Shown piece by piece: positions 1-36,409 of a stretch of 36,409 bases of DNA. The stretch comes from Anaerolineae bacterium. Lineage in GTDB: Bacteria; Chloroflexota; Anaerolineae; UBA4142; SHND01. The position numbers and the translations under genes were made by a program. The notes beneath the pieces were generated by a model. The model was not told where the DNA came from. It did no database searches and worked only from the letters and a program-made list of their open reading frames with translations. Numbering within the stretch: position 1 is the first letter of the stretch; each line of letters opens with the position of its first letter. The stretch is taken from the NCBI GenBank assembly GCA_022072245.1, contig JAJVIA010000122.1, forward strand, positions 1 through 36,409, read 5' to 3'.

Positions 1-2
1 CG

Positions 3-29
3 AAAAAGCGCGGCGCGTTTGCCGCGCTT
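3..29 (-). terminator. Rho-independent terminator of the CBM9-like gene
   Basis: A perfect 9-bp stem (AAGCGCGGC at 6-14 against GCCGCGCTT at 21-29, 6-nt loop) is followed, reading the minus strand, by a T tract (complement of the A run at 3-7). It lies about 87 nt beyond the stop codon of the minus-strand gene that ends at 116. On the plus strand no T run directly follows the stem, so the polarity favours the minus strand. Confidence 0.65.
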
Positions 30-115
30 ACTTTACGCCTTTTTCGGACGATTGACAAGGGGTTTTGGAAGATTGTCGGCGCTTGGCGCGATGTGCGCGG
101 GACGCGCTTTTTTAG

Positions 116-760
116 TTATGCGCCAAACTCTAACCAGCCAAACCGCGCGGGCTTGTGAAAATCGGCGGGGTCGGTGAGCGTGGGCGACCAACAACTGTAT
201 TCGGTTTCCGCATCGCGCGGACGTTCGATGCGATAAAAATTGGCGCGGCAGACGGAGGGCGTCCGACTGTCGGCGGTGATGCTGGACCACGGAATCGCAA
301 ACGCGCCCCACCACACATTGTGCGCGTCATCGCGGCGCGCCATCCAACGCAAACCGGGACACTGCCACGACGCATCCATTTTCAAATCGGCGCGCGTGGA
401 CGCCGGATTATAAATCGTCGCGTCAAATAAAATTCCATTCGGCGAAACCTGAAATTCAAAATACTGAATCGGCGCGGCGGCGCCGGGCGCGATAAAAACT
501 TCGACCGCTTCTTCATCATAAATCGGTTCGTCGCGCTGGGTGTACGTGCCCCAAATATCGCGGTCGTCGCAATCGAAACGCACATACAGCGCGCGGTCGT
601 CGAAACAGACGCGCACGCGCGTTTGCTGCCGCGCCGGACCGCTGCCATCGGCGAGCGCGAGCGGCGTGATTGCCGCGAACGCCTGCCAGGCGTTCGCATC
701 GTCCAAGGCGAGCGCTTTTGACGCGCGCGCCACTTGAATTTTCGGCAAGGTTTGATTCAT
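116..760 (-). CDS. CBM9-like (DOMON-type) carbohydrate-binding protein
   Basis: This 214-residue protein resembles the family 9 carbohydrate-binding/DOMON-like fold, which is often attached to glycoside hydrolases but here stands alone. Family-like features are a core reading LYVRFDCDDRDIW, then the acidic stretch IYDEEAVEVFI, a Phe-rich strand (YFEFQVSPNG), and a late Trp/Arg region (WWGAFAIPW, then NFYRIERP). No signal peptide is visible, so it would be cytoplasmic unless exported another way. The ATG at 760 is preferred to the longer ORF start at 778 because AGGAG sits 5 nt upstream of it. The gene follows the PLP-enzyme gene on the same strand with a 55-nt gap and no clear promoter, so co-transcription is likely. 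The ligand is unknown. Family assignment is by pattern recognition only. Confidence 0.72.
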   Translation of the reverse strand: MNQTLPKIQVARASKALALDDANAWQAFAAITPLALADGSGPARQQTRVRVCFDDRALYVRFDCDDRDIWGTYTQRDEPIYDEEAVEVFIAPGAAAPIQYFEFQVSPNGILFDATIYNPASTRADLKMDASWQCPGLRWMARRDDAHNVWWGAFAIPWSSITADSRTPSVCRANFYRIERPRDAETEYSCWSPTLTDPADFHKPARFGWLEFGA

Positions 761-815
761 CCTGTCTCCTGGGAACAATTAAAAATTATTGTTGGACAAT
801 GCTTGGCCGATTGGC

Positions 816-1910
816 TCAACGAATTTTTCCGCGCGCGGCAATCTCGAATGAACCAATCGCCTCGTCGCCGCGCGTGGCGATAAATTGGTCGTGCAGATTC
901 ATCACCGCGCACGCGTGATTGGGAATCACCTGCACCTTGTCGCCAATGTTTGGCGCAGCGCCATCGCCAATAATTTTTACGTGCGCGTGTTCTTCCGACA
1001 AGGCGTAAATTTCCAAATGCGGAAATCCAACGACTGTACCAAACGTCGCCGCGCCATCGGGCCCTCTATCAGAGGACAGCGTTTTACTGCCGCCGTCAAA
1101 AATCAAACGGTCGGGATGTTTCGCGACGACGGTGAACAAAACCGTTTGCGCGCAATCGTCCCACACGCAAGCGAATTTATGAACCTGCATCGTATCGTAA
1201 AAAACGTACGTGCCGGGGCGGATTTCCGTCACGCCTTGAACCTGCGCGGCAAACCGCGCGGTCGGCGTTGAACCGACGCTCACTTCGGGCGTCGCGATGC
1301 CGTCCGCGCGAAGCATTTCCGCCGTTTCGACCATCAACGCGCCTTCATTTTTGCCAAGCGCCGCAATCTCGTCCAAGGTTTTCGCCGCATACGCCTGCCC
1401 GGCATGCGTGAGCAAACCGATAAATTCAATGCCGCGCAGTTTCGTCGCCGCGCGCACAAAATCGCGCGTCGCTTGACGCGGCGCCAAGCCGACGCGATGC
1501 AAGCCCGTATCCACTTCGACATAGAACGGAATTTTGATGCCGCGCGCCGCCGCCGCGTCGGAAATAGCTTGGGCGACCGGGAACGAATCCAAAGAAACGC
1601 GCACCGCCGCGCGTTCCGCCAAACGCAGCAAGCGTTCCATTTTCGCCGCGCCTTGCAAAGGAAACGCAATCAGCAAATCGTCCAAGCCCGCCGCGTTCAT
1701 CACTTCGGCTTCGCCCAATTTGGCGACGGTGACGCCGCGCGCGCCCGCGCGCATCTGTTTGTGCGCGATGTACGGCGTCTTGTGCGTTTTTGTATGCGGG
1801 CGCAATTTCACGCCGTTATCATTTGCAATTTTTTGCATCGCCGCGAGATTGTTTTCGAGTTTATCAAAATCAATGAGCAGCGCGGGCGTATCAAGTTCAA
1901 ATTTATTCAC
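816..1910 (-). CDS. PLP-dependent D-threonine aldolase / D-serine dehydratase family enzyme
   Basis: This 364-residue protein has the fold-type III (alanine racemase N-terminal) barrel followed by the D-serine dehydratase-like C-terminal domain. The PLP lysine is expected at Lys41 in the RPHTKTHK motif. The C-terminal PNHACAVMN motif places His332 and Cys334 where the family binds a divalent metal. A His-x-Cys pair is typical of zinc D-serine dehydratases, whereas D-threonine aldolases usually have His-x-Asp, so D-serine dehydration is a real alternative. Family members cleave or dehydrate D-3-hydroxy amino acids in the cytoplasm. The start is GTG at 1910, with AGGAG 5 nt upstream. The longer ORF starting at 2012 would run through the promoter. 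A well-matched promoter lies about 15 nt before this start. The exact substrate cannot be read from sequence. Confidence 0.85.
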   Translation of the reverse strand: MNKFELDTPALLIDFDKLENNLAAMQKIANDNGVKLRPHTKTHKTPYIAHKQMRAGARGVTVAKLGEAEVMNAAGLDDLLIAFPLQGAAKMERLLRLAERAAVRVSLDSFPVAQAISDAAAARGIKIPFYVEVDTGLHRVGLAPRQATRDFVRAATKLRGIEFIGLLTHAGQAYAAKTLDEIAALGKNEGALMVETAEMLRADGIATPEVSVGSTPTARFAAQVQGVTEIRPGTYVFYDTMQVHKFACVWDDCAQTVLFTVVAKHPDRLIFDGGSKTLSSDRGPDGAATFGTVVGFPHLEIYALSEEHAHVKIIGDGAAPNIGDKVQVIPNHACAVMNLHDQFIATRGDEAIGSFEIAARGKIR

Positions 1911-1931
1911 AGGCGCTCCTTGTTCGTTTGA

Positions 1932-1961
1932 ATTGTAATAGGCATCGCGGCGCGTTGTCAA
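1932..1961 (-). promoter_or_regulatory. Promoter of the D-amino-acid lyase gene
   Basis: On the minus strand TTGACA (1956-1961) is separated by 18 nt from TACAAT (1932-1937), close to the housekeeping sigma consensus. The predicted transcript start near 1925 leaves a leader of about 15 nt holding the AGGAG site before the GTG at 1910. This promoter would be upstream of both minus-strand genes to its left. Confidence 0.68.
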
Positions 1962-1989
1962 TCGCAATTTTTCATTTTTCAATTTACCT

Positions 1990-2018
1990 TTGACCCCTCG
2001 CGCATCTTGCATTAGAAT
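1990..2018 (+). promoter_or_regulatory. Promoter of the cutC-SDR-galT cluster
   Basis: TTGACC (1990-1995) and TAGAAT (2013-2018) are spaced by exactly 17 nt. The predicted start near 2025 gives a leader of about 118 nt before the cutC ATG at 2143. The promoter sits back-to-back with the minus-strand promoter at 1932-1961, so the two transcription units are divergent. The -10 box lies inside an inverted repeat. Confidence 0.62.
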
Positions 2019-2033
2019 CTTTCAAGATGCAAG
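2002..2033. promoter_or_regulatory. Dyad over the cutC -10 box, candidate operator
   Basis: GCATCTTG (2002-2009) and CAAGATGC (2023-2030) are perfect inverted arms separated by 13 nt. A second, interleaved inverted pair is CTTGCAT (2006-2012) with ATGCAAG (2027-2033). The dyad spans the -10 hexamer TAGAAT and the predicted transcript start, the usual place for a repressor operator. It is not followed by a T run, so it is not a typical terminator. No regulator gene is adjacent, so the binding protein is unknown. Confidence 0.45.
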
Positions 2034-2142
2034 CTCTTTCGCCTCCTATTCCTCCCTTGAAAACAACCCATAATGACGAATTCATTCGTCCGCGCCCGGG
2101 GTACGTTTGAAATCGTCGCTACGTACCGCATGAGCGACTCGT

Positions 2143-2904
2143 ATGAAAAAATCACAATCCAAATTTCTTCTCGAAGTGTGCGTAGCGGATGTCGAATCCG
2201 CGCGGGCGGCGCAGCAAGGCGGCGCGCAGCGCGTCGAACTGTGCGACAATTTAATGGAGGGCGGCACGACGCCGAGCGCGGGCGCGATTGAACTCGCGCG
2301 CAAACATTTGACGATTGCGCTCAACGTCATCATTCGCCCGCGCGGCGGCGATTTTTGCTATTCTCAACTCGAATACGAAATTATGCGCCGCGACATTGAA
2401 ATCGCGCAACAGCTGGGCGCGGACGGCGTCGTGCTGGGCGCGTTAAAACCGAACGGCACGGTGGACCAGAAACGGACGCGCGCCTTGATTGAGCTCGCGC
2501 GTCCGCTGAGCGTCACGTTTCATCGCGCGTTCGACATGACGCGCGACCCGTTCGCCGCGCTCGCCACGCTGATTGAACTCGGCGCGGACCGCATCCTCAC
2601 GACGGGCCAAGAGGCGACGCTCGGCGATGGTTTGGAATTGATTGCGGAACTCGTGCAACGCGCGGGGCAACGCATCATCATCATGCCCGGCGGCGCCAAA
2701 GAACACAATATCGCGCGCGTCGTCAAACAGACCGGCGCGCGCGAATTTCATCTCACCGCGTCTCACACGGTGGACAGCGCGATGCAGTATCGCAACCCGC
2801 GCCCGTTCATGGGCCGCGCGCTACGTCCGCCCGAATATGCGCGCGATGTCACCGACCCGCGCCGCGTGCGAAAAATTATTCATCTGGCGCGCGGCGCGCG
2901 GTAA
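2143..2904 (+). CDS. cutC: CutC family copper homeostasis protein
   Basis: This 253-residue TIM-barrel protein matches the CutC family along its whole length, which is close to the usual size. Recognisable blocks are LEVCVADVESA near residues 10-20, then VELCDNLMEGGTTPS, IRPRGGDFCYS, FHRAFD, RILTTGQEAT, IIMPGG and EFHLTA. CutC was named for copper tolerance in E. coli, but its biochemical role is not settled and most members are cytoplasmic. No clear Shine-Dalgarno sequence precedes the ATG, and an earlier in-frame start is not evident. It is first in a plus-strand cluster with a short-chain dehydrogenase 37 nt downstream and galT after that. The link to sugar metabolism rests on context only. 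Confidence 0.9.
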   Translation: MKKSQSKFLLEVCVADVESARAAQQGGAQRVELCDNLMEGGTTPSAGAIELARKHLTIALNVIIRPRGGDFCYSQLEYEIMRRDIEIAQQLGADGVVLGALKPNGTVDQKRTRALIELARPLSVTFHRAFDMTRDPFAALATLIELGADRILTTGQEATLGDGLELIAELVQRAGQRIIIMPGGAKEHNIARVVKQTGAREFHLTASHTVDSAMQYRNPRPFMGRALRPPEYARDVTDPRRVRKIIHLARGAR

Positions 2905-2941
2905 AGCATTTCAAAACATTTTCGCTGAATGGAGTAGACGG

Positions 2942-4711
<1,770 letters not shown>

Positions 4712-4713
<2 letters not shown>

Positions 4714-4749
4714 AAAAAAAAAGAGCGGCGCGGCGCCGCTCTTTTTTTT
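4712..4749. terminator. Bidirectional terminator between convergent genes
   Basis: A 9-bp GC-rich stem (AGAGCGGCG at 4722-4730, CGCCGCTCT at 4734-4742, 3-nt loop) is flanked by a run of A on the left and a run of T on the right. It can therefore stop transcription in both directions. It serves galT, whose TAA begins the A run, and the convergent gene that ends at 4752. Confidence 0.92.
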
Positions 4750-4751
4750 CC

Positions 4752-5228
4752 TCACTCGTCATCCGCGCCGCGATGCTTGGACAATGCCGCAATATGCAGG
4801 CGCAGCGTTTCAACGCGCTCTAACGTCGCGCGCATCATTTGACGCAATAGTTTCGCGCCCAGCGCGCAATCCTGTTCCATCAACGCGCGCAGCGCCTCCG
4901 CGTCCAGTTCCAAAAAACGGCTCACCACCAACGCGCGCGCGCCGGTGCGATAGACATACGGCGCCAACAATGCCGAAACGCCGAACGGGTCGCCCGAATT
5001 GATTTCGCCCGCAAACAAGGGCGTCGGATTCGTCGCGCTGACGGTGGTGTACAAATCCACTTCGCCGTCAATCAAAAAATAGAGCGCGCTCGCCGCGTCC
5101 TGTTCTTGAAAAATAACCGTATTTTCCAACACGGACGTATCGCGCGCCAGCGCGGCGAGGCGTTCCAATTCGTCCGTCGCGAACGGCGCAAAAAACGGAT
5201 AGCGTTGTAACAAAGTAATGGATACCAT
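4752..5228 (-). CDS. Crp-like cyclic-nucleotide-binding domain protein without HTH
   Basis: This 158-residue protein is a single cNMP-binding beta-roll (about residues 5-120: ITLLQRYPFF, then LYFLIDGEVDLY) followed by a helical tail. There is no DNA-binding domain, so it is not a Crp/Fnr regulator as it stands. The phosphate-binding cassette is degenerate: where the family has FGE, this protein reads FGV (82-84), although an Arg follows at 94 (YRTGARA). Nucleotide binding is therefore doubtful or altered. The ATG at 5228 is chosen because upstream in-frame sequence looks non-coding and an AGAGG stretch lies about 9 nt before it. It is divergent from the CHAT-SIR2 operon, which also encodes a cyclase. 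A functional link is attractive but inferred. Confidence 0.8.
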   Translation of the reverse strand: MVSITLLQRYPFFAPFATDELERLAALARDTSVLENTVIFQEQDAASALYFLIDGEVDLYTTVSATNPTPLFAGEINSGDPFGVSALLAPYVYRTGARALVVSRFLELDAEALRALMEQDCALGAKLLRQMMRATLERVETLRLHIAALSKHRGADDE

Positions 5229-5300
5229 AGCGTGAGACCTCTGGCAAACGGATAGGCGTATTTTCGCGCGCCGCCGCTTGACGGCGCAAAACATGACACG

Positions 5301-5329
5301 ATGATAAACGCGATATGCAAGTACAACAA
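5301..5329 (-). promoter_or_regulatory. Possible promoter of the cNMP-domain gene
   Basis: On the minus strand TTGTTG (5324-5329) and TATCAT (5301-5306) are spaced by 17 nt. The -10 matches 5 of 6 consensus bases but the -35 only 3 of 6. The predicted start near 5294 leaves a leader of about 65 nt to the ATG at 5228. Confidence 0.35.
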
Positions 5330-5383
5330 GTTGACGCCGACCAAGCCCCAAAAAAACGCGTATCCCAAGACAAATATATGTAA

Positions 5384-5389
5384 TATAAT
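5384..5389 (+). promoter_or_regulatory. Consensus -10 box before the CHAT-SIR2 operon
   Basis: A perfect TATAAT hexamer lies 42 nt upstream of the ATG at 5432 in an AT-rich patch, but no good -35 hexamer is found 16-18 nt before it. This could mean an activator-dependent or alternative-sigma promoter, or chance. AGAGGG directly precedes the start codon and can act as the ribosome binding site. Confidence 0.4.
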
Positions 5390-5431
5390 AGCATCCGCAC
5401 TTTACGCTATCCCGTTACAAAAAGAGGGCGC

Positions 5432-7474
5432 ATGAGCGATTACGCCGATTTGGAATTGATCTTGACGCGGTGGGACAAAGAAAGCTATCGGGTTGAATTG
5501 CGTTACAGCCAACCGGGCAGCGAAGCCGATACGCGTCTCGACGCGCCCGCGACCGCGCGCCTGGATCGTGTCGCGCTGCGCGCATTGGAATTACAACCGG
5601 ACGCGTACGGCAAAGCGTTGGGCGCAAGTTTATTCGGCGACGCCCAAATCAAAACCATGTTCGCGCAAGCGCGCGCGAGCGCGCAAGCGCAAAATTTGGA
5701 TTTGCGTTTGCGGCTCAGCATTGACCCGACGGCAGCCGAGCTGCACGAGCTGCATTGGGAAACGCTGCGCGACCCCTCTGATAATTCTTCGCTCGTCACT
5801 TCCGAACGCATTTTATTTACGCGCTATCTCGCCGCGCAAGATTTTCGGCCCGTCAAAATCAAACCGCAAAAAGATTTGCGCGCGCTCGTCTTTATTTCCA
5901 ATCCAACCAATCTTGGCGATTTGGATGGCTTTGCGCCGATTGACGCGGCGGGCGAATTGGAACGCGCGCAAAAAGCGTTGGGCAATCTCACGGTCACGAC
6001 GCTGGCGCCGCATGAGTTTGCAACGCTCAATCGGCTCGTCGAAAAATTGCGCGACGACATTGACATTTTGTATCTCGTCGCGCACGGCGCGGCGGGCGCC
6101 GCGGAATCGGTTATTTTTTTGCAAGACGATACCGGCAAGCTGCACGATGTCGCCGCGTCGGCGCTCGTCACGCGCCTGAACGAATTGCAAGACCCGCCGC
6201 GGCTCGTCGTTCTCGCCGCGTGCCAAAGCGCCAACATGGCTGCCGCAACCGATAACGACCGCGCGCTCGCGTCGCTGGGACCCCGCCTCGCGTCCGCGGG
6301 CGTGCCGGCGGTGATTGCGATGCAAGGCAATATCACGATGCAAACGGTCGCGCAATTCATGCCCGTCTTTTTCCGAGAGTTGAGCCGCGACGGCCAAATT
6401 GACCGCGCGATGGCGGCGGCGCGCGCGGCGGTGCGCGACAACGCGGACGCGTGGATGCCCGTTTTATTTTTGCGGCTCAAGAACGGCAAAATTTGGTACG
6501 TCCCCGGTTTCGGCGGCGACAAAGCCGCGTTTCAAAAATGGCCCGCGCTGATGGCTGCCATTCGCAAAGGTCGCTGTACGCCGATTTTGGGGCCCGGCCT
6601 TTCGGAGAGCGTATTCGGTTCACGCAGCGCGCTCGCCGCGCGTTGGGCAAAAAAATACAGCTTTCCCCTCGCGCCCTATGCCGCCGAAGATTTGCCCGAA
6701 GTCGCGCAATATATCGCCGTTGACCAAGCGCGCTTTTTGGTGCATGACGAATTGGAACAGGCGCTGAAACAAGAATTGGAACGCCGCTTTGGTTTGCAGC
6801 TCGCGCCCGCGCTGCAAAACGCGCCCTTGACCGAGCTGGTTCATGCCGTCGGCGCGCTGACGCGTCAAAACGCGCACGACCCGTACGCGGTGTTGGCGCA
6901 TTTGCCCTTTCCGGTGTACATCACGACAAATCCCGACAGCTTGATCATTGACGCGCTGCAAGCGGCGGGCAAAGAGCCGCAGGTAGAATTGTGTCAGTGG
7001 AACGACAACATCACGACACAAGCGCTCGCGCAAACGGCGAGCTCTTTTGTGCCGGACGAAAAACATCCGCTCGTCTATTGCCTGTTCGGACAATACAGCG
7101 ACTCCGATTCGCAGGTCATCACCGAAGACGATTATTTTGATTATCTCATCGGCGTCACGTCCAATAAAGATTTGATTCATCACGAAGTGAAACGCATGTT
7201 GACCGATTCGGCGCTGCTGTTTCTCGGTTTTCAATTGGACGATTGGAATTTCCGCGTCTTGTATCGCAGCATCATGTCGCAAGAGGGCGGCAACCGCCGT
7301 AAAAATCTGCCGCACATTGCCGCGCAAATTGACCCCGCCGAGGGGCGGCTCATCGAACCCGAACGCGCGCGCAAATATCTGGAAAATTATTTCGGCAACG
7401 CCGACATTAGCATTTATTGGGGCAGCGCGGAGGATTTTATTAAAGATTTAGAAAAACAGGGGGGCAATCAATAA
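5432..7474 (+). CDS. CHAT caspase-like protease fused to a SIR2-like domain
   Basis: This 680-residue protein has three parts. Residues 1 to about 145 match the N-terminal region common in CHAT proteins. A CHAT (clan CD, caspase-like) protease domain spans about 150-355, with the expected dyad His218 (LYLVAHG) and Cys264 (VLAACQSA). A SIR2_2-like domain fills about 365-675, with the glycine-rich ILGPGLSES, Asn500 and Asp502 in ITTNPDSL, the TEDDYFDYL stretch, and FLGFQLDDWNFRVL. In the position where many sirtuin-fold NADases have His-Gly this protein has Phe552-Gly (CLFG), so NAD hydrolysis is uncertain. Its TAA overlaps the ATG of the STAND gene by one base, implying coupled translation and a likely complex. 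Known CHAT proteases can be switched by partner proteins. An effector role here is inference. Confidence 0.85.
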   Translation: MSDYADLELILTRWDKESYRVELRYSQPGSEADTRLDAPATARLDRVALRALELQPDAYGKALGASLFGDAQIKTMFAQARASAQAQNLDLRLRLSIDPTAAELHELHWETLRDPSDNSSLVTSERILFTRYLAAQDFRPVKIKPQKDLRALVFISNPTNLGDLDGFAPIDAAGELERAQKALGNLTVTTLAPHEFATLNRLVEKLRDDIDILYLVAHGAAGAAESVIFLQDDTGKLHDVAASALVTRLNELQDPPRLVVLAACQSANMAAATDNDRALASLGPRLASAGVPAVIAMQGNITMQTVAQFMPVFFRELSRDGQIDRAMAAARAAVRDNADAWMPVLFLRLKNGKIWYVPGFGGDKAAFQKWPALMAAIRKGRCTPILGPGLSESVFGSRSALAARWAKKYSFPLAPYAAEDLPEVAQYIAVDQARFLVHDELEQALKQELERRFGLQLAPALQNAPLTELVHAVGALTRQNAHDPYAVLAHLPFPVYITTNPDSLIIDALQAAGKEPQVELCQWNDNITTQALAQTASSFVPDEKHPLVYCLFGQYSDSDSQVITEDDYFDYLIGVTSNKDLIHHEVKRMLTDSALLFLGFQLDDWNFRVLYRSIMSQEGGNRRKNLPHIAAQIDPAEGRLIEPERARKYLENYFGNADISIYWGSAEDFIKDLEKQGGNQ

Positions 7475-10400
7475 TGTCCAACCCCCGCCCCAATCCGTAT
7501 GTCGGCCCGCGACCGTACCGGACCGGCGAAAAAATGTACGGCCGCGAACGCGAAACGCGCGAGCTGCTCAATCTCTTGATTGCCGAGCGCATCGTTTTGT
7601 TGTACTCGCCGTCCGGCGCTGGCAAAACGTCGCTCATTCAAGCCGCGCTCTTGCCGCAATTGCGCCAAGAAGAATTTGTCGTCTTGCCGCCGATGCGCGT
7701 CAATAGCGAACCGCCGACGGCGGACAAGAACGAAACGCTCGCGCAATTTAATCGCTATGTTCTTTCGACATTGCTTTCGCTCGAAGAGGGCCAACCGCGC
7801 GAAAAACGTTTGCCGCTCGCGCAATTGGCGCAAATGTCATTCGACGCTTATTTCAAACAGCGCGCCGATTTGCAAGACAAAAATCCCGTTTTACTCTTTG
7901 ACCAATTCGAAGAAATCCTCACGACCGCGCCGATGGAACGCGACGCCAAGTACGCGTTCTTTGAACAAATCGGCGCCGCGCTGCGCGACCGTTCGCGGTG
8001 GGCGCTCTTTTCGATGCGCGAAGATTACATCGCGGGCCTTGACCCGTTCATTCGTCCGCTGCCCACGCGTTTTTCCACGCGCTATCGTCTCGACTTGCTC
8101 GGCACGGACGCGGCGCGCGACGCGCTTCAAAAACCCGCCCGCGACGCGGGCGTGGATTTCACCCATGCCGCCGCCAACAAATTGATTGACGATTTGCGTC
8201 AGGTGCACATTCAACGCCCCGACGGCGCTATGGAAACTCAACTCGGTTTGTACGTCGAACCCGTGCAGCTCCAAGTGGTGTGCTTGCGCTTGTGGAATAA
8301 TTTGTCCGCCGACCAACGCGCCATCGCCGAGACCGATGTCGTCCAAGTCGGCGATGTCAACAGCGCGCTGGCGAGCTATTACGAAATGCGCGTCGCCGCC
8401 GCGTCCGTCGCCACCGGCGAAACGGAACGCGCCATCCGCGAATGGTTCGACCGTCAGCTCATTACCGATGCCGGCGTGCGCGGCCAGGTGTTGATGGAAC
8501 CCGAACGCAGTCGCGGCTTGGCGAATCGGACGATTCGACTGTTGGAGGACGCGCATCTCGTGCGCGCGGATGAACGGCGCGGCGCGACTTGGTTCGAGCT
8601 CGCGCACGACCGCTTGATTGAACCGCTTCGCGACAACAACCGCGTCTGGTTTGAAAAAAATCTGAGCGCGTTCCAACAACAAGCGGATTTGTGGGAACGG
8701 CAGGGCCGCCCCGACGGTCTATTGCTGCGCGGCAAGGCGTGGGACGAAGGGTACCTGTGGGCGCAGCAGCACGCGCAAACTTTGACGCCGGTCGAACAAG
8801 CTTTTTTCAAAGAGAGCGACCAAGAAGATTTTCGTCTCAAAAAAGAGCGCCGCACGCAGCGCCGCATTCGCAATCTCGCGTTTGGCGCGACGGCGTTGAG
8901 CGTGATTGCGATTCTCGGCATTGTCGTCGCGTTGATTTCGCTCGCGCAATTGGGCAGCTCGCTGCAAGAAACCGACCAGGCGCGCGCCGAAGCGCTTGCC
9001 AAAGGCGATGAAGCCAATGCCGCGCGCTTGCAGGCGCAGCAGCAAGAACGCGTTTCCAAAATGACCGGCGCGGCGCTGTCGCAATTGAACGTGGACCCCG
9101 AAACGAGTTTGCTGTTGGCGATGCAGGCGTACAGCATTACGCAGACGACGCAGACCGACGACATTTTGCGTCAGGCGGTCACGGAATCGCGCGTGCGCGG
9201 AACCTTGCGCGGACACACCGATAGCGTGGATGCCGTGGCGGTGAGTCCCGACGGAAAATTTTTTGCCACCGCTTCGGGCGACGGCTCGGCGATTCTTTGG
9301 GATGCGACGAACGGCAAACCAACGCGCGTTCTCAAGGGTCACACCGCGCCGGTGTGGGGCGTCGTGTTCAGCCCTGACGGCAAAACTTTGTTGACGACCA
9401 GCGCGGACAAGACCGCGCGGTTGTGGGATTTGACTCACTGCAGCGGCGAGACCTGTCCCGCGCGCGAAATAACGGGACATACGGCGGCGGTGTGGAATGG
9501 CGCGTTCACTCCCGACGGCAAAGCGTTCGCCACCGTCAGCCAAGACGGCACGGCAAAACTTTGGGAAACCGCCAGCGGAAATTTTTTGGGCGACGTGGGT
9601 TCGCACACGCAAGACATCAACGGCATCGCCTTTAGCCCGGACGGCAGATTTTTTGCGACCGTAAGTTCGGACCGAACCGCGCAAGTGACCGATATCACCC
9701 AATGCGCCTACGACAAATGTACGTTTCAACCGTTTGAGACGCAAGCCGCCTTGTGGAGCGTCGCGTTCAGTCCCGACAGCAAAGCCATTGTGGTTGCGAG
9801 CGACGACCAGAACGCGTACAAAATCAATCTCGCAACCAACAGCATCGAAAATCAATTGAGCGGACACAGCGATTCCGTGTTGAGCGTCGCCTACAGTCCC
9901 GACGGCAAATATATTGCGACGGGCAGCCGCGATGGGACGGCGCGCCTTTGGGATGCCGCCACGGGCCAAGAGATTGCGATTTTGCGCGGTCACGACAATT
10001 CCGTGTGGAGCGTCGCGTTCACGCCCGACAGTCATTTATTGTTGACCGGCAGCGCGGACACTACCGCGCGGCTCTGGGATATTTCCGACAATGACGCGCT
10101 GCGCGTGTTGCGCGGCGCCTTGAACAAAATTTTGGGCGCCGCATACAGCGGCGACGGCGCGCGCGTCATTTCCGTCGGCGCAGACAGCAGCGCGCGCGTG
10201 TGGGATGTGGCGACCAATACCCTGCTTGCCAAACTCGAGGGACACAACGGTTGGGTTAGCGACGGCGCGTTAACTCGCGATGGCTCTCGCGCCGCCACCG
10301 CCAGCTTTGACGATACCGCGCGCATTTGGGATTTGAAACATTGCGCGCCCGCGTGTCCCTTTATCGAACTCAAGGGTCACGAAGCCATCGTACGCAGCAT

Positions 10401-11688
10401 CGCGTTCAGCCCCGACGAAAAATTTGTTTTGACCGCGAGCGAAGACAAGACCGCGCGGTTGTGGGACGCAACCACCGGCGCGTTGGTCAAAATCTTTACG
10501 GGGTCCTACAGCCCGTTGAATCATGCGTCATTCAATCACGACGGAACGCTCATCGTCACGGCAGGCAATGACCGCAACGCCATTCTCTGGGATGTGGCGA
10601 CCGGCGCGCCCACATTGACCTTGAGCGGCCACACGGGCGCGGTGAACAGCGCCGCCTTTAATGCCGACGGTACGCTGGTCGTCACGGCGAGCGATGACCG
10701 CACCGCGCGGATTTGGGATATTGTCCATTGCGCGCCAAACAGCCCTTGCCCGTTCAAAGAATTAAGAGGACATCTCGGCGCGGTGACAAGCGCAGCGTTC
10801 ACCCACGACGGCAAAAATATCGTCACCAGCAGCGCGGACCAGACCGTGCGCGTGTGGGACATAAATACGCTGCAAACGCTCAGCATCTTGCGCGGTCACA
10901 CCGACAAAGTGCAAACGGTCGCATTGAGTCCCGACGACCGATTTGTCTTGACCGCAAGCTCCGACAAAACGGTTCGCATCGTACCGCTTGCAATACATCA
11001 AGTTCTGGAACTCGCGCGTTTACGCGTAACGCGCGCGCTGTCGTGCGACGAATGGGCGCTCAACGTAGGCGACCCGAATTATTGTCCGGGCGGCGGCGTC
11101 ACGCAAAACGCCCATGCCTTGCCGACGCTTGCGCCCATCACGCGCGTCGCCGCCGCGCCAACCGAAAGCGCGCCGCCGACGCTTGCGCCAGCCACCCTTC
11201 CGCCCGCGACCGCGCAACCGACGCCGTTGCCCAATGCGCCAACCGCGACTGCGACGGCAACCGGCGAGGCGCCGCAACCGAGTCCCACCCTGCCGCTAGT
11301 GGCGACGGCGCCGCCCGCGACGCCAACGCCCGCCCTCGCGCCCGGCGTCTATATTTCGCAGCTCGTCTATCAACCGCTGGACGCGCCCAATTTTCAATTC
11401 CGCGTCACATTTCTCAATACCACCGGCGCGCCGGTCACGTATGCCAATTGGCGCGTGCCGTTTTATGAACCCGGCGCAAAAAATTCTATCGGCGCGCCCA
11501 AAGGCGTTGATAAAACGATTCCGGTTGGCGACGCTACCTTGCTGACCGAAACGTGGAAAGTGGGCGTCGGACAATGCACCGCTTACACGGCGAAACCGGT
11601 CTATGAAGATGGCGCGGGCCGTCAAACGCCGTTTAGTTTTACGGACGGACAACCCGCGACGCTTGATTTTCAAATTTGTCCGCCCTGA
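7474..11688 (+). CDS. nSTAND NTPase with membrane helix, 14 WD40 repeats and C-terminal Cys-paired domain
   Basis: This 1404-residue protein begins with a STAND-type NTPase. The P-loop is SPSGAGKT with Lys51, and Walker B is LLFDQFEE with Asp143 and Glu146/147, followed by a winged-helix-like region to about 460. A basic stretch (KKERRTQRRIR) precedes one hydrophobic helix at about 468-493, so positive-inside places the NTPase in the cytoplasm and the rest outside. A short coiled coil follows, then 14 WD40 units (about 575-1172), enough for two seven-bladed propellers. Next come a Thr/Pro/Ala-rich linker (about 1209-1289) and a 115-residue C-terminal domain shared with the next gene. Several blades carry Cys pairs in loops. 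It starts on the stop codon of the CHAT-SIR2 gene. Likely role: a ligand-sensing switch controlling the protease partner. The ligand is unknown. Confidence 0.88.
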   Translation: MSNPRPNPYVGPRPYRTGEKMYGRERETRELLNLLIAERIVLLYSPSGAGKTSLIQAALLPQLRQEEFVVLPPMRVNSEPPTADKNETLAQFNRYVLSTLLSLEEGQPREKRLPLAQLAQMSFDAYFKQRADLQDKNPVLLFDQFEEILTTAPMERDAKYAFFEQIGAALRDRSRWALFSMREDYIAGLDPFIRPLPTRFSTRYRLDLLGTDAARDALQKPARDAGVDFTHAAANKLIDDLRQVHIQRPDGAMETQLGLYVEPVQLQVVCLRLWNNLSADQRAIAETDVVQVGDVNSALASYYEMRVAAASVATGETERAIREWFDRQLITDAGVRGQVLMEPERSRGLANRTIRLLEDAHLVRADERRGATWFELAHDRLIEPLRDNNRVWFEKNLSAFQQQADLWERQGRPDGLLLRGKAWDEGYLWAQQHAQTLTPVEQAFFKESDQEDFRLKKERRTQRRIRNLAFGATALSVIAILGIVVALISLAQLGSSLQETDQARAEALAKGDEANAARLQAQQQERVSKMTGAALSQLNVDPETSLLLAMQAYSITQTTQTDDILRQAVTESRVRGTLRGHTDSVDAVAVSPDGKFFATASGDGSAILWDATNGKPTRVLKGHTAPVWGVVFSPDGKTLLTTSADKTARLWDLTHCSGETCPAREITGHTAAVWNGAFTPDGKAFATVSQDGTAKLWETASGNFLGDVGSHTQDINGIAFSPDGRFFATVSSDRTAQVTDITQCAYDKCTFQPFETQAALWSVAFSPDSKAIVVASDDQNAYKINLATNSIENQLSGHSDSVLSVAYSPDGKYIATGSRDGTARLWDAATGQEIAILRGHDNSVWSVAFTPDSHLLLTGSADTTARLWDISDNDALRVLRGALNKILGAAYSGDGARVISVGADSSARVWDVATNTLLAKLEGHNGWVSDGALTRDGSRAATASFDDTARIWDLKHCAPACPFIELKGHEAIVRSIAFSPDEKFVLTASEDKTARLWDATTGALVKIFTGSYSPLNHASFNHDGTLIVTAGNDRNAILWDVATGAPTLTLSGHTGAVNSAAFNADGTLVVTASDDRTARIWDIVHCAPNSPCPFKELRGHLGAVTSAAFTHDGKNIVTSSADQTVRVWDINTLQTLSILRGHTDKVQTVALSPDDRFVLTASSDKTVRIVPLAIHQVLELARLRVTRALSCDEWALNVGDPNYCPGGGVTQNAHALPTLAPITRVAAAPTESAPPTLAPATLPPATAQPTPLPNAPTATATATGEAPQPSPTLPLVATAPPATPTPALAPGVYISQLVYQPLDAPNFQFRVTFLNTTGAPVTYANWRVPFYEPGAKNSIGAPKGVDKTIPVGDATLLTETWKVGVGQCTAYTAKPVYEDGAGRQTPFSFTDGQPATLDFQICPP
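9199..10990 (+). repeat. 14 WD40 repeat units inside the STAND gene
   Basis: Fourteen units of about 40 codons each carry the pattern GH..V.sVAfSPDG...atas.D.tarlWD. Most show the terminal WD or a close variant. The units are diverged in DNA sequence, so this is an old array rather than a recent expansion. Blades 3, 5, 10 and 13 are preceded by loops with two cysteines 3-5 residues apart (for example HCSGETC and QCAYDKC). Confidence 0.9.
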
Positions 11689-11731
11689 GTTTGCATCAGA
11701 AAAAATTTTGCGCCGCCGCGCGACATTCAAC

Positions 11732-11757
11732 CGCGTCGAAAAAAAATTTTTGACGCG
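11732..11757. other. Intercistronic stem-loop before the lipoprotein gene
   Basis: CGCGTC (11732-11737) and GACGCG (11752-11757) can pair, extended inward by A5 against T5 with one bulged G. This gives an 11-bp stem with a 3-nt loop in the 88-nt gap after the STAND gene. No T run follows, so it is more likely an RNA processing or stability element, or chance, than a terminator. Confidence 0.3.
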
Positions 11758-11776
11758 TCCTTGCGAATTTACATTC

Positions 11777-12463
11777 ATGAAACAACTCGGCGTCCTATTG
11801 ACTCTAATCCTTTGCGCCAGCGCGTGCAGCGCGCCCGCCAATCCCACCGCGCCGCCTCAAGCCACTGTCGCGCCTTCCGCCGCCGCGCCCGCGTTCCGCA
11901 CCGAAATTCCGGTCGTGAATACGCGCACCGACCGCATCGCGCCGACTCTGGCGCCGACCCAACCGCCCACCGAAATTCCCACCGTCGCGCCTACTTTCAC
12001 CACAACGCTGCCGCCGACAATCGCGCCGACCATCGCGCCGACCACCGCGCCAACTCTTGCGCCAACCATCGCGTCTGCGTCGCCGACGACATCCGCGCGC
12101 GCGCCGGGGGTGTATGTGACGGATTTGAAAATCAATCCGCCGCAGCCCAAAAACAAACCCGCCGAATTTTTCTTTACCGTCGCCTTTTTGAACACCGTCG
12201 GCGCGAACGTCAATTATCCGCGCTGGCGCGTTTTGATTTTTCCCAAAGGACAAAACAATACCATCGGCGACCCGGAAGGTTTGAGTAAAACGATTCTTGA
12301 CGGCGCGTCCACCCAAGATACCAAATCTTGGACCATTCGCGTCGCCAGCGTCTGCGAAACGTTTGTCGCGCAGCCGATTTGGCAAGATGAAAACGGCGGT
12401 CGTCACACGCTCACGCAGCCCGACGGCGCCCCATTGACATTGGAATTTCAAATTTGCCCATGA
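11777..12463 (+). CDS. Putative lipoprotein with the C-terminal domain of the STAND protein
   Basis: This 228-residue protein starts with a short hydrophobic signal ending in ASAC, a tolerable lipobox with Cys17 as the lipidated residue. A Thr/Pro/Ala-rich linker runs from about 18 to 108. The C-terminal domain (about 109-228) closely parallels the last 115 residues of the upstream STAND-WD40 protein. Shared landmarks are APGVY, FLNT.GA, WRV, a KTI segment, a Cys before the A.P motif, and a terminal FQICP. The conserved Cys pair suggests a disulfide outside the membrane. I do not recognise the domain's family; an Ig-like beta sandwich is plausible. The gene lies 88 nt after the STAND gene and its stop overlaps the next start (ATGA). 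It may compete or pair with the STAND C-terminus on the cell surface, which is inference. Confidence 0.8.
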   Translation: MKQLGVLLTLILCASACSAPANPTAPPQATVAPSAAAPAFRTEIPVVNTRTDRIAPTLAPTQPPTEIPTVAPTFTTTLPPTIAPTIAPTTAPTLAPTIASASPTTSARAPGVYVTDLKINPPQPKNKPAEFFFTVAFLNTVGANVNYPRWRVLIFPKGQNNTIGDPEGLSKTILDGASTQDTKSWTIRVASVCETFVAQPIWQDENGGRHTLTQPDGAPLTLEFQICP

Positions 12464-14103
12464 GCGAGCCCTTGCTGTATTTCAATGGCGTCAATGCGAG
12501 TCGCGGCGGGTATCTCACGCCGCCGATGCCCGCGCCCGCGCTAGCTCAGATCGCGCGCGGCGATGCCATCAGCGCGGAAAAACTCGCCGAGGCGAAATGG
12601 CGGCTCGAACAAAAAAAATCTCATCTCGGCGTCAAGGCGGGCGTGGACCCGACCAAAATCGAACAAGCGGGCTGGGGCGTCATTTTCGCGCGCGATGAAA
12701 AACCGGCGGTGCGCGACGCGCTGCGCGAATTATTGGACTATCGCCAAACGCAAGCGAATCAAATCAAGGAACGCTATCGCGAGTATTGGGGCGACGACGG
12801 GTATCGTCCGCACGAAAGCAAAAATGATTTTATCGCGCGGCATGGCGCGGGCGTTGGCGCGGTGGACCCGGATAAAATCCCGTACTATTTGCTTCTCGTC
12901 GGCGACCCCGAAAAAATTCCGTACCATTTTCAATATCAACTCGACGTCGCGTACGCCGTCGGACGCATTTATTTTGATACCGTCAAAGAATACGCGCAGT
13001 ACGCGCAGAGCGTCGTGCGCGCGGAAAAAGGGTTCGTCACGCGCGGCAAACGCGCGGTCTTGTTCGGGCCCGTCAATCCCGACGATGCCAGCACGCAAGC
13101 CAGCGCGCGCAATCTCACCGCGCCGCTTGCCGATACGCTGCGCGCCCAAGCGCCGGATTGGACGTTCGATTCCGTTCTCGCCGAACGCGCCACCAAAAAT
13201 CGTTTGGAAGAAACTTTACGCGACGACGCCCCCGCGTTTTTATTCACCGCCTCGCACGGCGCGGGTTTTGATTTGGGCGAACCGCGTCAAATGAAACATC
13301 AAGGCGCGCTCGTCACGCAAGAATGGGGCGGTCCCGTGGCGATGCAGAATCAACCCGTGCCGCAAACCATGTATTATGCGATGGACGATGTGCCGGGCGA
13401 CGCGCGTCTGCACGGTTTGATTTCTTTTCACTTTGCCTGTTTCGGCGCCGGCACGCCGCGTTATGACGAATTCGCGCATTTACGGCAAGGCGTCAGGGGC
13501 AATCTGGAAGCGATTCCAATCGCGCCCGCGTCATTCGTCGCGCGCTTGCCGCAGCAATTGTTGGCGCACCCAAAAGGCGGCGCGCTCGCGGTGATTGGAC
13601 ATGTGGATCGCGCGTGGGGTTCGTCCTTTTTATGGCAGCAAAACGTTTCGCAACTCGGCACATTTGAAAGCATGTTGACGCGATTGTTCGAGGGCTATCC
13701 CGTCGGCGCGGCGATGGAATATTTTAACGAACGTTATGCCGAACTCGCGGCGGCGCTCGCGGGCGATTTGGAAAATTTAAAAAAGCCGTACTTGAAAGTG
13801 GACGTCAATGCGTTTGCGACCTTGTGGACGGCGCACAATGACGCGCGCGGTTACGCCGTTATCGGCGACCCCGCCGTGCGTTTGCAGTCCAAACCCGGCG
13901 TCGCCGCGGCGCCGCAAACGGAATCTATTGCGCTGCGTACAGAAATATCGAACGCGGATCAAGTCCAAACAACAGCGACAACCGAATCTGCAATGAGCGT
14001 TGCAGAATTGGAAACGACGATTGCAAATTTGGAACGACAAATCGCCGCGCTCACAGCCCAAGTTATCAAATTACGCGCGGCGCTTGAAACCAAACAAACG
14101 TGA
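12460..14103 (+). CDS. Gingipain (C25)-like clan CD cysteine protease
   Basis: This 547-residue protein has the layout of C25-like peptidases. The strand motif YYLLLVGDPEKIP (142-154) precedes DVAYAVGRIYF (162-172). The catalytic His266 is in FTASHGAGF and the likely nucleophile Cys327 is in SFHFACFGAG. A late HVDRAWG motif also fits. The C-terminus (about 515-547) is a predicted coiled coil (ELETTIANLERQI onward), suited to oligomerisation or docking. No signal peptide is present, so it is probably cytoplasmic, unlike secreted gingipains. Its ATG lies inside the lipoprotein stop (ATGA, 12460-12463) and no ribosome binding site is visible, so translation should be coupled. It is the second caspase-fold protease in the run, after the CHAT protein. 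Target specificity cannot be read from sequence. Confidence 0.8.
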   Translation: MSEPLLYFNGVNASRGGYLTPPMPAPALAQIARGDAISAEKLAEAKWRLEQKKSHLGVKAGVDPTKIEQAGWGVIFARDEKPAVRDALRELLDYRQTQANQIKERYREYWGDDGYRPHESKNDFIARHGAGVGAVDPDKIPYYLLLVGDPEKIPYHFQYQLDVAYAVGRIYFDTVKEYAQYAQSVVRAEKGFVTRGKRAVLFGPVNPDDASTQASARNLTAPLADTLRAQAPDWTFDSVLAERATKNRLEETLRDDAPAFLFTASHGAGFDLGEPRQMKHQGALVTQEWGGPVAMQNQPVPQTMYYAMDDVPGDARLHGLISFHFACFGAGTPRYDEFAHLRQGVRGNLEAIPIAPASFVARLPQQLLAHPKGGALAVIGHVDRAWGSSFLWQQNVSQLGTFESMLTRLFEGYPVGAAMEYFNERYAELAAALAGDLENLKKPYLKVDVNAFATLWTAHNDARGYAVIGDPAVRLQSKPGVAAAPQTESIALRTEISNADQVQTTATTESAMSVAELETTIANLERQIAALTAQVIKLRAALETKQT

Positions 14104-14181
14104 CGCGCGCCGCCGTCACATTCACACGACAAAGGGCGGCGAATTTCATTGCGCCAAATTTGTCGCCTCAAGGAGGCAGCT

Positions 14182-14502
14182 ATGAGCCACACAATTCTCG
14201 TGTTCGTGAACGTGAGCCGTCAAGACGCGTTCATCTATTTCAATACGTCAGAGGGCAACACGTTACTCGCCGGCAAACTTGCGGCGGGCGAAAGCGCGCG
14301 GCAGATCGCGCGCGCGGGCGAAAAATGGAGCGTCACCGCCGGCGATACCTACACGCTGACGGTAGGCGACCAAAATCGCGCCTATCTCATCGGCAGCGGC
14401 GGCGTCTATGAAGTGGACAAGCCGCGCGCGCTGACGCCCGACGGCGGCGGCGCAACCAATGATTTTGATTTTCCCAGCTTTGGCGGGGGACCCTGGCCGT
14501 AG
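14182..14502 (+). CDS. Small VHL-beta-domain-like protein
   Basis: This 106-residue protein has a strong ribosome binding site (AAGGAGG, 6 nt before the ATG). Residues 3 to about 75 resemble the beta domain of the von Hippel-Lindau protein: an opening strand ILVFVNVS followed by FIYFNT, then LAAGES, then GEKWSV and a Thr-rich strand. The match is by eye and moderate. The last 25 residues are disordered-looking and Gly/Asp/Phe-rich (PDGGGATNDFDFPSFGG, ending PWP), a possible docking or cleavage tail. It has no signal peptide or cysteines. It sits 78 nt after the C25-like protease and 2 nt before the cyclase gene. A binding adaptor or protease substrate role is inference. Otherwise it is a hypothetical small protein. 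Confidence 0.72.
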   Translation: MSHTILVFVNVSRQDAFIYFNTSEGNTLLAGKLAAGESARQIARAGEKWSVTAGDTYTLTVGDQNRAYLIGSGGVYEVDKPRALTPDGGGATNDFDFPSFGGGPWP

Positions 14503-14504
14503 AC

Positions 14505-17500
14505 ATGAGCGCGCTGCCGCCCTATCTTGCCCAAGACCGCCGCCGCGCGCTGGCGCGCAACGAATCGCTCCCGGACCGCGCCGACGGCGCGGTCTTGTTT
14601 GCGGACATTTCCGGTTTTACGCCGTTAACGGAAGCGTTCACGCGCAGCTTGGGCGCGCGGCGCGGCGCCGAAGAATTGACGCGTCAACTTAACGCCGTGT
14701 ACGACGCGCTGATTGTCGAAATCGAAAATTTCGACGGCAGCGTCATCAATTTCGCGGGCGATGCGGCTTTGTGTTGGTTTGCGGAAAATTCTGCGGGAGA
14801 ACCGCGCGCGGCGCTGCGCGCCACGGCGTGCGCGTTTGCCTTGCAGCGCGCGATGCAGCAATTTTCAGCCGTGCCGTTACCGGACAATCTCACGGTTCCA
14901 ATCGCCATCAAGATCGCCATCGCCTATGGCGCGGTCCGCCGTTTTGTCGTCGGCGACCCCAACATTCGCGTCCTGGATGTTATCGCGGGCGCCCCGGTCA
15001 CGCGCAGCGGCATCGCCGAACATCTCACGCAGCGCGGCGAAATCGCGCTGGATGAGCCAACCGTCCAAGCGCTCGGCGCGCAAATTGAAATTCAAGCATG
15101 GCGCAATGCGACGGACACAGACGCGCGTTTCGCCATCGCGCGCGCGCTGCTTTCGCGCGTTCCCCCAACGCCCCCCGCCGCTTTTCCGCCGCTTGCCGAC
15201 TCGCAAGTCAAACCGTGGCTTTTCGACGCGGTGTACAAACGCTTGGCTGCCAAAGGCGAAATCTTTTTGACCGAACTGCGGCCCGTCGTCGCGCTCTTTG
15301 GGCGCTTTCAAGGCATTGATTTTGAAACGGATGAAACGGCGGACGAAAAATTAAATCTATTTATTTCGCGCGTGCAGCAAATTCTCGACCGCTATGGCGG
15401 CGCGCTCTTGGAACTCACCATCGGCGACAAGGGCAGCTATTTTTATGCCGCGTTCGGCGCGCCGCAGATTCACGAAGATGACGCGCGCCGCGCAGTGTTT
15501 GCAGCGCGCGAACTCTTTCCGTTATGCGTCGAACTCGGTTTTTTGGAACCGCTGCAAGTGGGCATCAGTCAAGGCGTCATGCGCGTCGGCGCGTACGGCG
15601 GCCGCACGCGCCGCATCTATGGCGCGCAAGGCGACGAGGTAAATCTCGCCGCGCGACTCATGACCGAAGCGAAACCCGGGACGCTGTTGGTGAGCGGACA
15701 CATTCAAAAAAATGTCGCCAATGAATTCGATTTAGAGCCGCTGCCGCCCATTCACTTGAAAGGCAAGGCAGAGCCGCTGCCGCCGTTTCTTGTCGTCGGC
15801 GTGCGCGAGACGCGCGTCAAGCAATTGCAAGAAGCGTACTATACCTTGCCGATGATTGGGCGCGAGGCGGAACTCGCGTTGATTCTAACCAAAATCGAAT
15901 TGGCGCGGCGCGGCCAAGGTCAAATCATTGCGCTCAGCGCGCCCGCCGGGGTTGGCAAATCGCGCATGACCGCCGAAATCATTCGGCTCATGCGGCGGCG
16001 GCGCGAAACGAGTTACGGCGGCGAATGTCAATCGTTCGGCGTCAACATTCCTTATCTGGTCTGGGGCCCAATTCTGCGCGCGTTTTTTGGCATAGACACG
16101 AATCTGCCTACGCGCCGTCAGATTCGCGCATTGGAAAATGAAATCGCCGCGCTGGCGCCGCGGCGTTTCGAGGCGCTGCCCTTGTTGAGCGCGCTGGTGG
16201 ATCTGCCGATTCCCGAAAATGATTTTACGCGCGCGCTCGAACCGGAATTTCGAAAAACAGTTTTGCACGCTTTGCTGCGCGATTGCTTTTCGGCTGCGGC
16301 GGATGAAGCGCGCGCGCAAGGGCAGGCGCTTTTATTTGTGCTGGAAGATATTCATTGGATTGACCCCGCTTCGCTTGAATTGCTGCAAGAGCTGGCGACG
16401 GGAATTGAAAAATTGCCGATTGTGATATTGCTAAATTATCGCCCCTCCGAAACGGACGCGCATTTTTTGCCCCAACTCGATACGCTCGCTTTTTTTACGC
16501 GTCTCGCGCTCAATGAATTGACCGACGCGCAAGGCGCGGATTTGATTCGCGCAAAATTGGCGCAGCACGCGCCCGAAAGCGGCCAAGCGACGCCGCCCGC
16601 GTTGATTGAACGCGTGAACGCCCAAGCGCAAGGCAATCCGTTTTATATCGAACAATTGTTGGATTACATTCACGACCGCGATTTGGATTTCCGCAATCCG
16701 CAGCAGGCGAGCGCATTCGAACTGCCCAATACGCTGCATCGTCTCGTGTTGACCCGTCTCGAACGCTTGAGCCAAGCGCAGCGCCTCGCGTTAAAAGCCG
16801 CCAGCGTCATTGGACGCTGGTTCAGTTTCGCGCATCTGTGCGGCTATTTCCCCGCGCTCGGTTCGCCCGAACAGACGCGCGCCGAGTTGACCTTGACGCT
16901 GCGCTCCGACCTCATTGCGCTAGACCATCCCGACCCCGACCTCACGTATGTTTTCAAACACGTCGTGACGCACCAAGTCGCTTACGAGGCGTTAACCTTT
17001 GCTACGCGCGCCCAACTCCATGAAGCGTACGCGCAATTTTTGGAACGCCATAACGAACCCGAACGCACGCTCGATTTGCTGGCATATCATTACGACCGCA
17101 GCAAGAACAAGGCGAAACGACTTGAATACCTGACGCGCGCGGGCCAAGCCGCGGCGGCGCGTTTTGCCAACACGGAAGCGGTGAATTATTTGACGCGCGC
17201 GTTGGCGCTGACGACCGACGCGCAGCGCGCCGAGCGTTTCAAGCTGTTGGACGCGCGCGCGCGCGTATTTGAAGTGCAAGGCGCGCGCGACGCGCAGCGC
17301 GCCGACCTCGACGCGTTGGAACGCCTCGCGCAAGAGCTTGACGACCCGTTCAAATATCTGAGCGTCCTGTTGGAACAGGGGTGGCTGGCGGAACGGCTTG
17401 CCGAACACGAAACGGCGCGCGCGCTAATTCGCCGCGTCCAAGAGGGCTTGACGCAGCGCGCGCTCGGCGCGGACGCGCGCGCGCATCTGGAAATCGAAGT

Positions 17501-18659
17501 TCTCTTGCTCGAAGGCGCAGTATTGTGGCAGCAAGGCGCCGCCGCCGCCGCGCGGCCCATTATGGCACGCGCATTGGCTCACGCCAACGCGCGCGCCGAC
17601 GACGCTGAACAAGCGCGCGCGCGCGGTTTCTTGGCCCAAGTCTTGAACGAGCTGGGCGAATATGACGCGGCGCAAACAAATTACGAGCAACTTTTAGAGT
17701 ACGCCCGCGCGCGCCAAGACAAACGCCGCGAATGGTCGGCGCTCACGACATTGGGTTTAATCGCAACCGAGCGCGGCGATTTTGACTTGGGCCTCGCGCA
17801 CTATACGGCGAGTTTGGATATTGTCCGCGCCATCGGCGACCGACAGGGCGAAGGACTCGTCCTCTCCAATATCGCGCAAGCGCAGCTCGAACAGGGCGCG
17901 TATGACCGCGCGCTCGAATTGGGCTTGCAAGCGCGCGCCATTGCGAACGCCATTAACGACCGGCGCGGCGTGTGTCGAATCGAGCTCAATCTGGGCGAAA
18001 CCTATCGCTTGCTCGGACAATATGACAACGCGGAAGCGCACACCGCCGACGCGCAGCGCCGCGCCAATGAATTGGAGGATTGGCTTTACCAAGTCGGCGC
18101 GATGGTCAATCACGCCGCCATTCAATTGGACCGCCAAGCGTTTGCGCGCGCGCAAGCATCCGCTGTCGAGTGCGTCGCGCGCGCGCGCGCCATACATCAC
18201 CGCGCCTTGACCGGCTTTGCGTATAATCTGTTGGCGCAAACGCAGCTCGCGTTGGACAAACTCGGCGCCGCGCAAGAATCTTGTACGCAAGCGTTAGCGA
18301 GCTGGCAGACGCTCGAATCATCGCCTTATCGTCTGCAAACGCACGCCTGTTTGGCTGAAATCGCGCGGCGGCAAAATGATTTCGCGCGCGCGCAAAACGA
18401 GTGTGCGGCGATTTTTGAATTTCTCTACGCGCACCCGAATCGTCAAGGCGCTCCGTCGGCGCTTGCCGCGCTGCTGGCTTGCTATCAAGTCGCGCGCGCA
18501 AGACACGACGCCAACGCGTCCGCGCTATTGGACAAAGCGTACGCGCAATTGCAAGCGCGCGCCGAAAAAATTTCGGACGCGGCGCTGCGTCAATGTTTTC
18601 TCGAAAATGTACCGACCAATGCAGAAATTACGCGCCTCTGGCGCGCGCAGTTATCCTGA
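14505..18659 (+). CDS. Soluble adenylyl cyclase-like protein: two class III cyclase domains, AAA/STAND ATPase, TPRs
   Basis: This 1384-residue protein has the domain order of mammalian soluble adenylyl cyclase. Cyclase domain 1 (about 25-200) holds both metal aspartates, Asp34 in FADISGF and Asp86 in NFAGDAA. Domain 2 (about 258-430) lacks the first metal Asp (LFGRFQG) but keeps the transition-state pair Asn380 and Arg384 in VNLAARL. One composite active site making cAMP or cGMP is therefore expected. An AAA_16/STAND ATPase follows (P-loop APAGVGKS with Lys485, Walker B LLFVLEDIHW near 610), then TPR-like helical repeats from about 860 to the end. Asn82 sits where a purine-contacting Lys is common, so substrate choice is unclear. 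It starts 2 nt after the small VHL-like gene and no regulator domain is attached. Coupling to the protease run is inferred from context. Confidence 0.88.
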   Translation: MSALPPYLAQDRRRALARNESLPDRADGAVLFADISGFTPLTEAFTRSLGARRGAEELTRQLNAVYDALIVEIENFDGSVINFAGDAALCWFAENSAGEPRAALRATACAFALQRAMQQFSAVPLPDNLTVPIAIKIAIAYGAVRRFVVGDPNIRVLDVIAGAPVTRSGIAEHLTQRGEIALDEPTVQALGAQIEIQAWRNATDTDARFAIARALLSRVPPTPPAAFPPLADSQVKPWLFDAVYKRLAAKGEIFLTELRPVVALFGRFQGIDFETDETADEKLNLFISRVQQILDRYGGALLELTIGDKGSYFYAAFGAPQIHEDDARRAVFAARELFPLCVELGFLEPLQVGISQGVMRVGAYGGRTRRIYGAQGDEVNLAARLMTEAKPGTLLVSGHIQKNVANEFDLEPLPPIHLKGKAEPLPPFLVVGVRETRVKQLQEAYYTLPMIGREAELALILTKIELARRGQGQIIALSAPAGVGKSRMTAEIIRLMRRRRETSYGGECQSFGVNIPYLVWGPILRAFFGIDTNLPTRRQIRALENEIAALAPRRFEALPLLSALVDLPIPENDFTRALEPEFRKTVLHALLRDCFSAAADEARAQGQALLFVLEDIHWIDPASLELLQELATGIEKLPIVILLNYRPSETDAHFLPQLDTLAFFTRLALNELTDAQGADLIRAKLAQHAPESGQATPPALIERVNAQAQGNPFYIEQLLDYIHDRDLDFRNPQQASAFELPNTLHRLVLTRLERLSQAQRLALKAASVIGRWFSFAHLCGYFPALGSPEQTRAELTLTLRSDLIALDHPDPDLTYVFKHVVTHQVAYEALTFATRAQLHEAYAQFLERHNEPERTLDLLAYHYDRSKNKAKRLEYLTRAGQAAAARFANTEAVNYLTRALALTTDAQRAERFKLLDARARVFEVQGARDAQRADLDALERLAQELDDPFKYLSVLLEQGWLAERLAEHETARALIRRVQEGLTQRALGADARAHLEIEVLLLEGAVLWQQGAAAAARPIMARALAHANARADDAEQARARGFLAQVLNELGEYDAAQTNYEQLLEYARARQDKRREWSALTTLGLIATERGDFDLGLAHYTASLDIVRAIGDRQGEGLVLSNIAQAQLEQGAYDRALELGLQARAIANAINDRRGVCRIELNLGETYRLLGQYDNAEAHTADAQRRANELEDWLYQVGAMVNHAAIQLDRQAFARAQASAVECVARARAIHHRALTGFAYNLLAQTQLALDKLGAAQESCTQALASWQTLESSPYRLQTHACLAEIARRQNDFARAQNECAAIFEFLYAHPNRQGAPSALAALLACYQVARARHDANASALLDKAYAQLQARAEKISDAALRQCFLENVPTNAEITRLWRAQLS

Positions 18660-18675
18660 CCCAGCCGCATCGTCC

Positions 18676-20181
18676 ATGAAATTATTTTTGCGCGCCGCCG
18701 CATTTGTCGGCGTCATCTTGGGTTTGATTGGCGCGTTCAATCCCGCGCGCGCCGCGCCGCACGCGAACGCGTTTTATGTCGCCGCCGACGGCGCGGACAC
18801 GAATCCCGGCACGCTCGCGGCGCCGTGGCGCACCATTCAACACGCGGCGGATACGCTCGCGCCGGGCGATACGGTGTACGTGCGCGGCGGAATCTATCAC
18901 GAACGCGTGCGGATTACTCGTTCCGGCGCAAACGGCAACTTTATCACTTTTGCGGCGTACGCGAATGAAACGCCCGTCATTGACGGAACAGGCATACGCG
19001 TGAAAAGCGGCTGGGACCCGCTCGTGCGGATTCAGGACGCGAGCTATATTCGGTTTGAGGGTTTTGAAATTCGCAATTTCAAAACGCGCCGCGTGAATCG
19101 CGTACCCATCGGCATTTTGATTTGGGGCGCGGGCGAATACATTGAAATTCGCCGCAATCGCGTACACGACATTAAAACAAATTATCGCGGCGTGGAGGGC
19201 GGCGACGCGCATGGCATTGCGGCGTACGGCACGCGCGCGCCGGATTCCATTCGACAGCTCGTCATTGACGGCAACGAATTGTACGCGCTGAAACTCGGTT
19301 CGTCCGAAGCGTTGGTCGTCAACGGCAATGTCGAACAATTTGAAATCACAAACAATATCGTGCGCGACAGCAACAACATTGGCATTGACGCGATTGGCTT
19401 TGAAGGCGTCGCGCCCGATGAAGCATACGACCAAGCGCGCGACGGCGTGATTGCGGACAATCTGGCGTACAACATTGATTCGTTCGCCAACCCCGCCTAT
19501 CAGGGCGAACGCAGCGCCGATTGTTTTTATGTGGACGGCGGGACTCGCATCGTCATCGAACGCAACATCGCGCATCATTGCAACATCGGCGTCGAATTGG
19601 CGAGCGAACATCGCGGCAAGGCGACAAGCTATATCACGCTCCGCAACAATTTCATTTATCAAAATAGCGAAGGCGGCATTCTCATTGGCGGATATGACCG
19701 CCGCCGCGGGCGCGCCGAACACTGCGAAATTCTCAACAATACGCTGTACGACAATGATACGCGCGCGCAAGGCAACGGCGAAGTGTATTTGCAGTACGAC
19801 ACGCGCTATAACGTGATTCGCAACAATATCTTGTACGCGGGCGCGCAAAATTTATTTATCGGCAGTTGGAGCAAAAAAATGACGGCGAATGTCGTCAATC
19901 ACAATTGGTATTTTACGAACGGCGCGGGGCAGTGGCAGTGGCAGAAAAAAATGTATCATTCCTTTGCGGCGTATCAAGCCGCGACGGGCAACGACGCCGC
20001 TTCGACGTATGGCATTGACCCGGCGTTTCAAAATCTCGCCGCGCCCGATTTGCATTTGCAAAACAATTCGCCCGCGATAGACCGGGGCGAAAACACGAGC
20101 CAAGCCGGCGCGACGGATCTTGACGGTCAAACGCGCATCCAAGGCGCGAGCATCGAAATCGGCGCGGACGAAGTACAATGA
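18676..20181 (+). CDS. Secreted right-handed parallel beta-helix protein (pectate lyase-like fold)
   Basis: This 501-residue protein carries a signal peptide (about 1-26, cleavage after ARA). The mature N-terminus FYVAADGADTNPGT, then APWRTIQHAADTL and GDTVYVRGGIY, is the hallmark of DUF1565/polysaccharide-lyase-type beta-helices. Repeating Asn-rich turns follow (EITNNIVRDSNNIGID, NNFIYQNSEGG, ILNNTLYDND), consistent with stacked coils over residues 90-420. It may act on an acidic polysaccharide or bind surface glycans. Catalytic residues cannot be assigned safely. The ATG at 18676 is chosen because it starts the signal peptide, 16 nt after the cyclase stop, so it may share the operon. A purely structural surface role is possible. 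Confidence 0.85.
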   Translation: MKLFLRAAAFVGVILGLIGAFNPARAAPHANAFYVAADGADTNPGTLAAPWRTIQHAADTLAPGDTVYVRGGIYHERVRITRSGANGNFITFAAYANETPVIDGTGIRVKSGWDPLVRIQDASYIRFEGFEIRNFKTRRVNRVPIGILIWGAGEYIEIRRNRVHDIKTNYRGVEGGDAHGIAAYGTRAPDSIRQLVIDGNELYALKLGSSEALVVNGNVEQFEITNNIVRDSNNIGIDAIGFEGVAPDEAYDQARDGVIADNLAYNIDSFANPAYQGERSADCFYVDGGTRIVIERNIAHHCNIGVELASEHRGKATSYITLRNNFIYQNSEGGILIGGYDRRRGRAEHCEILNNTLYDNDTRAQGNGEVYLQYDTRYNVIRNNILYAGAQNLFIGSWSKKMTANVVNHNWYFTNGAGQWQWQKKMYHSFAAYQAATGNDAASTYGIDPAFQNLAAPDLHLQNNSPAIDRGENTSQAGATDLDGQTRIQGASIEIGADEVQ

Positions 20182-20208
20182 ACGCGCGCCGCGCCAGCTA
20201 AATTCTGT

Positions 20209-20238
20209 TTGACAAGCGTTAGCGGCTGTGGCACGATA
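20209..20238 (+). promoter_or_regulatory. Promoter of nagA, possibly giving a leaderless mRNA
   Basis: A perfect TTGACA (20209-20214) is followed after 18 nt by ACGATA (20233-20238). The expected transcript start, about 7 nt further on, falls at or next to the nagA ATG at 20244. No Shine-Dalgarno sequence is seen upstream of that ATG, which agrees with leaderless translation. Confidence 0.45.
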
Positions 20239-20243
20239 GCGCC

Positions 20244-21419
20244 ATGCACACCACCTGGTATTTATCCGGCGCGCGGCTCGTGACCGCGCACGCGGACATT
20301 GCAAACGCCGCGCTCGTCGTCGAAAACGCGCGCATTGCCGCCGTCGGCGGCGCCGCCGCAATGACGCCGCCCGCGCACGCCCGCGCGCTCGACGTTTCAA
20401 AATTTATCCTTGTCCCCGGCTTTATTGATTTACAATTCAACGGCGGATTCGGCCACGATTTTACCGCGCAGCCCGAAACGATTTGGCAAGTGGCGCAAGA
20501 ATTGCCGCGGCACGGCGTCGCCGCGTTTTTGCCGACCATCATCACCGCGCCATTTGAAAAAATTCAGCGCGCGCAAAGCGTTTTGCAAAACGGCGCGCCC
20601 GAAAATTTTCGCGGCGCGACGCCGCTCGGGCTGCATCTCGAAGGTCCTTTTTTAAATCCACAAAAACGCGGCGCGCACAACGTCGCCTATATGCGTCTGC
20701 CCGACGCGTCGAGCGTGCGCGACTGGACGCCGCAAAATTTCGTGCGGCTCGTCACGCTCGCGCCCGAATTGGACGGCGCGCGCGAGGTCATTCGCGCGTT
20801 GTGCGAAAACGGCGTCGTCGTCAGCGCGGGCCATTCGATGGCGACTTTTGAAGAGGCGCAGCGCGCGTTCGATGCGGGCATCGCCTATGGCACGCATCTG
20901 TTCAACGCGATGCCGCCGCTGGATCATCGCGCGCCGGGACTCGCCGGGGCGCTGTTGAATGACGCGCGCGTCACGGTCGGCATCATTCCCGACGCCATTC
21001 ACGTTCATCCCGCGTTGGTTGATTTGGCGCTGCGCCAAAAAACGGCGGCGCATTTGAACGTGGTCACGGATGCGATGGCAGCGCTCGGCATGACGCCCGG
21101 CAAATATCTGCTCGGCGATTTTACGGTACAGGTGGATGAAACTTCGGCGCGCTTGGAGGATGGGCGTTTGGCGGGCAGCATTTTGAATCTGCGCGACGCG
21201 CTGGTCAATCTAATGCGCTTTACGCGCTGCGCTTTGTCCGACGCGTTGGCGACCATGACGACGACGCCCGCGCGCGTATTGCATTTGGAGAACGAGCGCG
21301 GCGACATTGCGCCGGGTTATTTTGCCGACCTCGTTTTACTCACCGCCGATTTGCGCGTCGCCGCGACAATGGTTCAAGGGCAATGGGCGTGGTACGACGC
21401 GCAAGAGCTCGCCCTCTAA
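20244..21419 (+). CDS. nagA: N-acetylglucosamine-6-phosphate deacetylase
   Basis: This 391-residue amidohydrolase removes acetate from GlcNAc-6-phosphate, yielding glucosamine-6-phosphate for glycolysis or wall synthesis. The family motifs are complete: VPGFIDLQFNGG (57-68), the metal ligand Glu133 in LHLEGPF, His197 in SAGHSMA, His218 in THLFNAM, and the catalytic Asp276 in VTDAMAA. The C-terminal LAGS block is also present. Length is close to the E. coli enzyme. It is cytoplasmic. It precedes a ribokinase-type kinase by 17 nt, suggesting a sugar-use operon, although nagB is absent from the window. The ATG at 20244 is favoured by the -35/-10 pair just ahead of it. Confidence 0.95.
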   Translation: MHTTWYLSGARLVTAHADIANAALVVENARIAAVGGAAAMTPPAHARALDVSKFILVPGFIDLQFNGGFGHDFTAQPETIWQVAQELPRHGVAAFLPTIITAPFEKIQRAQSVLQNGAPENFRGATPLGLHLEGPFLNPQKRGAHNVAYMRLPDASSVRDWTPQNFVRLVTLAPELDGAREVIRALCENGVVVSAGHSMATFEEAQRAFDAGIAYGTHLFNAMPPLDHRAPGLAGALLNDARVTVGIIPDAIHVHPALVDLALRQKTAAHLNVVTDAMAALGMTPGKYLLGDFTVQVDETSARLEDGRLAGSILNLRDALVNLMRFTRCALSDALATMTTTPARVLHLENERGDIAPGYFADLVLLTADLRVAATMVQGQWAWYDAQELAL

Positions 21420-21436
21420 AGCAGGATAAAAACAGG

Positions 21437-22384
21437 ATGGCGGATATTCTCGTATTGGGCAGTCTCAATCTGGATTTGATTGTGCGAACGCAGCGCTTGC
21501 CCGCGCCGGGCGAAACGGTTTTGGGCAGCGCGTTTCTGACCGCGCCGGGCGGCAAAGGCGCGAATCAAGCCGTCGCCGCCGCGAAACTTGGCGCGCCCGT
21601 CAAAATGATTGGACGCGTCGGCGCGGACGATTTTGGAAAAACGCTGCGCCACACTTTGAGCGCCGTCGGCGTGGACGCGCAATATCTCGTTACGGATAAT
21701 GAAACCGCCACCGGCGTCGCTTCCATTTGGGTGGACGAGCGGGGCCAAAATTCCATTCTTGTCGCGCCGGGCGCGAATGCGCGCGTCAGCCGCGCGGATG
21801 TGGACGCGGCGGCGGCGGCGTTTCATAACGCCCGCGTCATGGTGGCGCAATTGGAAATTCCGCTCGATACCGTTCATTACGCGTTTCAATGCGCGCGCAA
21901 ACAAAACTGTCTCGTCATTTTGAATCCCGCGCCCGCGCAATCTTTGTCGCGCAAAATTTTGGAACTCGTGGATTTGGCGATTCCCAACGAAACCGAAGCG
22001 GCGCAATTGACGGGGATGCTTGTACAAGATTTCGAGAGCGCGCGCAACGCCGCGAACGTTATCAAACAAATGGGCGCGCGCCGCGTGCTGGTTACGTTGG
22101 GCGCTCAAGGCGCGCTGTTTCTCGACGACGCCGCGCCCGCGCAAGCGCTGCCCCCGTTTTCCGTCCAAGCCGTTGACACGACGGCGGCGGGCGACGCGTT
22201 CATTGGCGCGTTAGCGGCTGGACTCGCGCGCAATCAAGATTGGACGACGAGTTTGCGCGAAGCGAGCGCGGCGGGCGCATTGGCGGCGACAAAACTCGGC
22301 GCGCAGCCCTCTCTGCCGACGCGCGCGGAATTGGATGAATTCCTCCGTTCACACGCCGCCGTCGCGCCGTTCACCCTCCAATAA
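21437..22384 (+). CDS. rbsK: Ribokinase (PfkB family sugar kinase)
   Basis: This 315-residue kinase shows both PfkB signatures: PGGKGANQA (37-45) near the N-terminus and DTTAAGDAF (247-255) with the catalytic base Asp253. The start VLGSLNLDLIV and the length match ribokinases, which make ribose-5-phosphate from ribose and ATP. Other PfkB sugar kinases cannot be wholly excluded. The ATG at 21437 is selected because AGGA lies 10 nt upstream and it removes an 18-residue extension overlapping nagA. It follows nagA by 17 nt. Its 3' end overlaps the convergent thioredoxin-like gene by 14 bp, with no terminator visible between them. Confidence 0.9.
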   Translation: MADILVLGSLNLDLIVRTQRLPAPGETVLGSAFLTAPGGKGANQAVAAAKLGAPVKMIGRVGADDFGKTLRHTLSAVGVDAQYLVTDNETATGVASIWVDERGQNSILVAPGANARVSRADVDAAAAAFHNARVMVAQLEIPLDTVHYAFQCARKQNCLVILNPAPAQSLSRKILELVDLAIPNETEAAQLTGMLVQDFESARNAANVIKQMGARRVLVTLGAQGALFLDDAAPAQALPPFSVQAVDTTAAGDAFIGALAAGLARNQDWTTSLREASAAGALAATKLGAQPSLPTRAELDEFLRSHAAVAPFTLQ

Positions 22385-23237
22385 ATTTCAAAAACGCGGG
22401 GACGATTTCTTTGGCGGTGATGCCGCCTTCAAACTTGGCGACAATTTTTCCATCCCGATCCACAAAAAAGAGCCACGGCTCGGTCTCGAGATTCCATTCG
22501 CGCATCGCGTCGGCGACCTCGAACGTTTCAAAATTTTTATACACTTCGACGTGAATGAAATTTACGCGGTCGGCATAATTCTGCGCCAAACTCGTAACGA
22601 CTTGGAGACTGGGACCGCATGTGCGCGTGGCGCAAAAACGCGGCGTCGCAAATAAAATCACCGTCGGCTTGCCATTCGTCACCGCCTCGGCAATGCTAAC
22701 GCGATGCAAAAGACTGTCGTCTTCGAGGGCGGAACAAATTTTTGCGCGGTCGCCGCCGACATCGGACAAGGTTAAATTTTTGGTGCGCGGCGCCAGCGCG
22801 CCAATGCCGGGCGACGGGTCTTGCGCCAATACATCGAACGCGAGACGTTTTGCTTCGGGCGCATAGCCCGCTTGCGTGACCGTTACCTCGACGCCCCAAG
22901 CGCCCGCTTGCTTAAAATCCGCGTGCGCCACATACACGCCCGCTTGGCCCAAATTATCGCCATAGTACGGCGCGTCCATTTCCTGCGTCGCAACGGCTTG
23001 GCCCGACGTGAGGTCAAAAAATTGCAGATGCACTTGGGCGTCCTTGACCGAATTGCCGTCGCGCACCACCCCCAGCGCGAACCGATTGGGCCCAACGACG
23101 TTGCGCGAATTGGCGAGCAAGACCTCCAAAGCGCTTGGCGCGCTTGGCGTAGAGGTCGGCGCGACCGTTTTCTCGGGCGCGCGGCACGCGCTCGCCAACG
23201 CCGCGACAATCATTCCGATAATAAAGATTCGTTTCAT
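22371..23237 (-). CDS. Thioredoxin-fold lipoprotein
   Basis: This 288-residue protein starts with a lipoprotein-type signal (LASAC, Cys18) and a short Thr/Ser/Pro linker. Residues 40-140 form a beta-rich, Ig-like region (LGVVRDGNSV onward). A thioredoxin-fold domain occupies about 175-285, with the strand VILFATPRF followed by Cys-x4-Cys (CATRTC) then GP. This is not the classical CxxC, but the pattern is common in a group of secreted thioredoxin-like proteins. It ends with the usual cis-Pro region (TEPWLFF) and a C-terminal helix. It is probably anchored outside the membrane for thiol-disulfide chemistry or redox sensing. The ATG at 23237 fits the signal peptide, although only a weak ribosome binding site is seen. 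The gene overlaps rbsK tail-to-tail. Confidence 0.8.
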   Translation of the reverse strand: MKRIFIIGMIVAALASACRAPEKTVAPTSTPSAPSALEVLLANSRNVVGPNRFALGVVRDGNSVKDAQVHLQFFDLTSGQAVATQEMDAPYYGDNLGQAGVYVAHADFKQAGAWGVEVTVTQAGYAPEAKRLAFDVLAQDPSPGIGALAPRTKNLTLSDVGGDRAKICSALEDDSLLHRVSIAEAVTNGKPTVILFATPRFCATRTCGPSLQVVTSLAQNYADRVNFIHVEVYKNFETFEVADAMREWNLETEPWLFFVDRDGKIVAKFEGGITAKEIVPAFLKFIGG

Positions 23238-23356
23238 TTTCGTTCTCGCACCGCCGGCGCTCGGACAACCTGAAATTGCCTCGTACGCGCGCCGCGTGCG
23301 CTCTGGAAAGCGGCGCATCCAGAAACGCTCATTATGCAGCTTGAGCTTGCAAAGCG

Positions 23357-26300
23357 CTAGGCGGTTTCGCGGACGCGTTCGACGGCGACCGCCACCTGGT
23401 CCGCAATCGTTTGCAGCAATTGCTCTTCGGCGGGACCGTACGCAAAAGGGCGGATATTTTCGACGGCAATGACGCCAACCACCTGTTCGCCCATCCGCAT
23501 TGGCGCGCCGAGCCAAGAACGATGTTCTTTGCCTTCGCCATAATAGCGCGGCGCGTTCTCGGGCGGCGCCTCGGAAAAATGGTCGTTCAAACGCAAGACG
23601 CGTTTGGTTTGAATGACGTGCCGCGTCAAGCTAGGTTCCAAATCCCATTCAAACGGCGGAAGATACTGCCCGTCTTCGAAAATCCGTTGAAAGAACGCGC
23701 GATTGCGCGCCGCATCGTACAGCGCGATAAAGAAAATTTCCGACGGCAAGAGCGCCAGCGTTTCCTCTTCGATAATGGCGGTCAAGGCGTCAAGCGAATT
23801 GGCGCCGCTGACGCGATACGCGATGCGATTCAGCGCCGCCAATTCTTGTACGCGCCGATTCATCTGTTCCAACAAACGCGCGTGCAGTAATGCGCCCGCG
23901 GCTTGATGCGATAAACTTTCGGTCAAACGAATTTCAGCCCGCGAAAAATCGCGCCGCGCGCGTTGTTCCGCCAATTCTACCACGCCAATCACTTCGGGCC
24001 CGGCGAGTAGCGGCAAAATCAGGACGGACTTCCAGAAAAAACTGTCCATGTTGGCTGCCACCTGAGGCGTCAACGCGGGCGCGTCGCGCTGCAAAATCAG
24101 GGTCTGTTGTTTTTGAAGAAATTCTTGTAAATAGGCGAAATCGCTAATCTGATAGCGCACGCCCGGCGCTTCGCGCGAGGCGAGAATCGGGTCGCGGTCC
24201 AACATGACCACCAAATGATTGTGCGTCACGTCCAGCATGGAAATGCAGCACGCTTGGACCGAGACCGCTTCCATGAAAAAATCCGCCAAGCGTTCCAACA
24301 TTTCTTGCAGCGACATGGCGCGCGTCAGCGCTTGGCCCGTGCGATGCAGCAGCTGCGCGTCATGCAATTGGCGCTGCGTCTCGGCATAGTTGCGCGCGTT
24401 CTCGAGCGCAATCGCCGCCTGGTCGCTGAGCAATTGCAGCGCGCGCAGTTCCGCCGGTTCGAAATGATGCGGCTGACGATATGCGACATTCAAAACCGCG
24501 CGCACGTGGTCGCCGCTGCGCAGCGGCAAACCCACCAACGCGCCGCCCCAGCGCCGTTCGACGAACAAGGGATGCGTATCCACGCGGTCCACCACAATCA
24601 TTGCGCCGCCCCGCGCGACGGCATACGATAAACCATCCTCGCGCGGCTCGAACAATTTTTTGTCAAGCGCTTTGTCCAACCATTTGGCGCCGCCAAAGAG
24701 CAGACGGTTGTCGTCGTACAAAAATAAATGCGCGTTCATGGCTGGCGCCAGGCGGAGGGCATAATCCAGAATTTGCGAAATCAGCGTCGCGCGGTCAAAA
24801 GTCGCCGCAAACGCGAGACTCGCTTCGCGCAAAATTTCCAATTCACGCTGCCGATGCGTCTGCGCCTCGAACAGACGCGTCAACTCCATCGCCGCCGTCA
24901 CTTGATTGCCCAAGAGAATCAACATGCGTTCGTCTTGCGCGTTGAACGCGTCCGCCTGATAGCTCAAAGCCACAAGCACGCCGCGCAATTCGTTTTCATG
25001 TTCTATCGGGACCGCCAGCGCCGCCTTGACCACCGTATCATCCAGCGCAAGCCACCGCGCATCCGTCGTTACGTCTTGGACCAACGCGGGCAAGCGCCGC
25101 TGCGCCACCCAGCCCTCCAAACCTTCGCTGCGCGTCACCGAAAAAACGCGCGCGCGCAAACTTGTCTGCGTATCCGCCGGCAAGCCGACGCCCATTTCAA
25201 AATAGAGATTATTTTCTTGCGGCGCATAGCGCATAAAAACGATACGGTCGGTACGCAGCATCCGCCGCGCAATTTGAAACAGAAATTCCAGCTGCGTCCG
25301 TGAATTCAACACGCGATTGAGCGTCAAGCCCGCGTCGTACAATAACGACAATTGCTGCGCGCGCCGTTCAGCTTGGCGCAACAGTTCCGCATTGTTCAAC
25401 GCCGCCGCCGCGAGGTCGGCAAACGCCGCCAAACGCACGCCGTCTTCTTCATGGTAATAGTTCGCCGCCTGGCTGTCCAACGCAATCATTCCTGCAATCT
25501 GATTGCCCGAACGAATTGGCGCGACCAGGTGCGAACGCAGCGGCGTCGTTGCGTGCGCCGTCGCCCAACCTTCCCACAATTCGCCGTCGGAAATCAACAG
25601 CGGCTTGGTTGTTTCTGCCAAGCGGAGAAAATTCAGCGCATCCGCGGGCAAAACAAAGTCTTGAATCCATTCGCCCAACCCATATTTTTCAAAACCGCGC
25701 GCGCATACGACTTGGAGCCGGGCGCCTTGACGCAAATACACGCACGCCGTCTCGTACGGCACGCTGCGCGCCACCATTTCCAAAATTTCGTCCAGCGCTT
25801 GGTCGTAATCCATCACGCGATTCAATAAAGCCGCCGCGTCGCGCAGCGCGTGGGCGAAAATTTCTTGCGTTTGAGCGTCCAGCTGCGCGCGCACATCCAA
25901 AGCGACAAGCGCGGGCTGCGTCAAAGGTCCGGCGCGGCCGGCGGATACGCGCGCTTGCAGGTGCGCCGCCGTAACCGTCAGCGCGGCTTGGTCGGCAAAC
26001 AATTCCAACAATTTCACTTCGCGGTCGGTAAAAACGCGCCCCGCCGCATCATTGAGCGCAATCACGCCAATCACTTGGCCCTGCCAAAATAACGGCGCCG
26101 CGAGGACGCTGCCAAATTCGCTATTGCGATACGCTTGCGCGCGTCCTTCCCACGTTTGATAATTGGCAAGTTGCAGCGGCTTGCCCGTCACGACCACCCG
26201 CCCCGCCGCGCCTTCGCCGTACTGGAGCGTTACGCCGCGATAATCGCGGCTGGTGTTGTAATTGGCGACGACGCGCACGCGTTGTTGCAGCGGCTCGCAC

Positions 26301-28000
26301 AAATAAATGCCGCCAATTTGCGTCTGCAGCAGGCGCGCGGCGCGTTCGCAAATCGAATCGAGCAGCGACGGCAATTCGTCCGGCGTGGTCAATGCTGGAA
26401 CAACGGTTTGCCCGAGCTCGACTTGCTCCACACTCGCCCGCAGAGCCGCTTCCGCCTGTCGCCGCGCCTCCAATTCCGTTTGCAGCCGCGCCACCAATTG
26501 CGCGTTCGCAATCGCCAGCGCGCTGCGGTCCGCAAATTCTTGCAGCAAGATTTGGTCTTGAAGGGTATAAGGCGCGCCGTCGCGTTCACGCAGCACGCCT
26601 AACGCGCCCAAAATATCATGGCCCTGGCGAATCGGCACGACGAGATAGCTGGCTAAACCAAATTCAAGCACATAGTCGGTCAATGGCACAACCGGCAAGT
26701 TCGCGATCATCTCGGAAGTAAAGCGCGGAATCCATAACGGTTCGCCCGCCGTCACCACGCGGCCCAAAATTGGATGATCCGCCGGCAGCCGCGTATGCCC
26801 AAGCAATTCGCCAAACGCCGCTTCGCGTTCGCGCTGAATGTGCGCGAACGCTTTCGGTTCGACCCACGCCCCATCCGCCGACACGAGCGCCACGCTGCAC
26901 AAGTCGCCCAACGCGCCGCTGACGATACGCGTCACGCTGCGCAGGACCCCATTCAAATCGGCGCCAGCGCGCCCCAGCGCCGTGTTCAAATCTTGACGCA
27001 TCGCCGTCTGCAGCAGAGTCAACTGCATTTCATCTTGCGCCCGTTTGCGTTCCGTCACATCCACGAGCAAAATTAAAATCGCGGGCGCGCCGCGATATTC
27101 GATGCGATTCGCATTCGCTTCGAGCCAGCGCTCGCTGCGGTCGTGGCGCACAATGTGCAAAATAGAGTGAGAGGGAATCTTTTTGCCCGCGAGGCGATCC
27201 TGAATCCGCGCCGCCACGTCCGCGCGTTCGTCCGCATGAATCAACGCCGCCGTCTGTTCATTCGTCAAAGCAAGCAATTCGGCGACGGTATAACCAAACA
27301 ATTCCGCCGCCGCGCGATTCGCAAAGACATAGTGACCGCTTTGAAGAATGCCGACGCCGACCAGCGACTGGTCAACCAACGTGCGATACAAATTTTCCGA
27401 TTCTTTGCGCGCGGTAATATCTTGGACATGGCCCTCGAAATACGCCAGCGCGCCGCCCGCGTCGCGCGCCGCCCGCACATTGCTCAACGTCCACAGCAAA
27501 GAACCATCGCGGCGGCGCATTTGCGTTTCCATATTCGTGACCACGTCGTTTTTTTCCAATGCCGCAATCAGCGCCGCGCGCTCTTCAGGACGCGCATAAA
27601 ATTGACGGCCCAAATCTTGGATCTCGCGCATCATTTCCGGCACAGACGTAAAACCAAATAGCTCCGCCACATACTGATTCGCCATCAAGAAATGGCCGTC
27701 CACCGAGATTTGAAAAATGCCCACCGGCACATTTTCAAAAATCGCTCGATAGCGCGCTTTGAGCGCCGCCATTTCGCGCCACCGCCGCGCCGCATAAATG
27801 CCGACGCCGACGGTAAGCGCAAGGACAAAAACATACAAGCCGCCGCGCAGAGAGAGCGTCAAACCCAACGGGCGCAGCGCTGTCTCCGCCCAACCGGTGA
27901 CCAGCGTCAACAGCAGGCAGCTAAACGCTGCGGCAAAAACGAGAAACAGTTCAAGCCATTGCGGCGGAACCGTTTGCACAAAGCGAATTACGCGTCTCAT
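23357..28000 (-). CDS. Membrane-anchored sensor with two PAS and seven GAF domains, no output domain
   Basis: This 1547-residue protein has two transmembrane helices near the N-terminus (about 15-35 and 54-70), then PAS domains at about 83-200 and 204-320. A chain of roughly seven GAF domains continues to the C-terminus. GAF hallmarks recur: APLFWQGQVIGVIAL, APIRSGNQIAGMIAL and APMRMGEQVVGVIAV. No histidine kinase, GGDEF, EAL, phosphatase or response-regulator domain is present, and no frameshifted remnant follows the stop. It may act through a separate partner, such as a kinase encoded elsewhere. The ATG at 28000 replaces a TTG start at 28045. Neither has a strong ribosome binding site. A thioredoxin-like lipoprotein gene follows 119 nt downstream. 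Ligands of the GAF domains are unknown. Confidence 0.85.
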   Translation of the reverse strand: MRRVIRFVQTVPPQWLELFLVFAAAFSCLLLTLVTGWAETALRPLGLTLSLRGGLYVFVLALTVGVGIYAARRWREMAALKARYRAIFENVPVGIFQISVDGHFLMANQYVAELFGFTSVPEMMREIQDLGRQFYARPEERAALIAALEKNDVVTNMETQMRRRDGSLLWTLSNVRAARDAGGALAYFEGHVQDITARKESENLYRTLVDQSLVGVGILQSGHYVFANRAAAELFGYTVAELLALTNEQTAALIHADERADVAARIQDRLAGKKIPSHSILHIVRHDRSERWLEANANRIEYRGAPAILILLVDVTERKRAQDEMQLTLLQTAMRQDLNTALGRAGADLNGVLRSVTRIVSGALGDLCSVALVSADGAWVEPKAFAHIQREREAAFGELLGHTRLPADHPILGRVVTAGEPLWIPRFTSEMIANLPVVPLTDYVLEFGLASYLVVPIRQGHDILGALGVLRERDGAPYTLQDQILLQEFADRSALAIANAQLVARLQTELEARRQAEAALRASVEQVELGQTVVPALTTPDELPSLLDSICERAARLLQTQIGGIYLCEPLQQRVRVVANYNTSRDYRGVTLQYGEGAAGRVVVTGKPLQLANYQTWEGRAQAYRNSEFGSVLAAPLFWQGQVIGVIALNDAAGRVFTDREVKLLELFADQAALTVTAAHLQARVSAGRAGPLTQPALVALDVRAQLDAQTQEIFAHALRDAAALLNRVMDYDQALDEILEMVARSVPYETACVYLRQGARLQVVCARGFEKYGLGEWIQDFVLPADALNFLRLAETTKPLLISDGELWEGWATAHATTPLRSHLVAPIRSGNQIAGMIALDSQAANYYHEEDGVRLAAFADLAAAALNNAELLRQAERRAQQLSLLYDAGLTLNRVLNSRTQLEFLFQIARRMLRTDRIVFMRYAPQENNLYFEMGVGLPADTQTSLRARVFSVTRSEGLEGWVAQRRLPALVQDVTTDARWLALDDTVVKAALAVPIEHENELRGVLVALSYQADAFNAQDERMLILLGNQVTAAMELTRLFEAQTHRQRELEILREASLAFAATFDRATLISQILDYALRLAPAMNAHLFLYDDNRLLFGGAKWLDKALDKKLFEPREDGLSYAVARGGAMIVVDRVDTHPLFVERRWGGALVGLPLRSGDHVRAVLNVAYRQPHHFEPAELRALQLLSDQAAIALENARNYAETQRQLHDAQLLHRTGQALTRAMSLQEMLERLADFFMEAVSVQACCISMLDVTHNHLVVMLDRDPILASREAPGVRYQISDFAYLQEFLQKQQTLILQRDAPALTPQVAANMDSFFWKSVLILPLLAGPEVIGVVELAEQRARRDFSRAEIRLTESLSHQAAGALLHARLLEQMNRRVQELAALNRIAYRVSGANSLDALTAIIEEETLALLPSEIFFIALYDAARNRAFFQRIFEDGQYLPPFEWDLEPSLTRHVIQTKRVLRLNDHFSEAPPENAPRYYGEGKEHRSWLGAPMRMGEQVVGVIAVENIRPFAYGPAEEQLLQTIADQVAVAVERVRETA

Positions 28001-28111
28001 TTTCGAACGAAAGGATAAGCGTCGCGTAGGCGCGAGAGCGAGCAAATCCGCAAGCGCAAAGCGAACCGATGCGTTTGCGATTTGCGAATAATCATCGGAT
28101 GAAATTCCAAA

Positions 28112-29053
28112 TTAGGGCAGCGGCGTCACGACGCCATCCCAGCGAAAGGACGCGCGCGCCGTTTGGCTGCTTGCGACGCCGGTCGCGCTCAGGACATACA
28201 TTCCAAACGGCGCGCCGGGCGTCACGAACGAGGAATAATTGACGACGCCATCCTTGTCCGCTTGAAGCGTCGTCAACGTTCGGGACGCGGCGCTGGGCGC
28301 GGTCAGACGGATTACCACATTTTCTTGCGGCGTAAATCCGCCCGCGTGAATTTCAAAAACAGGCGTGGCAAAACTGATAGGATTGCTGGAGCGATGATTT
28401 TGGATACCGCCCCAAAAGGTGAGCGTGTTGTACGATTCGCGGCCGGTGGCGAGGCCGCGCGCGGTGAATAAATAGGGCCCGTACAACGAATCTTGCGCGA
28501 GGTAAATTGGAAAGGCGAGATTGCCCCACGGGTCGGCTTGCGCGTTCGGCAAGCGATGAATTTGCGCGGACGGATCGGTCATGTACACGACGACGGTTTC
28601 ACTCGAACCGTATCCTTGCGCGTTGTAATTCACCGCCGTGCCGCCGGGGCTGCCGAGCAAAACGGCGCTGCACGCGCACGGCGCAAGCGGATAACCGCCG
28701 CCGCCAATCGAAAAGGACGCGGTGTATTCGCGTCCGCTGCTCAAACCTTGCGCGCTCGCAAAAAAGCCGCCCGTCCCCCACGTCACATCGGGCCGAAATT
28801 CAAATTCAATCGCCCCATTCGCATCCGCCGTGTATTGGCCCTGACCGACGCGCCATTGATACGGTTTGTTGACCCACGTGTCCACGCGTTCGCCCGGCGC
28901 AAAGCCGCTTGCATGAACGGTGTAGGCGGTGTCATAATCGCCGCTATACGGCGTAACCCACATGCCCGCCGCCCAAGCCAGCGCGGCGCCGCCCAGAAAC
29001 GCGCTCACCGCCAATAAAATTGACAATGCGCGCCATTTGAAAATTTTCGCCAT
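28112..29053 (-). CDS. Secreted protein with three Ig-like repeats
   Basis: This 313-residue protein has a signal peptide (about 1-28, AWA then AG) and three related segments of about 90 residues. Each begins with a beta strand leading to a GF.P.E.V motif (SGFAPGERVDTW, AQGYGSSETVVVY, GGFTPQENVVIR). Each ends in a G.Y.F.A.GL-like stretch followed by a Ser/Thr-rich strand (TARGLATGRESY, SATGVASSQTAR). This looks like tandem beta-sandwich domains of an exported surface or matrix protein. I do not recognise a named family. The ribosome binding site GAGG lies 7 nt before the ATG. It is 12 nt downstream of the ABM monooxygenase gene and shares its promoter. No catalytic residues can be assigned. 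Confidence 0.75.
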   Translation of the reverse strand: MAKIFKWRALSILLAVSAFLGGAALAWAAGMWVTPYSGDYDTAYTVHASGFAPGERVDTWVNKPYQWRVGQGQYTADANGAIEFEFRPDVTWGTGGFFASAQGLSSGREYTASFSIGGGGYPLAPCACSAVLLGSPGGTAVNYNAQGYGSSETVVVYMTDPSAQIHRLPNAQADPWGNLAFPIYLAQDSLYGPYLFTARGLATGRESYNTLTFWGGIQNHRSSNPISFATPVFEIHAGGFTPQENVVIRLTAPSAASRTLTTLQADKDGVVNYSSFVTPGAPFGMYVLSATGVASSQTARASFRWDGVVTPLP

Positions 29054-29065
29054 ATAGCCGCCTCG

Positions 29066-29353
29066 TTAAAATAATTGCGTGAATGTTTCCAGGCGCGGCG
29101 CTTCCGCCAACATGCCCGCCGTCGCCTCCTGCCAATTTTGATAATGTTCCATTTGCAAATGCAATTCGGCGTCGGCGCGCGAATTGAACAGGGCGGATAA
29201 AATAAATTGCGTGGGGAATTGTTCGTTACGCAACGCTTCAAAACGGCGACAACCGCGTTCGCGCAGCGACGCATGCGCCATCTCCAATGTTGTCACCATG
29301 AATGGCTCAACCTGTTCCGCCAACACATTCACCCACATCAACAGGATCAGCAT
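29066..29353 (-). CDS. Antibiotic biosynthesis monooxygenase (ABM) family protein
   Basis: This 95-residue dimeric alpha/beta-barrel type protein matches the ABM/LsrG-like family. It shows the opening strand MLILLMWVNV, the E.VEPFM helix, the S.RERGCRRFEAL segment, and the HL...HY..W motif (LHLQMEHYQNW) near the C-terminal half. Members act as cofactor-free monooxygenases, heme-degrading enzymes or isomerases, and the substrate here is unknown. The family has many small stress-response proteins. It is the first gene after a strong promoter, and AAAGGA lies 9 nt before the ATG. The 12-nt gap to the secreted-repeat gene indicates one operon, although the two products share no evident pathway. 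Confidence 0.88.
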   Translation of the reverse strand: MLILLMWVNVLAEQVEPFMVTTLEMAHASLRERGCRRFEALRNEQFPTQFILSALFNSRADAELHLQMEHYQNWQEATAGMLAEAPRLETFTQLF

Positions 29354-29401
29354 AGGTTTTTATCCTTTCGGTCAACCGCCTTGCGTATCGCGTCACGGCA
29401 C

Positions 29402-29430
29402 AGTATAAACAATCTGCGCGGGCGGGTCAA
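29402..29430 (-). promoter_or_regulatory. Strong promoter of the ABM-secreted protein operon
   Basis: On the minus strand TTGACC (29425-29430) and TATACT (29402-29407) are spaced by 17 nt, near consensus for the housekeeping sigma factor. The predicted start near 29395 gives a leader of about 42 nt before the ATG at 29353. The -35 box lies only 10 nt from the preceding gene's terminator. Confidence 0.68.
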
Positions 29431-29440
29431 TCGAAAATAA

Positions 29441-29478
29441 CAAGACCCTAAGGGTTTTTGGAAACCCTTAGGGTCTTG
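29441..29478 (-). terminator. Perfect 17-bp hairpin terminator after the large LysM gene
   Basis: CAAGACCCTAAGGGTTT (29441-29457) pairs perfectly with AAACCCTTAGGGTCTTG (29462-29478) around a 4-nt loop. On the minus strand it follows the stop codon at 29504 and is trailed by a T-rich stretch (TTATTTT). The arms contain the palindromic core CCCTAAGGG. The exact symmetry suggests a conserved mobile terminator-type repeat rather than chance. Confidence 0.8.
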
Positions 29479-29503
29479 CATTTTACTTGCGCACAATACG
29501 CGG

Positions 29504-31495
29504 TTATTGCAGTGTCGTATCTCCGACGTTGATGGATTTGATTAAATCCTGAATCAAAACCAAATCCGGCGCATACGCCGCATCATTCAAACCGTTCATT
29601 GCGCTGACGAGATTTTTCAAATACGTGTCGTAATTTTTTGCCCACTCGTCATAGCTCTGGTTGCCAAACGCGTCTTCGGCGCGCTTGGGCAGCAGCGTCG
29701 TGTTCAAGGGATAAAAAACTGCGACATAATACTTGGCGTCGCCGGTCAGCCCTTGAAACGTGTAAAAAATCTGATTCGATTGTACGGGCGAAGCGTCTTG
29801 GGCATAATATGTAACGAACGCGATGCCCGAACCGTTTTGGAAATCTACATATTGCGGTTTGACCTGAAACACTTGCGCGGCAGGAATCGGCGGGAGAACC
29901 GGAATGCCCTTTTCAAACGTCGTCGGTTTTTCTTGCAACATCTTTTTCAACGCGTCAACGCTTGCGGCGGTGGACGGGTCGAGTTTCGCCCAATCGTCCG
30001 TTTTGTACACCAACACTTGCGCCAAATTGGGATTGAAATAGGTTTCCGCTTTTTGTCCGTCAAACATAAAGCGAATGGACGCAGGCATCCCACCGCCCAA
30101 CGCGGGACCCTCAGCCACCGGCAGCGCTGTCGTCGTTTCGCCTTGCGCGGTTTTAGCCAGCTGCGCGTCGAAAGCGAAACTCACGCCGCCATACTCGGCT
30201 GTTTGCGTCACGCCCGACGGCGTTCGCTCCAACGTCAAACCATCTGAACCGTAACCTGCCGCCACCGGGTCTTGCAAAACGAGTTTGGCGACAATGACGG
30301 GTTTATCTTCTGGCGTCAGCAACTCTTGCTTGAACACCAGTTTGGGTTGACCATTCGCCAGCGTCACATTGACGAATTCGCCGTCCAACTCCCACGAACC
30401 TTTTTCCACCATCGGTTCGCCTTTGCCAATGAATTGCGTCGTCATGACGGCTGTATCGTCTTGATTCAATTCCAAAACAATCACGCGGCCCACCGCATCG
30501 GCGGCGGGCAATTGCGCGGTATAGCGCCCGGCGGTTTGGTCATGCATAATTGACGCGGGCGTTACGGGTTCGACGGGCGCGTGATATTTGGTAAAGGTAA
30601 GGTCGGTGCCCCACAGATCTTTATCATACGCCAAGCCGCGCAAGTTTTCGCCCTGAATTTGAAACACGTACGTTTCGTCCAACGCGGCGTCGTTTTGTTT
30701 GGTGAGATGCACCGTAAGAATCGGCGCGTTCGTATCCTTGTCCGTGCCAAGTTCCCACGTGCCTGTTTGCAAAATAAAGGATTTGTCGCTGTTTTTGGTC
30801 AGCCCCATCTCCGCTTGAAGATTTGGAAACAACGTCAACGCATTGAGCGTCAGGGCGCCGTCCGCGCTCTGCCGATTTGCGAGGTACAAACCGGAATGGA
30901 ACGCGACATCGGGCGCGGTTTTGACATACACGAGGCCCGGCAAGGTCGTCGAAGCGAGATTGCCATCTTGCAGTTTGAACGCCATCGTTTCCTGCGTCGG
31001 CTTGCCGCCCTGTTCGGTCAATTTCACCAGAACCGTTGCGCCGTCTTGCGTCCAAGTTCCTTTGGCGGGAATTTCCGCTTTGGCGACATAATTCATCAGA
31101 TATTGCGCCTGGCCGTCGCCGCCCAAAATGAGCGTTTCAATCAACGCTCTGGCGTCGGCGGCGGGACTGACGGCGGTATAAACGCCCGCCGCGTCATGGT
31201 CCGACGTCGCTTTGGCGGCAGGGATGCACAATTTTTGTCCGACCTCGATTTTGTTCGGGTCTGTTATCGTGGTGAATGACGAATCGGTTTTCGCCGCCTC
31301 ATTCGTCGCCGTCACGATGGCGTCATACGCTTTGGCATCGCCCAAAAATTTTTGCGCGATGGTCGAGAGCCAATCGCCTGCCTGAACCACATACGTTTGT
31401 TCGCATTGCGCGTTTTGCGCGGACGCTTGCGCCATGGGCGCAAACAGCGCGGCGGTGAGAACGCTCAAGAGTAGAAAAATTTTTAATCGAGACAT
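29504..31495 (-). CDS. Secreted LysM protein with NlpE-like repeats
   Basis: This 663-residue protein has a signal peptide (about 1-26, cleaved after ASA). One LysM peptidoglycan-binding domain follows (about 33-95: YVVQAGDWLSTIAQKFLGD to KIEVGQKLCIP). Repeats like the NlpE N-terminal barrel come next: AGVYTAVSPAADARA near 105 and AGRYTAQLPAADAVG near 330, each followed by a charged strand pair, with a more diverged copy between. A C-terminal domain of unknown type ends the protein (about 475-663). NlpE senses envelope or copper stress in E. coli. Here the CxxC of NlpE is replaced by AAD, so metal binding is unlikely. ATG at 31495 is used because GGGAG lies 5 nt upstream. It is paralogous to its upstream neighbour and likely acts in the envelope. 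Confidence 0.82.
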   Translation of the reverse strand: MSRLKIFLLLSVLTAALFAPMAQASAQNAQCEQTYVVQAGDWLSTIAQKFLGDAKAYDAIVTATNEAAKTDSSFTTITDPNKIEVGQKLCIPAAKATSDHDAAGVYTAVSPAADARALIETLILGGDGQAQYLMNYVAKAEIPAKGTWTQDGATVLVKLTEQGGKPTQETMAFKLQDGNLASTTLPGLVYVKTAPDVAFHSGLYLANRQSADGALTLNALTLFPNLQAEMGLTKNSDKSFILQTGTWELGTDKDTNAPILTVHLTKQNDAALDETYVFQIQGENLRGLAYDKDLWGTDLTFTKYHAPVEPVTPASIMHDQTAGRYTAQLPAADAVGRVIVLELNQDDTAVMTTQFIGKGEPMVEKGSWELDGEFVNVTLANGQPKLVFKQELLTPEDKPVIVAKLVLQDPVAAGYGSDGLTLERTPSGVTQTAEYGGVSFAFDAQLAKTAQGETTTALPVAEGPALGGGMPASIRFMFDGQKAETYFNPNLAQVLVYKTDDWAKLDPSTAASVDALKKMLQEKPTTFEKGIPVLPPIPAAQVFQVKPQYVDFQNGSGIAFVTYYAQDASPVQSNQIFYTFQGLTGDAKYYVAVFYPLNTTLLPKRAEDAFGNQSYDEWAKNYDTYLKNLVSAMNGLNDAAYAPDLVLIQDLIKSINVGDTTLQ

Positions 31496-31506
31496 ACCAT
31501 CTCCCA

Positions 31507-31536
31507 TTTATACTAACGCGGAGCAGAGAAATACAA
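31507..31536 (-). promoter_or_regulatory. Possible promoter of the large LysM gene
   Basis: On the minus strand TTGTAT (31531-31536) and TATAAA (31507-31512) are spaced by 18 nt. The leader to the ATG at 31495 would be only about 5-12 nt. The -35 overlaps the edge of the hairpin at 31536-31570. Confidence 0.4.
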
Positions 31537-31570
31537 ACGCGCCAGCTGTCAGAGCAACAGCTGGCGCGTT
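31536..31570. terminator. 14-bp hairpin between the two LysM genes
   Basis: AACGCGCCAGCTGT (31536-31549) and ACAGCTGGCGCGTT (31557-31570) form a perfect 14-bp stem with a 7-nt loop, just beyond the stop of the minus-strand gene ending at 31582. On that strand the trailing sequence TGTATTTC is only moderately T-rich. On the plus strand a better T run follows after 5 nt. It most likely ends the LysM-YbaY transcript. Confidence 0.7.
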
Positions 31571-31581
31571 GCTTGATTTTT

Positions 31582-33105
31582 TTATTGCGTGGGCGGTTCG
31601 ACAACGATTTCGACGCCGCTCATCGGCGCGCCATTCGTCAACACCGCGACGCCGTTGCTGTTTTTGAACAACAACTTGCCGTCGGCGGAAATGAACGCTT
31701 GCGCAACGTATTTGGCGCTCGCCTGAATTTGCGAACCGGCGTACGGAATGGCAAATTCAAGCGGAACCTGTTTGCCGTGCGTCGTGAACGAAACGCCGCT
31801 CAGATATTTTGCGGGCGCGTTCGCATCCGTCACATCCACGAGATACACTTCGACGACGGCGTTATCGGGCAGCGCGATTTTTTGCAGATAGCTCACGGTA
31901 CCGGTGACGACGCCGGTCGCGCGATAAAGCGTCGGCGGATTTCCGCCGTACACGCCCTGGTCGTACTGCGTCGCGGTCAAGGTATCGCCATTGAGTTGGA
32001 ACGTAAAAGCGTCGTTGATATTGCGGTCATCGCTCTTGGTGAACGTAACCATCGCCGTATTTTCGGCGGTTTGCGCCCATGTGCCGGTCGCGGTCACGAT
32101 GCCCTTGCCGACATAATTGTTGCTCAAGGTCGCTTCGCCGCCTTCAGCCAACTCCATCGTGCGGAGCAAAGCGGACGCATCCGCCGCGGGCGAGGACGAA
32201 AGCCACATGCCGGCAAAACCTGTGCCGACGGCAGGCGTGGCGACGGCGCCGGGCGTTGTCGGCGCGGCGGTTGCGCTTGGCGTTGTCGGCGCGGGCGCTT
32301 GCGTTTCGACCAATGCGCCGGCGGCGTCAATGGTGAAATACTTGGTGACGGGAACCGAGGGTTCCGTCGTCATGGCTTCGCCTTCTTTGCGGTCCAGATA
32401 ATCCACCTTGACGGTGTTGTTGTCAAAGGCGATGGCGTTCACTTTGATGCGGTCGCCCAAAAGTTTGGTCATGCCGGTTCCGGGCTGGCCATTATTGTTC
32501 GGCACAACGGCGAGATTGTAAAACGTGCCGCTGCCGCCGCCGCTGGTAATCAATACCGCCGCCGCATACGCTTTACCGTTGATGGTTCCATTCGCCAACG
32601 GTTCCGCGATTTGCGCGGTATATTTCGACGCGCTGCCGGGCGCGACTTCGACTTCGGCTTTGCCGTCTTGTAACGTAATCGAACCGCCGGGCGCGTCCTG
32701 CACTTGGTAGGTCGCATTGCCCAACTGCGCGAGCGTCAAGGGCGCAACGGCGGGCGCTGTTGCAGGCGCGGGCGTCGTGGCGGCGGGCGCCGTCGTCGCG
32801 CCGCCGGCTTTGGCGGGAATGCACAATTTCCAACCGACTTCGAGAACGTTCGGGTCGGCAATGGCGGCATAGCTGGAATCTACTTTGTTTGCCGCGTTCG
32901 TTGCATCGGCGATTTGTTGATAGAGACTGTTACTGCCGAGAAATTTTTGCGCGAGCGCGCCGAGCGTATCGCCCGAAACTACCGTATAAGTTTCCGCGCA
33001 GCTCGCCGCTTGCGCGTTGGTTTGAGCGTAGGCGAAACGCGCGCCGGCTAGAAATAGCGCGGCGACGAGAAAGGCGCTCACGAGTGCAACTTGCTTGGAT
33101 TTCAC
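31582..33105 (-). CDS. Secreted LysM - NlpE-like - YbaY/YscW-like protein
   Basis: This 507-residue protein has a signal peptide (about 1-27, cleaved after AYA). A LysM domain spans about 38-98 (YTVVSGDTLGALAQKFLG to VLEVGWKLCIP), followed by a Thr/Pro/Ala linker. A middle beta-rich region is followed by a second linker and one NlpE-like repeat near 298-395 (AGMWLSSSPAADASA). The C-terminus (about 397-507: VTGTVSYLQKIALPDNAVVEV to GVEIVVEP) resembles the YbaY/YscW lipoprotein domain, with the typical IALP, FAIPY and DGKLLF blocks. The start is GTG at 33105, supported by GGAGG 8 nt upstream. It is a likely paralogue of the LysM gene 86 nt downstream. It probably binds peptidoglycan and works in envelope homeostasis. 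Its leader holds a terminator-like hairpin. Confidence 0.85.
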   Translation of the reverse strand: MKSKQVALVSAFLVAALFLAGARFAYAQTNAQAASCAETYTVVSGDTLGALAQKFLGSNSLYQQIADATNAANKVDSSYAAIADPNVLEVGWKLCIPAKAGGATTAPAATTPAPATAPAVAPLTLAQLGNATYQVQDAPGGSITLQDGKAEVEVAPGSASKYTAQIAEPLANGTINGKAYAAAVLITSGGGSGTFYNLAVVPNNNGQPGTGMTKLLGDRIKVNAIAFDNNTVKVDYLDRKEGEAMTTEPSVPVTKYFTIDAAGALVETQAPAPTTPSATAAPTTPGAVATPAVGTGFAGMWLSSSPAADASALLRTMELAEGGEATLSNNYVGKGIVTATGTWAQTAENTAMVTFTKSDDRNINDAFTFQLNGDTLTATQYDQGVYGGNPPTLYRATGVVTGTVSYLQKIALPDNAVVEVYLVDVTDANAPAKYLSGVSFTTHGKQVPLEFAIPYAGSQIQASAKYVAQAFISADGKLLFKNSNGVAVLTNGAPMSGVEIVVEPPTQ

Positions 33106-33155
33106 TAAAAAACCTCCGTTTGATTAAGCGGCAACTCTGTTTCGAGCGCTGCCGC

Positions 33156-33186
33156 AAAAAAACGGCGGGCAAGTACCCCCGCCGTT
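33156..33186 (-). terminator. Terminator-like hairpin in the LysM-YbaY leader, candidate attenuator
   Basis: On the minus strand a 9-bp stem (AACGGCGGG with CCCGCCGTT, plus coordinates 33178-33186 and 33161-33169) is followed directly by a run of seven T. It lies between a promoter-like pair at 33213-33240 and the GTG at 33105. It either ends the FAD oxidoreductase transcript (stop at 33298) or attenuates the LysM transcript. A second 6-bp hairpin (GCGGCA with TGCCGC, 33128-33155) follows immediately. Confidence 0.72.
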
Positions 33187-33212
33187 GGGTCGTTGTTTTT
33201 GATTACTCGCCC

Positions 33213-33240
33213 ATTATACGCGGTTAGCAGCTTGGCGCAA
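33213..33240 (-). promoter_or_regulatory. Promoter-like site upstream of the LysM-YbaY gene
   Basis: On the minus strand TTGCGC (33235-33240) and a perfect TATAAT (33213-33218) are spaced by 16 nt. The predicted start near 33206 gives a leader of about 100 nt that includes the hairpin at 33156-33186. Confidence 0.5.
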
Positions 33241-33297
33241 AAATAGGACGCCTTGGGGTTTTTCTTTGTTCCGCGCCGCGCCGCGCCCAAACTATTT

Positions 33298-34659
33298 TCA
33301 GATTTGACCGTTCTGATTCCATTGCGCCAATAATTTTTGATACGCGGGGTCGTCATAGCGCGACAATAAAAACGCGGGCGCGTAATCCGGCAATTTGGCG
33401 CCCGTCACATGCGCGGCAAGCAAATCGCCCGCCGCCGCCGACGACATCATGCCAAAGCCCGACAGCGCGCCGATGATGTACGCGCCTTTAATGGGCAGGG
33501 GTCCTATGAGCGGCCGATTCTCTGGCGTTTTGGTGTAATAGCCGCCATCCATGACCAATGACGGCAGGCGACCAAAATACTTTATCAAACCGGGCAGCAT
33601 CGTCGCAAGCGCGCGCAAGGTGATTTCGGGAAATTGCGGGTCGAGCGGAATCGGATACGTCGGCGCAACGGGGTCGAGATGAATCGTCCACTGCAACAAA
33701 AAATACGGACTCGCGGCGCCGCCTTCGGAACGACCATGCACGCCGGGCGGTAATTCTTGGAGCAGCCAACGCGTCTCGGCTTCTTCCGCAAAGATGGCGC
33801 GCTCCTCTTCCGACCACGGCAAATACTGCGGGTCGAGCCAAACCAATAGCGGCGTATCGCGCGGCGTCACGCCCAAAACGTCGCGCAAAATAATTTTGGT
33901 GTGCAGTTCAGAATAGACGGGTAATTCCAAATTCATCATGCGCGCAATGTCATTCACAAAGGGTCCCGCCGCGTTTACCGCGACATCGGTTTCGACGATT
34001 GCGCCATTGTTCAAATGCACCGCACGCACGCGGCCGCCGTGCGTATCAATTTTTTCCACGCGCGCATTGACGAGCCGCACGCCGTGTTCGCGCGCGCGCT
34101 CTAGCATGTACATTCCATACGTTTGCGCGCTAAAATAGCCGCAGCGGCGCGCGTGCAAAACCGCGCAAACTTTTTGGTCCAGATAGGGAAAATGTTTTTG
34201 AATCAAGGCGGGGTCGAGAATCAAATCCGCGCCGTCGGGTTGGTTTTCAAAACCTTCGGGCGTCAGCGGTTCGTACGCGTCGGGCCCGGGATGCACGCGC
34301 AGCGCGCCCGCGCCGAGTTCCGCCGCTTCCGCGCCCGCGCGTTTCAAATCATCAATGCGCTTTGGGTCGGCGGTGGCGTACAAGTAACCGCGTCGGCTCA
34401 TGTGAAAGACATTGTCGCTTTCGCGCGCGAGAGCTTCGAGAATATCAATGCTGCGATTCATCAGCTGCACCATCGCCGCGTCGGGCCCAGGCCACCAATT
34501 GCGATAACATTCGGTGGACTTGTCGCTGGTCAACGTCAGCGGCGCGCGCTCTTCGACCAGTACGATATTTTTCACGCCGCGCCGCACGGCGAGGTGATAC
34601 GCCGCGCTCACGCCCGCAATGCCCGCGCCGCAAATGACAATGTGCGCTTGTTCGCTCAC
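33298..34659 (-). CDS. FAD-dependent amine/amino-acid oxidoreductase (DAO family)
   Basis: This 453-residue flavoprotein starts with a Rossmann FAD-binding motif (IVICGAGIAG, GxGxxG at 11-16), then VEERAPLT and a Thr/Ser-rich loop. The C-terminal GYYTKTPENRPLIGP and GFGMMSSAAAG blocks are typical of the D-amino-acid oxidase/sarcosine and glycine oxidase family. It likely oxidises a secondary amine or amino acid, and the acceptor (oxygen or a quinone) cannot be told. The longer ORF begins at TTG (34677). The GTG at 34659 is preferred because AGGAG is 6 nt upstream. No signal peptide is present. It lies 148 nt after xylB on the same strand and 192 nt before the LysM-YbaY gene. A link with the D-amino-acid lyase at the other end of the window is speculative. 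Confidence 0.88.
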   Translation of the reverse strand: MSEQAHIVICGAGIAGVSAAYHLAVRRGVKNIVLVEERAPLTLTSDKSTECYRNWWPGPDAAMVQLMNRSIDILEALARESDNVFHMSRRGYLYATADPKRIDDLKRAGAEAAELGAGALRVHPGPDAYEPLTPEGFENQPDGADLILDPALIQKHFPYLDQKVCAVLHARRCGYFSAQTYGMYMLERAREHGVRLVNARVEKIDTHGGRVRAVHLNNGAIVETDVAVNAAGPFVNDIARMMNLELPVYSELHTKIILRDVLGVTPRDTPLLVWLDPQYLPWSEEERAIFAEEAETRWLLQELPPGVHGRSEGGAASPYFLLQWTIHLDPVAPTYPIPLDPQFPEITLRALATMLPGLIKYFGRLPSLVMDGGYYTKTPENRPLIGPLPIKGAYIIGALSGFGMMSSAAAGDLLAAHVTGAKLPDYAPAFLLSRYDDPAYQKLLAQWNQNGQI

Positions 34660-34686
34660 TGTTTGCTCCTGAAACAAATTCCGAAT

Positions 34687-34755
34687 GGATTAACTCGCGT
34701 TACGCAGTTCATCATATTTCAATTTTTGGAACACGGATTACGCAGCTTTACACAG
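34687..34755. repeat. Decayed intergenic repeat
   Basis: The octamer TTACGCAG occurs twice (34700-34707 and 34738-34745), each after a GGATTA element, directly adjacent in the second copy and 6 nt away in the first. A TTACACAG variant follows at about 34748-34755. This resembles the ACGGATTACGCAG/TTACACAG tandem words seen between genes in various bacteria. Only a degenerate remnant is present, without coding potential. Confidence 0.4.
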
Positions 34756-34785
34756 AAAAAGAAATGCAGCGCCCGAACACGGCGC
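34756..34785 (-). terminator. Weak terminator after xylB
   Basis: On the minus strand GCGCC and GGCGC (plus 34781-34785 and 34769-34773) form a 5-bp stem with a 7-nt loop. It is followed by TGCATTTCTTTTTC. It lies about 22 nt beyond the xylB stop at 34808. The short stem makes it weak. Confidence 0.4.
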
Positions 34786-34807
34786 AAAAAATTCAAGCGG
34801 TTGAAAA

Positions 34808-36340
34808 TCACGTCTGCCGCGCCACAAGCGCGCCAAGCGCCTTGAACTGTTCTCGGAGCGCGGGATACAACGCGCGGTACACTTTATAATATTCCGCGTA
34901 CACGCCAACATCTTTGCCTTGTGTAACCAAATCGGTGACGCGCAGCGTTTGCGCGCACGCGTCCGCGACCGAATGGTACACGCCCGCGCCGACGCCGGCG
35001 AGCAGCGCCGCGCCATACGCCGCGCCTTCGGCAAGATTGAGCAGCGCGATTTCGGAATCGAACACATCGGCGAGAATTTGCCGCCACAACGCGCTGCGCG
35101 CGCCGCCGCCCGAGGCGCGCACTTGCGAAACATTCAAACCCAACGCGCGCATCAATTCCAATGAATCGCGCAATCCGTACGCGACGCCTTCCAACACCGC
35201 GCGCGTCATTTCGGGTTTGTGATGCCGCAAAGTAATGCCAACATACGCGCCGCGCGCGTCGGGGTCGGGATACGGCGTGCGTTCGCCCGTGAGGTACGGC
35301 AAAAAAATCAATCCTTCGCAGCCCGCCCGCGCGCGCGCGGCTTCGGCGGTCAAAATCTCGTACACGTCTTTATTTTCCGCTCGCGCTCGTTCGATTTCCG
35401 CCTGACCAAGCGCGTCGCGGAACCAACGAAAACTGCCCGCCGCCGAAAGCATCACGCCCATCAAATGCCATTTGTTTGGAACGGCGTGACAAAACGCGTG
35501 CAGCAAACCGTTCGGCTCTAAACGATACGAATCGGACGCCGCAAACACCACGCCCGACGTGCCGAGCGTGGCGCTGACAATGCCTTCTTGCACAATGCCC
35601 ATGCCAACCGCGCCCGCGGCTTGGTCGCCGCCGCCGCCGACAACCGGCGTGCCTTCCAACAATCCTGTTTCGCGCGCGGCAGCGGCGGAAATTTTCGCGC
35701 TGACGACCGGCGATTCAAACACATCGGGCAGCCACGCGCGCGGAATGTCCAACGCTTTCAACAATTCGTCTGACCAATTGCGCTGCGCCACGTCGAGCAG
35801 CGCCATGCCCGACGCGTCGCTCGGCTCGGTCGCAAACGCGCCCGTCAATTTGTAACGCAAATAATCTTTGGGCAAAAGAATGTGCGCGACGCGCGCATAC
35901 ACTTGCGGTTCGTTCTCGCGCACCCACAAAATTTTCGGCGCGGTGAAACCGGGCAAAACGGGATTGCCAATCCACCGCAATAGATTTTGCGCGCCGCCGA
36001 CGCGCGCCGTAATCTCCGCGCACTGTTGCGCCGTGCGCTGGTCATTCCACAAGATGCACGGACGCAAAACCTCGCCGTCCGCGTCGAGCAGCACGAGACC
36101 GTGCATTTGCCCCGTGAGACCAATGCCCGCGATTGCGCGCGCGGGAATTTTTTCCAAGACGCGCCGAATCACATTCACGCACGCGCGCCGCCAATCGGCG
36201 GGATTCTGTTCCGCCCACAATGGGCGCGGCGTAACAAATTCGTATTCGTCGCTGGCGATGGCAGCCACGTTACCGTGTTCGTCAATCGCCAATGCCTTTG
36301 TTGCGGTCGTGCTGACGTCAATGCCGAGCAGATAGGACAT
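34808..36340 (-). CDS. xylB: Xylulokinase
   Basis: This 510-residue FGGY-family kinase phosphorylates D-xylulose to xylulose-5-phosphate in the cytoplasm. The N-terminal YLLGIDVSTTATKA carries the phosphate-binding Asp8. The xylulokinase-specific TGQMHGLVLLD is at 76-86 and ILWNDQR at 96-102. The catalytic Asp239 lies in GGGGDQAAGAVG. The C-terminal ASGGGARS motif (ATP site) is intact. Length is near that of bacterial XylB. The ATG at 36340 is the only reasonable start, although no strong ribosome binding site is seen. xylA is not in the window and may lie beyond its right end. A weak terminator separates it from the FAD oxidoreductase. Confidence 0.95.
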   Translation of the reverse strand: MSYLLGIDVSTTATKALAIDEHGNVAAIASDEYEFVTPRPLWAEQNPADWRRACVNVIRRVLEKIPARAIAGIGLTGQMHGLVLLDADGEVLRPCILWNDQRTAQQCAEITARVGGAQNLLRWIGNPVLPGFTAPKILWVRENEPQVYARVAHILLPKDYLRYKLTGAFATEPSDASGMALLDVAQRNWSDELLKALDIPRAWLPDVFESPVVSAKISAAAARETGLLEGTPVVGGGGDQAAGAVGMGIVQEGIVSATLGTSGVVFAASDSYRLEPNGLLHAFCHAVPNKWHLMGVMLSAAGSFRWFRDALGQAEIERARAENKDVYEILTAEAARARAGCEGLIFLPYLTGERTPYPDPDARGAYVGITLRHHKPEMTRAVLEGVAYGLRDSLELMRALGLNVSQVRASGGGARSALWRQILADVFDSEIALLNLAEGAAYGAALLAGVGAGVYHSVADACAQTLRVTDLVTQGKDVGVYAEYYKVYRALYPALREQFKALGALVARQT

Positions 36341-36366
36341 GATGAAAATGATGGATCAGGTTTCGG

Positions 36367-36409
36367 GTAGCAGGTGCAGGTAGCAAGTAGCAAGTAGTAG
36401 GTAGCAAGT
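36367..36409. repeat. Degenerate short tandem repeat at the window edge
   Basis: Words of the form GTAGCAAGTAGCAAGTAG and GGTAGCAAGT recur through 36367-36409 with a 7-8 nt period, immediately upstream of xylB. The array may continue beyond the window. It could be slipped-strand prone and lies where the xylB promoter would be expected. Confidence 0.6.

What the first reader, a model, noticed from the sequence alone, without database searches (positions are those of the whole stretch)
4752..18659. Candidate multi-protein surveillance system: CHAT-SIR2, STAND-WD40, shared-domain lipoprotein, C25-like protease, VHL-like protein and sAC-like cyclase
The sequence shows six consecutive same-strand genes with overlapping or tight junctions (TAATG at 7472-7476, ATGA at 12460-12463, a 2-nt gap at 14502-14505; the two other gaps are 88 and 78 nt). 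They combine two caspase-fold proteases, a sirtuin-like module, two STAND/AAA switches and a nucleotide cyclase, and sit divergent from a cNMP-domain protein. CHAT, STAND and SIR2 modules are known from bacterial conflict and regulated-death systems. I do not recall this exact set described together. A role in defence, cell death or envelope signalling is inference.
Basis: partly seen in the sequence, partly recalled or inferred. Interest (0 to 1): 0.85.

Follow-up and report, generated by a model that had tools for sequence, protein, structure and literature searches.

The report
Membrane-spanning STAND receptor paired with protease
This locus encodes a conserved bacterial pair, a membrane-spanning switch protein whose sensing half probably faces outside the cell and a caspase-like protease it probably controls, together with a second caspase-fold protease, which looks like an outside-sensing relative of the animal apoptosome whose function is not yet tested.

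Summary
The six genes are real and tightly packed. g1 orthologues occur in 5 of 6 genus genomes, with the same gene order wherever contigs allow. The wider conserved unit is smaller: CHAT-SIR2 followed by nSTAND1-TM, usually with WD40. Of 39 CHAT-SIR2 genes, 37 have nSTAND1 downstream on the same strand (32 within 200 bp); the other two sit at contig ends. The pair is co-inherited (r 0.91); the C25-like protease is a frequent but exchangeable third gene. CHAT His and Cys are kept in 41 of 41. The SIR2 catalytic His is replaced in all 39 aligned (37 F, 1 M, 1 L), so the sirtuin module is probably a dead scaffold; three unfused relatives beside nSTAND1 keep it. Charge bias around the helix, and surface-type domains beyond it in some relatives, suggest that the sensor half is outside. 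Best reading: ligand outside, STAND assembly inside, CHAT (then C25) proteolysis, probably cell death or defence; activation and output are inference. Flanking genes gave no clear defence signal, and no CHAT-fused form was recovered from the phage, viral-contig and plasmid searches (partly read). New variant of a known kind.

The parts
5432..7474 (+). g1: CHAT protease domain (His218, Cys264 intact) fused to SIR2-like domain whose catalytic His is Phe552
   Evidence: Pfam; residue columns; AlphaFold model, Foldseek matches to KomC/ThsA/DSR2 and Csx29
7474..11688 (+). g2: nSTAND1 NTPase (Walker A near residue 47, Walker B near 139), TM segment about residues 472-490, WD40 repeats, T/P-rich linker, C-terminal domain X
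   Evidence: Pfam; hydropathy; residue positions
8887..8943 (+). predicted transmembrane segment of g2 between nSTAND1 and the WD40 part
   Evidence: hydropathy 2.65, position; R/K before exceed those after in 36 of 38 nSTAND1 proteins
11777..12463 (+). g3: putative lipoprotein, T/P-rich linker, domain X as in g2
   Evidence: blastp between g2 and g3 homologues; alignment; lipobox-like signals in four genomes
12460..14103 (+). g4: C25 (gingipain)-like cysteine protease, His266/Cys327, long C-terminal helix, no hydrophobic segment
   Evidence: Pfam; hydropathy; model; fold matches; dyad
14182..14502 (+). g5: 106-aa orphan, conserved between g4 and g6 in 5 genus genomes
   Evidence: tblastn; no family
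14505..18659 (+). g6: two class III cyclase stretches, AAA_16, TPR (soluble adenylyl cyclase-like layout), genus-level partner
   Evidence: Pfam; orthologues at the same place in G002, G004, G005 and, cut by a contig end, G003
4752..5228 (-). divergent cNMP-binding protein; same place also in G003; not part of the conserved unit
   Evidence: Pfam; neighbourhoods; start inferred from the 158-aa homologue and Met positions

Best explanation
A two-gene receptor-protease module with an exchangeable third component. nSTAND1 sits in the cytoplasm and is tied by one TM helix to an outward-facing part, usually WD40 propellers (here also domain X, shared with lipoprotein g3 as a likely outer partner). 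A ligand or surface change outside (inferred) releases the NTP-driven STAND switch, which assembles a platform inside (inferred from STAND biology). The platform gathers the CHAT-SIR2 protein; its SIR2 part no longer has the NADase His and probably works as assembly or docking domain, while the intact CHAT protease is the output. In this genus CHAT probably acts with, or activates, the gingipain-like protease g4 (inferred). The result is probably regulated self-damage or defence, with the cyclase as a local add-on. Shown here: gene pairing, co-inheritance, intact protease dyads, lost SIR2 His, TM and charge pattern. Not shown: ligand, activation, substrates, phenotype.
For: nSTAND1 follows CHAT-SIR2 on the same strand in 37 of 39, the other 2 having 52 and 2 bases of contig left; 32 of 37 gaps are under 200 bp, the largest is 1097 bp; 34 of 37 have a TM after nSTAND1. 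Of the 17 CHAT-SIR2 genes read from the SIR2-only search, 16 of 16 testable. Two more, from the phylum of an Acidobacterium genome, carry CHAT-SIR2, nSTAND1-TM and C25 in a row. Distance matrices of CHAT-SIR2 and nSTAND1 correlate, r 0.91, 0 of 2000 permutations. CHAT and nSTAND1 (weak profile matches) lie on one polypeptide near C25 in 17 of 74 loci, 14 on the same strand, mostly cyanobacterial. CHAT dyad 41 of 41; C25 Cys 89 of 90, His 89 of 89 aligned; SIR2 His 0 of 39 aligned. The same SIR2 column is H in 9v0g and A in the mutant 9v12. R/K before the TM exceed those after in 36 of 38. PPC domains lie beyond the TM in L179, a relative without CHAT; FG-GAP proteins are the next gene in four tested loci.
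Against: Topology rests on a hydropathy scan and charge bias, not on a trained predictor or experiment. L115 has TPR repeats beyond the TM (below the Pfam cut-offs), which fits a cytosolic side as well. The nSTAND1-C25 fusion L050 has no TM and has lost the C25 Cys. C25 tracks the pair only weakly (r 0.38; -0.03 below 60% identity), so a fixed CHAT-to-C25 cascade is not general. L179 has a SIR2 without His and no CHAT gene in view. Shared ancestry may give part of the pair correlation. Defence tests are indirect and without clear result.
Confidence: 0.55

Rival explanations
1. Regulatory proteolysis rather than death: the pair is a membrane receptor that on an envelope or developmental signal makes CHAT cut a specific regulator, as the cyanobacterial CHAT protease HetF is recalled to do; cyclase and cNMP protein fit signalling.
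For: g1 gives a weak HetF match (E 1.1e-4); cyclase g6 kept in the genus; no clear defence signal in flanks or mobile elements.
Against: The HetF score is far below its cut-off (20.7 against 1200 bits); patchy occurrence, SIR2-profile matches in 17 of 400 phylum genomes, is unlike a core developmental switch; the third component differs between loci.
Confidence: 0.25
2. Antiphage abortive-infection system: the sensor detects phage or infection damage and the proteases kill the cell.
For: CHAT and SIR2 parts match PADLOC models (SAVED_CHAT 2.8e-6, ThsA 1.3e-13); STAND and CHAT proteins are described as conflict or defence parts (PMC10907252 and PMC8195603, passages); patchy distribution. Flanking ORFs matched more PADLOC models than control ORFs, 87 against 11, many of them methyltransferase models that a single ORF can match.
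Against: An outward-facing sensor would not see intracellular phage products; no PADLOC model covers the set; no PADLOC model was matched by more than 1 of 79 flanking ORFs; no match in phages, one weak CHAT-part match in viral contigs.
Confidence: 0.25
3. Cytosolic system: the hydrophobic segment only anchors the complex and the WD40 part lies inside, as in Apaf-1.
For: Apaf-1, the best known WD40-STAND protein, senses cytochrome c with its WD40 part (PMC7159879, passage), a cytosolic event; weak TPR matches beyond the TM in L115.
Against: R/K bias before the TM in 36 of 38; PPC domains in L179; T/P-rich linker plus domain X shared with a putative lipoprotein.
Confidence: 0.15
4. The window genes are unrelated neighbours that merely lie on one strand.
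For: g3 and g5 were found only in the genus, g6 at full length only there; AAA and acetolactate decarboxylase-fold genes are inserted before g4 in G002 and G005.
Against: Pairing 37 of 37 testable; CHAT within 8 kb of C25 in 24 of 38 loci with 5 kb on both sides, about 4-8% expected; gene fusions.
Confidence: 0.03

Closest known systems
Apaf-1 apoptosome (WD40-sensing STAND that activates caspases)
   Same: STAND NTPase with C-terminal WD40 propellers next to caspase-fold proteases
   Different: nSTAND1 clade, a TM helix between switch and propellers, separate CHAT-SIR2 gene, no CARD hit; bacterial
STAND/caspase conflict systems and EACC1 two-gene systems (Kaur et al. 2020 PMC7159879; 2021 PMC8195603; passages only)
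   Same: caspase-superfamily peptidase, STAND switch, membrane link, swapped parts; caspase with alpha/beta-hydrolase pairs recall the cyanobacterial loci here
   Different: no EAD or EACC1 among the Pfam hits; the constant pair is CHAT-SIR2 with nSTAND1-TM; term counts in the main texts gave no gingipain in either, no CHAT, VHL or SIR2 in the 2020 paper and no C25 in the 2021 paper; the CHAT count of 3 in the 2021 paper fell on author names
STAND proteins with diversified sensors in Thiohalocapsa (PMC10907252; passages only)
   Same: nSTAND1 or NACHT switches with variable sensors; one STAND sensor already predicted to be periplasmic; a CHAT-TIR protein
   Different: lectin-type sensors made by diversity-generating retroelements; no CHAT-SIR2 pair, SIR2 and C25 counts zero
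Metacaspases with NACHT, WD40 or outside receptors (PMC3501461; passages only)
   Same: caspase fold with STAND and WD40; a metacaspase with an outward CHASE2 receptor was proposed
   Different: C14 metacaspases on one chain; no CHAT-SIR2 or C25 in the passages
ThsA, KomC and DSR2 SIR2 NADases
   Same: SIR2 fold (best Foldseek E 5.5e-12)
   Different: catalytic His replaced in all 39 aligned CHAT-fused members
Csx29 (TPR-CHAT) and SAVED-CHAT
   Same: CHAT fold (Csx29, SAVED-CHAT by sequence) with His/Cys kept
   Different: no SAVED or TPR part in g1; control by nSTAND1 is inferred
Gingipains (peptidase family C25)
   Same: fold over model residues 47-479, Z 23.6-25.2; His/Cys dyad
   Different: no signal peptide-like segment in g4, 13-15% identity, sits with CHAT/STAND genes
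SIR2 plus nSTAND1 pairs in Ensifer adhaerens plasmid pB and Nonomuraea gerenzanensis
   Same: adjacent SIR2 and nSTAND1 genes, homologous domains
   Different: no CHAT fusion, catalytic His and Asn kept

Membership tests
STAND-caspase conflict systems (Kaur et al.) | STAND NTPase switch with Walker motifs | tested here: met
   nSTAND1 4.7e-32; Walker A and B positions
STAND-caspase conflict systems (Kaur et al.) | caspase-superfamily peptidase with intact dyad | tested here: met
   CHAT His/Cys 41 of 41; models; activity not assayed
STAND-caspase conflict systems (Kaur et al.) | effector-associated/death-like adaptor domains joining the parts | tested here: inconclusive
   no such family among the Pfam hits shown for the six genes (25 of 69 shown for g2); divergent adaptors could be missed
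EACC1 two-gene system | 5' gene encoding EACC1, 3' gene with caspase plus variable domain | tested here: not met
   5' gene is CHAT-SIR2, 3' gene nSTAND1-TM-WD40
SIR2 NADase effector (ThsA/DSR2/KomC) | SIR2 fold | tested here: met
SIR2 NADase effector (ThsA/DSR2/KomC) | catalytic His of the HG motif | tested here: not met
   F552 in the window; 0 of 39 aligned CHAT-fused members keep His
Peptidase family C25 | gingipain catalytic fold and His/Cys dyad | tested here: met
   Pfam 3.2e-9, over cut-off; Z up to 25.2; Cys 89 of 90, His 89 of 89 aligned
Peptidase family C25 | secreted protease with signal peptide | tested here: not met
   no hydrophobic segment in g4 by a simple hydropathy scan
Soluble adenylyl cyclase-like proteins | two class III cyclase domains, AAA, TPR | tested here: met
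   activity not tested
VHL beta domain | profile match | tested here: inconclusive
   no Pfam VHL hit, no solved relative; no model of g5 was made
Antiphage defence system | phage protection | not testable with these tools
   indirect tests gave no clear result

The most novel reading that the evidence does not exclude
An envelope-spanning bacterial apoptosome: the sensor propeller faces outside, the STAND ring forms on the inner face, and the effector has been handed over in evolution from an NADase to a protease. SIR2 plus nSTAND1 was the older pair (His kept in L132, Ensifer and Nonomuraea); once CHAT joined, SIR2 lost its catalysis and stayed as the assembly link between switch and protease, while third parts (C25 protease, alpha/beta-hydrolase, surface FG-GAP protein) are swapped.
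Probability: 0.35. Interest if true: 0.82.

Novelty: new variant of a known kind. Interest (0 to 1): 0.66.

Why it matters
Most known bacterial STAND immune receptors sense inside the cell (recalled), although a periplasmic STAND sensor has been predicted before (PMC10907252, passage). A conserved STAND-protease pair with its sensor apparently outside would be a bacterial outside-in counterpart of death receptors and apoptosomes. The fixed loss of the SIR2 catalytic residue in CHAT-fused proteins gives a clear, testable case of an enzyme turned into a scaffold, and warns against annotating every SIR2 domain as an NADase.

Tried and rejected
VHL for g5: no support. NADase output from g1: rejected on the catalytic column. 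Fixed CHAT-to-C25 cascade in all members: not supported (20 loci, r 0.38 with 1 of 2000 permutations as high, but -0.03 below 60% identity). Defence islands: 79 flanking ORFs of 200-1000 aa from 14 loci gave 87 PADLOC models (25 listed, many methyltransferase, also DrmMII, DruM, DruE), none matched by more than 1 ORF; the listing does not say how many ORFs that is. 79 control ORFs (the first 79 of 120 drawn from 141) gave 11 models, at most 2 ORFs each. More models in the test set could favour defence; without ORF counts I call it inconclusive. Faster sensor evolution: mixed. WD40 identity to the window is 79/51/44/74% against nSTAND1 82/71/62/71% in G003/G002/G004/G005. 'SIR2 keeps His only without CHAT': L132, L196, L197 and the distant L181 (no nSTAND1 seen) fit; L136 and L179 are unfused and have lost it; the branch that groups L132 with CHAT-fused members has support 0.49. 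More His-keeping pairs: one search gave only places already seen (400 genomes); two new loci in 247 genomes, both CHAT-fused; only the centre itself in 378; none in 376, with no positive control.

Rows dropped: 7 loci that duplicate genomes already held (L059, L060, L061, L093, L097, L105, L128). Of 23 places, 20 stretches were fetched; the G137 fragment was not. ORFs were called by a simple longest-ORF script, and antisense ORFs may stand in some listings. In one search six of 80 loci lost the C25 ORF to overlapping ORFs; one search repeated the pick with profile hits first (80 of 80). One search reports no TM for L172, but it looked near the first of two nSTAND pieces; searches show one. Broken or split genes (CHAT and SIR2 apart in L175, stop inside in L180, end of SIR2 not in frame in L138, nSTAND and WD40 apart in L092) were only described. 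Five short plasmid matches and two further places in the Nonomuraea record were not read. One search failed at its drawing step after the residue listing; one search used FastTree instead.
Full report
What is there. The six genes lie as described. Pfam gives CHAT and SIR2_2 in g1, nSTAND1 and WD40 in g2, Peptidase_C25 in g4, two cyclase stretches with AAA_16 and TPR in g6, cNMP_binding in the divergent gene, and nothing over a cut-off for g3 and g5. PADLOC gives only partial matches to single parts. g3 shares its C-terminal domain X with the end of g2 and has a lipobox-like signal in the four genomes where it was found.

Conservation in the genus. Among the 6 genus genomes searched, g1 orthologues occur in 5 (G000, G002-G005); G001 gave only CHAT-level matches. 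In G002-G004 the order g1, g2, g4, g6 is kept on one contig; in G003 the contig ends inside g6. G005 is spread over contigs: g1 is cut at the end of one, and another starts inside g2 and runs on through g3, g4 and g6. g3 was not found in G002. g5 is found between g4 and g6 in all five (tblastn). Inserts occur: an AAA protein with hydrophobic segments plus an acetolactate decarboxylase-fold gene before g4 in G002 and G005, and a DUF4258 gene after g1 in G002.

The conserved core. A scan of genome contigs with the C25 alignment kept 80 of 146 loci. With profile-first ORF picking all 80 show the C25 gene; within 8 kb there is CHAT in 44, nSTAND1 in 25, SIR2 in 18. Domain X and g5 profiles matched only genus loci (4 and 3 of 80); the g6 profile matched 7, of which L089, L096 and L110, outside the genus, only in part. 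Of 38 loci with 5 kb on both sides, 24 have CHAT. In the 29 genomes behind 32 of the loci I counted 471 CHAT matches in 193.8 Mb (my sum over the table), which predicts 4% per locus, or 8% at the density of one CHAT-rich genome (48 in 9.8 Mb); 24 of 38 has a binomial P under 1e-16. Related loci are not independent and the two CHAT profiles differ, so the P is only a guide. In 17 of 74 loci, 16 of them cyanobacterial by record title, CHAT and weak nSTAND1 matches lie on one polypeptide near C25, on the same strand in 14. A probable alpha/beta-hydrolase gene (Pfam below cut-off) often stands directly before C25 in cyanobacterial loci; its profile is met near C25 in 23 of 80.

A search by SIR2 similarity alone matched 17 of 400 phylum genomes, 23 places. 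Of 20 stretches fetched, 17 hold a CHAT-SIR2 gene; L175 has CHAT and SIR2 in separate ORFs before nSTAND1, L179 SIR2 without CHAT before nSTAND1, and L181, a weak match, no nSTAND1. Over all distinct CHAT-SIR2 genes collected (39), nSTAND1 follows on the same strand in 37, within 200 bp in 32 and at most 1097 bp away; the other two have 52 and 2 bases of contig left. The 17 from the SIR2-only search give 16 of 16 testable. Two more, from the phylum of the Acidobacterium genome G484, have CHAT-SIR2, nSTAND1-TM and C25 in a row. Identity matrices of CHAT-SIR2 and nSTAND1 correlate (37 loci, r 0.91, 0 of 2000 permutations; 0.87 for pairs under 60% identity). Those of CHAT-SIR2 and C25 correlate weakly (20 loci, r 0.38, 1 of 2000; -0.03 under 60%). 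Shared ancestry alone can give part of the first value. So the pair is constant and C25 is exchangeable. C25 is the very next gene after nSTAND1 in 8 of the 37. In 9 loci of one family (f57) the next gene is a 1427-2031-aa protein with an N-terminal hydrophobic segment; the four tested with Pfam (L162, L167, L174, L176) have FG-GAP repeats, three of them also a P_proprotein domain. L164 has an alpha/beta-hydrolase there.

Protease parts. CHAT His218 and Cys264 are kept in 41 of 41. C25 His is kept in 89 of 89 aligned (1 gap) and Cys in 89 of 90; the exception is the nSTAND1-C25 fusion L050. The g4 model (pLDDT 88.6) matches gingipains best (Foldseek; Z 25.2, rmsd 3.3, 309 residues). The g1 model (pLDDT 82.7) matches KomC, ThsA, DSR2 and Csx29.

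SIR2 part. The HG-motif His is F in 37, M in 1, L in 1 of 39 aligned CHAT-fused proteins, with 2 gaps; the Asn of the TTN motif is kept in 30 of 41. HMMER places the column on the His of ThsA and of 9v0g ('FHG'), which is Ala in the mutant complex 9v12 ('FAG'); that chain has the Asn changed too. Of the 45 domains, His is kept in L132, L196 and L197, all unfused and beside nSTAND1; L136 and L179, also unfused, and L175, split from CHAT, have lost it. Ensifer pB (L196) and Nonomuraea (L197) have SIR2 directly before nSTAND1. I infer an older SIR2-nSTAND1 pair in which CHAT took over as effector; the tree is too weakly supported to prove the order.

Topology. A hydrophobic segment follows nSTAND1 in 34 of 37 pairs; of the other three, L087 is cut by a contig end, L092 has its WD40 part in a separate ORF, and L050 is the C25 fusion. 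In 38 nSTAND1 proteins R/K before the segment exceed those after in 36, equal in 1, fewer in 1. Of 15 homologues scanned with Pfam, 12 have WD40 beyond it; L179 has PPC domains, L115 weak TPR matches, L165 nothing recognised. With the T/P-rich linker and domain X shared with g3, an outside position is the better reading, not a proof.

Function. A ligand-gated STAND platform that activates CHAT is inferred from the families. Defence, death or developmental proteolysis cannot be told apart. The flank test is inconclusive: 87 PADLOC models against 11 in the control, without ORF counts. Phages gave no match to the SIR2 part, viral contigs one weak match to part of CHAT, plasmids 7 records, of which the two long matches were read and have no CHAT.

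Literature. The held library was searched with 'CHAT-SIR2', 'SIR2-CHAT', 'CHAT and SIR2' (no hits for these three; the 11 papers listed hold 'CHAT protease'), 'nSTAND1' (2 papers), and mixed terms. I saw passages, not whole papers, of PMC7159879, PMC8195603, PMC10907252, PMC3501461 and PMC13174449. None of these passages describes this pair, but two give precedents for outside sensing: a predicted periplasmic STAND sensor and a metacaspase with an outward receptor. Subscription papers and supplements were not seen.

Noticed in passing
L058:864-7525 (G000:C120) and L057 (G003:C115): A second locus in the own genome: two C14 caspase genes followed by a distant C25-like gene and two genes without Pfam family; G003 has a similar C25-like gene in a comparable run.
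   Followed up: partly
e.g. L063:11965-12774, L106:11953-12693, L092:11974-12852: A family of about 270 aa, many with a hydrophobic segment near the C-terminus, directly downstream of C25: 18 of the 52 downstream neighbours listed; no Pfam family for the three tested.
   Followed up: partly
L065:8575-9954 and relatives: A family of about 440-500 aa with a GHSFG motif (probable alpha/beta-hydrolase, Pfam below cut-off) directly before C25 in cyanobacterial loci; a patatin gene follows C25 in L129.
   Followed up: partly
L196:8908-13886 (Ensifer adhaerens pB) and L197:8911-11834 (Nonomuraea gerenzanensis): SIR2 plus nSTAND1 pairs, unannotated in the PLSDB table, with the catalytic His kept, one on a plasmid typed as conjugative: a possible NADase STAND pair.
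   Followed up: partly
L043:7622-10071 and L046:4726-7034: AAA ATPase with hydrophobic segments next to an alpha-acetolactate decarboxylase-fold gene, inserted into the locus in two genomes.
   Followed up: no
L178:162-20000 (G334:C20): A second CHAT/nSTAND-like pair shortly before the CHAT-SIR2/nSTAND1 pair, followed by a DEAD-box protein and a C25-containing gene.
   Followed up: no
window 29504-33105 (-): Two neighbouring secreted-looking proteins that both start with a LysM-like stretch (recalled motif, read).
   Followed up: no
g4 model m66c398e91358 against 8rot/8rw5: The g4 model also resembles the transmembrane anti-sigma factor DdvA (Z 12.6 and 12.2), a hint of caspase-fold domains in other membrane signalling proteins.
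   Followed up: no

What the first reader, a model, noticed from the sequence alone, without database searches (positions are those of the whole stretch)
14182..14502. Small VHL-beta-like protein with a Gly/Asp/Phe tail, placed between a protease and a cyclase
The N-terminal 75 residues look like a VHL beta domain, and the last 25 form a low-complexity tail with DFDFPSF and a final PWP. It has the strongest ribosome binding site in the run, implying high output. The tail could be a docking motif or protease substrate for the C25-like or CHAT enzyme.
Basis: inference. Interest (0 to 1): 0.6.

Follow-up and report, generated by a model that had tools for sequence, protein, structure and literature searches.

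The report
VHL-like adaptor with conserved glycine tail
A small bacterial protein, with a core folded like the binding half of the human VHL protein and a short floppy tail that evolution keeps almost unchanged, sits in a probable cell-defence or cell-death gene cluster, where it probably acts as a plentiful linker that docks one protein of the cluster to another.

Summary
The ORF at 14182-14502 is a real gene. Four of the five other genomes of the genus keep it, always between a gingipain-like C25 peptidase and a tandem-cyclase/AAA/TPR protein. The one genome without it also lacks the cluster's CHAT-SIR2 gene and the orthologous C25.

The core (residues 1-79) is modelled as an all-beta sandwich whose best PDB matches are the VHL beta domain. 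Six of ten invariant residues in the aligned stretch coincide with VHL residues. The hydroxyproline pocket and the elongin-binding helices are missing, and Pfam VHL does not match: VHL-like in fold, not a VHL.

The tail is real and selected. Between two genomes whose cores are 41% identical, 12 of 13 tail residues match despite six synonymous changes. All five tails fit D-x-[DE]-F-P-x(0,2)-[FI]-G-G-G; the final WP is in only three. The Shine-Dalgarno is the strongest in the run and strong in all relatives.

Docking tail and protease substrate remain undecided. The tail keeps no Arg or Lys, which speaks mildly against C25 cleavage, and a fused C25-small model shows no docking. Most likely it is an abundant adaptor in a CHAT/nSTAND/C25/cyclase conflict-type module; function is inferred.

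The parts
14170..14176 (+). Shine-Dalgarno AAGGAGG, 5 nt before the start codon
   Evidence: sequence; duplex energy -11.2 kcal/mol, strongest in the run; strong SD in the other four genomes
14182..14502 (+). small protein, 106 aa
   Evidence: orthologues in G002-G005
14182..14418 (+). core, residues 1-79: VHL-beta-like sandwich; W49, N10, G25, G36, R40 invariant
   Evidence: model m67222f115bcf, fold searches, alignment A1
14419..14460 (+). variable linker, residues 80-93
   Evidence: low identity between genomes; pLDDT < 50
14461..14499 (+). conserved disordered tail, residues 94-106 (DFDFPSFGGGPWP); family pattern D-x-[DE]-F-P-x(0,2)-[FI]-G-G-G
   Evidence: pLDDT about 31-36
12454..14103 (+). 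C25 (gingipain-fold) cysteine peptidase, probable start ATG 12460, catalytic His at 13255-13257 and Cys at 13438-13440, C-terminal coiled-coil helix
   Evidence: Pfam C25; fold Z 26.2 to RgpB; H and C invariant in 15 relatives
14505..18659 (+). tandem cyclase - AAA_16 - TPR protein, start 2 nt after the small gene's stop
5432..7474 (+). CHAT peptidase - SIR2-like protein
   Evidence: CHAT E 4e-27, SIR2_2 E 1e-19
7474..11688 (+). nSTAND1 NTPase - probable TM helix - WD40 - C-terminal beta domain
11777..12463 (+). probable lipoprotein whose C-terminal domain is homologous to that of the nSTAND-WD40 protein
   Evidence: ORF; cross-matches 38-41% between the two families of proteins

Best explanation
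The protein is an abundant cytoplasmic adaptor of a CHAT-SIR2 / nSTAND-WD40 / C25 / cyclase-AAA-TPR module. Its VHL-beta-like sandwich binds one partner. After a flexible linker, its short tail (D-x-[DE]-F-P-x(0,2)-[FI]-GGG) acts as a linear docking motif in a pocket of a second partner, most plausibly the C25 peptidase or the cyclase-AAA-TPR protein between which it is always encoded. It would thereby tether protease and signalling protein in one complex, and its high translation makes it stoichiometric or in excess. Shown: gene, conservation, synteny, co-occurrence, disordered conserved tail, strong RBS, VHL-like model. Inferred: partner binding, tethering, and the role in defence or cell death.
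For: Gene kept in 5 of 6 genomes of the genus at the same place and absent where CHAT-SIR2 and the orthologous C25 are absent. Tail 12/13 identical between G000 and G004 with 6 synonymous codon changes, against 32/79 in the core: the signature of a short linear motif and not of a filler. Tail predicted disordered alone and in the C25 fusion. Core resembles a protein-binding domain, VHL beta. Strong SD in all five, always stronger than that of the flanking C25 and cyclase genes. Neighbours are the enzyme types of NTPase-dependent conflict systems (PMC7159879, PMC10907252). No catalytic motif is apparent in the small protein.
Against: No partner has been shown. The fused C25-small model gives no confident docking of core or tail, though with five small-protein sequences this is weak evidence. 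The tail conservation is strongest among three genomes; against G005 and G002 the tail is not more conserved than the core. Only five homologues are known, all from one genus.
Confidence: 0.45

Rival explanations
1. Protease substrate or pro-effector: the C25 or CHAT peptidase cuts the exposed linker/tail on activation, releasing the core or the tail peptide as the active species.
For: Adjacent to an intact clan CD peptidase (H and C invariant; gingipain fold Z 26), with a CHAT peptidase in the same run. High expression and an exposed tail suit a substrate. In related C25 operons of another family, linkers of C25 and of its neighbours carry a recurrent ASFG-like motif that could be a processing site.
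Against: Clan CD peptidases are generally strict at P1, RgpB for Arg (PMC4357240); no Arg or Lys is conserved in the linker or tail, only D94. The tail is longer and more constrained than a P4-P1' site needs. The ASFG motif is not a conserved feature of these tails (PSFG in two of five).
Confidence: 0.22
2. Inhibitor or chaperone of the C25 peptidase or the CHAT protein (securin-like): made in excess to keep a cytoplasmic clan CD protease silent, with the tail sitting in the active-site cleft as a pseudosubstrate.
For: Gene directly next to the protease with a much stronger RBS, present in every genome with the orthologous C25. The C25 lacks a visible prodomain before the catalytic domain. Separase-securin shows the principle in the same clan (structural neighbours).
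Against: Related C25 peptidases in other operons do without such a partner. The fused model does not place the tail with confidence.
Confidence: 0.18
3. Part of the signalling branch only: a ligand-binding or regulatory subunit of the downstream cyclase-AAA-TPR protein, its strong RBS serving partly to drive translation of the tightly coupled cyclase gene.
For: Cyclase start lies 2 nt after the stop in the window and close behind it in the others; cyclase genes have weak SDs of their own.
Against: Coupling alone does not explain conservation of the tail amino acids with changing codons.
Confidence: 0.1

Closest known systems
VHL beta domain (Pfam PF01847, human pVHL)
   Same: Seven-strand beta sandwich; best Foldseek hits (E 5e-4 to 2e-3), Z 7.8-8.5, 73 residues at 2.1-2.4 A; ungapped alignment in which F8, N10, G25, G36, R40 and W49 (all invariant) equal pVHL F76, N78, G93, G104, R108, W117
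   Different: Hydroxyproline-pocket residues Y98, H110, S111, H115 are A30, I42, A43, E47 here; no alpha domain for elongin C; has a conserved disordered tail; no Pfam VHL match; 18% identity
RodZ C-terminal domain (Pfam PF13464)
   Same: Sub-threshold HMMER match E 0.0023, 18.3 bits against a cut-off of 23.9, residues 41-65; a small beta domain
   Different: Below the curated cut-off; profile-profile score 17.6 (E 0.017) lower than VHL's 23.4; no HTH or TM part of RodZ
NTPase-dependent conflict systems of multicellular bacteria (STAND NTPase + peptidase + adaptor; PMC7159879, PMC10907252)
   Same: nSTAND1 NTPase with WD40 sensor, CHAT caspase-like peptidase, effector-type SIR2, small non-enzymatic protein
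   Different: Adaptor is a separate VHL-like protein and not a shared effector-associated domain; addition of a cytosolic gingipain-fold peptidase and a cyclase-AAA-TPR protein; C25 and VHL are not mentioned in PMC7159879
Gingipain family C25 (neighbouring protease)
   Same: Fold (Z 26.2 to RgpB, 317 residues, 3.3 A) and His/Cys dyad
   Different: No signal peptide or secretion domain visible; in an operon with signalling NTPases

Membership tests
VHL beta domain | beta-sandwich fold of the pVHL beta domain | tested here: met
   top Foldseek hits, Z about 8 over 73 residues; model confidence moderate (pLDDT 78-84 over residues 11-50, 62-72 elsewhere in the core) and other sandwiches score equally, so this is met at fold level only
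VHL beta domain | significant match to the family profile (PF01847) | tested here: not met
   no hit in hmmscan at E <= 10 for any of five members; PF01847 not found in the window's genome
VHL beta domain (pVHL) | hydroxyproline-binding residues Y98, S111, H115, W117 | tested here: not met
   alignment: only W117 (W49) retained
pVHL E3 subunit | alpha domain binding elongin C | tested here: not met
   protein ends 27 residues after the core; model shows no helix
RodZ_C | match above the Pfam gathering score | tested here: not met
   18.3 against 23.9 bits
STAND/CHAT conflict systems | NTPase, sensor repeats and peptidase effector encoded together and gained or lost as a unit | tested here: met
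   operon kept in G000, G002-G005; CHAT-SIR2, orthologous C25 and small gene all missing in G001 (93% complete)
STAND/CHAT conflict systems | protective or suicidal activity on phage infection | not testable with these tools
   needs experiment
peptidase substrate | conserved P1 residue in the exposed tail | tested here: inconclusive
   no conserved Arg/Lys; D94 conserved; specificity of this C25 and CHAT unknown

The most novel reading that the evidence does not exclude
The tail is a new linear motif by which a VHL-like adaptor recruits or silences a cytosolic gingipain-fold protease within an NTPase-controlled death or defence complex, that is, a bacterial counterpart of a protease-adaptor with a separate degron-like or pseudosubstrate peptide.
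Probability: 0.2. Interest if true: 0.7.

Novelty: new variant of a known kind. Interest (0 to 1): 0.45.

Why it matters
Peptidases of the gingipain fold are known mainly as secreted virulence enzymes; a cytosolic one wired to a STAND NTPase, a CHAT-SIR2 protein and a cyclase would be a new layout of a bacterial death or defence machine. The small protein carries the most constrained short motif found here, so it is the natural handle for finding which proteins form the complex. If the tail proves to be a docking or pseudosubstrate peptide, it would show how such proteases are held in check.

Tried and rejected
Sequence search of 60 relatives, 400 genomes of the phylum and two scans of genome contigs found no homologue outside the genus; hits at E 0.005-0.08 were short pieces inside long unrelated ORFs. 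PDB sequence searches gave nothing. RodZ_C as the true family: lower profile score than VHL, kept only as a possible distant relative (the column-shuffle control gave implausible scores and was discarded, and the first RodZ_C extraction had wrong strands). SSB-type acidic tip: rejected, since SSB tips end in -F and the tail here ends in Gly or WP. RiPP precursor: rejected, no maturation enzyme in the run, although the cyclase protein has a sub-threshold TOMM kinase/cyclase match. Ubiquitin-like with GG tail: rejected on fold (all beta, no helix) and no E1/E2 genes. Shared tail on other proteins: DNA pattern for DFDFP in six genomes gave 17 hits; only the three small genes have it at a C-terminus followed by Gly-rich sequence. 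C25-small fused prediction (same frame, TGA read as W) to look for docking: C25 confident, small domain about 50 and tail about 30 pLDDT, so no docking seen. Profile search of A3 against the PDB to map the S1 pocket gave no gingipain alignment.

Full report
What is there. The frame 14182-14502 (+) encodes 106 residues, MSHTILVFVN...NDFDFPSFGGGPWP. The run around it is CHAT-SIR2 (5432-7474), nSTAND1-WD40 (7474-11688), a probable lipoprotein (11777-12463), a C25 peptidase (12454/12460-14103), the small gene, and a tandem-cyclase/AAA/TPR protein (14505-18659), all on the + strand and nearly touching. The window lies in a 4.0 Mb, 80% complete genome; relatives found in genome contigs are labelled Anaerolineae or Chloroflexota MAGs.

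Is it a gene? Yes. Of the five other genomes of the genus, four (G002-G005) have an orthologue between the C25 and the cyclase genes, 75, 45, 43 and 39% identical. G001 (93% complete) has none, and it also lacks CHAT-SIR2 and the orthologous C25, having only a 37% paralogue. The module therefore behaves as one unit. No homologue was found outside the genus, within the limits of those samples.

The core. AlphaFold2 with five sequences gives an all-beta model, pLDDT 78-84 over residues 11-50 and 62-72 over the rest of the core, and a disordered 82-106. Foldseek's best PDB hits are nearly all pVHL chains, E 5e-4 to 2e-3; VIA-align gives Z 7.8-8.5 over 73 residues at 2.1-2.4 A, but HGSNAT, AlgF and PepT2 domains reach the same Z, so the safe statement is a small sandwich of which VHL is the best-ranked known example. 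In that alignment six of the ten residues invariant among the five homologues in that stretch are identical in pVHL (F76, N78, G93, G104, R108, W117). The pocket for hydroxyproline is gone (Y98, H110, S111, H115 become A, I, A, E) and there is no alpha domain. Pfam's VHL model does not match; a short sub-threshold RodZ_C match (18.3 against 23.9 bits) is the only library hit, and RodZ_C scores lower in profile comparison (17.6).

The tail. The five tails are DFDFPSFGGGPWP, DFDFPIGGGLGGWP, DFDFPSFGGGGWP, DAEFPLNIGGGG and DSEFPTYIGGG; all fit D-x-[DE]-F-P-x(0,2)-[FI]-G-G-G. Between G000 and G004 the core keeps 32 of 79 residues, the linker 4 of 14 and the tail 12 of 13, and 6 of those 12 use different synonymous codons. 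So the tail is selected as protein, more strongly than the fold it hangs on, in this comparison. Against G005 and G002 it is about as conserved as the core. The motif DFDFP at a protein end occurs nowhere else in the six genomes.

Expression. AAGGAGG with a spacing of five gives the best anti-SD pairing of the run (-11.2 kcal/mol), and the small gene has a much better site than the flanking C25 and cyclase genes in all five genomes.

Neighbours. The C25 protein has a gingipain fold (Z 26.2 to RgpB over 317 residues), an invariant His268/Cys329 dyad in 15 relatives, no visible signal peptide and a C-terminal coiled-coil helix. CHAT, SIR2-like, nSTAND1 and cyclase domains are the usual parts of NTPase-controlled conflict systems (PMC7159879 and PMC10907252 describe STAND NTPases with caspase-like peptidases and small adaptor domains). 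That this module is a defence or death system is inference from its parts.

How it probably works. A small, abundant, non-enzymatic protein with a binding-type fold and a separate disordered, highly conserved peptide is best read as an adaptor: the sandwich holds one partner, the tail another (confidence 0.45). The substrate reading (0.22) suffers because clan CD peptidases are generally strict at P1, with RgpB specific for Arg (PMC4357240), and no Arg or Lys is kept in linker or tail; but the specificity of this C25 and of the CHAT is unknown. An inhibitor/chaperone reading (0.18) is also open. I tried to see docking by folding C25 and the small protein as one chain, which is possible because both lie in one frame separated by one TGA; C25 came out well, the small domain at about 50 and the tail at about 30 pLDDT, so this neither supports nor excludes contact.

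Verdict. Observation confirmed; interpretation partly supported. A new small family in a variant layout of a known kind of system; mechanism inferred.

Noticed in passing
L052-L059 (C25 operons of another Chloroflexota family), L055 1417-2730: A short motif [AV]SF[SG], mostly ASFG, recurs in the linker of the C25 protein and one to three times in its otherwise unrelated neighbour of about 248 aa, and once in a protein beside another C25: 13 ASFG against 1.5 expected by shuffling. It looks like a protease-processing or docking signal of those systems.
   Followed up: partly
L060 (G000:C120), L083 (G001:C205), L084 (G003:C115), L082 (G004:C144): Further C25 operons in the same genus: beside the C25 lie proteins of about 210, 247 and 110 aa, and in L060, L083 and L084 also two caspase-like C14 proteins; an LCAT-like hydrolase is nearby in L082-L084. 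Possibly a separate family of peptidase modules.
   Followed up: partly
window 7474-11688 and 11777-12463: The nSTAND-WD40 protein and the next-door probable lipoprotein share a homologous C-terminal beta domain, in all five genomes, perhaps sensing the same outside ligand.
   Followed up: no
window 4752-5351 (-): A cyclic-nucleotide-binding-domain protein (PF00027 E 7e-12) is transcribed divergently from the cyclase-bearing run and kept at the same place in G003.
   Followed up: no
window 14505-18659: Layout cyclase-cyclase-AAA-TPR, like that of soluble adenylyl cyclases; by eye the first cyclase domain keeps the metal aspartates and the second looks degenerate. Sub-threshold match to TOMM kinase/cyclase TIGR03903.
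   Followed up: no
L008 4726-7034, L009 7622-10071: In G005 and G002 an AAA ATPase (for L009) and an alpha-acetolactate decarboxylase family protein are inserted in the run before the C25 gene.
   Followed up: no
window 14101-14181; L006, L008, L009: C25 and small gene lie in the same frame with only one stop (TGA) between them in four of five genomes; G004 is out of frame with TAA. Probably chance, but a fused ancestor or readthrough is conceivable.
   Followed up: no
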